Shown here: one piece after another, positions 1 through 64,000 of the stretch
Layout: the number at the start of each line of letters is the position of its first letter
Numbering within the stretch: the first letter of the stretch is position 1
NCBI GenBank assembly: GCA_001247695.2
Contig: LGRX02029036.1
Location: 1 to 64,000 of the forward strand
Direction of reading: 5' to 3'
DNA length: 64,000 nucleotides
DNA from: Cymbomonas tetramitiformis
Lineage: Eukaryota > Chlorophyta > Pyramimonadophyceae > Pyramimonadales > Pyramimonadaceae
The notes under the pieces: generated by a model
Told to the model about the DNA's origin: nothing
The model's database searches: none
The model's input: only the letters and a program-made list of their open reading frames with translations
Position numbers and translations under genes: made by a program

Positions 1-104
1 CGAGCACCCTGTCCTCTGATGCGGGCACGACCACGGCAGGGAGTCGTCAGAGCGAGCACCCTGTCCTCTGATGCGGAAACGACCACGGCAGGGAGTCGTC
101 AGAG
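1..104. repeat. 52-bp direct repeat, two copies
   Basis: Two adjacent copies of a 52-bp unit (1-52 and 53-104) differ at only two positions. Each unit begins CGAGCACCCTGTCC and ends GTCGTCAGAG. The array may continue to the left of the window. No gene is visible in it. Confidence 0.9.
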
Positions 105-561
105 CGGCAAGCGGCACACGGTGACCTACGTACCAAGCCGGCAGATATTCATTCACCAGTTTCAATGACTCATTCAACTTCCTCTCAGATATATCCCAAT
201 GCAGTAATAAAGCAAGTCAGCAGAGAAAGACATCAACGTTTCACAATTACCACAATCCAGATCTCGGCGCGCCCCATAGCCATCGGATCCTGACAAAGCC
301 AATGAGGTTACAAGCAACTGTAACCATGGACGGCTACAAGATGAAGTCCTCCCATTTCCCACGGATACAACTTCCGAGTCGAGGCAGTCCTGGAAAAACT
401 ATCGAAACAACGCATACCATTGTACCAGCCCGGCAAGCTATCTACGTGGCAGTTTGTCCCAGTACCGCGTGATACGAACTCAATGTAGGTTAGACAGGCC
501 GGGTACGCTAGTTTGCGCTTTTTGGGCACTGGTCAGCCTTCTAGTTTCAGATTTGACGCAC

Positions 562-1168
562 CTGGTACGCTGCCACGTGTTTGGTGGGCACTGGCCAGTG
601 GATCAGGTACAGATTAAGGTAGGAGGTGCCGAGGTCGCGCAACGTCTTCTGCAATTGCGCTCTGACCGCCGTCTTGCCCTCGTGGATGTTATCGCACCAG
701 ACCTTGGAGGCGAGGTAGAGCTTCTCCCGAGGAATACCACTTTCCCGGATGGCTTCCCCCACTGCGGCCTCATTCCCATAGAACTGGGCGCAGTCGAGGA
801 AAGAGTATCCCATCTGCCCGCGACCAAAATTCGCGCGGTTCAGCTTGCGACACGCCCTCACTGGTTCCAGCAAAGGCACATAATGTGAGTCAATTCTAAT
901 CATTCAAACAGAATGGAACCATGAGCGGAGTTCATGCGCTTTTGTCGCGAGATGCGTTCACGTAACCACGAAGAGCTTGCGTTTTAGGGTTTGTATGGTA
1001 ACGGTGTTGGAAAGGGATGTCCCGGGAGCCATGTGCAGCAATTGGGCTGCACGAGAAACCTGCAGAGCCTCCTTTACCACGTCCTTCGCCGCCGCACCCT
1101 CCCCACTCGCGACGCCCCCGGAGGCTGACGCACTGGCCGGGATGAACCCAACCTTGTACGTGCCATAT
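562..1168 (-). CDS. aldo/keto reductase, partial (two internal exons)
   Basis: These exons encode part of an NAD(P)H-dependent aldo/keto reductase, a TIM-barrel enzyme that reduces aldehydes and ketones, probably in the cytosol. Two exons are clear. Exon 1168-1060 carries the N-terminal YGTYKVGF signature, and its acceptor is CTCGCAG. Exon 813-562 carries FLDCAQFYGNE, with the catalytic Asp and Tyr region, then KVW with the catalytic Lys, and LIHWPVP with the active-site His. They are joined by a 246-nt phase-0 intron (814-1059, GTTTCT...GGGCAG). The second exon ends at a strong donor, CAG|GTGCGT. The family is normally about 300 residues; only about 120 are present. The first exon and the C-terminal half are missing. 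Nothing between 1 and 560 resembles the C-terminal half, so the next exon is either outside the window or lost. Family is confident; substrate is unknown. Confidence 0.82.
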
Positions 1169-1179
1169 CTGCGAGGCAC

Positions 1180-2808
1180 AACACATCAATACGTTAACAA
1201 CTCATGATAAGGCTCAACTTAAGAGAACCCAAGCGCAACTAGGTGGACTCCCCAAATATGCAGAAAGAAGTAGGTGAAGAAAGGTTCACCCCATCATTGG
1301 GGTTACGGTGCCGTCGTTTAGCTGCTTGGTTGGGATCTCCCCAAGCGCGAGGGTACACATTGAATACGATCTTGAAGATACGTTGACACGGCTACGACGT
1401 AAAAGGATACGAAGCTGATGTTTCGTTGCCGAAACCGATATGGAAACAGGTAGCTTCTGAAACATGCAACAAATAGCGATCGCGCTCTGGAGGGGTTTGA
1501 GTCGGAGTGGTTTTTCTCTCACGCCATCGCCATCGCATGCGATGGAGAGCACACCCAACACCGAACACGACAGAACAATCACGTTCAGGCGCAGCTGCGC
1601 AGGCGAGAGAGTTCCGAGTTGGACGTTAGCTTAGGGGCCTTAGCGATAGCCTTTACGAGTTAAGATATCCTTATAGATCTACGACCCTTCCTTGCTCGAT
1701 GTGCTTATACCTGTGCTTATCGATCGGACGTACAGATAATATTTGTTTCGAAATCTTGTATATCTTTGATGTGGAAGAATCTAAAATGATAAAGTGACAC
1801 ACGCGGCGGTACTGTAGCTCTAGAGCTATTCGACGTTGCGTTTAAAACACGACGACAGAAGGTTCCCATTCGATTGTCTTAAGTGTTGTGACGAAACTTT
1901 TGACAGATATTGCTCTAGCTTTTGGTGGAGTTTGTTTCATGCGGCTTTAACATTCTTTATTCTCGCACTTATATATATTTTTATTTTCATTGCCTTTGAA
2001 TAATTCTGCAACTTGAGATTTTGTCTGGGCGTATTTTGAATAAATGCCTGGAGTAAATCCCCCGATACCCGGCGACCATACTGCGACGATTCGCATGGCA
2101 CTGAGCATCTGAAATACAACTCCGTGGGTATTTTTTTGCTTTGCAATAGAGCGTAGAATATTTCTGCTCACACAAGACACAGCCGCACCTCAAAGCTCGG
2201 AGGAGAGTGACTAAAGAGTCTCTAAAGTTTTACATCGGTGCGTAAGCTGCGCAGAGCTCACAAGGTTCTGCGCAACTCTCACATATCAGACTGAACCGAA
2301 GTTGTGTAGACTTCATCTACTTCAACAATATTGTATCTGACGCTTTTGATAACTATAGGGCTTTCGTTTATTCCGGTCTTGGTCCACGCTCACAATCCCC
2401 AACGCTCACTTGGAGTTTATCGGCCACAACGTGTTCGTGCACGCCGCGTGTGAACTCCTCAACACCTTTTCGTCACGGCATCTTTTGGCGATGCCAACAG
2501 AATTATTGTCCTTGATGAGTTCCTTACTTTTGAAGTATTTGTTTGTCTGCGTCGTTCTTTTGCGTCAAATCACTTTTCCCGCGATTATGGGGGTTCAGAC
2601 GTGTCTGTGAATTCGCGCCGCCATCACCTTCGCAAGTGACGATCTTGTGTTGTAGTAGTATGACAATATGACATATGATTTAAATGGCCTCTTCTTTCCC
2701 ATGTGTTCTATTGTCACTCATTTAGCTTCCATCAAGCACCCTCCTCCTCGCTGCGTCGCGGAGAGGCGGTGATGCAGCTGAGGATGTGCTGCTTGTGAAC
2801 AGCAGGGT
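1180..2808. other. intergenic stretch without a recognisable gene
   Basis: Only short open frames without recognisable domains are present. The 1,700-2,000 and 2,640-2,720 parts are AT-rich. Upstream control signals of the kinase/aldolase gene should lie near 2,600-2,800, but I cannot point to a specific motif. Confidence 0.6.
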
Positions 2809-4791
2809 TTGGTTGACAAATCACTGAGAAGCATGCAGTTGAAATACGTGAAGATGGTCCGAACGATGACTTGTGGGATAAGCACAAGAGGGATAAGCAC
2901 AAGAGGCGCCAAACGAGCGAAGACGGTATCCTCGGCGTCATCGGAACCATCGGAGTTGCCAAGCTTTTGCACCATGGGTGAAACCATGATCCGCTTCGCG
3001 CCTCTTGAGGATGCCACACCTCCAACCGACACGTTGCGTCATATGCCGACACCATTCCTCCGGTCGATCGGAGGCGATGAGCTCAACAACAGCGTGGCAC
3101 TCGCGCTCCTGGGCGTGAAATCACGCTGGGTGTCCGTGCTTCCTGAGGGAGCCATGGGCGACATTATCACCAAGAGCTGCGAAAGCCACGGCGTCGAGTT
3201 TGCCGGCAGCCGCGTGCCGGGGGACATCGGCACTTTCACGGTCTTGCCTGAGGAGAAAACCGTCCACTATCAACGCCGCAATTCGACTTTTGCGCTCCAC
3301 GATCCTGGGACCCTCGATTGGAATGCGCTCTTCTTCCCCGCGGGCGCGGTCCCCTGGGTCTATTTGACCGGAATCACCCCGCTTGTGAGCGCAAGTGCAC
3401 GGGCATCCTGGGATAATGCGCTCGCCTGCGCCAAAATGCGCGGCGCGAAGATATCCCTCGATCTCAATCACCGCAAACAGCTGGGATCACTCGCTGACTT
3501 ATATGACATCGTCAAGCCACATCTGTCCTCGCTCGAACTCCTCGTCCTCTCTGTCGAACAGCTGGGTGGCCTTGTCACGCTCGCTGGCCAGCAAGTGTAA
3601 ATAGATGACGACGATGACGACGACAGGATGCTTGCTTGCATGTCCAGGTTGCAATCCGAATGGCAGTGCCGATACGTGGTCGTCTGTCGAAAGACACGAG
3701 ACGAAACTGGGCTTCAGACCCGCTGGAGCCTTGTGGTGGAGTCTGGTCGAAATGCCGAGCCCGAAAAGTGGCTCTCTACGAGAGCGATGCCGGTGCTCCA
3801 TCGTACCAAGGATGAGTGCGGCGGCGGCAGCGCATGGCTTGCCTGGATGCTGCACGGGCTGGCGCAGTGGCGGCCGTGTAACGGCCTAGAGGGTGCGCTG
3901 CGCCGTGCCGATCTGCTCGCGGCGCTCTGCCAGGAGACACGTGGCGACTTCTCGCAGGTGAACGCTCTACAGTTGGAGCGCGCTGAGGTAGCATGGGAGG
4001 GAAAGCCTGCTTTGCTGAGCGCCACAGAGGGGACGACGGTGGGAAGCGGCAGCAGCACTTTGATGATCACACCGGTGGCAGCAGATGTGAGGCGCGAGCA
4101 GACGCTGAGCAGTCTGAAGCGCGCTGGCGTGATGGCGATCGTACGTGCAAAAGGGAGTCCAGAGGTGGCGGTCGCGCGAGGTATCGAGCTGGCGGCGTTG
4201 GGCTGCCGGTGCATTGAGGTTACGCTCGATTCGCAGAACTGGGCTGCGGTGCTCGCGGAGCTCAGGAGCAAGTTGCCACCTCACGTGATCCTCGGAGTCG
4301 GGACCGTGATGGACGACACGGTCTGCGAGGTGTCGAAGGCTGCTGAGCTCGGTGCCAGCTTTGCTCTCTCGCCCATCGATCCGATCGGGTTTGTAGAGGA
4401 GTGCCACCGCCGTGGTGTGGTGGCAGTGCCATCAGCCTTCACGTCAAATGAGATGTGGGCGCTGCACCGTCGTGGCGTGCAGCTGATCAAGCTTTTCCAT
4501 GCCGGTATCGTCTCACCATCCATCCTCAAGTCGATGCTTGAGGTGTCGCCACTTGGGGCTAACCTCAACATTCTACCCTCTGGAGGGGTGGCCCCCAAGA
4601 ATGCGGCCTCATGGTGGGATGCTGGCGCTACCTGCGTAGGAATGGGAAGCAACTTGGTTGGAAAGGACGTTGGCACAATCCCAGGTACACCTGAGCATGC
4701 AGCAGCCGTGCAGGCATGGGAGCAGAATGGGCGTGCTTGTGCGAAAGAATTATTTGCAGCTGTGGAGGAGCGCTGGCCCACTGCAACCTGA
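2809..4791 (+). CDS. fused PfkB-family sugar-acid kinase and KDPG-type aldolase
   Basis: This is a bifunctional protein of about 641 residues, made by joining 2809-3590 to 3648-4791. The N-terminal half is a PfkB (ribokinase-fold) kinase resembling 2-keto-3-deoxygluconate kinases: MGETMIRF from residue 56, then GGDELN at 88-93 and KDECGGGSAW around 316-324. The C-terminal half, from about residue 415, is a class I KDPG/KDPGal aldolase with IEVTL (Glu451) and the Schiff-base lysine in LIKLFHA (Lys542), then PSGGV and GMGSNL. Together the halves would phosphorylate a 2-keto-3-deoxy sugar acid and split it to pyruvate and glyceraldehyde 3-phosphate, as at the end of an Entner-Doudoroff-like or galactose/anhydrogalactose route. 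The kinase GAGD motif reads GGGS, so the usual catalytic Asp is Ser322. The first 55 residues are basic and Ser/Thr-rich and may be a targeting peptide. The exact start is uncertain, with other ATGs at 2833 and 2854. Confidence 0.85.
3591..3647 (+). other. 57-nt GC-AG intron in the kinase/aldolase gene
   Basis: A GCAAGT donor (3591) and a TGTCCAG acceptor (ending 3647) join the two halves in phase 2, giving LAGQLQSEW across the junction. The overlapping GT donor at 3595 would leave the frame wrong (phase 0 against an acceptor needing phase 2) and meets a TAA at 3598. The GC donor is therefore the only simple solution. The intron contains a run of ATGACGACG-like triplets. Confidence 0.75.
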
Positions 4792-6833
4792 GCGAGAGAG
4801 GTCAACAGCCTGAACAAGGGAAGTTATGGTGGCCACATGGACGTGTGCAGTTCTGCCAAGTCTGAGTCTGTGACTGGGCTTTTGATAGTAGTCTTTAGTA
4901 GACTTCTGGCTGTATGGGATGTATGCCTTTTAGATACGATGCTATGGGTATGATTGGTATGATGGGACGAAGTATATATCTGAATGTATCTGTTATGAAG
5001 GCACATCAGCACGAGTTAGCATGGTGGATGTTATCAATTCAATGCAGCAAACGCACGGATGAGTTGGTGAACTGAAAGTCCGATGCTTTACACATAGCTA
5101 TGGAATTTAATTGATAGTTAATGTAGCGAAGCCCTGGATGTTTTATCTGTTATATTTTAAATTGGCCTATGGGTCATGAGTATTAGTCGTAATGTGGAAT
5201 GTTGGTGAGTGTACACCTGCGGCATCAGCTGTGTGTTGTTTCTTCGCTTAACTTTTCTGGACTTAGCAGAGTCTACGTTACTCTGACGCTGCCAACGCTG
5301 TCACTGCAAGCTGCTTACGAAAGAACCTGCGCCTCCTGTTGGCATAAATCCTAGAATCATAGTCAATCTCATAAATGTAAACGGGACAACTATTAAGTGA
5401 ACACAAACTGCGTTGCAACCAGGGATGACCATCCGATGTTCGTCGAGTGCCTTCGACCTTCGGTGAGATGCCTGACTGTACAGGCTACCGTGCTTACACT
5501 ATTGATTTTAATCCACAAAACCAAAGCATTTTTCAAGGTTTGTCTATAGGCTGAAATTGATAAAAGTTTCAGCGTTGTTGATTGTTGATCACGCACGCGG
5601 CTACCGTGATTTTGAATTTGTTATTGAGTATAATATTGGTTGTCACGTTCCGTTGCATGTGCTCCGTTTTGTGTTTGTCGAGGCTTCGACGCTGTGGCGC
5701 GATCTCCCTGAGCAGGGTGGTCTTCCGGCACCTACACCTAGCAGGGCATTTGTTTTGCAGAGGATGCATTGGGGGTTACCCGCGACGCATGATGCTATCA
5801 ATGTGTTTATAGTCATGCACAGAAGTGAGTTCAATTTTTAAATTTTGATTGATGTTGTTTGCTGATTGTCGAAGACACCTCGACAGACCGAGTGGATATC
5901 ATTCTTTAGATTGTCGATTGTTAATAGAGGACCTGGAAGTCGAGAGTAAGTATTTACTTTGGCTTATGTCCAGGTATGTTTTTTTGTAATTACATCAGTT
6001 TGACATCCTTCAGATTATATTACACTATAAAAATGCACCGCTGGTGATGAAAAGAAGATATTTCAAATGATGCAAGCGCCGTACCGGGCAGATGCTACAA
6101 GTATAATCACCACGCTCATTATTTATATATCTGTAATCAGTCACTTGAGAGTACGGTAATTATTAACACTAGTAAACTGATCATCAATACCGTACTGACT
6201 TCCCTCGGTGGTTTTGTAACAAAGTAGCATGCACTGACTCCCGAAGTGAGCAGTGTCACCGACTTGTCTTCCAAAGGCACTGACTCCCCGAAGTGAGCGG
6301 TGGCACTGCTGTGGTGGAACACCAGAAAAGCACATTTCGCACATAATTCTAGTACCACATCCTGAGCATACTTCTGCACCTGACACCACAGACATGGATA
6401 TACATTGCTCACAAAGGTAGCCTCGGAATCCGCCGTTGTGCGTTTATCTACTTGGACTGCTTATCCTCACGTAGCAAGGATGTGTTTTGCACAGAAGGGG
6501 AAAGGAGTTTAGCATTTTGAAAAGCAGAAGTGGATGCCACGTTTCAACATAAAACTAAGATTAAATCTGCAAAGTCTGCTGCGCATTGTCTGATTTTCCC
6601 TTCATACAGAATGCTGCATGCACAATAAAATTTAGGGGACAAGAATGCAACCATGCCACCTGAGCTCTTTACAGTTCTGCCATACTTGATACAATAGGGA
6701 GTTTGAGCATGGGGACTAGAAGCAGTGCTGCAAAATTGTCTACAACTTTCCGTATCATCTTATCCATGACTAAAACCACTCCATGTGTGGGAAATCACTT
6801 ACCAAGAAAGATTCGCCAATGGTAGGCAGAGCA
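4792..6833. other. AT-rich intergenic stretch
   Basis: I see no supportable gene. A short imperfect duplication (GACTCCC-GAAGTGAGC) occurs near 6236 and 6281. The stretch likely holds the 3' ends of the kinase/aldolase gene and of the convergent membrane-protein gene. Confidence 0.6.
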
Positions 6834-9071
6834 TTATTTCAGAGAGTTGACAAAAAGGATGATAGTCGCAGTCACTCCGATAATGATAGGCACTACGCTG
6901 ATGAAGTACAGGAAGCCATAGCCAACCCAGTCTGGAAGGTTGCTTTCTGACTCGTCGTCCTGTAGTGGTCAGTGAAAATTGTGAATCAGAGAGCTGTTGG
7001 TCGAGAGAACAGAGCAAACTAACCCCGATGCAAATCGCAGTCATGGTTCAAGTCCTTCACATGGACCACGATGACCGAGGCACTTGGCAAAGGCGTCGAG
7101 AAGCAAAGCAAACAATACCTTGATATCTACTTGAATTCCCGTCTCTGTGATTTGCGCATACTGGCTTTTTGAAGGAGCCTCTGTCTCCATCTCCACATCC
7201 TGAAAACAAAGCGCAGCCCCATAAGCCGCCTGTGCCTGACCGAGCTGCACCAATGTCACATGCCCCTCGTACACTCATGAACAGAACAATACCCCTTCAT
7301 AAAAGTGCCAGCTACCCGATGTGTTAAATTGAAAATCTGCCCGTCGGATTTACACCTCTTACAAATCAACACCGATGCGCGCCTCTCCAAGAACCCTCCT
7401 GCTGCTGTGCAGAGTACACTGCATCACTAAAACCGGTGATTATCTCGTGAACACCCCTCCAGCTCCTGTAAAAATTACACTGCGACGTTCAAGCCACTGC
7501 TCTTCTCTCAAACACCCCTCCTGTTTCCCTAGAAAGTAAAGTGCAGAGTTAACTCCGAGGATTCCTCTCTCAGACAACCCCTCCTATTTCCCTAGAAAGT
7601 ATAGTGCAGAGATAACTCCGAGGATTCCTCTCTCAAACAACCCCTCCTGTTTCCCTAGAAAGTATAGTGCAGAGTTAACTCCGAGGATTCCTCTCTCAAA
7701 CAACCCCTCCTGTTTCCCTAGAAAGTAAGTGCAGAGTTAACTCCGAGGATTCTCTCTCAAACAACCCCTCCTGTTTCCCTAGAAAGTAAAGTGCAGAGTT
7801 AACTCCGAGGATTCCTCTCTCAAACAACCCCTCCTGTTTCCCTAGAAAGTATAGTGCAGAGTTAACTCCGAGGATTCCTCTCTCAAACAACCCCTCCTGT
7901 TTCCCTTGGAGAGCAAAGTGCCACTTGCACACCAAAAAGCTTCTCTCTCGAACACCCCGCGTGCTTCCTTTGGGGAGTACAGTGCAACGCTTACACCAAC
8001 GATCACCGCTCAAACACCCCTCCTGTTCTCCTAAAGAGCTCAGTGAGACCTCCTGCTCCCCTAAAGAGCTCGGTGAGACCTCCTGCTCCCCTAAAGAGCT
8101 CAGTGAGACCTCCTGCTCCCCTAAAGAGCTCAGTGAGACCTCCTCTCCTGCTCCCCTAAAGAGCTCAGTGAGACCTCCTCTCCTGCTCCCCTAAAGAGCT
8201 CAGTGAGACCTCCTGCTCCCTAAAGAGCTCAGTGAGACCTCCTGCTCCCCTAAGAGCTCAGTGAGACCTCCTGCTCCCCTAAAGAGCTCAGTGAGACCTC
8301 CTGCTCCCTAAAGAGCTCAGTGAGACCTCCTCTCCTGCTCCCCTAAAAGAGCTCAGTGAGACCTCCTGCTCCCCTAAAGAGCTCAGTGAGACCTCCTGCT
8401 CCCCTCGAGAGTACCGGTACAACCTTCACTGGTTTGCACGTCCGGTGCAAACTGCGCCTGCTCTTGTCAACAGTAGAGTGCTACGGTATCTGCTGTGCGG
8501 GTGTCTCTCCCACCGCTCCTGCTGCTGTGCAACTGGCGTGCCTCTCTCCTGCACACCACTCGTACAATAGCGGAGGATACAATGCCATGTTGACTCTTGC
8601 TCCTTTTTTTCTAAAGAGTATTGTGCCACGACAACTGTTCTGCCTGTCTCGCGGGCGCCCCTCTATACTCGTCAAGAACATAGTGCCATCTCCTTGTGTT
8701 GTCCATGTCAGCTGAGTACCAGTTCCTGCACTTGTGAAAAGTTCATCGCCACGTCAAGTGTTGTGGCAAACCTATTCTGTACTACTCCTGCTCTAGCGTA
8801 TCACCTCTAACCCCCTTTTGGACGTCTTTGGCACATCGCTTTTTCTCTTTTCGAAGAGTGAAGTACCAACTTACACCGTCATTTTTTGCTAAACTAGCCC
8901 AAACTTCCGTTCTCACAAACACGATCTCACGCAGAAGCACGGCAACGCCGCATCGAACAGCTAAGACAAAGTAGACCGGTGGGTACGCACATAAAGGTAG
9001 GGCCACGCCTCCATATCATCTGCAAGCTTTTGCAGCGACATTCTATCTTCGGGAATGTATCCGTCTTTTAT
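6834..9071 (-). CDS. small C-terminally membrane-anchored protein, spliced (three exons resolved)
   Basis: Three in-phase exons are visible on the minus strand: 9071-8991 (27 codons, after CTTCAG, before GTGCGTAC), 7199-7119 (27 codons, after TTTTCAG, before GTATTG) and 6959-6834 (41 codons and TAA, after CACTACAG). All junctions are phase 0. The last exon gives an acidic stretch, then LPDWVGYGF and a hydrophobic helix containing VVPIIIGVTATIILF. This is a single C-terminal transmembrane segment ending NSLK. An upstream exon (about 9270-9125) may precede across a 50-nt intron. The first intron, 1.8 kb, holds both minisatellites. The helix with a short basic tail would suit an organelle or thylakoid membrane protein, but I do not recognise the family. 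The start of the gene is not resolved. Confidence 0.6.
7495..7925. repeat. 63-bp minisatellite
   Basis: About seven tandem copies of a 63-bp unit containing CCTAGAAAGTAAAGTGCAG and CTCCGAGGATTCCTCTCTC. The period is a multiple of three, so the reverse strand shows an open frame of a 21-residue repeat. I regard that as a by-product, because the array falls inside the large intron of the membrane-protein gene. Confidence 0.9.
8024..8412. repeat. 30-bp minisatellite
   Basis: Thirteen or so copies of a 30-bp unit (CCTGCTCCCCTAAAGAGCTC then AGTGAGACCT), some with 1-5 bp indels. It directly follows the 63-bp array and shares the CCCCTAAAGAG-like core with flanking single copies. Like the first array it is intronic. 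Confidence 0.9.
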
Positions 9072-9589
9072 CTGAAGCAGAAACACCCCTCACCATATGC
9101 CGTTCTCTAGGGGTGCCCAACTAAAGTTGAGCCGTCCAATATTTTTAGATCGAGAACATCGGAAGGTCCGAAGAGACTCCTGGGGAGCGACAAAGGAATG
9201 CATCGTATTTTGATCTCTGGAATTGTACATGGACTGCCAGATTTGGAAAATTGCCACTGTTAAAAATAAACGGACCAGTTTAAGTTGTGCAGCTCTACCG
9301 TTCTCACAAACACGTTCAGCAAACATACGGGGAGAACAACGTCTAAGAACAAAACAGGAAATCATTGTGGCGCCACAGAGATGCGCTGAGCGACAACGCC
9401 ACGACCGTCGATTCTGCCTTCCTGAGTGGGTTACGGTGTCCACCTGATGGGATCCGAGAAAAGAACAAGTGCAAAGTCGCTCCGCAGCCTACGTGCTGCG
9501 CAGCAACGTTTCTTATGATAGGTATATGTACACCTATCGGACAATGAAACGGACTGAGCGACCGAAGCCGCGGCAAAGTCAGTCTTCCG

Positions 9590-9800
9590 CGATCCGTTCT
9601 GAGAAGCGGGAGTGGCGGTTTGACCGTGAACCCTAAAGAGGTATCAAGAAGGTCACGCACCGCTTGTAGGGCTTCGCCCAGATCGTCCCCAGATACACCG
9701 CTCTCATCCTCAATGCCTAAGTGGACATCCCCATAATTCACAAACGTCACGGCTTGGTCTGAGACGAACGGCTTTGAATATAACAGGGAAGAGATCGAAG
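9590..9800 (-). CDS. candidate exon, unknown protein
   Basis: An open minus-strand frame reads SKPFVSDQAVTFVNYGD, then GIEDESGVSGDDLGEAL, and ends near LLDTSLGFTVK. Its composition is protein-like, and it may be an upstream exon of the membrane-protein gene. Splice sites are not assigned and I recognise no family. Confidence 0.3.
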
Positions 9801-9879
9801 GCGGATATATGCTATGGTCTTGACCTCGAAAGTGGCTTCACCAACAGTACGGAAGTGAAGGAGAGGAACGCGGTTCCTC

Positions 9880-10873
9880 GTGTGGTTGCTCATCTTCTCA
9901 TTACTCTCTTTCGCTGTCGCCGTCTCTCTCTGGAAAGCGTTAGAGGAAGGGAACGTGTCGGCTTTGTTGGCTTCTGCTCGTGTGAACTCAAAATGCAGCG
10001 TAGGAGAACTAGGAAAAGGACATCCCCGTGCCGTGACAAGAGAACGTACCGTAAGTGTCCCGGCGCTCTTTGGCCCTGGGATCTTCGATGCTGATCGTGA
10101 GCTTTACCTGCAACCAGAAGCGTTTGCAGCAAGAGCTTCAGTCGGCGGCTCTGCGAAGTGTGGACCGCTGTCGTTACTTGGGGCTCACCAAACCAAACGT
10201 GCTCGTTAGATAGTTACACTTTATGCTTGCAGATTAAAATAATGATATCAACTGATATTCTTTGAAGGTGACGTGGCTTTTCGGGGCACGGACGACTTCG
10301 AGCTTCTTAGATGTACTGCGACTTGAGTTGGCCATTTGGCAAGCCCTGGCAAGCTACTTCACAAGGTAGGTGGCAGTCGCCAGGCGAGGCGAATCTCACC
10401 TCGTTGAAAGTCATCCCTCGTGAATTTTCGAGCACGTCAAGAGCCGCTTGCACTCTTCTAACATCTTTCAAGTCTTGCTGCAGCTCACAAAAACATCAAC
10501 CGTTGAAAGGGACGTACGTAGCTCGCTGGGCAAAGCTCTTACAGCCTACTTACTGGGCTCAGACCGTTGCGTGGTCACTGCTTGCAGAAATTATGTGACC
10601 ACACTGTTAACTGAAATTAAGGCAGACATGACGGCAGGTAGGTCTGAGAAGTGCAGAGAAGAGTGTCAAGATTCAAGTACACATCAACTACGGCAAAACA
10701 CAACGAACCAGTCTTCACCGACCTCTTCTAATGGGTCCACTTCCGGAACTGCTTCTGATGCGGAATCATTCGCGGATGCCCATACTTTATTACTTCGTGG
10801 TCGAAGGTGGCTTCCTTGCTCGAACCTTGAAAAGGTTTGGCCGATCCTGAGGCGAAAGCACGTCGGTGTGTAA
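9880..10873 (+). CDS. candidate multi-exon gene of unknown function
   Basis: The frame 9880-10209 starts with a hydrophobic segment (MWLLIFSLLSFAVAVSLW) and continues to FGPGIFDADRELYLQPEAF. A second block near 10,268-10,365 reads LDVLRLELAIWQALASYF and ends at AAG|GTAGGT. A third (about 10,430-10,873) reads SSLGKALTAYLLGSDR, then CRNYVTTLLTEIKADM, then a Ser/Thr-rich tail. The segments look coding and lie on the same strand. I cannot prove they belong to one transcript or name a family. Confidence 0.35.
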
Positions 10874-10879
10874 ATGATT

Positions 10880-12670
10880 CAGGCAGGCAAGATTCCTAAC
10901 AACACTTCGCAATAACTCATCGATGGTAAATGAAATAACTGTGGATGTTTGAGAAGCGCGCATGATCACGTGCTTGCAAAACCGACGTGCGATTAGACAA
11001 CTACAGGTTGCCGCTGTCGGCGAAATAAGAAGGTTTCGACCCCATCTAGATAACGATTTTTGTATGAAACGGGTTTTTTATGTGCCAAAACAATAAGTGC
11101 TAGCAACAATTGCAATCTCTGGTGATACACCACAAAGTTACAAGTATCTTTTGGCGACGTCAATGGAACAAGGGAAAACAACAGAAGGATACCTTAGTTG
11201 GCAGCCAGTTGCAGAAATTGTACGGATCGAGGCAGTTGAGTTGGAGGCAGCGTTAACCTAGCACAACACCATATGTTTTTTCAGGACAGAATGCGATAAT
11301 GTATATTTGGGATACATGCAGGATGACTGTATGTCGGTTTGACGAGAACGAAAAGTGCCAGCCTCGCAAGGGACCCGTACCCTTTGGAGTTTTCTCACAC
11401 CCGAATGGCGTGAAGTACGATGAACAGGGGTTACACATACTACTGTGCCTGTGGAGGCCATCATCTTTGTCGAAGTGTAGGTTGGTGATAATTCTCGCTC
11501 GTCGGGGAATGTTCTCGAATATACAGTTTTAATTAATGGTGAATTCTGAGTTTTTCCTATAGAGATGGAGAAAGGTTTCACACATGTAGAATTACCAGCA
11601 CTATATATCATATATATGAATTGCTGTAGATGAAACACAAACAGCGATCAGGATTCCGTGTGGTATGAATATTGAGACTATTCAATATAAATGCCCAAGC
11701 AGTTCGCGATTCGAAGCGAATCCCAATCTGACTTGTGGGCAATACAGATCATACACATATCCCACAAAATATTTACACGTGTATACCATCGGGTATTGAT
11801 TGGATAGAATGATAACAAAAAACGAATACATACGCGGCGATTGCTGAATGCTGATACGATTCGAGCATTCAGACCGCTGCTCTTACCTCTGGAAAAAGAA
11901 AAAGAAAAATGCTCTTACCTCTGCTCTTACCTCTGCTCTCTTTATGTTCTAGGACCGAAGCAAATTACCTTACCTTACCTTAAACAAGCAAACTGCGAAT
12001 AGCAGAGCGGGATGATGACACTGTGACGACACTCACACTGTGTCAGCGTCATCTGTCAGTCATGCTTCGCGGCTTGCTCACATCCGCGAATACGGATGGA
12101 ATAACGCCAAACGCGCTATCACGCAACGTTAACTTAAGTTAACTTTGCGTGAAAACTTGGCGGAGACTCATCTCTGTACATCTCGCTACGCAATCGTTTA
12201 GTACCGCAAGGGTACTCACTCCCGGCGAGCATCCTAAAACGCGAAGTACGGCTTCTTTCGCTACGTTTCGAGTGTCAAACGACGCACATATATCACAGTG
12301 AAAACATGTTTAAAAAGTTGTGATACATGTTGCGAAATTTGCAAAGTAATTGCCAAAATTCATGTGCGGACAGCAGCCCGGCGCATGTTTCAAAGGGTCC
12401 TTCCGGGTCAACGCTCAACGGTGGGATAGTAGGCTTACCACACCGGTCAGATGAAAAATCGCACGGTCTTCCCGATTTTTGATGTGGAGGAATATTTCCT
12501 ACGATTGGGAATCTACGTCATGTCGGGGAGGGCTTAATGGGAAAATTTCATTCTATAAACTGGTGACAGTCGTGAGTCGGCCGACGCACCGTGACGTGAC
12601 GTGACACCAAACCATAGAATCGGTCTTAGTGTCAGAACTTGCTTTTGACTATCGTCCTTGATCCCCTGAC
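10880..12670. other. intergenic stretch with simple repeats
   Basis: No gene is supported. Simple repeats are present: GCTCTTACCTCT near 11,880-11,940, ACCTT near 11,968-11,984, and CGTGA near 12,590-12,604, just before the next gene. Confidence 0.6.
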
Positions 12671-12676
12671 TCAAGG

Positions 12677-13834
12677 ATGGCTGCCAAGAGCCTTGCGGAT
12701 TATGGCTATAGTGACGATGAGACAGAGGCAGATGATCTCCATTTGTTGAGTTCTGAGGAGGCATTGCGACACAACTTTAAGTTGAGTGACAAAGCCAAGC
12801 AATCGGCAGTTCAAGCAATATTTCCGAGAGAAGCATGCTGCAACCTGAAACAAGGAGAATTCGTGCAACCAGTTGTTGAGGTAACCAGTGCCATAGAGTT
12901 GAGATGCCGTGCTCTCCTTCGTAAATCCGGATATGAGGTTCCAGAAGGGAAGCAAAATTTGCAAATATTTTTATTTAATAAACAGCTTGGCTGAACCTAT
13001 CTAAACATATTATGCACTTCGGGGAGTCAAGTGGTTAAGGCATGAAGAAGTTATGGTCGATACCGTTCCGCGATCTCCCATACTTAACCATACTTAAACA
13101 CCAACTAAAAACACATATATCTCGAGATCTAGATCTGCAATTTTTTATGCTAATGTTGACCTCCAGTAAACCATACCTTGACTTCCACTCCTGTGGACCC
13201 ATTCAAGCACTGTTCTTGGTGTGCCGAAAAACACCATTTCACCAAGTGTGATAAAAAAGACCTGGTCAGAGAACAAGCCGCGCGTGACGGGCAGACTGGT
13301 AAAGGCGGATGGGGGAATCGAGTGCACGTCTGAATGTGACACCTGCTTCGTGAACTTTAAGGGAGGGAAGTTGGTGAAGCTCGCTTTTGCCACTGCCAAG
13401 TCCCTTGCAGCACACAAACTAACGGAGTTTCACAACATCATATCGGGCGATTATCTGGCCTTTACCCAAGGCAAACTTGTCCCACCCATCAACGGAATTC
13501 TGGAGGCGGAACGTGCAGCGAAAAGGGCTAGAGGTTATGATGGGGAGGACTTTGCAGGAGGGGGTGCACGACGTCGGTTTGATGACGCGTGGTACCAACC
13601 TGGGTCGGACTCTGCGGTGAGATCCCTCGCAGGCACTTTTGCAGGATCGGGGCCAATCCGTTCCTCGTGCCCCCCCCTCCACCCCCGCCACCTTTCGATG
13701 CGGACCTTATGGAGGAGGAGGAAGCGCATACGGCTGCAATCGTTGCTAGGCACTCTCCTGCACCATCAGCAATCAGTATGGATCGTGAATCCCCGGCGGC
13801 AGGTTCTTACGTGGGGGCACTGAACCGAGATTAG
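12677..13834 (+). CDS. acidic protein with a zinc-finger-like segment, spliced, unknown
   Basis: A first exon starts at ATG 12677 (MAAKSLADYGYSDDETEADD) and reads through about 90 protein-like residues. A second begins near 13,220 and carries CTSECDTCFVNFKGG followed about 18 residues later by AHKLTEFH. This spacing resembles a U1/C2H2-like zinc finger, then a basic AERAAKRARG. A further block (13,650-13,834) is Pro-rich then acidic (FDADLMEEEEAHT) and ends LNRD. It is in another frame and joins cleanly if GTACCAACC...TTTTGCAG (53 nt) is removed: phase 2 at both ends. The intron between the first two exons contains a fragment related to the 46.4-kb element. A nucleic-acid-binding role is inference. 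Confidence 0.5.
13006..13140 (-). repeat. fragment related to the 1.3-kb element at 46.4-47.7 kb
   Basis: About 135 bp, from the GCACTTCGGGG area to TCTCGAGATCTAGAT, are similar in inverted orientation to 47,400-47,540. The best-conserved core is CTCCCATACTTAACCATACT. The fragment lies between two coding blocks and is probably intronic. Confidence 0.7.
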
Positions 13835-14860
13835 CAAGCCTTCTTTACGAACGTGATGCCACATAGTTACTTTGAGCATTCTACTGTTGGTTTATTAGTG
13901 GCCACTTAGAGAATGAGCCCAATGCTTACACCCCCTTAATTCTTCGACTTCCCTCCCCACCGCTCAGATTCAGCCACCCCTCCACTCACCCGGCCATGGC
14001 TGCTTCTCCATCTTCTAGAGTTTTTTGCTTTGCACCTAGCTTTTTCTCTAGATGTCACCCTGCTGAAAAGTGGGTTGAGCCCCTTTGTGGGCGCGCTATA
14101 GCTGAGGGAGTAGCCCCTGGTGTTTTCACTAGCCTGCTTTGCAGGGATACCGCACTCTCAGGACTTTGTCCCCTTTGCTAGCGTAAATGTTTTATTATTA
14201 TTTTGCTTATACCGTATTTATTTGTTTGTGTATTTCCATTATTTGGAACCTGTTTTTGTCTTTCACATGTTGCATATGTCATTTTATTTTCACCGGTCTG
14301 CTGCGTTTGCATACCTTGGTTTTTGGCACATAACCCTTATTGGACAACCTTGTTCAAGTTGTCCGCGGATGAACTGCTAGTGAATAATAAGCACACCGCT
14401 GCACAATACACATAGGCATACTCCTTCATCTTGGCTATATTTCTTGCACTGCCCTAATATTAGAGGGCTCATTCTATAATACCAACCACTAGATTGAAAC
14501 ATAACCTGGTGTGGGTGTGGCGGGGATTGATCCGCCCTCTCAACACACAACATGCAATTTTGCTCACACAATCCCGTGTCATTTCGTACCGCACCATGTC
14601 ACGCCTCTCCGATGTTATCCCACCACTATAATGCGATAGTTCCCAGGAAATATAACGGAGTACGCTCGACGCGCGCGAGTCGAGGACGACGAACCCGGGG
14701 TTCCGGGTCACGGATATTAGGTCAACTCTCATGTTCACAAAAACACTTTTGTGAACGCGGCATAACCCAAATTAATGAAAGATACTCAGTGAACAAAACA
14801 CGTGCGCGCGTGCCACAGTTTGTTTCGTCTCTTATTATACTCGGTTAACTTCGCTCGTGT
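13835..14860. other. spacer with a possible short inverted-repeat element
   Basis: No gene is supported. The 11-bp word AGAATGAGCCC near 13,908 recurs inverted near 14,465 (GGGCTCATTCT), about 560 bp apart, which might mark a degraded MITE. A GC palindrome cluster (GACGCGCGCGAGTCG) lies near 14,668. Confidence 0.4.
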
Positions 14861-14871
14861 CACTCTCAGAC

Positions 14872-15712
14872 ATGAATTATAAACGGATACGGATTACCGG
14901 AGCGTATGCGACTAAGACACCGATCGTTTGTAGACACACAGGCTGCGGTGTTGTAAAATGGTCCAAGAACGTAGAACGATCTCATGCGACAAGGTGTGCG
15001 CATAATCCGAATGGGCGGAAGTTATTCGCATGCACGCTCCCAGGCTGTTGTTTTGAGGCGAAGTCGGCGCACGGCCTGCGCTACCACATGCGGTCGCCAC
15101 TTAAGCACCCGGAAGTGAACGGAGTTCGTGAGCTGAGCGCAGAGGAGATAGATCGCGTGTATGCTGGTTTTCCACGGGATAAGAAATACGACATTATTTT
15201 GGCGGACCCACCTTGCAGATACGAGAACAACAACGCGACAGGGGCGGCGGCGCACCACTACCCTGTTCTCACGATGAACCAGCTGGGCCATCTGCCGCTG
15301 GCGCGTATCGCTAATAAGAACTGCATATTGTGCTTCTGGACGACGGGTCCCCATATGCAACACTCTTGCGATTTGATATCGCAGTGGCTGGGGATCTAAA
15401 TACCGCACCGTGTTGAGCGTATGGATTAAGCGGTCACGGAATGGGAACGTTTCGGTAGGGTTGGGCTCCTACACACGTTCGTGTGCAGAGTTTATTCTGG
15501 TGGCGGTGAGAGGGAGCCCCCCGATCAGAAAGTGGCGGGCGAGCAAGACAGTCTCGCAACTCATCGCTGCGAAACGGGGAAAGCACTCCGTGAAACCGAA
15601 GGCTGCCTTTAAGGCAATGGAGAAGCTTTTCGCACGATCGCTGACGAAAATCGAGTTATTTGCCCGATCCCCACCAAGAAAGGGCTGGGACGCATGGGGC
15701 AACGAGGTATAG
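14872..15712 (+). pseudogene. MT-A70-type adenine methyltransferase with N-terminal zinc fingers, frameshifted
   Basis: This would be an S-adenosylmethionine-dependent N6-adenine methyltransferase of the MT-A70 fold, acting on DNA or RNA. ATG 14872 is chosen over an upstream GTG. Residues about 20-80 hold two zinc-finger-like segments; the second is a good C2H2 finger, FACTLPGCCFEAK then HGLRYHM and KH. The fold follows: YDIILADPPC (residues 107-115), YPVLTMNQL, LCFWTTGPHM, then after a shift SVWIKRSRNGN, YTRSCAEF and WDAWGNEV at the end. The family's catalytic DPPW is DPPC here. Frame 1 stops at TAA (15397), but skipping that T restores homology at once (KYRTVLSVW). So there is a single-base insertion, a sequencing error, or +1 recoding at ATC-TAA-A. 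It resembles the short phage or mobile-element MT-A70 proteins more than the METTL3 type. Confidence 0.78.
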
Positions 15713-15714
15713 CA

Positions 15715-16940
15715 GGATACGACCTTTGTAATAGGTCAGACAGAGTAAACAACGACAGGATCTATACAAGATCTGCAGTGTATTGTATGAAATATGTGTA
15801 GAGCGATTTCCGGAGCTCCACCTCCAGCAGGGTTTTACTACGTGGCCTCCCTGCGGTCGCACCCTCCGTACTTAATCCCTCCCCCCCTCAACCCTGCATA
15901 CTCTTTCTCTGCGCTACATGTACATACGGTGCACAATGCACACATAATACAAACATGGTGTATTTGTTTCACATGCAAACATTCCCACACACCTTCGTGC
16001 ATACCTTCACATGCACTCACACACTCTCACAAGATATACATACCTATCACACACAACCTCGTCCACATATTCCACTCCGTGTTACATATATATTGCACTC
16101 CACCTTCCACTCCTATCACGCACAGCCTCACTTACATATATCGCACACAACCCTACACACATATTACACACCGCTTCGCGCTATTCGCGCTATTCGCGCT
16201 ATTCATATATATATATATATATATATATCGCGAATTATATATATATATATATGTTACAGGGTAGATGAGTAATATTCGTAAATAACAGTTTCCATTGGGC
16301 GACTGTTTCGATCGACCGGACCATCTTGAACAGTCGAAAAGTGCTTCTCGGTCGTGCTCGCTCACATTTATGCTCTTTCCTGACCGTCTAAAAGATAATA
16401 TATCGTAACATTCACCGTTGATGGTAAACGCGGATCCAATTGAAGCCGATACGAGTGCCGATGCAAGCAGATGTCTGCATGGCACGTGGCACGATTCACT
16501 TTTTCTTCATGCAGCACATACTTGATACTAGTAAGATGCTGTGCCACTTAACTCACGTCGGTTATGTGACAGACCGAACCGAGCGGAGGGTCTCGGTCGG
16601 GAGATTAAGCAGAACTTCAACTATAGATATAGTTGAAATGGAAAAAATACTCTCCAAAATCTGAATCGCCGGCGGTCTGACGTCTGCATTATCAGATATT
16701 GAAATGATCTAACGTGTTGCTACGGACTGAGTAAAATCCAACGATTTTACACACATTACAAATCAGTGCGAACGTTATAACGATTGCAAACCTTATGGCT
16801 CATATTGTTGCAGCTCATGTTTTTCAATTATCTCTAGGGTAAAAGCAGCTGACCTGTACTGTAGTAATTATTATCCGCAAACATGAATAACGTGCATTTG
16901 AGTGCAACGTTCAAATTTCAGAAGCTCAGCTTTCGCGTTG
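15715..16940. other. spacer with AT microsatellites
   Basis: Holds a CT-rich segment (15,860-15,915) similar to one at 31,570-31,625, three GCGCTATTC units (16,176-16,203), and (AT)n runs (16,205-16,252). No coding region is supported. Confidence 0.7.
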
Positions 16941-16950
16941 ACCACGCACT

Positions 16951-17847
16951 ATGCCCCAACCCAAAAGACTCGCAGACCCAAAAGAACACGAAGCCTTTCT
17001 CAGCTCCTGCGAAAGATCAGACCAACTGTGCCCGGGTTTCTATCTCGCCCAACTTGCCGAAGAAATATACGCCACTCAGCAAATTATCGATTACTATCTC
17101 CAGCCCAGGAAGCGATTGCGCAGGTCTAAACGCATCGCGCAACGAAACACTACCCTTCATGCCAAAGAGGAAGCTGTCTCCTCTTCCGTGGCAGAAACCG
17201 ATAAGTGAACTCTTCCCTCAATTTTCGTGCGTCTGCTATACTTGCTTGCAAGTTCGATTCCCACACTGTCTCCAACCTGTCTCATCTTCTCGCTTTCTTC
17301 TTCCTGAGGGCACTCCCTCCTTCTTCATTCGTCCTCGCCGGTCTTTTCGACGACGCAGCTCAACATCAGAGTGGTGGCTAGCGCAACAGACTCCTGCCAC
17401 ATGTCTTGAATTAGAAAACTAGGCGTCTTAAAGGCGGCGCAATACGCGGACATCCATAAACATATTAGCGAAGGTAGTTCATCGTCGACCTCACGAAACT
17501 ATGCCAAGAGCATTCCTGCCACCATATACGGGGGCGGTCGTGTGGCATGGTCGGAGTTTTCTATTGTGGAACCCGATCCTGCTTCACCTTCTATCGATAA
17601 AGAAACTGCCCGCCAGTCCATTTCTTCTCTACACCAGTTCCTACAACAATTACGTCCGCTGGCACGTCGCACTGATTCTGGTTGGTTGCTATTATGTCCA
17701 CCTGACTATGCCGAATTTGTCGTGGAGGCCATACATTTGGTGCAAGGATGTTGTGGAGCGGTCGCACGAGTGAGATGGCCGAAATGCATAATCGATGATA
17801 TCCATGGAATCGCTATATCGGACTTCGGTCGCAGTGGAATCGCATGA
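16951..17847 (+). CDS. unassigned spliced gene next to Element I
   Basis: One block (16,951-17,208) reads CERSDQLCPGFYLAQLAEEI then a basic RKRLRRSKRIAQR, and ends VAETDK. A second block (about 17,430-17,847) reads YADIHKHISEGSSSS, SIPATIYGGGRVAW, LHQFLQQLRPLARRTDSGW, LCPPDYAEFVVEAIHL and ends just inside Element I (ISDFGRSGIA, stop 17,847). If Element I (17,829-29,096) is removed, the frame would read ISDFGYITS and stop. The element may therefore have replaced the last few codons. I recognise no family. Confidence 0.45.
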
Positions 17848-17849
17848 AT

Positions 17850-18975
17850 TCTTAGGACTTTGCGAAAAATATTTTTCAAAAAAAATATTTTTTCAGGGTG
17901 AAATCGCCAAAAAACCGTTGTTTTTAGCTTGTTTTGGCGTTCTACACCATTACGCGGGTGAGGAGTGCAGCGATTCGTGGAATTGAGGGGTTTCACATAT
18001 CACGTAATTAATCCTGATGGTCACCGCAATTTGAAATTTTGAAAAAAAATATTTTCTTGGCCCAAATCGGCCGAAAATCGCGTTTTTTTGCCTGTTTTGG
18101 CCTGTCGCGGGCCTGTTTTGGCGTTCTACGCCACTCCGCGCGTGTGGAGTGCTCATATTCGTGGGAATGAGGGTTTTCACATATCACCTAAGCACTCCTG
18201 ATGGGAATCGCAATTTGAAATTTTGGAAAAAAATATTTTTTGGGCCCAAATTTCAACAGAAATAGATTTTTTTTGCCTGTTTCGGCCTGTCGCGGGCCTG
18301 TTGTGGCGTTCTACGCCACTCCGCGCGTGTGGAGTGCACATATTCGTGGAAATGAGGGTTTTCACATATCACCTAAGCACTCCTGATGGGAATCGCAATT
18401 TGAAATTTTGGAAAAAAATATTTTTTTGGCCCAAATTTCAACAGAAATAGGTTTTTTTGCCTGTTTCGGCCTGTCGCGGGCCTATTTTGGCGTTCTACGC
18501 CACTCCGCGCGTGTGGAGTGCACATATTCGTGGGAATGAGGGTTTTCACATATCACCTAAGCACTCCTGATGGGAATCGCAATTTGAAATTTTGGAAAAA
18601 AATATTTTTTTGGCCCAAATTTTAACAGAAATCGATTTTTTTGCCTGTTTCGGCCTGTCGCGGGCCTGTTTTGGCGTTCCACGCCACTCGGCGCGTGCGG
18701 CGTGCACACAATCGTGGAAATGAGGGTTTTCACATATCACTTAAACACTCCTGATGGGACTCCCAATTTGAAATTTTGGGGAAAAATATATTTTTGGGCC
18801 CAAAAATTAACAGAAATCGATTTTTTTGCCTGTTTCGGCCTGTCGCGGGCCTGTTTTGGCGTTCCACGCCACTCGGCGCGTGCGGCGTGCACACAATCGT
18901 GGAAATGAGGGTTTACACATATCACTTAAACACTCCTGATGGGACTCACAATTTGAAAATTACCCAAATCGATTA
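17850..18975 (+). repeat. 184-bp subterminal satellite array, left end of Element I
   Basis: Six copies with a period of 184-185 bp (ATATCAC anchor at 17,997, 18,181, 18,366, 18,550, 18,734 and 18,919). Each unit contains GGCCTGTCGCGGGCCTG, an inner GGCGTTCTACGCC inverted repeat, and an A/T-rich AAAAATATTTTTT tract. Open frames across the array are an artefact of the repeat. Confidence 0.93.
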
Positions 18976-19118
18976 CAGAATCGTTGTTATGTTGGCATAT
19001 TTTGCGTGGGCCCTGTTGGGCGTTATGCACAACACGCCGAGAGTAGATGCTATTCAGCATGGTGTTGTTTGGGTTCTAAGATTCTAGTGATCTATCCTGC
19101 TGTGATAGTTATACTTCT

Positions 19119-22100
19119 TCACAACAACCCTAGAATGCGCTGGTGCTCAGCATCGGTCAACCTATAAAACTCCTTACCGCGGTATTTGCGTCTGGTCATT
19201 GTCACTTCCACACACACGACATGATGCGAATATGTCAGACATTTCTTGGATGTGTCTATGTAGTACTCCTCGCAGCTTTCCTCATCCGCCCACTCATAAA
19301 ATCGGCCTTCAACGACAAATTCCCCCGGTGTAGCATTTACGCCCTCCCCACCAGGCGAGTAGTAGTCGTCTCGCATCCCATCCGCGTTGATCACCTGCTT
19401 CACCTCGCTCAACGCCTTCACCAAATAGTAGGGGTGATTAGGATCGCCCCCCGACAGCCTTGCAAAAGTGTTTCCTCGTGCAACCTTCACACTCACGTCA
19501 TCACGGGCCTCCGCGACTCTTGTTCTGGTGCGCCGGGCATCAGATTCGGTTGCCTCCGTCAAGGTGAACTGCTCCCAGCTGTCCACGTGACTCCGGTACA
19601 GGCAACCCTCCGTGTCAGGTTGTGCCTTCGCGCACTGCGCGTAACAATAATCGCAATAGCATTGTCGGTCCCGCTTCAAGCCCACCAACAACCCCACCCC
19701 TGCACGCACCGAGTGTAACGCCAAAGTCCGGTCAACCGTGTCAAACCCAGGTCCAGAGATGTCCACGTCCTTGCCGTCAACCAGAAAGAAAAATCTTTGC
19801 CCGAACTGAACACCTCTGTCGCGAGCGCTATCCTTCGGCTTTTGCAACCTTTCCATGCAGAACTCGTACAAGCTTTTGGCGTCCAGTATTTTACAATGCC
19901 ATTTGTCGGTTGTGGACATCACCGCCAAGCTCGCCTCATGCTTCACCGCTACTCCCATCGCGTCTTGCTCACCTCGTGCATGTGACGTCTCAAAGAAGTT
20001 GCGCTGTGTCGGGATGCCAAGCCCTCGGGGCCACTCCGCCGACTCTTCCCGCCCGCTCTCCACCACGTCGGCAAATGCGGTTGCGCATTTGTTTTGTGCC
20101 GCACTACCATCCGCCCACTCATGCATGAATTTGGGGAGAGGTATACCTCTCTTCACGAAGTACTCACTGACGATAAGTTTCCTCATATGTTGGATACCTC
20201 GGTGGGAGTGCGGCAAGGTGTCGCTAATGAGGTAGATCAGGTCCTTCACTATTATTGGGTTGGCCTCGGTGGAAGTCTGACCATCCACGGAACCAACCGC
20301 GTGCCGCCATAACACACAACACAGCAGCGTTGCTTGCTTCACTATCCAGTGCAACGACTGAATCGCCCTGGGAATGTTCAGAGCGTGGTTCTCGCTGAAG
20401 TCAAACAATATGAGGCAGTGCCCCAAAGGCAAGCCCGCCTTGCACTTGTTGAACATTGTCATGGAGTGCGTGGCCATGAAACAGTGGTAGGCATACGGCT
20501 TCAAAAACCGACACGGTTGGGCAGCAGGCACACCGACCAACTTCTCCAACCTCCAACTCCCGTCCGCCGCTTTCCGCACAAACGTGCCCGAACACACACA
20601 ATTTGGGGACTCCCCTGGGGCGTGGCCAAGGAGCAGAGCTTGCAGTTTTGCAAGCAGCTCACCAGCAGTGGTCGTCTTTTGGACGAACTGCACCCGGTGC
20701 TTGTTCTTCCCGTCCTCGTCCACTCCGATATGAACGTTCTCGTAGGTGTGCCAGTCCAGCGTGGCAGTGTTGGAAACCGCCGCCGGACACAACGACCAGT
20801 TTTGCAGCCCCCCGCACCGTTTGCAAGAACCCTCCAAGCAGGGCATGTCGTGGTGGTCCTCGTGCTCTCCGTTCGACCGCTGTCTTGGACACAGCAGCGA
20901 TGCCGTGAAACCGGAGGTTGACCGTCCCACCTCCACTCGACCACACTTGAAGTCCGGGAAAGCAGGAAATGGTTTACGGGCAGACAGCCGTGCCCGAAGG
21001 CCTCCAACGCGAGGGCAACACGACGCGTCCGTGCACTTGCAGCCGGAGTGGCCCACCTCCTGGAAACGAGCATACGCCTCCACCACCAACCGCATATCCT
21101 CGTGGTACCTGCAGCAGCAGGAAATGGTGTCCCTTCGGGTGAGTCGTTGCACTTGCCTCGGCTTCCGAGTCTCAAAAGATCGGAGTTCGATCTTTTCGGC
21201 GGGAAACTTCTTCTTGAACTTGCGGAACACCTCCAACTGTGTCATTTCCAACCACTGCTTCGACACCTTCTCCACGCTTCCATCAATATGCCGCAGCTGG
21301 ATCACGTCCCGTTTACACGTGGACACCCGACTGATCCCAGCACTCAGCCAGAAGGCTTGGATCTTGTGGGTCAGCTCCGCGCTTATAGCACGGTTGGCCA
21401 TGTGCAGGTTTTCCAGGACCAACCCTGCCAGAAGACCGGCATTAAGCCGTTGCGCTGTCCCAAGGGCAGCTCCCAACAGCAAGTTGCGGTGCCCAACGAG
21501 TCCATCCTTCACCACCTTCACATTTATCCCTAAGATGCTTGCAACAGCACCCTCAACACCCTCCACGTCTCTGCCAAATACCATCGCGGCGCCCGCCATG
21601 CGCGTGGCAGCGTTCTGCCTGGAACCATATCCAGCTAGAGCGGCGAACGATGCCCGCAAGCTCGACACGATCGTTCCTCCTACGCGATCCTCCTCTGACA
21701 GAAATCTTAGCCGCACAGCTTCTATCTCTTCCGCGGGTAAGGTGCGCACAAAGTTCGAGAGCGCCCCACCAATAAGATGCGGCTTGTTCATGAAAACCTC
21801 CTTGAGCTTGTTGTTCCAGTGTTGTATACTTCCATGCGGCACCAGGCAACCCACCGCTGAGGCTCCTGCGGAGGCTGCTGTGGCGCCTAAGGGACCCAGC
21901 GTCGATTTCACCCGTGCTTGAGGCGCAGAGACCTCCACCGCGTCCTTGCCCAAGTCTAAACGCTTCCTAGAGCGAGCTTCCCTCCTTCGCGCATTCTGAT
22001 CAAGGCGCCTTTTCTTAACGGTACTGGTAGGTGTGGGCGCATTCCTCGCATTCCTCCCAACCCCACCTGCCTGCAGCACGCTAGGATCTCTGCTCGGTTT

Positions 22101-22298
22101 ATTCCCAGTTAACACATTCCATTTATCGACGAACTCCGAGATCTGCCCCGCTAGTTCTGTTGCATGATCCACATTCGTTGGTGCAATAGGAAACTCCAAA
22201 GGCAAGTTCCGCGCCATGTCGCCGAGGCTCATGAGCCATGGCAATACATCCACAAGGTAAGAAGGAGGAGGCATCCCTTTTCGAAAAACGCCACTCAT
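19119..22298 (-). CDS. Element I transposase (DDE/RNase H-like), 1059 aa
   Basis: A single open frame of 1059 residues starts at ATG 22298; an upstream TTG is less likely. The N-terminal third is basic and Ala-rich. The middle carries several Cys/His clusters, such as CKCTDASCCPRVGG and HHDMPCLEGSCKRCGG, that should bind zinc and DNA. The C-terminal half has the pattern of a large eukaryotic transposase family: ILFDFSENHALNIPRAIQS (Asp633), then ISDTLPH, then HEWADGSAAQNKCA (Asp730), then FETSHARGEQDAMG. These are the likely metal-binding acidic residues. I do not see the DIACQ-type motif typical of KDZ transposases, so I assign it only to a DDE-like group. It diverges from the dioxygenase gene and should act on the satellite ends in the nucleus. 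Confidence 0.75.
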   Translation of the reverse strand: MSGVFRKGMPPPSYLVDVLPWLMSLGDMARNLPLEFPIAPTNVDHATELAGQISEFVDKWNVLTGNKPSRDPSVLQAGGVGRNARNAPTPTSTVKKRRLDQNARRREARSRKRLDLGKDAVEVSAPQARVKSTLGPLGATAASAGASAVGCLVPHGSIQHWNNKLKEVFMNKPHLIGGALSNFVRTLPAEEIEAVRLRFLSEEDRVGGTIVSSLRASFAALAGYGSRQNAATRMAGAAMVFGRDVEGVEGAVASILGINVKVVKDGLVGHRNLLLGAALGTAQRLNAGLLAGLVLENLHMANRAISAELTHKIQAFWLSAGISRVSTCKRDVIQLRHIDGSVEKVSKQWLEMTQLEVFRKFKKKFPAEKIELRSFETRKPRQVQRLTRRDTISCCCRYHEDMRLVVEAYARFQEVGHSGCKCTDASCCPRVGGLRARLSARKPFPAFPDFKCGRVEVGRSTSGFTASLLCPRQRSNGEHEDHHDMPCLEGSCKRCGGLQNWSLCPAAVSNTATLDWHTYENVHIGVDEDGKNKHRVQFVQKTTTAGELLAKLQALLLGHAPGESPNCVCSGTFVRKAADGSWRLEKLVGVPAAQPCRFLKPYAYHCFMATHSMTMFNKCKAGLPLGHCLILFDFSENHALNIPRAIQSLHWIVKQATLLCCVLWRHAVGSVDGQTSTEANPIIVKDLIYLISDTLPHSHRGIQHMRKLIVSEYFVKRGIPLPKFMHEWADGSAAQNKCATAFADVVESGREESAEWPRGLGIPTQRNFFETSHARGEQDAMGVAVKHEASLAVMSTTDKWHCKILDAKSLYEFCMERLQKPKDSARDRGVQFGQRFFFLVDGKDVDISGPGFDTVDRTLALHSVRAGVGLLVGLKRDRQCYCDYCYAQCAKAQPDTEGCLYRSHVDSWEQFTLTEATESDARRTRTRVAEARDDVSVKVARGNTFARLSGGDPNHPYYLVKALSEVKQVINADGMRDDYYSPGGEGVNATPGEFVVEGRFYEWADEESCEEYYIDTSKKCLTYSHHVVCVEVTMTRRKYRGKEFYRLTDAEHQRILGLL

Positions 22299-23210
22299 AA
22301 GCGGCAAACATGTAAGGAGTCTACGGGCGAAAGCACGCCTTCAATTAACATATTTGCATGTCTGAACTTTTGCACGGACTCCCACATGCATCAGGAATAT
22401 GAATAGTCCTTTCACGAAAAGTATCCGTGGCGTAAGTATCGCCCCCAGGATGGAATGACTGTTCGATCGTGGGGGCGATTCGCCATTTCTTGATTTATCA
22501 CCCGGACATGTCAAATTTGACGTAGCGTGTGTATCGCACCCACGATCAACTGCTGCGTCGATCGTGCGGGCGATTCATAAATTTCGATTCAAGATTCGAT
22601 CGTGTAATGATTTATCACCCGGACATGTCATATTTCACGTGGCGTGTGTATCGCACCCACGATCAACGAATTCGTCGATCCTGCGGGCGATTCATAAATT
22701 TCGATTCAAGATTCGATCGTGTAATGATTTATCACCCAGACATGTCATATTTCACGTGGCGCGTGTATCGCACCCACGATTAGGTGATGAGCTGATCGGG
22801 AGGGCGATAATGCATATCAGATAATTTAATTGAAATTCCGTCACGACACCGTAAGCATGTCAGGCCAAAAGTCCGATACCTGCGCACAGGAAGCTCGAAT
22901 CGGCATGTCGGTTCGCCCACACGATCAAAAGATGGGATGATCGGGAGGGCGATAATGTATATCAGAGCCCTCCCCCGACATCTTACAACTGAACGAGACC
23001 CCTAAAAACCGTAAGCATGTCGGACCAAAAGTGCGATATCTGCTCACTGAGAGCTCGAGTGCTTGTAACGGTAACGCCAACCTGCGAACTGTACGCTATC
23101 TGCGACCATAGCACTTTCTTCGCGTGTTTTCGTTGCGCAATTGACGTTTGGATCGAGGACGAAGGCATTGACGGTTACTTTGGTATAAATTGGGAGCTAA
23201 TATTCTAATA
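22299..23210. promoter_or_regulatory. divergent promoter region of Element I with tandem repeats
   Basis: The 0.9 kb between the two divergent genes carries about 2.5 copies of a 117-bp unit (TGATTTATCACCC at 22,491, 22,608 and 22,725). Each contains CACGATCA and GATCGTG-type inverted words. A looser repeat of about 160 bp follows (CCGTAAGCATGTC near 22,850 and 23,010; GATCGGGAGGGCGATAATG near 22,797 and 22,940). No coding region is supported. A role as a bidirectional control or transposase-binding region is inference. Confidence 0.6.
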
Positions 23211-26200
23211 ATGAAGCAGAACAGATTCACCTATGCAGCAGCGGTTGGGGCAGCCGTGCCAAACGCTTTAAGGCGCAAGTCAGATCGGAAGTCAGAGCGG
23301 AAACTGGTGGAAGGTGTCGCCGAGAGTGAAGGAGTACCCGCCTGCAATGTGGAAGGGTGCCCCCATCCCGACGACTCGTTGGATCGAACGAGGCTGGCGT
23401 TGGCGACCTGCGACATGTGCTCCGACTCCTTCCACGTTGGGTGCGCGTCGCGCCAGCTCACACCGTCAGGGGAAAAGCGGTTTCCAGGGGAATGCGGGCG
23501 CTGCGGGATCCTGGCCCGCCTGTTCTGCCTCTTTTGCGGAATGGGTTCGGAGAATCACTTCCCAGTGCTTGTTACCTGCGCGACCTGCAAGCGCGGGTTC
23601 CACAAGAACTGCCGAAAATCCGGAGACAGCCACTCTTCAACATGCGGGCGCCATCTCTGCGTTGGACAGCCTCCTGTCAAATGGGCGTGCACGGCCTCGC
23701 CGAACCCTGATGATGGGCAGGCTGCTGCGGATACTGGTGCTGCTGCTGCCAGCGCGGAGAAGGCTGAGGGAATGGCAGCGCAGCAGCAGGCTGCTGCAAA
23801 CATGGACGAAGCTCCGTTACAGGAGGCGCCCACGTTCGCAGCCGTTGTTCGCGCAGAACCAGGAGGCGGGCTGGTGGAGAAGCATCAGTTGTCGCTAATT
23901 TCTAAGAAGGAGGCAGGCGATGCCGACGCAGCAGCACCGCCTGCAGCTGCCACCGCAGCAGCACCGCCTGCGGCTGCCACCGCAGCAGCACCGCCTGCGG
24001 CTGCCACCGCAGCAGCACCGCCTGCAGCTGCCACCACAGATGCACCGCCTGCAGCTGCCACCGCAACAGCACCGTCCGCAGCAGCACCGTCAAGACCCGC
24101 GCTCTTCCACGCGCCTGCTGTGAAGGCCCCGGTTTCACAGGACATGCCTGCTGTGGAGGCCCCTGATCCTCAGCACAAGTCTGCTGAGGATCAGCCAGTT
24201 GCAGAGCAGGGCACGGCTGCTGCAGAGACGCCTGCTGCCGTGGACGTGCCTGCTGTGGAGGCCCCGGTTTCACAGGACATGCCTGCTGTGGAGGCCCCTG
24301 ATCCTCAGCACAAGTCTGCTGAGGATCAGCCAGTTGCAGAGCAGGGCACGGCTGCTGCAGAGACGCCTGCTGCCGTGGACGTGCCTGCTGTGGAGGCCCC
24401 AGTTTCAAAGCATCAGTCCGCTGGGGAGGTGCCAGATACAGAGGAGGGCACAGATGCTGGAGAGACGCCTGCTCCTAAGGTGCCTGCTGCGGAGGGGGCA
24501 AAGAATGCGGAGGAGCAGCCTCACTTCACAAAAGGCGTGCTGCTGGACGAACACTGGAGGCATAGGCTTGCAGAGGGTGGGTATTGTGTCGGTCAATTGC
24601 AGGACACGATATCCGCTAAGGCTCTGGTTGCAGAGTTCCAGAAGGATTTGGCTCCAAACTCCGCGTTCAGAAACAACTTCAGGGCGTTCAAGAAGAAGGC
24701 CAATGGGGAGCTGGACACCCTGAAGGACCCGAAGAGGTGGATCGGGAACCTGGTGGAGGGCACGCCGTTTTACAAACGGTTTGAGCAGGTGGCTGAGGAC
24801 GTCGTGGCTGCGGTGGGGGACACGTTCGGGAAGCTGGAGGTGCCGAAAGGTGACATGGCGCGAACCGCCCTGCTCACCTACCCGGCGGCGTTGGTTCAGG
24901 AGAAGCATCGGGACTATGGTGCGCTGTCCGTCATGCTTGTCCTAACGGACATGTACCCGTTTACGGTGTACCCCCAGTCGCATAAGTTGGGGGATGGGGC
25001 CACCCCGGACACCCTTCGGCCGGTGACCTGCTTCCTGCCGGCAAAGAGCGTGGTGATCTTTGACGGCAGGCTAATCCACAACGCGGTGGAGATGCACGGT
25101 GGAACTTTTCGTGCGTCGGCGCACACCTACATTACAGCGGCGGAAGACCTCTTTCCGGAAAACACCACTTTTCCGGTCACTGGATCCGCCACTGTAACAA
25201 GGTCGCCCTGGGAGTTTGTGGTTGGGCATGACCCTTGCAGAAGAAAGCTTTATGACTCGCAAGGAATTGAGCGAGCCACTACCTCGGAGCCTTCCCAGGC
25301 AATGACAGCCCTGGAGCGGGAGATCGACTTCGCGAACGCGATCAATGAGGTTGACGAGGATATGGGGAGGAGTGTGGTGCTTGGGGAGCCACAGGAGTAT
25401 GATGCGTGCCTGGCGTTGCGGGAGCTTCTGAGGGATACGGTGGCTTTTGGGAGGGTTGTGTACCACGAACAGCACAAGGAGGTGGTCTGGATTGGTGGCC
25501 CCATCGTGAAGCCAAGGGAAGGTGCAAAACAAGGGACGGCATGCTGGGTATATGGGCCGTGGCTTGTGGCGGATCCAGTGGGGAGTAAGATTCCGCGGAG
25601 GAGGGTGCTGTTCCGCGCTACGGCGTTGAACAGCAAGCTAAGTTTGATAACACAAGCCAGGGATTGGGAGGTAGTATACTACGACAACATCAACGAGGAA
25701 GGAGGCTTTTTTGATGAGGCATACAATTCCTTTAAGCACGGTCTGGTGGAGGAGGGGGTGATTCGGGTGATGAAAAGTTTGCAGGCATATGGGAAGGGGC
25801 ATGCGGAGACGTTGACCGGCGAGTTGAAGCCGCCGGTGACTGCAGCAGCAGCAGCAGCAGCAGCAGAAGCGGAGAAGAAGGAGAAGGAGAAGAAGGAGAA
25901 GGCTGCAGCAGCGGAGAGGGAGAAGGAGAAGAAGGAGAAGGCTGCAGCAGCGGAGAGGGAGAAGGAGAAGAAGGAGAAGGCTGCAGCAGCGGAGAGGGAG
26001 AAGGCGAGGAAAGAGAAGGCTGCAGCAGCGGAGAGGGAGAAGGCGAAGAAAGAGAAGGCTGCAGCAGCGGAGAGGGAGAAGGCGAAGAAGCTCCGGGCGG
26101 AAACCCTGTCTGGGATAAAGATGGCATTGGCAATTCCTCGGGGGACTAAGCGTGGACGGGGAGGTAGCCCCGCGGGCACTGAGACCCCTGTTTGGGGTAA

Positions 26201-27650
26201 AGGACCGGAGCCAGGCACCAGGGTGAAGGCGCGGAGGACAGGCGCTGAGGGGAACATCTCCGAGACTCTCCCCGCGTTCGGCTCCACTCAGAGAGTGCCT
26301 GAGGTTTGTGACCCACTGCAGTCTTTGAGACGAACGCGCTCGCAGCAGGCAGCGGCGGCAGCAGTGGAGGGTGGCTCCGACAGGAAACGCAGGAGCCCTT
26401 GTCCAGTTCATGGCCCTCGTGCTGCACAGTCGGAGCCGGACGAATTGTCGGACACGGACACGGAGCAGGCAGAAGCAAGCATACCAAGAGGGCCGTTGTC
26501 TGCGCGAGCCCCGCTGGCATTGGAGGAGCTGGATACGCAGGTGGGTACTCCTTCAGGGCCTTTCGAGCACTCCCCTGGGGGAGTGCTCGATCCCCTAAAC
26601 CTCTTCAACGATTCAGTGGGCCGCAACACGCCCATTGACAGCCGGATGCATCATCATAGTGCAGACGCCGCGGAGCTGTTTAACAGGGAGCGCGCGGCGA
26701 CGGGGAGCCTGACGACGGACTTGGCCAGGCCACAGTCGGAAGGTTGGGAGGGGCGAAGGGAGGTGACACCGAGCTCAGCTGAACCTCCGGTGTTGGCGTC
26801 GAAGGCCCGTCAGGCGGAGATTGCCGAGTTGGAGGCTCAGGTGAGGATCCAGGCCTTGAAGATGCAGTTGGCGCAGGGGGCAGCCGCCTTGGCCCAGGCA
26901 GGGATTGCGTCGGCTGCCTCCCCAGGGCCGGAGGTAGGTGCCACGGCAGCTGCCACGGCAGCAGCACCGCAAGCGGCGGCCACGGCAGCAGCATCTCCTG
27001 CCGCGGCCACCGCAGCAGCACCGCCTGCAGCTGCCACCGCAGCAGCACCGCCTGCGGCTGCCACCGCAGCAGCACCGCCTGCAGCTGCCACCGCAGCAGC
27101 ACCGCCTGCAGCTGCCACCGCAGCAGCACCGCCTGCGGCTGCCACCGCAGCAGCACCGCCTGCAGCTGCCACCACAGATGCACCGCCTGCAGCTGCCACC
27201 GCAACAGCACCGTCCGCAGCAGCACCGTCAAGACCCGTGCTTTTCCACGCGCCCAGCTCCCCTGGTGAGACTGCTCCGCCGGAGATGCCATATGAGTGGG
27301 TGTATGGTGGGGTTTATTATAACTCGGATAGCGTACCTCCCCAACATCACGGGCGCGCCCTCGCCGCCCTCCCCCAGTACCCGCCCATGATGCTGGGGCT
27401 GGACCCGTATGCTGCGCAGACCCCGTATGCGCAGACCTATCGGGCACCCCACGGCCGTGCGGCCCATGATGCCATGCCAGGTTATGCGTTGGCGGTGCAG
27501 CAGCAGTACCCTGAGCAGCTGGTCACGATGCCTTTACGGCAGGCGATGAGGCTGAATGCAGCCTTGTCAAGGCAGCTTCCGCCTGAGTGGTCCTCACAGC
27601 CGCGGCAATCATGGGACCCGTTTTATGGACCTGGCATGCGCCGCCCCTAG
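23211..27650 (+). CDS. PHD-finger / 2-oxoglutarate-Fe(II) dioxygenase protein of Element I, 1479 aa
   Basis: The start is ATG 23211 (MKQNRFTYAAAVG). Residues about 50-165 hold two PHD-like zinc fingers (CDMCSDSFHVGC from Cys67; CATCKRGFHKNC from Cys126). A long Ala/Pro-rich linker follows, with 8-residue repeats and a 46-residue duplication. Residues about 440-650 form a double-stranded beta-helix dioxygenase with the iron triad His566-x-Asp568 (EKHRDYG) and His623 (RLIHNA), and the 2-oxoglutarate Arg634 (GGTFRASAHTYI). Next come a Lys/Glu/Ala coiled coil (about 880-965) and a low-complexity tail with the same Ala/Pro repeats. The enzyme would use Fe(II), O2 and 2-oxoglutarate. TET/JBP-type base oxidation, AlkB-like repair and protein hydroxylation are all possible; PHD fingers favour a chromatin role. 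The subfamily is unproven. Confidence 0.82.
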   Translation: MKQNRFTYAAAVGAAVPNALRRKSDRKSERKLVEGVAESEGVPACNVEGCPHPDDSLDRTRLALATCDMCSDSFHVGCASRQLTPSGEKRFPGECGRCGILARLFCLFCGMGSENHFPVLVTCATCKRGFHKNCRKSGDSHSSTCGRHLCVGQPPVKWACTASPNPDDGQAAADTGAAAASAEKAEGMAAQQQAAANMDEAPLQEAPTFAAVVRAEPGGGLVEKHQLSLISKKEAGDADAAAPPAAATAAAPPAAATAAAPPAAATAAAPPAAATTDAPPAAATATAPSAAAPSRPALFHAPAVKAPVSQDMPAVEAPDPQHKSAEDQPVAEQGTAAAETPAAVDVPAVEAPVSQDMPAVEAPDPQHKSAEDQPVAEQGTAAAETPAAVDVPAVEAPVSKHQSAGEVPDTEEGTDAGETPAPKVPAAEGAKNAEEQPHFTKGVLLDEHWRHRLAEGGYCVGQLQDTISAKALVAEFQKDLAPNSAFRNNFRAFKKKANGELDTLKDPKRWIGNLVEGTPFYKRFEQVAEDVVAAVGDTFGKLEVPKGDMARTALLTYPAALVQEKHRDYGALSVMLVLTDMYPFTVYPQSHKLGDGATPDTLRPVTCFLPAKSVVIFDGRLIHNAVEMHGGTFRASAHTYITAAEDLFPENTTFPVTGSATVTRSPWEFVVGHDPCRRKLYDSQGIERATTSEPSQAMTALEREIDFANAINEVDEDMGRSVVLGEPQEYDACLALRELLRDTVAFGRVVYHEQHKEVVWIGGPIVKPREGAKQGTACWVYGPWLVADPVGSKIPRRRVLFRATALNSKLSLITQARDWEVVYYDNINEEGGFFDEAYNSFKHGLVEEGVIRVMKSLQAYGKGHAETLTGELKPPVTAAAAAAAAEAEKKEKEKKEKAAAAEREKEKKEKAAAAEREKEKKEKAAAAEREKARKEKAAAAEREKAKKEKAAAAEREKAKKLRAETLSGIKMALAIPRGTKRGRGGSPAGTETPVWGKGPEPGTRVKARRTGAEGNISETLPAFGSTQRVPEVCDPLQSLRRTRSQQAAAAAVEGGSDRKRRSPCPVHGPRAAQSEPDELSDTDTEQAEASIPRGPLSARAPLALEELDTQVGTPSGPFEHSPGGVLDPLNLFNDSVGRNTPIDSRMHHHSADAAELFNRERAATGSLTTDLARPQSEGWEGRREVTPSSAEPPVLASKARQAEIAELEAQVRIQALKMQLAQGAAALAQAGIASAASPGPEVGATAAATAAAPQAAATAAASPAAATAAAPPAAATAAAPPAAATAAAPPAAATAAAPPAAATAAAPPAAATAAAPPAAATTDAPPAAATATAPSAAAPSRPVLFHAPSSPGETAPPEMPYEWVYGGVYYNSDSVPPQHHGRALAALPQYPPMMLGLDPYAAQTPYAQTYRAPHGRAAHDAMPGYALAVQQQYPEQLVTMPLRQAMRLNAALSRQLPPEWSSQPRQSWDPFYGPGMRRP
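23922..24110 (+). repeat. 24-bp coding repeat, first block
   Basis: Tandem copies of a GC-rich 24-bp unit (GCAGCACCGCCTGCAGCTGC then CACC) encode ATAAAPPA-type repeats. The final part, from CCACCACAGATGCACC, is almost identical to the end of the second block 3.1 kb downstream. Confidence 0.9.
24118..24396 (+). repeat. 138-bp in-frame tandem duplication
   Basis: Two near-identical copies encode APVSQDMPAVEAPDPQHKSA followed by a shared 26-residue stretch, with a third partial copy after them. The duplication preserves the reading frame. Confidence 0.9.
26990..27245 (+). repeat. 24-bp coding repeat, second block
   Basis: Eight or so copies of the same 24-bp unit as at 23,922, ending in the same variant units and the same PSRP-LFHAP coding sequence, with only a few differences. 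This suggests copying or gene conversion within the gene. Confidence 0.9.
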
Positions 27651-28059
27651 ATATGGTTAAATTGGAGCCTGTGCATCAGCCTAAAAAGCATGTGAAGCTG
27701 TGAATCAGCCTAGAAGAGATATATTCCGAAAAGAGATTTTCTCTCACACACTTAAAAGCATGTAAAAATAAAGCTATTTTTATTGAAATGCTATGCAGTG
27801 TGCCTATTGGCAATGAGATGTGAAGAGCAAAAGAAATGCAAATGTTTCCTGAAAAGTGTTAGGTTATGGGTCCAACACGCTTCCATTGTGCTCCAGCTAA
27901 TCGTTATCCAAATAACAAATTATATTCATGTTTTGATAATGACAGGCTTGTGTTCCTCGTGATGGCAACTCGTATGCAATTACAAATTTCCAACTGAAAC
28001 AGGCCTGGAGACCACGAATATGCACACTTCGCACGCATGAGTATATAATATACGTACAT
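27651..28059. other. 3' flank of the dioxygenase gene
   Basis: AT-rich. AATAAA-like AAAATAAAG occurs near 27,764 and could serve polyadenylation. No further gene is seen before the right satellite array. Confidence 0.4.
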
Positions 28060-29075
28060 GTAGAACGCCAAAACAGGCCCGCAACTTGCCGAAACATGCC
28101 AAAAAATCGATTTCTGTTGAAATTTGGGCCCAAAAATATTTTTTTCCGAGAATTTCAAATTGCGATTCCCATCAGGAGTGCTTAGGTGATATGTGAAAAC
28201 CCTCATTTCCACGAATATGTGCACTCCACACACGCCGAGTGGCGTAGAACGCCAAAACAGGCCCGCGACAGGCCGAAACAGGCAAAAAAATCGATTTCTG
28301 TTGAAATTTGGGCCAAAAATATTTTTTTTCCAAAATTTCAAATTGCGATTCCCATCAGGAGTGCTTAGGTGATATGTGAAAACCCTCATTTCCACGAATA
28401 TGTGCACTCCACACACGCCGAGTGGCGTAGAACGCCAAAACAGGCCCGCGACAGGCCGGAACAGGCAAAAAAATCGATTTCTGTTGAAATTTGGGCCCAA
28501 AAATATTTTTTTTCCAAAATTTCAAATTGCGATTCCCATCAGGAGTGCTTAGGTGATATGTGAAAACCCTCATTTCCACGAATATGTGCACTCCACACAC
28601 GCCGAGTGGCGTAGAACGCCAAAACAGGCCCGCGACAGGCCGGAACAGGCAAAAAAATCGATTTCTGTTGAAATTTGGGCCAAAAAAATTTTTTTTTCCA
28701 AAATTTCAAATTGCGATTCCCATCAGGAGTGCTTAGGTGATATGTGAAAACCCTCATTTCCACGAATATGTGCACTCCACACACGCCGAGTGGCGTAGAA
28801 CGCCAAAACAGGCCCGCGACAGGCCGAAACAGGCAAAAAACCGCGATTTTCGACCGATTTGAGCCAAAAAAATATTTTTTTTCAAAATTTCAAATTGCGG
28901 TGACCATCAGGATTAATAACGTGATATGTGAAACCCCTCAATTCCACGAATCGCTGCACTCCTCACCCGCATAATGGAGTAGGACGCCAAATCAAGCTAA
29001 AAACAACGGTTTTTCGGCGATTTCACCCTGAAAAAATATTTTTTTGGGAAAATGAAAAAAAGTTGTATTTTTTAA
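28060..29075 (-). repeat. 184-bp subterminal satellite array, right end of Element I
   Basis: Five to six copies of the same 184-bp unit in the opposite orientation (anchors near 28,186, 28,369, 28,553, 28,738 and 28,921). The outermost unit on each side is the most diverged and matches its opposite partner best, as expected for paired element ends. A degenerate unit lies at 27,940-28,080. Confidence 0.93.
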
Positions 29076-29309
29076 ATTCCTGCGATTCCACAGCGATTAC
29101 ATAACATCATAGAAATATTCCATTATAGTTGTGACACATACTTAAGCCATTCTCACTCGTGCGACGGCTGTGTGGACGCGATAAAGTCATGTTCGTTCTT
29201 CCTTTGGTTTCCTTTCCTACGCACGCCCTTTCCTTCCTTCCGGTCCTTTTTTACATCGATATGTTGGCCCTCCACTTCTCATCGACACACAGTGACGTTT
29301 ATTTTGCAG

Positions 29310-31194
29310 GTACCAGCTTCGATCGCACAACGTCGGCAACATTTCCGATCCGTTCGTCACCGAAATTATCCGCAAGTGTCCAGTTTGTGTCATCAACAAG
29401 CGGCCCAAGACCATCAAATCGGTCACCGCCATACGTGCTTCTCAGCTTAAGCGAGAAGAAAGTTGGGACTACACGGATTCCAACGAGGGCTCCGACTCTA
29501 CTCTGCACGTCGTTAAGAGCCCAGGAGGATGGCAACGAGCGCACAACGTTAACACCGAAAAGGTGCGGGGCTCCCTTATGTGCATAGCGAGATATGTGCA
29601 TTTCATGTTTGTTCTCAGTCGTCATCATTTTATTTGTGCTTGCAGCTGTACGTTGTGGCTGCCTCCATGATGGAAGCATGGGATGAGTACGACGCCCCTA
29701 CAATTGTCCGTTGTGACAATGGTCCTGCCTTCGCTGCTCACTTGCTTAAGGTCCGTTAACAGTCTACCTTTTCTCACGTTCGCATATCTTGCGCTTTGTG
29801 TATCGTTCCAATTTGCAGGCCTCCTGTCGCCATGGCACTACTTACCGCAACTTTCACGATGCCGTTCCGCGTGTTTCTTCTATCCCTTTGTCACCACTAC
29901 CATGGCACCCAAAAAACGACGACGAGTGTTTCTTCCTATCCAGTGCCATGGAGGCTGGTTGGGATGAACACACAATTCTATCCCTGCTCCATGATCCTTT
30001 ATTCCTTGTGGACACGGGTTAGTATCTTTTATAACCACGGCCCCTTACCCCGAAGCTTGCTTTTCTATGCCACTATACATTCTCTATCTTTGTGTTCACT
30101 TTGTGTGCTGTGGGTCGGTCTTTCTCAAGATCATCGCCGCCGTCTACAAAGTGAACATCCAGTTCATCCCCCCTCGTGATCCTGCTGCCAACGGTCGCGT
30201 TGAGCGAGCACATGCCCCTCACCATGCTCGGGTCCGATCTCTTTTGACCCAGTTCCCAAGTCTCCACCCGTTCGAGGCGTGCAAGATGAGCATCGCAATC
30301 GCCAACAAGCAGTTGTATGTTCCTACCGGAATTTCTCCCTTCGAATTCCGGTATGGGCGAGCTCCGGCATCCTGCTTGGCCACTCAGCTTGGGGAGACGC
30401 CATCTGCTTCTGCTGACGCTTTAACCCCAACCATCATAAATATCGAGGACCGTGTCGCTCTAGCTCACGCTGTTCGTCAAGAGGCTCAAGCTCATCAAGC
30501 CAAATACCAGGATCGTTATGATGGGAAGCAAGTTGGTAAGTCGACTACTTTGCAGGTTGGCGATGCCGTCTTGCTCCGGCGTACTGGTCCAGACCGTAGC
30601 TCAATCGCCACCTCCAAGCTCCTCGGCTTTGCGAACACCGGCCCCTACATTTTGTCGGAATTTGTGGGGAAGACCGCAGCCCGCCTTCGTGATGTCCTGT
30701 GGGGCAACTCCCTTCCGGATACCGTGAAGGTTGAGCGCTTATCCCTATTCCGCCGCCGTGGTACCACGCCTGTGCCCCAGTTTGAAGAGATTCTTCAATC
30801 TCAAGACAAGCCTAAGCTGGATGCTGCATACAGTGCCCAGGAGCGTCGCTTACAAGAACTTAAAGCTGACCTTGCTTTACGTCCCGATGCTCCAGTGTGC
30901 ACCTCTTGCAAGAAAAAGGTGGACCGCCTGCATGCCAAGAATTGTTGCAAGCCTTGCTACACAAGGTTGGCCAATGCCCGCGCTAAGGTGCGCACTCCTC
31001 ACCTCACTGCTCAATTCCTTGGGACTACCGACCGTGCGCGCGTGCTACGGTTCGCGCTGCAGACTCCGTATGTATGCACCTTCCATCCACTGACTTGTTG
31101 ACTTTTTTATCTTGCTTGGGTTTCACAGCAGGCTAAACGCACTGCAGAAGATCCAGCACCTCGTCCTCGTGGACGCCCGCGCAAGGCCACATGA
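29310..31194 (+). pseudogene. retroelement-like integrase with introns, zinc finger and AT-hook
   Basis: Several exons are separated by introns of about 70-110 nt. Exon 29310-29562 holds the end of an integrase zinc-binding domain (HNVGN...IIRKCPVC). Exon 29646-29750 holds core sequence ending VRCDNGPAFAAHLL. Exon 29819 to about 30,017 is an unusual insert (FHDAVPRVSSIPLSPLPWHP). Exon 30130 to about 31,067 resumes the core (IPPRDPAANGRVERAH, YVPTGISPFEFRYGR) and a C-terminal domain (LQVGDAVLLRRTGP), then a CTSCKKK...CCKPCY zinc-finger-like segment. A last piece encodes PRPRGRPRKAT, an AT-hook. The first catalytic Asp region is not recognisable and two junction phases do not match, so the copy is probably dead. 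No reverse transcriptase is present. It resembles Ty3/gypsy-type or related integrases. Confidence 0.65.
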
Positions 31195-32067
31195 TACTGT
31201 TCTTGTTTCCAATACTTTGTCTATTCTGTTTTCAATACTTCCTTGGCAATGCAACAATAGCTTAGGATTACTTTCAGCATGTTGCAGTTTGCAGTGCCTG
31301 GCTTCAGATCAAACTTGATCTGATTACCACTAATAAATAATACTTGTCCCACATGACTGCACAATGCCCTTCGTGATCATTTGCCATAAGGTATATATAT
31401 ATATATATATATGATCTATTATATATATATACCGGTAATTTTGAAAACACGCGTGACCTATGGGAGCAGCAACGTACGCTCATAATTATTGCATTTTCGA
31501 TTTTCGATCCATATTTGATTCGCGTTATTCGCATTATTCGCCACACTCCACATTGCGTCTCTCCCGCTCGACGCACGCTCCATACTTAAACCCTCTCCCC
31601 CTCAACCCCGCACGCTTCCCTTTCTTCCTTCCTTTCCCTCTACTAAACATAATAATTCATGTCATACACGATTGATTATATTACATGCCGCGCGCGTACC
31701 TCGGCTCTTCCGCACTGTGCCTTTTTGAGCCTCCACGACTGATTATATAATGTACCGCGCGCGTACCTCGTCTCGCCCGCACTCCGCCTCCACGACGGAT
31801 TATTATAAGTAATGCCGAAGAACAAGGGAAGGGTGAGCATATCAGGCCTCTTTATTATGATTATGCATGTTGCCGCGACCTGGAGGAGACGGAAAGAGGA
31901 AAGAACTAGGAATAGAAGGGACAACCCTATTCTCCCGGTCATCACGCACCCACCGGGTCCGAGATCCCTGGTCAAGTGGGCACATAAGAGGTCTAAACGA
32001 TTTTGGACTACACACCGTACTGCCGGTCTACACACCGCACGCGTACCATACAGCAACATGAGCATAC
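31195..32067. other. spacer with AT microsatellite and a short tandem duplication
   Basis: (AT)n runs occur at 31,389-31,432. The CT-rich segment at 31,570-31,625 matches one at 15,860-15,915. A duplicated unit of about 65 bp (GCGCGCGTACCTCG core) lies at 31,675-31,800. No supported gene. Confidence 0.6.
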
Positions 32068-32863
32068 TTAAGGCACTCTTTCTTCTGACCTTACCGCCCC
32101 CAGTAAAAAAAGGAACAACCCGAACATAAAGATCAAGTGATGTGTGGAGGAGCCACAGGAGAGGACCCGGTCGGTGACAAGAATGGGTGGGTGATATTCA
32201 CGCATTTGTCGCTTCCGTTTTTCTTTGTTAGCTTCATAATTTTCCTCGGCTTTCAACGTGCGCTTTTCCTTGTTTTGAATGTAATTCAACCGCATTTTTT
32301 TCCTGGCTGCGAAGTCTGTCGTCCACGTGATTAAGTGCTTTTTTTCCCCCTTCCGTTGCTGAGCGCGAATCTCTTGCTCCTCAAACCATGCTCGCTTTCG
32401 AGACAACTCGTTTTGGAACTGCATCTCCCGTAAACGTTTGGCATGCTCTTCCTGCTTGAGCGGCATGCGCGCATAGATTCTGCCGCTTCTTTCCTAAGCA
32501 CCTCATGGTCCTCCTCACTCATAGAGGCATTCAAACGGCCTGAACACTCAAAGTCATCTGGCAAATCCGGATATTTACCGCCAGGTTTGAAGTCTTCTGG
32601 CAAGATTGGCACCGTTGCTCCTGCTTGTGCTCCTGCTACCTCCCATGGCATGTAATTAACTCGACGCATATAACCTATAACGCGGTTCTCTTCAATTATC
32701 ACGCAATAGGTGCGTGACTTGTTTTGTGTGTCAAAGACTTGGTTCGAGCATTATGGGTGAGAGTGAAACTCACGTTGAAACAACTGCCAATGCTATGCTT
32801 CTCTTGCTAGAAAGCGCATGGCGGTATTTGGCGTACCTGCTGACACTTCCTTTCGAGCAGCTT
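32068..32863 (-). pseudogene. host gene split by Element II, downstream part
   Basis: This is the 3' part of a minus-strand gene interrupted by Element II. The exon remnant 32863-32837 ends at CAGCAG|GTACGCC. A 147-nt intron (32690-32836, acceptor TTGAAG) leads to an exon starting at 32689, encoding ENRVIGYMRRVNYMPWEVAG and an acidic PDLPDDFE stretch. Near 32,466-32,490 the frame breaks by one base and continues as a Lys/Glu-rich coiled coil (QEEHAKRLREMQFQNELSR, LKAEENYEANKEKRKRQ). I recognise no family. The missing 5' piece of the broken exon lies at 44,553-44,594, 11.7 kb away. The one-base shift fits decay after the insertion, or a sequencing error. Confidence 0.6.
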
Positions 32864-32897
32864 AACGACCATATCGCAAAAATGAGACACGCGGGCG
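32864..32897 (+). repeat. Element II left terminal inverted repeat
   Basis: Begins AACGACCATATCGC and is preceded by the GCTT duplication. It is followed by ATGAGAAAAAAATGAG, a partial echo of the TIR's own ATGAGA word. Confidence 0.9.
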
Positions 32898-33660
32898 TAA
32901 ATGAGAAAAAAATGAGAAAGCATTAAATTGTCTGCCAAATTGGTTTTTGGGGTTCTGAATGACAAATATTAGGGTTAATTTGAATAGTCCTTGAAGGAAT
33001 TTCGAAAAATCTGGTTTTTGACTCTTCAAAGTAGCCACGCGAGTCACGCGGGCGGCAAGAAAACGGGAAAGGTGGAAGTATCGTGTAAGGTGTGGAAAGT
33101 TATGATTTTGCCTTATGTTTGTGAACGAAATGTTAGATTTTTGCACTATTAGAATATGTAATATTTTGACATTTCCGAAAATGCAACTATTTGCTTACAT
33201 GGGAGAGATCCAGCAGATTTATGGCCCATTTTAGGGTGTTTGGAGGGTCACGTACTAAAATTCTTCTCATCGGGCGAAAGTGAGCAGCAAAGGAGATATT
33301 TTCAAAAGCTATTGTGCTGGAAAAGTTGTTCGGGAGTGAAACCAACCAGGGGTGATGCTCCCTCAGGCTTCATGTGACCCAACATGGGCATTCAGCGGGT
33401 AAATTTGCCCTGAACAGGCTATTCCAGCACGATTCTCGGCAGCTAAGAAGACCGGTTAACTGTATTATTTCGCGGGAAACATTAAAATACGTCAGAGGCA
33501 AAATATCCCGCGGCAGGTGTTCCTACAGGTGTGCTGCACATGGATATATCGGGGCGTCCAAGGTTCAGGGTTTTAGGGTATATGTTGGAGGAGTCGTAAC
33601 CGGAGGTCGTTTGCACACACCTGCGTTCGTGACATAGAACCACAACCCGCACCTTAGACT
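32898..33660. other. left subterminal region of Element II
   Basis: AT-rich and without a supported gene. Unlike the right side it shows no 163-bp tandem array, so the element's subterminal regions are asymmetric. Confidence 0.6.
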
Positions 33661-33672
33661 ACCTACACCAGT

Positions 33673-34173
33673 ATGGCCAATATTGGAATATTGCAGTATT
33701 GGATATGGCCTTTCGATACTTTTACGTTTCGCGACTGCCAGTTACAACAAGCCCAATGGGTTCCTGAAGACCCTTTAATTCTCCGCTTGTGGCAGCAAGC
33801 GCGGGAACAAGCAGAAGAAGACTGGGAGGACTTCGGGCAACATGCAGTTAATCTCAGGACCTATCACTGGTGGAGTTTTTGGCCGATGTACGTCCACGGC
33901 CGTAGATCCAGCGAAAGGTTCGGTGTGAGGCATCTCGTGTACTGGTATGAGGGCGGGTGGATCTACCACCGATACTCAGATTTGGAGTGGCGGGCCTGGC
34001 GAAATAGAAACCGCTACAGCGAAACAACGCACGGTGCCCTGACAGAGCTGGAAAGCGATCTGCTGCAAGAAGATGATAGGAGATGCGCAGTTTGCGGGCG
34101 TATGTTAAGAACCTGCACCCTGGCGCGCATATTTGATGCTAGCGCGTGCAATGAGGAGACGTATGCTTGGTAG
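33673..34173 (+). CDS. Element II small Trp/Tyr-rich protein, 166 aa
   Basis: An open frame from ATG 33673 gives a 166-residue protein, very rich in Trp, Tyr and Arg (NLRTYHWWSFWPMYVHGRR, DLEWRAWRNRNRYSE). It ends with a possible half zinc ribbon, CAVCGRMLRTC. It faces the 3' end of the transposase gene, which is convergent from the right. I recognise no family. Its position inside the TIRs makes it a likely accessory gene of the element. Confidence 0.55.
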   Translation: MANIGILQYWIWPFDTFTFRDCQLQQAQWVPEDPLILRLWQQAREQAEEDWEDFGQHAVNLRTYHWWSFWPMYVHGRRSSERFGVRHLVYWYEGGWIYHRYSDLEWRAWRNRNRYSETTHGALTELESDLLQEDDRRCAVCGRMLRTCTLARIFDASACNEETYAW

Positions 34174-34310
34174 CTAACACTTATGTCACGTGACTGTACA
34201 CAAATAAACCGTATATTTACATGTATGAAAAACAATAAGTTTCACGCCGTGTTGCCATTGTAATCTAGTGTGCGTGCCACGAGGAATGAATGAGGCTGTG
34301 TTGCTTACCT

Positions 34311-37300
34311 TCACCTGTCCAACGCCTCGGAGGCCAAGTTTTCCCTGGCCACCTTCAGAAGTTCTGCCTTTTCAGGTCCTCCTGGAACTCCGCCGACAGC
34401 AGGTTTGCCAGGAGGTTCGTCCCAGCAAGTCAGGATCTCGCTCGCATCGAAGTCGTACCAACCTGTCACTTTCGGAGCGGCTCTCCGGAAGGCGTTCTCC
34501 GCGAACAAGCTGTTCAAGTCAGAGAAGGTTTTGCTTGTTCTCCTCGTTCTCGGCATAAGCAGAGGCGCACATGGAAGCCAAAACCCCCACTTCACTCTGT
34601 TCGTGTTCAGATCCACCTCCAAGACCTCCACGAAATGCATGGGCATGGACACGGCGTTGTTCCCAGGCATGCGGATAGTAAAGCTGCAGCCGTCGTTGCC
34701 CGCGGCCACCGTAACTGCGAAACTTTTGCCCGCACTCTTCGCCAGCATGTCGATGGTGTAGTCCGTAGGAAGGTTACGGTAGGCCAACGGTATGTCGTCG
34801 TCCGGGTCGTCCGAGTCGTCCTCGTCGTCCTCGTCGTCCTCGTCGTCCTCGTCCATCGAGACGCCTGCGAACTGTCCAGTGGCCGCCTCCGGGCGATGCG
34901 CGTTCTCCACCTGCTCCGCAATCTGATTTGCATCCTCGAAAAAGCAATCGTCGTCAGGAGCGAAGCTGTCCGTTATAAGGGCGCCTGTCGGACCGATCAC
35001 AGAGGCCGCTCGGAATAGCACTCGTCCCTTTTCACGACCCCGCGCTTGTCGAGACTTCCCGGGTGGAGACTTGCTCCCTGGGGACGCCTTTGCCAATGGC
35101 GAACTGCGTGCACGCTTGTCGCTTGGAGCTCGTGCTTGATCTCCCTGTGGCGCTGCAGGAGCAGGGCATCCTCGGCCACCTGCGCCTGGCCCTCGTGCTG
35201 CCGGTGCCTGTGGTCGAGTAGGCATAGCTTCGTTGGTTTGCGGGCCTCGCGCAGCAGCTCCTTCTCGTCTTGCCTGTGTAGTGGCTGTTACAGCCTCGAG
35301 TGATGGCGCCGCCCGCGCAGCTCCGCCGGCTTCGGAAGTTCTTGCAGGCAAGGCCTGCTCCGTACCCGGCGACGCATCCTCCCCGGTTTCCTCACCTGTC
35401 GTCGCTCGGCTTTTTTTTCGAAGGACTCTGAGTTGTTCGTGGTGGGCCTTTCGGGCGACATCCGTCGCTTCAAATAAGGCCTTCGCCAACGGCTCCTTGA
35501 GTGGGCGTTCAGGAAGTTCAACTCCCAGGTGGTGCAACGCTGCTTTACACTCGGCCACCGTGTACCTGCAATGGCAGCCGACGCGTAAGACATACAGCTA
35601 AGACTCAGGTAGGCATAATACTTGCAAGACCTAACAATGAAATCGAGGTGCTCGCAACCGACCAACGGGACGAACCAAAAATCGACGGACTCGACGTCCC
35701 TCGCTTTCTCCACGCACTTGCGCACGATCTCTTGTGGAGGTTTCCGCGGAAGGTCCTTGCTTAACACGTTGCGACCATCGGATAACACTTCGAACTGTTC
35801 GGGCATCGTCCGTTCTGGCACCTCCTCCTGCACTGGCTTCTTGTGCCAGGCGTTCTCGTAAAGCTCCTTCAAATCCACAGGAGCCTGTGGGGTCGGCTTC
35901 GGTCCAGCCCAGACATCGTAGTCCTCGGCGGTCTTGGGCAAGGGAAAGTACCCGAGCAACGTGTCCAGCGTGTCACTTGGAATACGGTAGTGGATGTAGT
36001 CGCACATGCGACTGAAAGCAGTGCGAGTTTCCCTCTCTTCCTTCGGGTCTAGCGGCTTCACCCCTTCTAACGTGGGGCTGCTGTCGAAAGCTGGGTAAGT
36101 TTTCATTACCTCCAGGCCCTTACGGAGATCCTCATCCACTCCGTCAGGCATGTGGTTTGCGTATTGTTCTCCAAACTTGTACTTCAGCCGTGTAACACCA
36201 TCCACGTCCTTCTCGAAGTGCATCAGGTGTGTACGCCTGACTTTCCCAGAATAGCCTTCAAACTTTGGGTTTATGTGCGGCTCCAGCCAAGCCTTGAAGT
36301 CCAACTGTTGGCCTTGTACGTCCGTGATTTTGGTGAACTTCTTCACTGGCCAGCTTCGTAACCAGGCAATCCACGATTCCAGCGTCAACAGCCACACTCC
36401 AGATTTGCGCGCGTCTTTCCCAAATATGAACATCTTGATGAGTCCAAACCAACCGTCGCAGTCGTTATGGGTGTGCGCGACCATCAGACGGTGGAAGACA
36501 ACCACGTTGTAAATATTGTAGTGCACCAACAACGCACAAAACGCGAACGTGTTCTTGTTCCAGTTTTCTGAGCCACCATCCAGCTGCAAATGAAGCTCCT
36601 TCCGGAAGTAGCGCTTGCCCGCGCGACCTTGTGCGGTGTAGTGCAACAAGTTCCACAGTGTCGTGAGCAGCATGTTTGCACCCTTAGCCCCGCTCCAAGG
36701 GAGCCCAACGGAAAATAGAAGCAACGAGCCATGAAGTATCGTGAGCTGCAGGTGTAGGTTAAAGAAATGCTGTTTCTTCTCGCTGATGCCCTTAACTTGA
36801 TGCGGGGCATGCGGAACAACCGTGTTCTGATTTGCCGCGCCGTCCGCCGCTATGGAGTCGATCCGACCGTCGGGGTCAGAACCCTCCTTCCGCCTGAGGT
36901 CATAACACGTGCGTTGCAACCTGTGAATGTAGTCGTGTCGCGCGAAACGAGCAGAATAGGCGTCCCAGCGTGCAGGTTCGCGACCCTGTTGTCCAAGAAG
37001 CTGAGCCCTCTCTGCACCCAGATCGTCACATGTCGTGCAGATTCCGGACACCTCCACCTTCGCCCTTACCGTTATGTCTCGAGCCTTGAGCAGGTTTTTC
37101 ACGTATATTTTGAAGGTTTCAGCACATACTGCCCACTGGTCCTCTGTGTCGAACTTATACAAGTCGTACTGCACACCATAATCGATGGGTGGAATTTGGC
37201 GCGCACCACTTACCGGCATCCTCTGTGGTGCTCCTTTCAACATATTCGAATCCGCCCACTCGCGGAACACCTCCTCGTGGTAGGAAATCGTCGTCACCAC

Positions 37301-37711
37301 CGCCTTCGCCACAGGGAATGCAGTTGTTGCCGGTAGTTCCCCCTTCTCTTCAAGGATAAGTGCCTTATATCGCTGGTACGAGCTCCTGGGGAGCGCCCAC
37401 ACTGTTCTGAACGCCTCCTCGCAGATCTCCTTTTCGAAAAGCTTCAGGGTGCCAATAACACGCTCTCCAGACTCGCGCTTCACGATCGCTTTGCGCATAG
37501 TTGCCATAATGTAAGACTTGAACTCAGTTTGGCCCATGCGCTCCTTATGGTCCATATTGCCCTTGAATGTGCTGAACAAGAAACTGCAGTTCCGATCGCA
37601 CCCACAGCTGAAACCGCCCTCGCATAGTCCGGGAATATTGGACTGTGCAATTTGAAGAGTCTTCTGCTTTGACAATCTCCTGCCGCTGGAGTTGCTGCTA
37701 TTGCTGCTCAT
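34311..37711 (-). CDS. Element II transposase, DUF7869-like, 1114 aa
   Basis: Two exons, 37711-35622 and 35565-34311, are joined through a 56-nt intron (GTATTA...ATTGCAG) in phase 2 to give 1114 residues. The N terminus has a Cys cluster (CEGGFSCGCDRNC). The catalytic-like core contains AADGAANQN (Asp290), LHLQLDGGSENWNKN (Asp378) and VVFHRLMVAHTHNDCDGWFG (Asp419). This is the order and wording of the DUF7869-type domain found in transposon-derived proteins of many eukaryotes. The C-terminal exon is Ala/Pro/Lys-rich with an acidic run (repeated DDE) and ends in a globular-looking segment (VKWGFWLPCAPLLMPRTRR). It is transcribed away from the palindromic array. The transposase role comes from family resemblance plus the TIR setting. 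Confidence 0.78.
35566..35621 (-). other. 56-nt intron of the Element II transposase gene
   Basis: Donor CAA|GTATTATG and acceptor CCATTGCAG. Phase 2 on both sides gives SCKYTVAECKAAL across the junction. Without splicing, the first frame would run into unrelated sequence. Confidence 0.8.
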
Positions 37712-37779
37712 CTTGCGAGACGCGTACCGTTGTTATGCTGTTTCATATTTGAACGCTTACCTGATATGAGGGTCCTTGT

Positions 37780-38812
37780 TTCCTAGAACTTGGGCGGGGT
37801 TATGACCTTGACCGCCCAAGTTTTCTAGAACTTGGGCGGGGCGATGACAGTGACCGCCCAAGTTTTCGAGAACTTGGGCGGGGCGATGACCGTGACCGCC
37901 CAAGTTTTCGAGAACTTGGGCGGGGCGATGACAGTGACCGCCCAAGTTTTCGAGAACTTGGGCGGGGTTATGACCTTGACCGCCCAAGTTTTCTAGAACT
38001 TGGGCGGGGCGATGACAGTGACCGCCCAAGTTTTCGAGAACTTGGGCGGGGCGATGACCGTGACCGCCCAAGTTTTCGAGAACTTGGGCGGGGCGATGGC
38101 GGTGACCGCCCAAGTTTTCGAAACAGGCAGACGATGACCATGTTCCGCTTAAGTTTTCGAGAACTTGGGCGGGGCGATGGCGATGACCGCCCAAGTTTTC
38201 GAGAACTGGGCGGGGCGGTGGCATTGACCATGGATTTTCGAGAACTTGGGCGGGGCGATGACCGTGACCGCCCAGGATTTTCGAGAACTTGGGCGGGGCG
38301 ATGACATTGAGCCGCAAGTTTTCGAGAACTTGGGCAGAACTGACTTGACAGTGACCGCCCAAGTTTTCGAGAACTTGGGCGGGGCGATGACCGTGACCGC
38401 CCAAGTTTCGAGGGCTTGGGCGGGGCGATGACGATGACCGCCCAAAGTTTTCGAGAACTTAGGCGAACGTGGCATTGACCGCCCAAGTTTTCGAGAACGG
38501 GCGGGGCGATGACCGTGACCGCCCAAGTTTCGAGAACTTGGGCGGGGCGATAACGATGTGACCGCCCAAGTTTTCGAGAACTTGGGCCGGAACGATGGCG
38601 ATGACCGCCCAAGTTTTCGAGAACTTGGGCGGGAGCGATGGCTGATGACCGCCCAGAGTTTTCGGAACGGGCGGGGCGGTGGCGGTGACCGCCCAAGTTT
38701 CGAGAACTGGGCGGGGCGATGACCGTGACCGCCAAGTTTCACCGCCCAAGTTCTCGAGAACTTGGGCGGGGCGATGATAGTGACCGCCCAAGTTTTCGAA
38801 GACTTGGGCTGG
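37780..38812. repeat. 42-bp palindromic array between divergent Element II genes
   Basis: About 25 tandem copies of a 42-bp unit with core CCGCCCAAGTT-TTCGAG-AACTTGGGCGG, so every unit can form a hairpin; a spacer GCGATGACNGTGA separates them. Near 38,746 one copy is a perfect palindrome (AAGTTCTCGAGAACTT). A few copies are shortened. It lies between the start codons of the transposase (37711, -) and the partner gene (38866, +). It probably acts as a bidirectional control region or transposase-binding region. Confidence 0.93.
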
Positions 38813-38865
38813 GAGTTTCGCAGGGTTAAACAGAGCCCGTTGTGCAGCATACAAAACTTTTCGCA

Positions 38866-41800
38866 ATGTCATCTTTTCTACCGTCAATTGTAATAGGTCT
38901 TTTGGAGGAGGTGTTTCATAATGATGATAAACTTCTGGAAGATATCGAGCAGATTAAGAATGACGGCACGCAGTTGAAGACGGATTCGGCGGTGATAGCG
39001 CGGTGCGTCGGGAAGGAGAAGGCGGGTGTTGATAAGGCTGCGCTAGAAGATTTGGGCCTTTCCATCGGGACAAAACAAGAGCTCGCTGAGGTTGAATCCC
39101 TTAAGTTAGTAGACGAAGAAGGGTTTGGGTGTCTTCGGAAAGGTTGCCTGTTCAGCTTGCACTCGGAAGAGGCGTCGCGTCGGATGGTGGACATAGACAT
39201 AATGCGACGGTTCGATCGCTTAAAAAAGTTTGCGCACCTTGGACCGGAGACAGCGAGCACCAAAAGGCGAAAACGAAAACGGACTGGGAACGATTTGCCC
39301 ACCAGACCTGCGTGGATCTTCTGGAGGATATGAGGGATAGGGCAGCCGTGTCTGTCTCCTCTCAACCATCATCCCCAGGTACTGTTCGAAAACCTATTTT
39401 TCACTTTGGCGCGTCCTCCGTGTTCTTGATGGAACATCGCGTGTCCTCAGGTACGGATCCGGGAGCTGCGTTCGTCCGCACGCACCTCTGCAGCATCCTG
39501 AAAGAACCATCTGAAGCACCTCGCTTGCTTCGGGGGAACGATACGGACCGTGGGGAACTCGTTGCTTTCAATCTCGCCGCCGAGATTACGGAGGCCCCAA
39601 ACTATGTTTTGTGTGTTGTTGCTCACACAATAGAGGAAAACGAGAAGGTCATGGTCCGATATTTAGATTCTACGGGGTCAGGACACAGTCTTCTGGAGGT
39701 TGCTTTAGACGTGCAGAGCGACGTACACTACATCGTGCAGCCTGAAGGTCGCGAGGCTTTCAATCTGGGGCAGGGGATGTTGAGCCTGCTTCAGGATGCC
39801 CACAGTCGAAAGTTGGATGAGTCTGAACGGCAGGAACTTGACAGGTATTTCGACGAAATGACTTACGAGGACGCGGAGTTTGCGGTATATATGGGGCAAC
39901 AGTTGCCTGCCGGGTCGGCCTTCAGAGAAGTGGCGCTCATGACGAACGAGGAGATCGACACTGTGCACGATGGGTTACCGTATGGCTCGGGGAAACCAGA
40001 AACACCAGCTGCACCAACATTTATCCAATCAGCAACAGGGCATAATTGGGATCCGCACGGTAGGAGCCTTTATCGGATAAAGCTGCTGCAGAAGAAGTAC
40101 GAGCTTCTGCAGGACGGCGGTGACAACAGCGGACAGGGCAGCGCACATGCAAGCGAAACTACAGCCGTTGACGATCTCCGAACAGTCGCTGAATTGGGAT
40201 CCCAGCGTCGCGACAGCCTTGCACCCACTGACGTCTCGGATTTCGCTAAGACAGCGTCTGCAGCCTTGGACCAGGGGGACTTGGGGGAGACGGCGGTGTC
40301 CTCTGGCGAAGGCAGTGGTCCTACGTTGTTGAATCAGGTACCAGATGTCGTGGACCTCCCGGGCTTCATGTTGACTGGGTTGGACGAGGAGACCGATCAA
40401 GGGTGGGATCCCGTAGCGCTGGCACAAATGGTACTTCAAGACAACCCCCTTGCCAGCGAAGAACACGAGACGAGGGGTGCGGTGCCTGACCAGCGCATGC
40501 AGGTGATTGAAAATTGGACGTTGCAGGCGGCATACACCTACGCTGACCTGGTCCTGATGTTGCAGAACAGTGGCTGTGAAATCAGCGAGCCATTTGATTT
40601 TAACCAGACTCATACCCCGGAGATGATAGAAGTGCTTAAAGGTTCTGCAGCCTGCACGGACGCCACCGACCCTTCGACCTGGGAGCCCAAAAGCGATAAG
40701 GAGCCGGAGCCGCAACGATGGGGGTTTCTTCTGTCCTTCAAGCTGAAGAACAAAAGGCTGCAACCCGAGTTGGCGTTCGTTTCGACGGTGAAGACCATGT
40801 TGTACGAGATGCCAAAGGACTGTCCTTACGCGGACGCCATCCTTATATTGCATCCCCGACACGAATGCGAAGTTTTGGGTACTGTTCAAGAGGCACTATT
40901 TTTTTGTATCGAAAAGTTCCAGGAGGTGGAGGGTATTACGAGGATTGCACTGCCAGCAGGCCATGGTCCTATAGATAAGCTTCAAACCACGATAGCAGCC
41001 GACACGAAGACCAGCCCGAAATATCTCGACGCGCGTCTTTCCGAGGAAATGGGGAACAGCGGGGTGATTGTCAGTTTTCAGAGGTTTGTTCCTGATCAGC
41101 AGGTAAACAAGATACTGAACAAGAGCGGCATACTGGAGGGAAAGTCGATCATCCCAGCCTTCAAGGCTTCTCTGAAGTGCGAGCGGAACCTGGAGTTCCG
41201 GTTTGAAGTGGTGCAAGGGATGAGGGTGACCACCACCATGCACAAGGAGTTTGCAGGTGTCCACAGGTTCGTTTGCCTGACCATGAACCTGTCACTGACC
41301 CAACTTCATTTGTAACACATTCGTTTGTAGTACATAGTCAAGATATATGAATAAGGAGGTTGTTGGTGCCCACGCACAGGTTCGTTTGCCTGACATGGGT
41401 TGGCCAGTGGCACGCCACTTACATGGCGATAAACGGCAATCACCCCAAGCAGGGCGACGTTACTTGCACGATGTTCCAGGCTCCCGCTGTGTATGAGCGG
41501 AAGCTGGAGATGAAGCGAAAGGAGAAGTATGCCGGCGACTACCCGCACGTGCGAATAACAAAGAAGAGTGGCGCGAAGGCTTCTCTGACAGGCGTCGTCA
41601 CGCGCCTGGTGGAAGACAGGAAAGAGGGGCAGATAACTCCTTCTGAAATTCAGAAGGAGAACGAGCACTACAGGTTGTTCAATAAGGTCCTGGGGATGTT
41701 CTGGAAGAAGATCGAGGAAGCAGAGAAGCTGGGCAAAGAGGCTGGTGGGAAGTTTGAGGCTAGGAAGTGGTGCTTGGCGGGCAGCGTTTTCAATAAAAAC

Positions 41801-43430
41801 GCCCCTGCGCGAGTAGTGGGGAAGATCATCTTAGGCAACAAGGGCCAAACCGCCGTGTATGAGGATTTCCCGACTGGAAGCTCGCGGAAGGCGCCTTCCA
41901 CCCTGAAGACCACGACCCCTATCCCAGGCGGGAAGGGCAAAGCCCCGGTAGTGCGTGTACCTATGGATCTTGCCGAAGAGGATGACAGCAGCGACGAAGA
42001 CATGGGCGACGTCGGACGGCGAGGGGGGAAGAAGCAGCCTCCGCCGGAAGCAGTTGCCATGCATGTGGCTAAGCAGGTGAGTACGGAGTTTTGCTTGAGT
42101 TACAATCGTCTGTTTTTTTTGTTACAGCTTGGTACGTACTGACCGATGTTTTGTTACGCATGGACGGACCTCCGCAGAACGTGAAAGAGGGGGAGTTGAG
42201 GCGTGCCTTGCTCGCGGTGTCGGTGAACGACGAGACGCGGAGGCTGCAGAGCGTCGGTGACAAGCGGAAACGTGAAGAAAGCGAGCGGGACCTTAATGAG
42301 CTGAAGAAGGCCAAGGAAGCAGTGGAGGCCGAGAAGAAGAAGGCGGATGAGACACTGGCGAGCCTTCGAGAAGAGATGCAGAAGAAGGTGGAGGATGAAC
42401 GTCTGCGTGGGGAAAAACAGCTGGCTTCGGCCCTGTCTGCCGAGCGAGACGAAAGCCGTAAGACAGTGGAGCTCCTTACGACGAAGCACGCTGAAGCCCT
42501 GCAGATGCAGATGGCCGAGGGGAAGCAACGGGAGGAGACTCGTGCCAAGGAGCACCAGACAACATTGGGTTCATTCTGGTCAGGGCAGCAGGTCTTGCTG
42601 GAGGAGAACACGAAGGCGCAACAGGCTTTGCTGGAGGAGAACACGAAGGCGCTTACTTCTCGGGACTCGCTTTTGAAGGAGGCACAGGAGTCTTTCCAAA
42701 GGACCACTGCCGAGACTGCGAAAATGGCCCACGAGGCCCAGGCGAAGATGCTCGAAAATAATGCACTGGCCCAACAGAGGATGCTAGACAAGAACGCGGA
42801 CACCTTGAAGGAGATTAACAATCACCACGCCTCGGAGGCTGCAGCGATGAGGGAGATCCTGAAGACAGCCGTGCAGGTAGGAGCTAGTTGTTACGTTCAA
42901 GTTGTTTGTGTTTATTGTGGAGGAGGGAACTCTGGCTTGAGGTCCAGATTGAAAGACACGGAACTTGTAACTGGTGTGGGGGGGGGCGGTTGGTACGTCA
43001 CCGGTAACAGGCAGTAACAGCAGCAGGCCCGTTCGCCCAAATGTTCCAACTGGGCGGAGGAGGCTTTTACCCGGGAGCGCCAGCGCTCGGCGCAGTAGGA
43101 GGGTCACCTGCTTTAACGACGCCAACGGGCTCCAAAGTCCCGGGAGCCTCTCCTCCATCACGACCGGCGATGTTCGCTTCTCCACCACGACCAGGTCCGC
43201 AGTGGCCAGGTCAGTTCGACCTCACCCCGGCGGCGAAAGCTGACGCTGAGAAGATAGGAGAAAGCCTCTGGACAGACTTGAAGTGCGAGGACACGGACAA
43301 GAAACGGTCGGCGATCGCACAGTACAACGGGTACAAGGAGCTCGCCCAGCACCTGGAAGTGTCTGAACAAGTTCTGCGCGCCAAGGTGATTGTGCAAACG
43401 TTTGACCTGTACATGTCTGTTAGCAAATAG
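38866..43430 (+). CDS. Element II large coiled-coil partner protein, about 1405 aa, one frame break
   Basis: The gene starts at ATG 38866 (MSSFLPSIVIGLLEEVF) and has four exons: 38866-41266, 41380-42076, 42178-42876 and 43011-43430. Introns of 113, 101 and 134 nt keep phases consistent (2, 0, 0). Within the first exon the frame changes by -1 near 39,270-39,290, in CGAAAACGAAAACGG, as if one A were missing; both sides look strongly coding. The alternative, a 65-nt phase-0 intron 39091-39155, would discard good coding sequence. The protein has a mixed N-terminal 700 residues without a domain I know. A basic block follows, then a long Lys/Glu coiled coil (about 1040-1270, e.g. NELKKAKEAVEAEKKKADE) and a Pro/Gly-rich region before a folded-looking C terminus (YNGYKELAQHLEVSEQVL). 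Divergent pairing with the transposase suggests a co-mobilised partner. Confidence 0.6.
41267..41379 (+). other. 113-nt intron bounded by a direct repeat
   Basis: The intron starts inside CACAG|GTTCGTTTGCCTGA and ends just before a second copy of the same CACAG-GTTCGTTTGCCTGA sequence. The spliced product reads GVHRFVCLTWVGQW. The flanking repeat of about 20 bp spans both splice junctions, as expected if the intron arose by tandem duplication of an AGGT-containing exon segment. Confidence 0.7.
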
Positions 43431-43850
43431 GTAGGTATGCTTAATAAGCCAGCCAGCAAACGAACTGAGAGATCGCACCTGCACTGCCATCGTATATACC
43501 GGCCTGTACAATGAATAATACCGCGCCCGCAAGAAAACCCCTAACCCTGGGTGCTTTGACTGTTCAAATAAAGACTGTATATTTTCATAGCACCAACGTC
43601 TTATCTGGTAGCATTCTTCGTGCCTTTTGTCGGTTTTTGTTGTTTTTTTGTGCTACGCACACAGTTACAGTCTCGTGCAGACCTACACCCCCTAGATTTA
43701 AGGTTGGTGCCACCGCTTTTAACATTAAAGCCTCCCATTCTCGGGGTGTATGTAAGATATGAACAAAAGTTTCTTCAGACTCAGTTTGTTTGGAATGACT
43801 TTGACGTATCCAATATGAAAACATCGTCATTATCACCACTTTCAACAAAT
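43431..43850. other. 3' flank of the partner gene
   Basis: No further gene supported. A CAATAAAGAC-like AAATAAAGA near 43,566 could be a polyadenylation signal. Confidence 0.4.
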
Positions 43851-44490
43851 GGCGCTTGAGCACCACCCGAATCACGGTGACAAATCGCCTGGAAACCCCA
43901 AATTTCGGGCTATACTCTAAAATTTCAAATTTTTGAATAACGTGTCATTATCTACTCTCCAAATGCTATCTAGTCATATAAAAAAAACCTCGTTATCATA
44001 ACTTCCGCCGATTGACACCTGAGCACCGCCCGAAACGGGGCGAAAAATCGCCTGGAAACCCCAAATTTCGGGCTATACCCTAAAATTTCAAATTTTGAAA
44101 TAACGTATCATTATCTACTCTCCAAATGCTATCTAGTCATATAAAAAAAACCTCGTTATCATAACTTCCGCCGATTGACACCTGAGCACCGCCCGAAACG
44201 GGGCGAAAAATCGCCTGGAAACCCCAAATTTCGGGCTATACCCTAAAATTTCAAATTTTGAAATAACGTGTCATTATCTACTCTCCAAATGCTATCTAGT
44301 CATATAAAAAAAACCTCGTTATCATAACTTCCGCCGATTGACACCTGAGCACCGCCCGAAACGGGGCGAAAAATCGCCTGGAAACCCCAAATTTCGGGCT
44401 ATACCCTAAAATTTCAAATTTTGAAATAACGTGTCATTATCTACTCTCCAAATGCTATCTAGTCATATAAAAAAAACCTCGTTATCATAA
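43851..44490. repeat. 163-bp subterminal array, right end of Element II
   Basis: About four copies with a strict 163-bp period (CCTCGTTATCATAACTT at 43,988, 44,151, 44,314 and 44,477). Copies are nearly identical except the first, which is partial and diverged. Each unit contains CCCCAAATTTCGGG and AAATTTCAAATTTTGAAAT inverted words. Confidence 0.93.
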
Positions 44491-44518
44491 CTTTTTAAAA
44501 AATGAGAATATAATGAGA

Positions 44519-44552
44519 CACCCGCGTGTCTCATTTTTGCGATATGGTCGTT
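44519..44552 (-). repeat. Element II right terminal inverted repeat
   Basis: Ends GCGATATGGTCGTT, the exact complement of the left terminus, and is followed by GCTT. Confidence 0.9.
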
Positions 44553-44594
44553 GCTTCTAGTCGTGCATACATCGCGAACGCATACAATGTACGC
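44553..44594 (-). pseudogene. host gene split by Element II, upstream half of the broken exon
   Basis: 42 bases after acceptor TATTCCGCAG encode RTLYAFAMYARLE, cut by the element. Joined to 32859-32837 they give a 65-nt exon continuing AARKEVSA, which leaves phase 1 as the next exon requires. A possible earlier exon ends at GCAAG|GTACGT (44,792), but its phase does not fit, so the upstream gene structure is unresolved. Confidence 0.6.
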
Positions 44595-44599
44595 CTGCG

Positions 44600-45814
44600 G
44601 AATAGATAGTGCATGAACTTGAATATATAAAATCAACATACATGCCATTTGCTGAAATGAGCTCACAATACGATCTCGTCACACAAACGATCTCGTCACA
44701 CTGCAAGTGTTACCCGTCGCGCTCATGCGACACGCGAATTTTGAGAATCGGGTGTATACAACGAAAACACAACACAATCGTGTGTACGTACCTTGCATAT
44801 AGTTGCACTTTTCAGATCTTTCGCCGTTGAACAAGCCACAAGACGGTGTCTGTGTGTGAACAGCAGCAACAGCAAGCAGAACGTGTCGGCCCAATGATAC
44901 AGTAGTGAACTCTGACATCAGTCTCATCGGTTTGAACTGTATCATCATCTCATAAGTCTGTCGCTGTCGTGTGATCTGTCAAACGGAAACCTTGTTGGAG
45001 AACATGTCATATCATCGACTGCGACTCGATCAAGTCATGCTGGATTTGGCACGCCGGCAGTGTCATAGTCATATGTGTCATCACCGATACGGCTCGACTA
45101 CTCTGACTACTTCACTGTCATCAGCGCCATCTCCGATATCGACTTCGGTAGTCAGACAGTTCATTCTAGCATCTGTCATTTCCACACCTGACTTCCTAGG
45201 GGCTGTCATCACATTCATTTCAGCGGAAGCTATATCACTTCGTATTATCTTGTGTATAGCTTCACAGTATCACGGTTGACATATGCGAGAGTTGCACCCC
45301 TGGTGTGGCCTTTATTCCGAAGCTGCTCTTCTCAGTTGCTGTCTACTTGTCGCCAAAGAACTTCTTACTTCTGAATTCGCACTGAAATAAAAAGTCTCTC
45401 CGCGCAGGACATTATTGTTTTGAAAAAGAATGAAAAGCACAGCATAAAATCCATCAATAAATCATGACAAAACCACCAAAAATACAAATTATTGCATAAA
45501 ACTTGAGCAGAGCTGTCTTAGCAGTCTAATACTCGGGACGTCATCAGACACCTAGCACTTGCGAAAGCAAAACAATGATGAGTCCACTGACTCTGACCTT
45601 CAGTCCCTGGCTACTTATCGCTAGTCAAGGTTACATCTGTGCATCGCTGTAACAGGTCTCCGCTCTGAAATCTTCATCTACCAATAGGATGCTACTATTC
45701 TTCGCCAGCTTTAATGATTTTAATGTATCACATCCTCTGACTGACACGTCAGTGACAGCATTCTGATAGTCATATCTTCCAGAAACACTCTTCTTCTTCT
45801 GATGTCACATTACA
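44600..45814. other. spacer, possible upstream exon of the split host gene
   Basis: Aside from the donor-like site at 44,792, I see no supported gene. The region is AT-rich with many GTCAT/ATGAC words. Confidence 0.4.
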
Positions 45815-46372
45815 ATGACAACGTCTTCTTTACCATTTCTACTACCTCTGAGCAGTCATCACGCGCGAGGCCTGTCACGCCTGTCACGCCTGTCACCAGC
45901 TGGACAACCCCGGCTTTGGTACCATGAGAAGCCGGCGTTTGTTACAGAGTTCCTGGCGGGCTCAGCGGAGGAGGAATTACCTCCGGAGATGTATGAGGAA
46001 TCATGCGTGGGAGCACCTGCTTGTGCTTCGGCGGTCCGCCCTAAGCAGGTGGTGGGCTGCGGTGCTCCACCTTTCGGCCTTCGGCCACACTATGTCATGC
46101 TTGCATGTTTCACCGGCCTACTGGCTTTCGACATTGCTGGGGCGGCGGCGGGCCTTGGTGGCGGCGGCATCGACGGCATCGAGAACAACATGTACGACTT
46201 CAACTCCGTCACCACTGAGTCCCCGGTGATGTGTGTGGGGCAATTGTGCCTGTACCCCGACTTTGACTCTCCGAGTCCGGTGGTGCAGGATCGGCTAATG
46301 CAGGTGCTTGACTCTGCTCTTGCAGTTGGGGCTCAGGGTTCCAGCGGCGGCGGCATGGCGGCAGAGGCTTCA
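45815..46372 (+). pseudogene. unassigned reading frame interrupted by a 1.3-kb element
   Basis: An open frame of about 186 codons (FVTEFLAGSAEEELPPEMYE, PPFGLRPHYVMLACFTGLLA, GGGGIDGIENNMYDFN) runs into the element at 46,373 and stops inside it at 46,498. Removing the element and one TTCA copy lets the frame continue as ASVYVGVATTGEP before a stop. A hydrophobic segment (YVMLACFTGLLAFDIAGAAAG) may be a membrane helix. Family unknown. Confidence 0.4.
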
Positions 46373-47686
46373 TGGCTACTGCCCGGCAGTACTCAAGAGA
46401 GTACTGAAAACGCGTTGAGTACTCTCTTGAGTACTCGAGCCGCAATAATCTTTTCAGGCCCTGAACGTGATTGGGGGGGCCTGCCAATCATATCATAGCA
46501 CCTTAAGGACCTAAACTAACTTGCCTTGTGCCCCATCGGTCGACAGACCACGTGCAGTGTTCGCGATGCATGCATATTGTCACATGGGGAGCAATTTTTG
46601 CAGGTTTGAAATTTCCATTTTTGCTGAAAAAGTCTTCAAGTCTTTGATAATTTTTCTCAGGCGGAGTTTCGAACTGACTGAGCTATACCGTGGCTTAGAT
46701 TCAAGACATACATAATAATGATACATGGATCGATGTGTGGCCCGCTATGCATGGCCCTGTTTGCTGCGCGATGCATGACTCGCACCAACGGGCTCAACTC
46801 CGGATTCCTTAAGTATGGTACGAAATGACAAAAATCTCAGTTTTGCGTGGCCCATATCATGCGATCTGTGTGATATATTACCAATAGTAAGCATAGCGAT
46901 GTTTGTATATGACTTCAAACTATATCTGGGAATTTTCGCGGAATTTTCCAACCATCAGGGTGCATGCATTTGAAAATTTTACCCAAAATTAAGACGCAAA
47001 ATCAGGGAAATTTCAAGTTCTTTTAGTGACTACTACTCGGAGGTTGAGATGTGTGTGGCTAAACGGCATCCTAGTGGGCATCAACATTGCAAACCTTTAG
47101 AATACATCTCAAAGTAAAAGGGTGGTGGTTTATTCGACCTCTTGAGGCCAACACGCATGTCTAGCAAGGTATTTTGTCGTCGGTACTCAAGAGAGTACCG
47201 AAGAAAATAAATTATTTTCAGGCATTTTACCCCCCAAGTTCGCACTGCAAGTCGAAGGCGGCTAAACTCAGCCATGACACGTAGTCGTGTTTGGACAAAT
47301 TCAAAAGGGTCTTGAATGAATTTTAAGAGATGTCAATTGACCCTTATAGTCGAGTCTAATGTCCGTTCAACATATCAAGGTTGAGTTTGCGCAGAGTCGG
47401 AAATTGCCAAAACTTTTCAAAATCTAGATCTCGAGATATGAGCGATTTAAGTATGTGCTTAAGTATGGTTAAGTATGGGAGGTGACCGAGCGGTATCAGC
47501 CATATCTTTTGCATAACTTGCTCAATTCGGCTCCCGAAGTGCGCAACATGTTTAGATTGCTTTGGTCGAGCTGTTTATCGAATAAATAATTTTGAAAGGT
47601 TTTTGCAATTTTCGACTCCGCGCAAACCCAACCTTGATATTTTCCTTCGGTACTCAAGAGAGTACTCAACCGCCGGGCAGTAGCCA
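46373..47686. mobile_element. 1.3-kb non-autonomous DNA element with TTCA target duplication
   Basis: Ends are TGGCTACTGCCCGGC (46,373) and its complement GCCGGGCAGTAGCCA (ending 47,686), flanked on both sides by TTCA (46,369-46,372 and 47,687-47,690). Four copies of the hairpin word GTACTCAAGAGAGTAC or its complement sit near the ends (about 46,391, 46,421, 47,189 and 47,650). It contains no transposase-like frame. A fragment of the same family lies at 13,006-13,140. Confidence 0.85.
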
Positions 47687-47690
47687 TTCA

Positions 47691-48732
47691 GTGTATGTTG
47701 GTGTTGCCACCACGGGGGAGCCTTAGCATTACTGGATGTACACTGGCAGGCTGCCGGTGTACGGTTTTACTTTGGCCACGACAACATCTTCAATGGGCGC
47801 TTCACGTCATGTTTGCCGTGCTCAGTTTAAATTTGTTTCTTCAGTTTCAGATGACTTCACAATTTGGGTTTGCACTTCAATTTGTACTTTGCGACTGTAG
47901 CTTGACGGAGATTTGGAGCTGCAGTAGCTGGTTAATTCGGCAGTTTGAACCCATGGTTGTATCAGAATAGCACACCAGTAGGTGGTGCCGCACAGCTGAT
48001 GCTGCACTTTCTTGCTGCAGACTTCTGTATCACTAGTACTACTGCATTCCTTGCTTGCTAGTCACCATCTCCAGTATGGAGGCGGTGTACCGAGTTCTGG
48101 CCAGGCGGCCCTGAGCCCCCTGACAGGCAGGCCCCTGAGTCAGAAGGGTCCAGACTGAGACAGTGGCTAGGGAGTACTCGTATAGTAGTCAGTGACGACC
48201 GTTCCGGGTTTAGGTTTAGGTTTATTAAGTTATCACAGTTTCTATTATATCAGTTTAAGTTTGCATTCGGTAAGCACTCGACTGCGATTATAACACCTGA
48301 ATATACCGAACGGGTATATTCCCCTAGGGTTCGTTTTCGACTACACGTATTACGGGTCTGTGGTCGTCCTGCATTTCCGGCATAATGACTCCCACCTCAT
48401 AAGCTTTCGACCTTTCCCTAGAGTGCTTTATGCACAGCCTTGACAATCATTTTATTTAGTAGTGGAACCACTTTTTTCCTTTTTACGCCCAACCCTTCAA
48501 GTATTTTTTTAAAACCACTTGGTAGATACCCAAGTCCTGCCAGCTCACGTGGCCATACATACGCATTTATATACGGCCTACAATTGCTTGTTCATATCTG
48601 ATTGTCAACGTGGGCTCCCGTGTACTGTGTAGTCTCTTCGAGGCACCGGTTGTCATACATCCCACGAGCATATATCCTGCGGAATGACAAAACCCACATC
48701 CTTCAGTAACGGCCCCCACACCTCTTTATTAA
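47691..48732. other. spacer
   Basis: No supported gene. A short TTTAGG run (GTTTAGGTTTAGGTTTA) occurs near 48,209, reminiscent of plant/algal telomere repeats but only about three units long. Confidence 0.5.
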
Positions 48733-48914
48733 GGGCTGTTCCATTTATTGTCGTAAGGGGGGGGAGGAAGATATGGAAGATATACCCCCGGACACCCACC
48801 ACCCCAGCGGGCACTTTAAGAGTGTTAAGCGGTGTTAAGCACCGAATCTCGACCCCACCACCCCGGCCCGGACAACAAAACGAAATCCCCCCACGACAAT
48901 AAATGGAACAGCCC
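48733..48914. mobile_element. 182-bp Tourist-like MITE
   Basis: Ends GGGCTGTTCCATTTATTGTC and the exact reverse complement at the right end, flanked by TAA on both sides (48,730-48,732 and 48,915-48,917). The 3-bp TAA duplication and GGGCTGTT-type termini match the known PIF/Harbinger (Tourist) pattern. The interior is GC-rich and noncoding. Confidence 0.85.
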
Positions 48915-49707
48915 TAACTCCTGTCTTGTTCAGCACACACTCACTTAATTTCTCTCCGGTATTGCATTCACAAACCATTTCATTAGTTTTAACATCAACG
49001 TCGTGTGATCTAACTGTTTGCTTTGTTTGCATCCCATGGCTTTACTATCTACTGATGATATGACTACCTCTGAGTGTTTATCTTTATAACATCCTTCTCC
49101 CGGTATTGTATATGGCTCGGTACCAAACTAGTAGCCGTGGGGAGTAAAAGGTATAATGCTATTAGGGTATCTGAAAAGCAGTGTGAAGCCCTTAACCAAC
49201 CATTTATTTAGGTTTCTCGGAGAGAGCGGGAGCATCCATATACCTTCAAAGTGGGGTGCTGTTTTAGCAGCTTTGAGGCCTAGTGCTAGGGTCTGCATAA
49301 CAGCCGATTTTTATCTATTGGATGTCCCATCGAAGGGTGGATTGCCATATACTTTCCTCCTTTTTTTGTTAAGGGGTGTACATATGCATCCTTAGCAAGG
49401 CCATCCCAGCCTATTTCCCCTTTCGAGCAAAAGGGACGTAAGGCCTCCTTCATTTGTGTTGTGGGTATGCACCTGCGTGAAACAATTCTCGGATGTGCAT
49501 TAACGGGGTTCGTTACAGAAGAATTCACATCCGTCTTTATCTAATCCCCTTTCGTCGATAACGATATCCAAAAGGTCCCTCCTGATTGCATAGCAATTTC
49601 TGGGGTCCCCGGAATGGGCTTCACATGTTTGTATGGGCTTTAAACTGCTATCCAGTGTGCCATCCTCGGTGTTCAGCTTGTGCCACACGGACTCAGTATT
49701 TATAAGG

Positions 49708-51007
49708 CTCTATACCGATATTTCCGATAACCGATAATATCGATATATCGTATTGATCGCCGATTATTGGACTACGATATCAAACTACTATATTTTTGTA
49801 TAGATTTCAATGTTCCATATCTAATTTACGAGCTCCTTTTCAGAAAAAAAATCGTGACACCACTTGTTTTTTTCTTCTTCAATTTATGTGCAGTAAATAG
49901 CCGAATCGGAATGCGGAAGTATAAAAATATGTTTCCACGCCTATCAAAATGTACATGGCGATATAGGTTGCAACTCCGTCGACCGATTCCTCATCGAAAT
50001 AAGCCCATATTCCCGCTCGCTACCTGAGTTGAAAATAGTGAAATTCGGTTAGAGTTCACTAACAACACTGTTTCTACTAAAAATAATGCTTTTTATAATT
50101 GCACCCACCGTGTCACGATTTTCACGCCTAAAGCCATCACATGCGCATGCTGTATGTGATGTATGGCCACCCCGTATGCGTTTATGCCTCGGGGAAGCAA
50201 CGAATATGATTTATCATGTTTATATCGAGAATTATGGAATACCCACTCGATTTCCCCATATTTTGGGGAAGCTAAGAAAGTGAAAACTCTCCGTTTTGGC
50301 TTGCATCACCAATTGTTTAGGCCGTTTTTTTCATAGAAATACAAGCATTTGTTATGTTGAGGTATCCCTACTTGATAGTACATATACGTGCCGTCGCACG
50401 CATATATCGGAATGTAAGAAAATTAGCTGAAAATTGCTAAAAAACTCAAATTTCAATGTTTTTCCATACTTACGGAATGCTTTTTTCCTCGTATTTAAGG
50501 AATGTTCGATTTTTTCTCCACATGCCATGATATATGCGATAATAGTGGCCAATGTCCATAGGAAATAACATCCATGAGAATCCACCATGGTATATATACA
50601 CATACACATACACATACCTATAGAGGTCCGGAACGTTGATTACCGACCATGCAATATGCAATATGAACTCCATGCCCTTTCACATATATTTCATTACTCA
50701 CCCATATGAATATAATACACGTACCCGTGCGATATACATGATATAAAGAGATACGCACCTGTGGAACTTTGAGTATACTCAAATACACTTAATGTATATG
50801 AAAATATACGATTGCTGACCTCTTATATGACCGCTACGTGGGTATATAAGGCGGTGTCACGATTTTTTGTTCAAAAGGTGCTCGTATATTGCGAATTTTA
50901 TATAGATGACGAAATACGCGACATTCATCGATTGTACCGATTATCGGTGCCATTTTTCGGATATCGGATTGCACCGACACCCAAAAAATAAAACCGATAT
51001 AGAGCCC
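49708..51007. mobile_element. possible old DNA element with inverted ends
   Basis: GGCTCTATACCGATATTTCC at the left and its diverged complement (CCGATATAGAGCC) near 51,006 form imperfect inverted ends. Extra CCGATAA/TTATCGG words lie on both flanks. The AT-rich interior has no transposase-like frame. No target duplication was found. Confidence 0.5.
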
Positions 51008-51339
51008 TGTCATTAATAATAATAAAACATTTATGCTAAGAAAGCAGACCAAATTATACAAGTGCCGTAATCCTGCAAGGTAGGCAACTGTAAACAGAGG
51101 GGGCTGCTTTCTAAAACGTTAATTCCGTTCATCTGAGTCTAGCATGATCCGTTTGTTCACCGCAAGTAGCACCGCCGCCGAGTTGTTCCCAACAATATAT
51201 CCCGTTACGCTATACGAAGTCTTAATAAACACGGTCGACTCAAATATACACTAACTGTGATAATCTGATAATCGGACACACGGGCTAGGTTTTAGCACGA
51301 AACCTAAACCCCGAACGGACAACACGTGTCCCTGTCATC

Positions 51340-54300
51340 ACACCGTCTTGTGAGTTGTGACACACGGGCTAGACCGGTGTGTGAAACTTATCCTTGGACC
51401 GATTCCTTTGAAATCACACAACCATAGAGGATCGGCTGCACTATGTACCCTCACCGGGGATCAAAGGATTCAGCACCCACTTCGGGACACTTATCCGGAT
51501 TCTCCGAAGCTCAATATTGAAGAATGGGACCCCCTAAGCCTTACTGAGCCAATAAAGCCCCTCTGCAACTGCACCGCCGGCGCGCTGCTGCCGTGTCTCT
51601 GGAGCCGGTTGACCTCTGCCCCTCGAGCTGCGCGAGCCATCTCTCCACCACACGCCTATACATAGGACCACTCCTTTGCTCCCTGAACCTCACTGGGCCA
51701 CCCGAGCCCCTCTGCAACTGCCGTGACGGCACATTGTTTTTGTGTCTCACTTTGTCACTCGAGCCGCTCACCCCCAACACCAACTCTACGGGACTGTAGC
51801 CCTTGCACGGAATGCCTGTCACAATGCCTTGCCAGGAAGCTGCGAGTTTGAGCAATGCGCTCCACACTTGCAGCACAACTACTGTGCTGCATTGTTCCTA
51901 CTTGGGGTCCCATCTCCACCGGTATGTGTGGCTTATCCTTGGACCGATTCAATTAGCATCAACTAACCACAAAGGATCGGCCGCACCATGTACCCTCACC
52001 GAGGATCAAAGGGTTCATCACACACTTCGGGACACGTATCCGGATTGTCCGGTGTGTGTGTGCTTATCCTTGGACCGACTCTTTGGCACACCGTAGCCGC
52101 AAAAGACCGGCTGCACGATGTACCCACGCCGGGGATCAAAGGATTCAGCATGTGTGGGTGTGGGTGTACTTATCCTTGCCGACTCCTTTGGTACCCCGTA
52201 GCCACAGAAGATCGGCTGCACGATGTACCCACGCCGGGGATCAAAGGATTCAGCACACACTTCGGGACACTTATTCGGATTCTCCGGAGCTTACTAGTGA
52301 AGAATGGGACCCCCTAAGCCTCACTGAGCCACCCGAGCCCCTCTGCATCCGCACCGCCGGCGCACTGCTGGCGTGTGCCTGAAGCCGGCTCATCCCTGCC
52401 CCTCGAGCTGCGCGAGCTATATCTCCACCACCAAGCTCACGCATAGGACCGCCCCTCTGCTCCCTGAGCCTCACTGGACCACCTGAGCCCCTCTGCGACT
52501 GCCCTACCGGCGCACTGCTGCTGTGTCTCTGAAGCCGGCTCACCTCCGCAAATCGAGCCACCTCTTCACCACCAAGCCCACATTCGGTACCACCCCGCTG
52601 CCCCCTACACGCCCTAGAGCCTGGTCTCAAGAGAGCTTGCCCACCCACGCCACGGCCAGAATGTGCAAGGGCTATCTCAAGCGGCTGAGAATGATAGACT
52701 GGGTTGCCCTCATCCGAACTTGTGCACCCACCACCGACTTGCCCCCGTAGCCCTCTACCCCCCGCACCAACTCCACATGACTGAAGCCCTTGCTGTGATT
52801 GCCTTGCGAGGAAGCTGTGAACTTGAGCAATGCGCTCCACACTTGCCCTACAACTGGCATGCCGCACTGTTCCTACTTGGGGTCTCATCCCCACAGTTGC
52901 CTGTGTGTCCCAAGCCCTCCCGGTGGCCGATAGTTCACCACCCGGTCGTCGCCTTCCCGACAGCTGCTCACTGTTAGTTCCGGCACGGCCAGCAACCTCG
53001 CGCGGTGGGCACGGAAGCTGAGGAGATGCCGGATGCTGCCGTGCAACCTGTTGTAAGTGGTCATTGCTGCCGGGATGGCCCCCCGGGCTCTGAGGGGCCC
53101 GGCGTGTGTCAACTCCACCCGCGAGCCTCCCCACATCTCCCCCGTCACCCCCACCAGTCCCCTCCATGTCAGCAACCCCCTCAAGAAGGCCGGCCACCCG
53201 CCTGCTCGCCCCCATCAAGGTGGCCACTCCGCTCCCTCAGCCAAGGCCATTGCTTGCTCCGGCGAGGCCCCACTCTGCTCCTGAGTTCAGACCCCACCCT
53301 CCGGGCCCGGCGACGAAAGGTCATCCCACTCATTCAAGATATCCTCGACACTTGACGCCGCCTGGCTGAACCCGCCTGTGCCTGCACGCGCTCCCCAGAT
53401 CGCGCCTCGGCGGTGCCCTTTCCTTGACCCCCCACAGTGCCCAGATGCTCCGCCTCCCGCCGCACATCCTCCATGCTCTCCAAAAGCCTCGATGCCATCG
53501 CGCCTGCCTCGCCTACCCCACCGGAAGCCTGCCCAGACCGCTCACGCCGCGTTCCCATGGGTGTGGGTGTGGGTGTATAATAAATTATGTGGTGTATGTA
53601 CCAAGAGCATAGTTACGTCGATCTGCATGCCTGGATGGCGACTTGCCTTGTCCTGATGACTTCTATTCTTGAACTATATGCAAACACAACGTTACATTTC
53701 AACTTTGCATTCGGAGAATTGCATCATGCATCACTCAAAGCTGGCCTTCCCCAGCCCAGCGATCTGCTTGCGAAAGTGACTCGGCAGCTTTGCGGCCTGC
53801 ATCATGTTCTCAGCCCGCTGCTCCCTGTTCCTAGCCCTGGCCTCCATTCTTGCCTTCTTCTTTTCCTCCTCGAGTTGCGTCTCGATTCTTTCGCCTCGGT
53901 CAACCTGCATTACAGCCTCCGCTCCCATCATTTACTTCCCTGACGCACCCTTGCACGCACAGTCATCCCCCCACCTTTTCAACCCACCTTTTGTTGTGCC
54001 AAGTGGCGACCCCTAAGACACTATATGCAGGTGGGTATGCATCCGCATGCATGCACGTATGTATGCTTATCCTTGGACCGACTCCTTTGGCACCCCGTAG
54101 CCACAGAAGACCCGCTGCACTATGTACCCTCATCAGGGATCAAAGGATTCAGCACACACTTCGGGACACTTATCCGGATTCTCCGGAGCTCACTAGTGAA
54201 GAATGGAACCCCCTAAGCCTTACTGAGCCACCCGAGCCCCTCTGCCGGCGCACTGCCGCCTTATGCCCGAAGCCGGTTCATCCCTGCCCCCCGAGCTGTG

Positions 54301-54680
54301 CGACCCATATCTCCACCACCAAGCCCACGCGCAGGATCACCCCCCTGCTCCCTGAGCCTCACTGGTGCGGCTCACTGGGCCACCTGAGCCCCTCTGTGAC
54401 TGCCCTGCCGGCGCACTGCTGCTGTGTCTCTGAAGCCGGCTCACCTCTGCTAATCGAGCCACTCGAGGCATCTATTCACCACCAAGCCCACATTCGGAAG
54501 CACCCCGCTGCCCTCTACAAGCCCTAGAGCCTGGTCAAGAGAGCTTTGCCCACCCACGCCACGGCTGGGTATCCCCAAGGGCTATCCCAAGGGGCTGAGA
54601 GTGATGCACTGCAGTGCCCCCATCTGATCTTGAGCACCCACCACCGACTTGCGCCTGCAAATGTATGTATGCATGTATGT
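51340..54680. repeat. mid-repetitive block, three long diverged copies
   Basis: Three related segments (about 51,380-51,900, 52,160-52,900 and 54,055-54,680) share GGGGATCAAAGGATTCAGCA, CCCCCTAAGCCT-ACTGAGCC and CTCGAGCTGCGCGAG-type words in the same order. A shorter subunit of about 115-130 bp, anchored on GGATCAAAGG, is tandemly repeated at 52,001, 52,131 and 52,243. Frames through the block are open by chance on both strands. I find no convincing protein. Confidence 0.8.
53270..53935 (-). other. possible remnants of a coiled-coil coding sequence
   Basis: Two minus-strand segments look weakly coding: LLESMEDVRREAEHLGTVGG near 53,450 and ETQLEEEKKKARMEARARN with PSHFRKQIAGLG near 53,740-53,900. 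There is no recognised family. They may be decayed exons. Confidence 0.2.
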
Positions 54681-54900
54681 GCTCTATGCATGTATGTATG
54701 TATGAATGAATGCATGTGTGTATGTATGAATGAATGCATGTATGTATGTATGTATGAATAATGCATGTATGCATGTATGGATGTATGTATGTACGCTATG
54801 ACTGTGTGTGCTCTATGTTATGTTATGTTATGTTATGTTATGTTATGTTATGTTATGTTATGTTATGTTATGTTATGTATGTGTGTATGTATGCAGGTAG
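54655..54900. repeat. TATG-type and ATGTT microsatellites
   Basis: Irregular ATGTATG/AATGAATG repeats run from 54,658 to 54,800, followed by about 13 uninterrupted TTATG units (54,815-54,880). Confidence 0.95.
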
Positions 54901-54989
54901 GGAAACAAAAGAAAAAGCACATCCCTTCTGTAGGGGCTGAGGGGCTCTTGGGAGGCAGCCTAGCCCTCTTCCTTTTCTTTGTGTGTTAG

Positions 54990-55560
54990 TCTGGTGGTCT
55001 GTCTTTAGCGCCGCTATACAATCTGTATACATTGGTTGTATATCCTGCGGCAACGGAACGGTATCTGTTTGGGCAGTTTGTTGGCGTCTTGTTTGTTGAA
55101 TCCCGGCGCTGGTGGTTCGTGAGCGCTGTTCTTTTGTGCTCGTGCATTGAGCCCGTATTCCCCACTCCCATCACATGCGGGATTGCCTTGTGGTAATTCT
55201 CCCAATAGACTGTACTAGCGGCGCAAACTTGGTGTATTTGGTTTTTAGTGCGTCCTGCCGCTCCGTGTCCTGCGTGCATGCGACTCCTATCAGGTGCACT
55301 TGTTTGACCTCTCTCTTGGCTTGTGTTGTGTAGACTGGTCCTATTCGTGTGTGCTCCGTACCTTCCAATATGACTATATCTACACAGTGCGGTATCATGT
55401 TCTTCGCGTGGTGTGGCCCTGGGTTGTTTCTACCGTCCTCTCTGCATCGCCGTCTCATCAGTATATAGTCAATTAGGCTACATGGATTAGGCCTTTTCCC
55501 TGTCTCCTCCCCGACTAGTTTTCCTCTATGTTTGTTTCTATTGCACACCCTCCTTTCCTG
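54990..55560 (-). pseudogene. retroelement remnant (reverse-transcriptase-protein tail)
   Basis: A minus-strand frame (55548-55171) contains SLIDYILMRRRCR, PHCVDIVILEGT and VHLIGVACTQDTERQD followed by KTKYTKFAPLVQSIG. The last part resembles the segment just after the polymerase domain in several non-LTR-type retroelement proteins. No polymerase core is present. This is a fragment, identified by pattern only. Confidence 0.35.
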
Positions 55561-55690
55561 CTCTCCCTCATCGCTGTTGCGATTGCTTCGGTGGTGTCCG
55601 CAAGTGGGTAATCCGTATTCTCATTGCCACGTGGCCGCCCGTATTCTCATTGCCACGTGACCGCATCCTCCCAGCATGCGACCCGCTCTT

Positions 55691-55885
55691 TCACTCCGTG
55701 ATGCTACACCGCTTGGCTCCGCCAGTGACGGCGCACTCATCTGGTGCGCCAAGAACCGGTGAGGGGGGAAATGTATATCCCGTAGATCGCAGCGCCCAAT
55801 GATCGGGCTTCCCCCCCACCGACGATGGCACGGCCGTTTGCCTCTTCAATGGCTCAACCATCGTGCACTTGCCGCGGAGTGCCAA
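55691..55885 (-). other. possible terminal exon after the Kelch region
   Basis: A short minus-strand open frame (KCTMVEPLKRQTAVPSSVGG, ending GGAKRCSITE) downstream of the Kelch exons might be a last exon. It has no Kelch signature and no assigned splice site. Confidence 0.2.
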
Positions 55886-55931
55886 ATCACCTCACCTATG
55901 CGGACCGACCAAACTATGACCTGCTAGTGGA

Positions 55932-58900
55932 TCAACGATCGTTTGCACAATGGTGTGCTCGGCCGTCCATGCAGCTACACCAATGAAGGTACGGATCGTA
56001 GGCATGGAAGGCGGCTCGCACCGCATCATCGCAGGGCGGAGGCAGCAGCAGATGTGTAGTTGTGGCAGCAGCGCCCTCCTCCGATCGCCCACCAATCACA
56101 TGGAGTGTTCCTGGCATAGCCACCAGATTGTGCGAGATGCGCTGCATCGGGTTGCGTCCCACGAAGGGCGGCGTCACCACCGGTTTCCACTCACACAGCT
56201 CAATGTCATACACATCTAATTCCGCGCTTGGTATCGCTCCGTCCACCCCGCCATGCACAACGAACTGCCCGCACAGTACACCGATTGCTGCATCTGGCCG
56301 GTAGTTGGGCGGATCGTCCCCTGGCTGCGTACACCTGGCACGCGATTGAGACCCGTCAGCGCCACGTGTATGCACCCCTCCCCGGATCGGTGCGCAACGA
56401 GGATCCCACAAAGGCCGCGGCGACAGAGCATGATTTGCACGGGTTTGGGGCCAGGACCCACCAGTTGAGGCTCGTCAGAGAGAGACGAGAAATCTGCAAT
56501 CCCGTGTCCGGGTCCCCAGTCGAGGGCCCGAGCACATACATGTAACGCCCAATAATCGTGGCACCCACGTCGTCTCCCCCGAAGGGCGCAGCTCCTGTCG
56601 TCTGCAGCTTCTTCCAAACGCCTGTGTATAGAATTCGACCACCCTTGGAAGTTTTCAGTGCTGACTAAGCAGTGTTTGCTGTCCGAAGTCGTAGTTAGGT
56701 CATTGGGGAAACGTTTGCTGGAAGACAGCCAAGGACTGGGTGACAAAAAGCTCCGGGCTACATCTGATATACGCGGCCGTGTGCCACATGCGGCCGGGTG
56801 GGACCGCACCTGCCACGACGTCGTATTGATGCAGGTCGTTTAATGCCTGACCTGTGGGCGCGACACCTCCAAAGACCAATATTTTTGGCCGCTCCTTCGT
56901 GCTCCGAGCTGCAGCCCCGAACCGAATTCCCCTCCTCGCCGCCTGATCACTCCTCCTCGCCGCCTGATCACCTCTCCTCGCCGCCTGATCACTCTCCTCG
57001 CCGCCTGATCACCTCTCCTCGCCGCCTGATCACCTCGCCTCGCCGCCTGATCACTCCTCCTCGTCGCCTGATCACTCCTTCTCGCCGCCTGATCACCTCT
57101 CCTCGCCGCCTGATCACTCCTCCTCGCCGCCTGGTCCTCCTCCTCGCCGCCTGATCAATCCTCCTCACCGCCTGATCACCTCTCCTCACCGCCTGGTCAC
57201 TCCTCCTCCCCGCCTGATCACTCCTCCTCGCCGCCTGATCACCTCTCCTCGCCGCTTGATCACTCCTCCATGGCCTCGCTATCGTCTGCGCAAAACATTA
57301 TCACAAAATAAAGTACGAGGTGAACACAACACAGGGTTCCAGTAGCTTAGGCCAGGATGGCGCCCGCTGGTGCGGGTGCAGGCGTCGCGGCCCAAAAGGA
57401 GACTCCAGCCACACCGCGGGCCGCGGAGGAGTCGCAACAGGAAAGAGTCCGTGCCTCGGTTTCAAGTTGGGGGAGGTCGTCACAGATTGACAGGAGCGAT
57501 ACTCACCAAAATGTGCAAAAGCGGGCTGGTCGTCCCATCCCTCCTCCTGGCAATGCCATGTCAGTGCCAAACCTCCGTCACAACTCCGTCAGCAGAACCG
57601 TGCCTCGGCGAACATATGCCTAAGCGAGAAAGTCGCACCACGTGGTGCCACATCCGATGGGAGCCCCTAATGGTGGCTGGTGGAAGATGCTTCTATTGTG
57701 GGGCCTCCTGCAGCTGATCTCACCGACCGCTAGACCGCCTCGCTAGGTGCCTCCAAGTTTTTCAGTGGCAGGCATGCGGCCGTCACAGGGCCCTTTTGCA
57801 CAGCAGCGCGCACACTCAGCTTGCCAGCCAGGAAGACGTGGCGACGCCATGGCTCCTTGAGTGGCTCATTGCTGGCATGCCAGATATCGCAAGCTGCAGC
57901 GCCATGGGTGAGCACCTAGTCATGCGAGACAGCCGCATGCCCAGTCACCACAACACCAACCCTGCAGCATCCAAGGGCTCCCGGGGGAGGTTGCACCTCG
58001 TCCACCCACACCACCATTGCTGCACCGTTCCGTTCGCATGGCCGATCCCCGGTGCCTGTCCTCCGCCGACGCCGCGCTCAGCCCTCGTGCCACGTGGCGC
58101 AGCATGGAATTCCACTTCACGCCTCGTGACGTTACGTAGAGTTCCAATTCACGCGGCTGGCAACGCCTTTCGCCTGTTGAATGTTTGCCGCCCGAGCAGC
58201 GCATACACTGGGTGGCGGATGTCAACCGCAAGGTCCCTTGTGGACGCCGCTGTGAGGACGGGCCCCTACGGCAGGCGGAGGGAGATGCCTGTGGACGGAG
58301 CCGCAGCGGACCAATCACGCCCAAGACTGAATGTGTGGACATTCCAAGCACATCCGCCCGATGCTGAAAGCATCGACGGCCAGCCGTGGTAGGGAGTGAG
58401 CGCCGCGAGGCACTCACGATGAGCTGAATTTCCCCGGCGCGCCTTAGATTGAAAAATGTGGGGCGAGTCTGCCCGGGACAAACAATGTGAAAAACAATCC
58501 CGATGGAGATCAGATACTGTCCTGGCAACAAATCCAGCCGGGAAGCGGAGGCTCGGAGGCCGAGGCCAGGCATGGCTGAGAGTGAACCTTGCTGCTCCTG
58601 CGCCGGGGCCTCCCGGTGTTCTCACAGGGCGCCCGCATCATCATAGGGGTGCAGGGCTAACCCTGGAGCCCTGCAGGTTTATTGAGACTTAAAAATCGGG
58701 GAGGGAGGAGGCCGCCGTGAAGAGGTGCGGGGTCTCGGGGCAGTCAGGCCATCGACGCAAAGGGCTAGAGATCGGCATGGCATCTGCCCCGGATGCGCGC
58801 GCGGCACGTGGCATGAGTGATGGGAGACACGGGGCTCGCACCGGGCAGGCAGCTCCAGCAGTGCGTGGTGAGGTCAATCACATTCAGGCTGTTGAAGCTG

Positions 58901-61900
58901 CCCTTGTAGTTGCACCCCCCAAAAAAGTAGAGCCGGTTGTTGTACTCCACCCCGCATATGCCCCACCCCTGCCGCACGGCCATGAAGCGCCCACACTCCC
59001 ATTCGCCACCCGCCTGGCCACTTCCTGAGGGCAGCGCGGCCTCTCCAAAATCGCATCTCCTCCGCCCCAACCTGCAGCAGTCACGTGGCGCGTCGCTCAC
59101 AGAGCTTGCACACTGCGATGGGCGGTTCGGGATACGACAGCCGTCCGAAATTATGCTGGCACCGATGCAATGCGCACACCTTCGTCGGATCTGTAGAGCT
59201 GTGGGCATCCTTCGCCGATTCTACTGTCATCGTATGCGCACTGCGAGGGACGCGGGGGGAACGGAAAGAGTGGTAGCGTGCAGCGAGGGCAGCCTCGTCC
59301 TGCTTAGTGCACGGAGCGGTGGCATGAACCGCACAGTCTCCGCCGGGTCTCACACATGCCCCCTCCCGGGATGCACTGGCTAGAATCATCAGGTGATAAC
59401 AGCGGTGTCTCCAGGATTCTCCGCACCCCGCCTCCGGTTTCCGGACGCACCTTGAAGGGTCGTGGACCTTGCGTCTCAAGCTCCTCCCAGCCGCTCCCTG
59501 GCGAAGCCGGGTTGTAGTAAAACAAGGAATCAGTCGGATCCTCGGTTTGCCCCCCCAGATCACGACCACCAAATACGTAAATCTGGAACCCCCCCAACCG
59601 CATTCGAGGATCACAGCGGTCCGCATCTCCCGAAGCAAGGCGTGGCAAGGCGTGTTCAGGCGCACACGAATTCCACAATACCAACAAGTCAGCCTCCCAG
59701 CAGCCCTGCCGGCAGCTCCGTGCAATCTCCGACAGGCAGGCCATCTCCCAACGACCCGCGTACAATCGCCGCTTTGAACGGTGATGCCTTGGGCGGCCTT
59801 GCGCTCTCCCAGCCGGCAGCCGGCCGGTGTGGCAGAGAGGCGCTGCGGCAAGGGCCGGCGCTCACCTCGGAGCCCCGCGCCACGACGGCGGCCCAACATC
59901 GCGGAGGGCATGCAAGACCCTGCACCTCGTACATCAGCAACAAGCCCCCCTCAGCGGCCGTCAGCCATCAGCCGTCCATGACTTGGCGTGATGACTCAAC
60001 GGCTCGATGCTACGATGGCAGCCATAACGAGAGGCGCAGATGCAGCATGCGTGAGGATGCTCAACTGCCGCTGACGGGATTGCACCGGCATCTCTTGTTC
60101 CACCCAGCATCTGCCTAGCCGTTGATCTTGGTAAGCACCGGCGGCCAGAAGCATCTCGTCCCTGGCCGCACCACTCCCCATCCCGCACTATCCAGAGACT
60201 CGTGCCACAGGCTCTGCCATGTCGACCGCCTCCCGGAGTTGCTGCAATGGCTAAGACCGCGACCCTGACACCTGGAGCCAGACGCAGACTGCCATCGGAG
60301 AACCTTCTCTCGTATCAACCCGAGCGTCTCCCCCAGCCCTGCATCCGCTTTGTGATCGGGTATCGCACCAAATGAGCGCCCACTACAGCCGAGGCGAGCG
60401 TATCTGGCACTATCTTCATCTCGGGACGACAGCCAGGAAACCGCACAGCCGGCTGAATCGTTATTCAAGTTCAAGGATTCGACGGACACCTCTGGGGGTC
60501 ACAGCCTCGGGCGCATGCCGGCGCATCCGCCAGCGCATGCCGCAAGCGATGGCATGGCTGTACGACTGGTGCATTTTTCGACATGCAGGCCTCACCGAGC
60601 GCGGCCTTCTTCGCATGGCTGCTGCCATCTTGCCAGGAGCATCGAAAGGCTGGCATCCGGGAGATGCGCCAAAGTCATGTCACACGCGCTTGCTGTCACA
60701 TGCACATCCCCGAGCCCCCGTCACCATGCAAGCACCCTCGTCACCATGCAAGCGGCCCCTTCACCATGCAAGCACCCCCTTCACCATGCAAGCACCCTCT
60801 TCACCATGCAAGCGGCCCTTCACCATGCAAGCACCCTTCACCATGCAGCACCTTCACCATGCAAGCACCCCCTTCACCATGCAAGCACCCTCTTCACCAT
60901 GCAAGCGCCCCTAACACGTAGATCTATGACTGGATGTTTGTAACAAAGGGGGCAAAGCGCCGATGTTGATTCCCCGGCGCTCCGTGATTTGCCGAGGCTC
61001 CGTCATTCGCCGGCGCTCCATGATTCACCGGCGCTCCGTCATTCGCCGGCACACAGTGATTTGGCCACGGTTTTCATCACATTCCGCAACGGCATCCGCC
61101 ACTGCTCATGCTCCTCCTCTGCGCCTCTGAGGCCCCGCTGGCAGCGCATCGTGCCTTCCCGGCCACACCGCCCCTCACCTTGATCTCTGTGTTGTGCAGC
61201 CTCGCTCTGAGGCGGAGTGATCCGCTCCACGCACAGCACCGGCTCGTCATCCTGGCCGACACCTGTCAGACACCATACTCCAAGAAGCAAGGCATCAGGA
61301 GCTTCGTGGCATAGCTGGCAGTGGCGTCCGATGCGGAGCCTGCGCAGGGGCGGGATTCCAAACTCACACCGGACTCAGCTCCGTCTTTGCCTTCGCTAAA
61401 GAGCTCTGTCCACCAGAATTCTTTGTGGCACACTGCGATTCTGTTTCTCTTAAATCTGTCCAATTGTTTCGTTTCTCCTAGGTTTCCTTATCTTTTTAAT
61501 TTCTCCTCTGTCTCTTCATAGATTCATACATATCCTAGGTCTCTTCATATATCATATTTTTTCTAGGTCCGTTCATATATTCAGGTACCCCTAATCAGGT
61601 GGACACCAGAATCGGCAAGCAGGCTAAAACTGAAAATCCTTAAACTTTACCGCAGGCTCGCTGTTAGCAACCCGAAATCGATTCTTGCAGGTGCAGGAAG
61701 CCTCTCCTGCCCGCCCAGTGACGTCGACGTCCAGAATGTCCCAGGTGTACAATCTGTACAACGATGAGAGGCCGTCTTGAATGAAAAGACAAACATTTTC
61801 GATGAGACCCCTGAGATTGGGTGCACCTGCTGGTCCACATTCATGGTGGGCCGACACCTGAGATGGGAACGCCTACCAGACCACGTTTGTGGCAGGCCGG

Positions 61901-64000
61901 CGCCTGAAATGGCTCATAAGTGCGCGTCCGCATGCGTGGCGGGGCGGCACCTGAGATGAGGTACACCTGCTGGTCCACACTCGTGACGGCGGCATGACCC
62001 ATGCGAGGGGTGGGCTTAGGCCCCTTGAGCTCCGTCAGACGCTGCCACTTGGACTCCTCGAAGTCAAAGCAGTAAACGTCCCCGAGGACTTCAGATTGAT
62101 TCTTATCCTGTCCACCCATGATGATCCAGCCGCCGCCCTTGCCTGGAATCACAGCCGCAGCGAAGTCACTGCGGCAGCGGGGCAGGTCCCCCGTGGCCTC
62201 CACCTCGCGCCACTCCAGTGTCCCCAAATTTAAAGCATACATCTGCACAGCCCCTCCCAGGAAAACCAGTCCAGTCGACACCCTTGGTTGTGTTGGTGTG
62301 TTGTTGCCTGGGCCAAACAGCGCGGTGTGAATCATGTCGTAGGACTGTAGGGCGGTGTGAATCATGTCGTAGGACTGTAGGGCGGTGTGAATCATGTCGT
62401 AGGACTGTAGGGCGGAGAATCCTTGAGGGGCCCTCCCAGTGGCAAGGGGTCCAATGGAGTGGCGTTTCTCATATAGACCCACACGATTGAGAGCTTTTCT
62501 TAGCAGCTGCTTACAATTCAGCAAGTGAATGTCAGAGCGCATAGCGCGCCCGCATGTCCTCGCCAAGCCCTTCGTGCACTGAGCAGCTCAAAGCATATAG
62601 CGCACATCGCAGGCACCAAATCATCCATGCGTGAAACAGATGAGAGCAAATAGCACAACCGTCTGCCCTCGCGATACCATTCGTGCACGTAGTAGGTCAG
62701 AGCTTGAAGCACAACTGCCCGCCCTCGCCGTACCGAAGATGCTGCGCACAACTCACACAGCGGAGGAACAGGCGTTTGGAAACCTTCGCGGCCTGTCGCA
62801 GGAATGGCGGGTGGGGGGGGATCCAGGACGTCCCGCACTTTGATGTTCTCCAGCAGCGTGTCGGTCTTGTCGATGCCATCAAGCACATACAGCTCGTTGG
62901 TACTGGGACGCAATGCCAGCCTCACGTCATCGCCGCCCTGCAGCCCCGTTCTCACCATCAAGTTGGCGCGGAACCCGGCGAAGAACAGAACCTCTCGAGG
63001 GCTGAATATTGGATGAATTAGCACTGTCGCCTCCTCGGGGTTCTAAACAGGCGGCGGCTCGGATGCGTTCAAAGAAGCAGGTCTGTCTTAGGAGGCGGCG
63101 CACGCAAGCATAGCTGTAGGGTAGTTCCTCGCTCGTGCGCGCACCTGCGGCGGCGTGCCCTTTGTCTTCAGGGGGCGCCACATCTGGGTGCTCAGCTTGT
63201 AGGCGTGCAGATCGTTCAAGTCCGTGTCGGAGTTGTCCACGCCTCCAAACACCAACATGTCGCCGTGCGGGGTAATGATCGCCGCATGGCCGGAGCGCGG
63301 TTCCGGCTGATTGCCGGTGGTCCCCACCTGCATGTGGCGTGCGCCATCAGAGTGCTACACGGCTAGTGGCTGAGGAACAGTAGCGTAGCCTAACAGATCA
63401 GCGGTGGCGGGGCGCCTCCAACCTCCTGGGTCGGCATGCTCATTTCTGCTCGTCAGGCACAGCTCCCCAGAAAGGTGAAAGCTGAACCTCGCTCAGCGGC
63501 TCTGGCCCAACGGGTCTCGGAAGGAGCATGCCACGTGTGATGTTGCACCTGCTCCCAGAGCCGCTGTGTTGCGGGGACGCCCAAGTCGAGCTTGAAGAGG
63601 TAGTCGTTACGTCCCTCGTAGTCCTGACCCCCGAACACGAAGAGGCAGCCTTCGTGCTCCACTGCAGAGTGGGCCCAACTAGCGTCCGGGATCTGATCCC
63701 CTTGATTCGGCACTTCGACCCACTGCCCGCGGGAATCCCCGCAAACCCAGGTGAAGACCTCGTCGCATTCATCGTCCCCAAAAGTCGACATATCGCGCCC
63801 GCCAAACATGTATATGTCGTGGGACGTGAACTTCCGGTGGAACGCGATTGAGGCCCAGCAGCGCGGCTGAGTGTTCACGTTCTCGGGGAAGCGCTCGAAG
63901 CACCAGCTCTCGTGGAGCCCATCCGCCAGCCCGCTCTCCAGCAGCTGCAGCCGCTCGTTCCTGGGTGCCTCGGCCTCGGTGTGCCCGTGCGCCTCAAGGA
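55932..64000 (-). CDS. large Kelch-repeat protein gene, many exons, partial
   Basis: This gene encodes a multi-Kelch beta-propeller protein. Clear exons in transcript order: 64000-63549 (IYMFGGRDM and CLFVFGGQD blades; donor CAG|GTGCAA), 63327-63145 (MLVFGGVDN; both junctions phase 0), about 63,010-62,850 (ELYVLDGIDKTDT), about 62,245-61,950 (WIIMGGQDK and YCFDFEESKWQRL), 59582-59451 (IYVFGGRDLGG; donor AAG|GTGCGT), about 59,010-58,842 (RLYFFGGCNYKGS), about 56,900-56,825 (KILVFGGVAP), about 56,570-56,450 (YMYVLGPSTG) and about 56,300-55,990 (QFVVHGGVDG and LHVIGGRSEEG). Introns are long, GC-rich and carry several minisatellites. A Cys/His segment (CALHRCQ...CKLCERR) at about 59,190-59,090 may be a zinc-binding exon. 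The 5' end is outside the window. Such proteins mediate protein contacts; the specific role is unknown. It may be more than one gene, since internal exons are not all resolved. Confidence 0.7.
56930..57265. repeat. CCGCCTGATCA minisatellite
   Basis: About 17 copies of an 18-21-bp unit (CTCCTCGCCGCCTGATCA with small variants), within the Kelch gene region between exons. Confidence 0.92.
60716..60915. repeat. TTCACCATGCAAGCACCC minisatellite
   Basis: About 11 copies of a unit of about 18-20 bp (TTCACCATGCAAGCACCCCC with variants), intronic. A smaller GGCGCTCCGTGATT/CGCCGG repeat follows at 60,976-61,050. Confidence 0.92.
61815..61990 (-). repeat. duplicated Kelch-coding segment
   Basis: Three related segments of about 60-80 bp contain CACCTGCTGGTCCACA and GGGC-G-CACCTGAGATG. 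They correspond to the VDQQVYLISG part of a Kelch blade. One belongs to the exon at 61,950-62,245; the others look like decayed tandem copies. Confidence 0.6.
62328..62420. repeat. 30-bp tandem repeat, three copies
   Basis: Three identical copies of GCGGTGTGAATCATGTCGTA followed by GGACTGTAGG, just upstream of a Kelch exon on the minus strand. Confidence 0.95.

Follow-up and report, generated by a model that had tools for sequence, protein, structure and literature searches.

A complete DNA transposon of 11.4 kb occupies positions 17756–29170 of the analysed window, a stretch of 64,000 nucleotides from the green alga Cymbomonas tetramitiformis, and carries, next to its transposase gene, an accessory gene for a protein that combines PHD-like fingers with a predicted 2OG-Fe(II) oxygenase domain. 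It has the appearance of an autonomous cut-and-paste DNA transposon. The reading we prefer, with a probability of a little under one half (about 0.48), is that the accessory protein is directed to chromatin by its PHD fingers and counters silencing by oxidising a mark or a protein at that site. The parts of the element are as follows (window positions, with the strand in brackets).

17752–17755: left target-site duplication, TGTG, from the copy comparison
17756–17779 (+): left terminal inverted repeat, starting with GAGCGGTCGCACGAGTGAGA; homology of the copies ends approximately here, and the repeat pairs with the right end
17930–18958 (+): left subterminal tandem array, 5.6 copies of a 184-bp unit
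19119–22307 (−): transposase gene, an open frame of 1062 aa
22491–22808: intergenic tandem repeats of a 117-bp unit, with dyads
23211–27650 (+): PHD-2OG accessory gene, an open frame of 1479 aa from ATG
23343–23690 (+): two PHD-like fingers, residues 45–160 (Pfam; similar regions in two sister families)
24519–25154 (+): 2OG-Fe(II) oxygenase domain, residues about 437–648 (profile, alignment, predicted fold)
24906–24908, 24912–24914, 25077–25079 and 25110–25112 (+): H566, D568, H623 and R634, respectively
28060–28991 (−): right subterminal tandem array, inverted, 5.1 copies of the 184-bp unit
29147–29170 (−): right terminal inverted repeat, ending in TCTCACTCGTGCGACGGCT and one further base
29171–29174: right target-site duplication, TGTG, from the copy comparison

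The two genes account for most of the element's length, and the Pfam scan covered their products. An earlier, sequence-only reading of this DNA had described two divergent, apparently intact genes enclosed by inverted 184-bp arrays, and both long open frames and both arrays were found; the longest inverted arms measure 568 nt (91% complementary) and 403 nt (95% complementary). Its limits, 17829 and 29096, fall short of the ends (17756 and 29170) by about 70 bp at either side. The boundaries were set by comparing the window element with ten fetched copies, whose longest matched pieces measure 9.6–11.5 kb at 97.6–99.9% identity and whose homology to it stops at about 17756 and 29169–29170; two of the ten (C1585 and C14237) match it at one end only. 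The terminal inverted repeats sit where homology among the copies ends, as they do in transposons. Read inwards, the ends run GAGC(G/C)GTCGCACGAGTGAGA, with small variants in the first bases. A 4-bp target-site duplication was present in eight of the nine two-ended copies, the window copy (TGTG) counted and C11890 being the exception, whereas only 2 of 72 swapped end pairs matched in the control. The transposon-like nature proposed earlier is thus borne out by the terminal inverted repeats, the 4-bp duplications and the many near-identical copies. Elsewhere in the window, two frames at 2809–4791 resemble, by eye, a sugar kinase and a KDPG aldolase, and a stretch at 30067–31101 may be what is left of a retroelement integrase (rve_3 at 13.4 bits, under its cut-off).

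The copy number was assessed in the 852-Mb Cymbomonas assembly, in which the window is contig C19752. The 184-bp array occurs in at least 40 places, all 99–100% identical (40 scored of 523 candidates), and the 2OG region has at least 104 matches (1023 candidates), every one of the 104 at least 95% identical and none with stops. A lack of further copies would have counted against the sequence-only reading; the search instead scored these near-identical oxygenase copies. The transposase motif E-W-A-D-G-x-x-x-Q-N-K was encountered 909 times (462 and 447 occurrences on the two strands) using a 35-base degenerate pattern, a count which pools all families and includes broken copies; the reversed pattern, used as a control, gave 0 occurrences. 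Judging by these sequences, the family of the window element looks recently active and complete.

The transposase has nine relatives with 39–100% identity, three of them named Cymbomonas and six from ena/jgi/ncbi records. In the alignment of the ten sequences D733, E780 and D782 are invariant and D636 is nearly so, which makes D636, D733, and E780 or D782 candidate DDE residues, in contexts that would fit a DDE enzyme. The AlphaFold2 model, with a pLDDT of 39, was too poor to show an RNase H fold. Pfam, which includes a KDZ model, contains no family matching the transposase at or above its cut-off, in agreement with the earlier placement of this protein outside the KDZ type. Besides the lack of a KDZ profile match in Pfam, the duplication of 4 bp is shorter than those of KDZ elements (Kyakuja, 7 bp; Zisupton, 8 bp; PMC12730594). 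This transposase group, devoid of Pfam matches, could extend the list of eukaryotic superfamilies. The window also holds a second element with inverted ends (32864–44552; 35-bp ends, 97% complementary), which encodes a DUF7869 protein (35288–37711, minus strand, E 4.5e-18) and contains arrays of 163-bp (43857–44493) and 42-bp (37778–38739) units. Kinship between the transposase and this DUF7869 protein was considered and not established (hhalign E 0.15).

The accessory protein contains two PHD-like fingers, as had been claimed: PF00628, which has a cut-off of 24 bits, scores 24.6 when residues 1–180 are scanned alone and only 14.6 for the whole protein. Residues H566, D568, H623 and R634 stand at the positions previously given for them and are unchanged in all five diverged 2OG sequences. 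Their invariance argues against a catalytically dead domain acting solely as a binding scaffold, an explanation that we consider very improbable. The HxD…H…R residues are not specific to TET/JBP enzymes and occur in other 2OG families.

The 2OG domain is predicted to adopt a double-stranded beta-helix of the PhyH type, its nearest solved folds being the PhyH-type enzymes SnoN, AviO1, OkaE and FtmOx1 (among the best 50 matches listed). PhyH is also the only Pfam oxygenase match, at E 0.0012 and 19.6 bits against a cut-off of 22 for the isolated domain; the profile reaches 14.5 bits on P0001, again below 22, and was not listed in the Pfam scans of the whole window protein or of L060–L063. The TET/JBP kinship suggested by the sequence-only reading was not supported, as the Tet_JBP profile was unlisted at E up to 10 for all five 2OG sequences and both the sole Pfam match and the best folds pointed to PhyH. 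AlkB and prolyl-hydroxylase profiles were likewise not listed in Pfam for these five sequences. TET was absent among the best 50 matches listed in each of two fold searches, from which its exclusion does not follow, and a genome profile search with PF12851 was empty, with its controls equally silent. The missing Tet_JBP match and the PhyH-type folds count against the possibility that modified DNA bases (5mC, 6mA or T) are the substrate, as they are for the TET/JBP enzymes that fungal transposons encode, even though the assembly offers 124 C5-methylase matches (the best over the full profile, E 5.7e-65) and the genomic situation equals that of the fungal TET+ transposons (PMC12730594). We regard base oxidation as unlikely.

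The sequence-only reading would have been contradicted by a firm placement of the domain in a housekeeping, non-nucleic-acid family. The known enzymes of the PhyH type mostly have small-molecule substrates, so part of such a placement emerged: the best folds are PhyH-type, while the PhyH profile stays below its cut-off. The same folds, together with the weak profile match, would suit a PhyH-type small-molecule enzyme carried as cargo. Yet the PHD fingers and the 2OG domain share one open frame in the window, and the 2OG domain stays beside the transposase in more than one family, so that cargo appears quite improbable. Protein searches, which require shared 5-residue words and could miss distant relatives, returned three matches, all named Cymbomonas, both for the 2OG region (7999 scored candidates) and for the 2OG domain alone (1134 scored candidates). 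Scans against NCBIfam and PHROGs gave chance matches only, two scans of viral contigs found 0 relatives, and the fold search against viral predictions yielded general 2OG proteins, many from phages and giant viruses, with no special link.

The pairing of the PHD-2OG gene with a transposase gene is real and recurrent. Claimed earlier for the window, it was found again beside a diverged transposase, the P0010 type, which is 61% identical to that of the window (49 scored of 2671 candidates). In the one flank read for this type (C3389, L060), two divergent frames code for the PHD part and the 2OG part; they are separate, probably with an intron between them. An alignment of the L060 2OG sequence with the window protein spans 426 residues at 35% identity, and the likeness of its PHD frame, which has no Pfam match, to the window protein rests on a pairwise E of 5e-10. 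Used as a query, the L060 2OG sequence gave 145 genome matches, mostly of the L060 type, plus an 80% type (L061); two matches are 48% identical, of which L062 was read, and a further 60 fall at 41–43%, of which C5494 (L063) was read. Among nine places of the 41–43% band on the listed contigs, two have the transposase motif at the same distance, four have none, and three are on contigs that are too short. The dN/dS ratio between L060 and L061 is 0.40 or 0.23, depending on the method. The oxygenase is under constraint between families.

Linkage was also counted across the genome. Among the matches listed, 28 of 40 window-type arrays have a 2OG match at 6.1–6.4 kb (12 do not), and a divergent 2OG match lies no more than 6 kb away from 29 of the 45 transposase starts of the P0010 type, with 16 lacking one. 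On the contigs of the first 100 motif places, the transposase motif lies 4.3–4.8 kb from 10/15 window-type and 4/7 L060/L061-type 2OG places. The misses include short contigs, and true absence is possible. Transposases 91–95% identical to the P0010 type were found on C2045, C7601, C9638, C17750 and C17208, with 2OG regions 80–82% identical to that of L060; on C17208, the 2OG match is 11.6 kb from the transposase. Given this difference in identity, the P0010-like copies seem to have an oxygenase gene that evolves more rapidly than their transposase.

A third family, with a P0012-type transposase 39–44% identical to that of the window (44 scored of 2779 candidates), encodes in the one flank read (L059) a PHD-like protein that is 30% identical in the PHD region, where it scores 10.1 bits against the Pfam cut-off of 24. 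Inspection by eye of three frames of the strand revealed no stretch like the conserved 2OG motifs in this flank, although an isolated H-R-D is present, and comparison of the region after the 2OG domain with the third family (E 0.52) did not establish similarity. As no 2OG domain is visible in this sister family, on the evidence of one flank, the oxygenase would be dispensable for some transposons of this kind; for the same reason the sequences suggest that the PHD protein is the older accessory, to which the oxygenase was added, or from which it was lost, as a module.

A PHD-like protein hence adjoins the transposase in three families, which is also consistent with the PHD-2OG protein being a transposition partner, its PHD fingers choosing target chromatin and its 2OG domain serving as a switch through hydroxylation of the transposase or of a host factor. 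The RAG2 PHD finger is thought to choose target chromatin. A transposase and a PHD protein share one element here, as in RAG1L-RAG2L/TransibSU (PMC4411706), but no tie between the 2OG domain and the transposase was found, and this explanation seems to us rather unlikely.

Tandem repeats with dyad symmetry separate the divergent genes in all three families read, with units of 117 bp in the window (22491–22808), 115 bp in L060 (5266–5794, arms up to 19 bases) and 104 bp in L059 (8297–8976). The 117-bp repeat region is likely the shared promoter region of both genes; that such repeats are bound by a protein of the element is our guess. The CpG observed/expected ratio is 0.91 for the element, 0.73 for the PHD-2OG gene and 1.24–1.50 for the arrays and the intergenic region. 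CpG transitions account for 29 of 249 differences between copies, a rate of 0.0017 per CpG base versus 0.0007 per other C or G (2.4 times), figures that speak neither for nor against methylation of the element. An MT-A70-type methyltransferase fragment (PF05063, E 8.5e-7) follows zinc-finger-like cysteines at 14857–15399 of the window. Within the window family, the selection ratio is about 0.51 for the transposase and about 0.53 for the whole PHD-2OG gene. The 2OG region shows no differences across 11 copies, a biased result as the ten fetched copies were chosen by 2OG identity. In the PHD part alone, 10 non-synonymous and 1 synonymous differences among copies speak against strong constraint there.

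In the preferred chromatin reading, the transposase would bind the terminal repeats and perhaps also the subterminal arrays, while the PHD fingers would carry the accessory protein to chromatin. There the 2OG domain would oxidise a methyl mark or a chromatin protein, and this oxidation may keep the element expressed, or admit the transposase, despite silencing. The action on bases or chromatin against silencing that the sequence-only reading proposed is a reasonable hypothesis. Against the chromatin reading stand the best fold matches, mostly small-molecule enzymes, the third family with no visible 2OG domain in its one flank read, the arrays (12 of 40) and P0010-type transposase starts (16 of 45) for which no 2OG match is listed, and the PHD regions of the sister families (L060, L059), which do not reach the PHD profile cut-off. 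A bolder proposal, which we offer tentatively and with considerable doubt, is that an undescribed group of eukaryotic DNA transposons, represented in one alga by several families and hundreds of copies, evolved a chromatin oxygenase of its own that belongs to none of TET/JBP, JmjC and AlkB. This would be an enzyme of the PhyH type, guided by PHD fingers, by which a silencing mark on the element is removed or altered.

Several known systems share parts of this arrangement. The predicted fold of the 2OG domain resembles that of PhyH-type enzymes (SnoN, AviO1, OkaE, FtmOx1 and human PhyH), which have the same kind of metal and 2OG residues; identity in the alignments is 12–20%, and these enzymes are not known to be associated with a transposon or with PHD fingers. 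The Polinton-like viruses of Cymbomonas likewise have inverted ends and are interspersed in the genome of this alga, but they measure 15–25 kb and carry capsid, ATPase and polymerase genes (PMC10675990), whereas the window element appears to have two genes only. The Cymbomonas genome paper reports 43.6% unclassified repeats, and the word dioxygenase is absent from its main text (PMC10675990). The anti-silencing protein of the plant element Vandal (MuDR) and the SET-carrying HarbingerS/MuDR elements also exemplify transposon-coded proteins that alter the epigenetic state, but with other transposases and without a 2OG oxygenase (PMC12730594).

The closest parallels come from two proposals. Kojima described eleven lineages of fungal transposons that carry TET/JBP genes and argued for escape from silencing; like the window element, these DNA transposons combine a transposase with a 2OG-Fe(II) oxygenase gene of proposed anti-silencing function, in mostly undisrupted coding regions (PMC12730594). 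The window element differs from them in its green algal host, its 4-bp duplication, its PhyH-like oxygenase fold with PHD fingers and its transposase, for which Pfam gave no match; the main text of that paper makes no mention of 'PHD' (PMC12730594). Kapitonov and Koonin described a transposon that encodes both a transposase and a partner resembling RAG2, and a hypothetical TransibVDJ coding for a Kelch-PHD protein (PMC4411706). In TransibSU/TransibVDJ, too, a transposase and a PHD-finger protein come from one transposon, and the sea-urchin gene pair is head to head, but the duplication is 5 bp, the transposase is RAG1-type and the Kelch-PHD partner lacks an oxygenase (PMC4411706). No earlier report of such a PHD-oxygenase transposon was found in the literature searched, a scope that leaves out most subscription journals. 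Should chromatin or DNA prove to be the substrate of the oxygenase, transposons would have acquired such enzymes separately from TET/JBP, and a new kind of substrate would be added for PhyH-type enzymes. The abundant intact copies in one alga amount to a natural experiment on whether transposons bring along erasers of their own. The window element joins the ideas of the fungal oxygenase transposon and of the transposase with a PHD partner, and what is new in it is a different oxygenase, a green algal host and an unplaced transposase.

Follow-up and report, generated by a model that had tools for sequence, protein, structure and literature searches.

The window analysed here, a stretch of 64,000 nucleotides from the green alga Cymbomonas tetramitiformis (contig LGRX02029036.1, positions 1 to 64,000), carries a whole DNA transposon of 11,415 bp at positions 17756–29170, with two divergent genes, inverted subterminal arrays and a target-site duplication TGTG at 17752–17755 on the left and 29171–29174 on the right. 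The ends are common to copies with unrelated flanks. An earlier note on this DNA had drawn the limits at 17829 and 29096, which we reject because homology extends to 17756 and 29170. Identity with the window starts at 17746–17756 in nine of ten compared copies, the remaining copy having no left end in its fetched stretch, and stops at 29169 in six of the ten, the other four lacking the right end in theirs. The termini, GAGCGGTCGCACGAG and GAGCCGTCGCACGAG, are of the GAGC..GCTC form. The left terminus, GAGCGGTCGCACGAGTGAGA, lies on the forward strand at 17756–17775 and the right one on the reverse strand at 29151–29170, where the outermost base deviates in the window (CAGCCG...); this form occurs in two of the 17 right ends read, and GAGCCG... 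in the other 15. Twenty-one copies were examined, and a 4-bp duplication flanks 13 of the 14 in which both ends were recovered (12 of 13 when counted by independent sites).

Inside these ends, the inverted 184-bp arrays described earlier are indeed present: the left array (17930–18958, forward strand, 5.6 units) forms inverted pairs with the right one (28060–28991, reverse strand, 5.1 units). The two divergent genes were likewise confirmed as long ORFs, namely a transposase of 1059 aa from its ATG at 19119–22298 on the reverse strand and a PHD-like/2OG-Fe(II) dioxygenase of 1479 aa from its ATG at 23211–27650 on the forward strand. Between them, repeat detection found a third array (22491–22808, 117-bp unit, 2.7 units), which may be a regulatory region. 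The two-gene unit recurs in further copies with the same ends, so the lack of a second copy, which the earlier note had named as one half of what would refute its proposal, is not what we found; ends, duplications and copies together back the view of a transposon that carries the PHD-like/2OG-Fe(II) protein.

The element is very abundant in its home assembly of 852 Mb. When a 1001-bp piece of it was searched there, all 40 matches listed (from 743 candidates) were 100% identical, which gives at least 40 near-identical copies of this part, far above chance; all 97 scored places of the dioxygenase gene (from 1033 candidates) were 98–100% identical and free of stops. Among the examined copies the transposase ORF is complete in 17 of 21 and the dioxygenase ORF (1455–1496 aa) in 11 of 21, the other ten having no full ORF. 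The 17 transposases differ by six synonymous and nine replacement variants and the 11 dioxygenases by 28 and 56, with 33 of these 56 replacements falling within residues 181–305, in or adjoining repeats; such near-identical copies give weak evidence of selection.

The transposase was assigned by its motifs and by the target-site duplications. Three candidate catalytic aspartates can be read on the reverse strand (numbering of the TTG-started ORF): D636 in LFDFSENH (20400–20402), D733 in WADGSAAQNK (20109–20111) and D782 in TSHARGEQDAMG (19962–19964), the last with E773 and E780 as alternatives. All three blocks are identical in a second family, termed B as against family A of the window, and the DDD assignment is a reading of these motifs. 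The top match in a Pfam scan was SidM_N at chance level (E 0.25), and the predicted structure had a pLDDT of 35.5, too low to read a fold. A kinship of P0001 to the DUF7869 protein of a neighbouring element was considered and rejected (BLASTP E 2.0). The earlier statement that the transposase lacks the KDZ motif fits the duplications, which are 4 bp here, unlike those of the KDZ elements as described for fungi (8 bp in Zisupton and Dileera, 7 bp in Kyakuja; PMC12730594). By resemblance in duplication length and DDD motifs, rather than by comparison with a Sola profile, the transposase looks most like the Sola kind, a superfamily described as having 4-bp target duplications, a DDD transposase, terminal inverted repeats of 11–1124 bp and some elements longer than 15 kb (PMC10741241).

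In the second protein, the pair of PHD-like zinc fingers (approximately 23379–23648, forward strand, two stretches of PF00628) reached 24.6 bits against a cut-off of 24 when the region was scanned alone, but 14.6 bits with the full-length protein as query, so that the two fingers claimed earlier stand in the first scan and not in the second. The iron/2-oxoglutarate set noted before was confirmed, with H566-x-D568 at 24906–24914 (codon starts 24906 and 24912), H623 at 25077–25079 and R634 at 25110–25112, all on the forward strand. These residues belong to a predicted PhyH-like dioxygenase core (24594–25112, forward strand), whose sole Pfam match in isolation is PhyH (PF05721), below threshold at 20.3 bits against a cut-off of 22 (E 7.5e-4, profile positions 20–211 of 213). 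A longer piece containing the core scored 18.8 bits, again below the cut-off, and PhyH is absent from the whole-protein Pfam listing. The dioxygenase fold is thus predicted from the conserved motifs and this sub-threshold match, the single-sequence structure prediction having a pLDDT of 42.2, too low to read a fold. The protein also has a YPxSH motif, which we take to be PhyH-like. Downstream lies a conserved C-terminal region (approximately 25199–25830, forward strand), 34% identical in family B and matching no Pfam profile in either family. Elsewhere, a profile built from families A and B gave only a weak match in the PDB (DhiD, E 0.011, 42 residues), single-sequence PDB searches returned none or one chance match, PHROGs returned nothing, NCBIfam and PADLOC returned chance-level matches (atpD 0.12, PglX 0.053, Cas9 0.027), and viral contigs, prokaryote contigs and phages gave nothing informative.

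Family B has the same two-gene layout, with repeats unrelated to those of family A. In two of the three stretches read, the dioxygenase gene adjoins the transposase motif and points the other way; for C2880 and C2985 the position of the transposase comes from the motif pattern alone. PHD-like fingers precede the core in both families, with a PHD match of 6.9 bits in family B, below the cut-off, and the family B core has no Pfam match. Between families the transposases are about 71% identical and the dioxygenase cores 37%, with the four iron/2-oxoglutarate residues unchanged. dN/dS is 0.45 and 0.40 for the core and 0.58 for the C-terminal region, and dN is 0.67 for the dioxygenase versus 0.22 for the transposase, an about three times faster amino-acid change. 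The two dioxygenase genes read in family B are both broken: that of C2880 has a stop in the stretch separating its fingers from its core, and in that of C2985 the frame changes within the core. Family B has one terminal and one intergenic array, the latter with a 103–104-bp unit upstream of the dioxygenase gene. Homology of the arrays between the families was rejected (score 19 against a shuffled maximum of 28), as was that of the B intergenic array with the 117-bp array of A (14 against 24).

We consider it slightly more probable than the contrary that this is an 11.4-kb DNA transposon, likely self-mobilised by its predicted DDD-type transposase, whose predicted zinc-finger 2OG-Fe(II) dioxygenase would likely oxidise a silencing mark on the DNA or chromatin of the element. 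The transposase would bind the inverted 184-bp arrays and cut at the GAGC termini in a cut-and-paste manner. The PHD-like pair may dock the dioxygenase on chromatin, on a histone tail, where the Fe(II)/2OG site would oxidise a methyl mark, putatively one on a base or on lysine, and this oxidation could keep the divergent promoter region open; we infer an anti-silencing role on this basis. The genome has nine near-full-length matches to C5-methyltransferase genes, which makes 5mC a possible target. Across the window and 19 copies (L034 excluded, repeats masked), 9 of 1016 CpG positions vary versus 17 of 3128 other C/G positions; this weak sign of CpG decay is only a mild excess and demonstrates no mark on the element. 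Also counting against the reading are the broken or incomplete dioxygenase genes in both families, the low PHD scores of the full-length protein and of family B, the weakness of the PhyH and PDB matches, and the fact that PhyH-type enzymes act mostly on small molecules.

The same gene could instead encode an accessory transposition factor, whose fingers and C-terminal region would bind to target chromatin or to the arrays, oxygenation being a side activity or serving to hydroxylate the transposase. Divergent genes accompanied by one terminal and one intergenic array, as seen in each family, suit such a role, as does conservation of a C-terminal region besides the core, but a pure binding protein needs none of the four catalytic residues, all of which are kept at 37% identity, and we regard this explanation as unlikely. 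Even less probable is a passenger gene, that is, a PhyH-like small-molecule hydroxylase captured from host metabolism and of no benefit to the element. PhyH is the one Pfam profile matched by the isolated core, the genome holds 22 PhyH-family matches, and broken copies are common. Against this, the ten genome PhyH proteins compared with the core are all distant (hhalign probability 1.3; phmmer E no better than 0.014 when those ten were searched), and both the core dN/dS of 0.40–0.45 and the fingers before the core in both families speak against a passenger. Nor is the core placed firmly with a housekeeping family.

The kinship to TET/JBP enzymes that the earlier note had drawn on was not borne out, since Tet_JBP (PF12851) is not among the Pfam matches listed to E 10, where filters drop most matches above 0.1. 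A Tet_JBP search of the genome was also empty, and 14 control genomes gave no signal either, hence absence from the genome is not demonstrated. The dioxygenase, judged by its sequence, is therefore not recognisable as TET/JBP. It may still be a very divergent member beyond the reach of Pfam profiles, having the same H-x-D/H/R set; some fungal transposon proteins are also remote from known TETs, with the PU and PE types described as divergent and one group reaching an HHpred E of 1.4 to CMD1 (PMC12730594). The sub-threshold PhyH match instead, with the PhyH-like YPxSH motif, argues otherwise, and we give this possibility as little chance as the passenger gene. The H-x-D...H...R set that marks the 2OG-Fe(II) superfamily is invariant between the two families.

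In fungi, DNA transposons of 11 lineages are reported to have taken up TET/JBP genes, the carriers including Kyakuja, Dileera, Zisupton, hAT7, IS3EU, PHISTA, EnSpm, ESTA, Plavaka and Helitron (PMC12730594). The present element is like them in having a 2OG-Fe(II) dioxygenase gene beside a transposase, and unlike them in its 4-bp duplications and in a dioxygenase that does not register as Tet_JBP and is fused to PHD-like fingers; the words Sola, PHD and PhyH do not occur in the text of that source. The Sola2-Fanzor1 elements of Dictyostelium and Polysphondylium resemble the present element in combining a 4-bp duplication with a captured accessory gene, although their cargo is Fanzor1 and their target sites are AT-rich, whereas the cargo here is a predicted dioxygenase and the target sites contain G and C (PMC3627910). 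Retrotransposons of dinoflagellates and charophytes that carry DNMT genes are another case of mobile elements acquiring DNA-modification genes; there a retrotransposon carries a writer (a methyltransferase), and here a DNA transposon carries a predicted oxygenase (PMC5890265).

A bolder version of our reading, doubtful but worth stating, is that a Sola-like lineage with 4-bp duplications has evolved a chromatin eraser for itself. This PHD-guided 2OG-Fe(II) dioxygenase of a non-TET kind, which changes in amino-acid sequence about three times as fast as the transposase, would clear a silencing mark off the element's copies and would have helped one family to multiply, possibly to hundreds of near-identical copies. 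If true, oxygenase capture by DNA transposons would extend beyond TET/JBP enzymes, with a separate enzyme family doing the same job with a chromatin reader built in, and the element could reveal new DNA or histone demethylation chemistry. Because near-identical copies abound, an anti-silencing role lends itself to direct test, through the marks on copies that have or lack the gene and through assay of the enzyme. Six copies have both ORFs full and both ends: the window, C20405, C16220, C20404, C6466 and C11890.

The element, at positions 17756-29170 of the window (contig C19752 of an 852-Mb assembly, evidently eukaryotic to judge by its size and content), carries two divergent ORFs apparently without introns: a predicted transposase gene (19119-22298, minus strand, 1059 aa) and a predicted dioxygenase gene (23211-27650, plus strand, 1479 aa). 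Their coordinates and those of the repeats bear out the arrangement described in the earlier note, in which inverted 184-bp arrays (left 17930-18958, right 28060-28991) enclose the pair; a 117-bp array lies between the genes (22491-22808). Outside the 184-bp arrays the inverted homology is patchy and then reaches a clear common terminus, which reads GAGCGGTCGCACGAG at the left and, as the complement, GAGCCGTCGCACGAG at the right. Ends were examined in 21 copies (the window and two sets of 10 further fetched copies); both were recovered in 14, and in the other 7 one end lay outside the fetched stretch. Perfect 4-bp target duplications flank 13 of these 14 copies (TGTG, CAAT twice at one site in two contigs, GGTG, CCCT, AAGG, TGGG, AGGT, GTTT, GGGG, TCAA, CCCT and CCGG), the exception being the copy in contig C11890 (flanks GGCC/CCCC). 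Counted by independent sites this gives 12 of 13, and it is on the common ends and these duplications that the present bounds rest, replacing 17829..29096 as first proposed. The two contigs with the identical CAAT site and identical flanks (C20405 and C20404; fetched stretches L009/L010, L025/L026) represent either a segmental duplicate or two haplotypes.

Other copies of the two-gene unit with the same ends, which the earlier note had suggested looking for, do exist. A 1001-bp stretch taken from the transposase gene has at least 40 places in the genome (743 first-look candidates), each 100% identical among the matches listed, and the dioxygenase region (433 aa) has at least 97 scored places (1033 first-look candidates), all 98-100% identical over the whole query and without stops; such near-identity would imply recent multiplication. 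The coding part was fetched for 20 copies, picked non-randomly by room on the contig. Counting the window, the full transposase ORF is present in 17 of 21 copies. A dioxygenase ORF of 1455-1496 aa occurs in 11 of 21, with no listed replacement in any of these 11 at the four catalytic positions (H566, D568, H623, R634). Both full ORFs and both ends are present in six copies, the window among them. In one fetched copy (L034, C6703:16249-25049), similarity to the element ends at window-equivalent 22267, past which lies an AT-rich ORF of 723 aa that, judged by eye, resembles a virus primase/helicase.

Searches of Pfam, PHROG and NCBIfam give no above-chance match for the transposase (best SidM_N, E 0.25), and single-sequence structure predictions of transposase and dioxygenase gave no usable fold. 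From its invariant blocks we infer a catalytic DDD of D636, D733 and D782 (numbered from the TTG-started ORF). Motifs similar to these D blocks occur in uncharacterised animal proteins. Sola is described by a 4-bp duplication and a DDD transposase (PMC10741241) and Sola2 by 4-bp duplications (PMC3627910); the duplication of our element fits the former description, and its putative DDD would do so too. KDZ is ruled out by duplication length, 4 bp here against the 7-8 bp given for KDZ by Kojima (2025; PMC12730594), as the earlier note's non-KDZ reading had it. That paper reports TET/JBP genes in 11 fungal DNA-transposon lineages, and its text contains no mention of Sola, PHD or PhyH. Our literature search, by title and beginning of abstract with partial coverage, found no Sola-like transposon with a dioxygenase of the PHD/2OG or PhyH-like kind.

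The second protein has two PHD-like fingers and a dioxygenase core, as well as long stretches of low complexity and, in its C-terminal part, a conserved region of no known family. The fingers exceed the PF00628 cut-off of 24 when the region is isolated (24.6 bits) but fall below it in the whole protein (14.6 bits). For the isolated core, PhyH is the sole Pfam family listed up to E 10; the match is sub-threshold (20.3 bits, cut-off 22) and spans profile positions 20-211 of 213. A longer piece of the protein scores 18.8 bits, and PhyH is absent from the matches listed for the whole protein. The proposed kinship with TET/JBP is not upheld by this Pfam result; the Tet_JBP profile has no match in the genome, and its control genomes were silent too. 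Twenty-two PhyH-family matches occur in the genome (1 of 14 control genomes positive) without the second protein among them, and none of the 10 of these that were compared is close (best values: E 0.014 by phmmer and a probability of 1.3 by hhalign). Searched against PDB, a joint profile of this family (family A) and of the second family described below (family B) matches DhiD (8zyb) at E 0.011; the match spans 42 residues around PGSHK...VHCG and is a lead, not a placement.

Family B was sought by a contiguous codon pattern that excludes family A codons, which has 182 places (95 + 87), 100 of them among the matches listed, and none in the reversed control. Three places were read in part (contigs C2880, C2985 and C446). 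The dioxygenase gene stands in the expected position and direction in C2880 and C2985, and was not found in the fetched stretch of C446. Compared with family A, the transposase piece of C446 shows 71% identity over 455 aligned codons (66% by tblastn), with all three blocks that contain D, LFDFSENHALNIPRAIQSLHW, HEWADGSAAQNKC and RNFFETSHARGEQDAMGVAVKHEA, unchanged. Identity between the dioxygenase cores is 37% over 216 codons, and H-x-D, H and R are each retained; the family B core has no Pfam match. Between the families, dN/dS is 0.45 (C2880) and 0.40 (C2985, 128 codons) in the core and 0.58 in the C-terminal region, at dS of about 1.2-1.5, near saturation, and dN is 0.22 in the transposase (dS saturated) versus 0.67 in the core. 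Neither family B dioxygenase copy is a single open frame: in C2880 a stop interrupts the linker from fingers to core, and in C2985 there is a frame change within the core. Both contigs have an intergenic array (unit 103-104 bp) and, 3′ of the dioxygenase gene, a terminal array (unit 174 bp), neither resembling the corresponding family A arrays; thus the common layout has been kept despite a change of repeats. In C446 a single inverse copy of the terminal unit lies on the opposite side (score 301, against at most 23 after shuffling), which suggests that family B arrays too may be inverted at both ends. A different element also lies inside the C446 copy (L079); its 807-aa DUF7869 ORF is the same as that of the window's neighbour element at 32864-44552.

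With arrays at its two ends, the structure of the element suggests a transposase that would read the repeats and cut at the GAGC termini. The PHD-like fingers may direct the dioxygenase to chromatin, a silencing mark there being its putative substrate for oxidation. 5mC is a possible mark given the C5-methyltransferase genes of the genome, with at least nine near-whole-profile matches (E <1e-26) among 124 listed, host and non-host genes unsorted; histone methyl-lysine is equally open and favoured by the PHD fingers. Rare variants among copies include CpG>TpG/CpA at 9 of 1016 CpG positions and C>T/G>A at 17 of 3128 other C/G positions, a ratio of about 1.6 that speaks against a heavy 5mC load, in copies too young to tell more. 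The PF00145 (DNA_methylase) search gave 6837 first-look candidates, 123 of them scored, and most of the 124 listed matches span only profile positions ~57-126 within ORFs as long as 2398 aa, as though a methyltransferase-like stretch belonged to some very abundant repeat, reminiscent of the dinoflagellate DNMT retrotransposons (PMC5890265).

The neighbour at 32864-44552 is a second two-gene transposon with 35-bp terminal inverted repeats (97%) and a 4-bp duplication GCTT. Its DUF7869 protein (35288-37711, minus strand, E 4.5e-18) is divergent from ORFs read from 39129 on the plus strand; a 42-bp array lies between the genes, and one of 163 bp close to the right end. Host-like genes at 2809-4791 include pieces of a pfkB carbohydrate kinase (E 2.8e-10) and a KDPG/KHG aldolase (E 8.4e-18), and an ORF at 30067-31101 that weakly matches an integrase core (rve_3, E 0.064) and DUF2797 (E 0.0028) is possibly a retroelement remnant.
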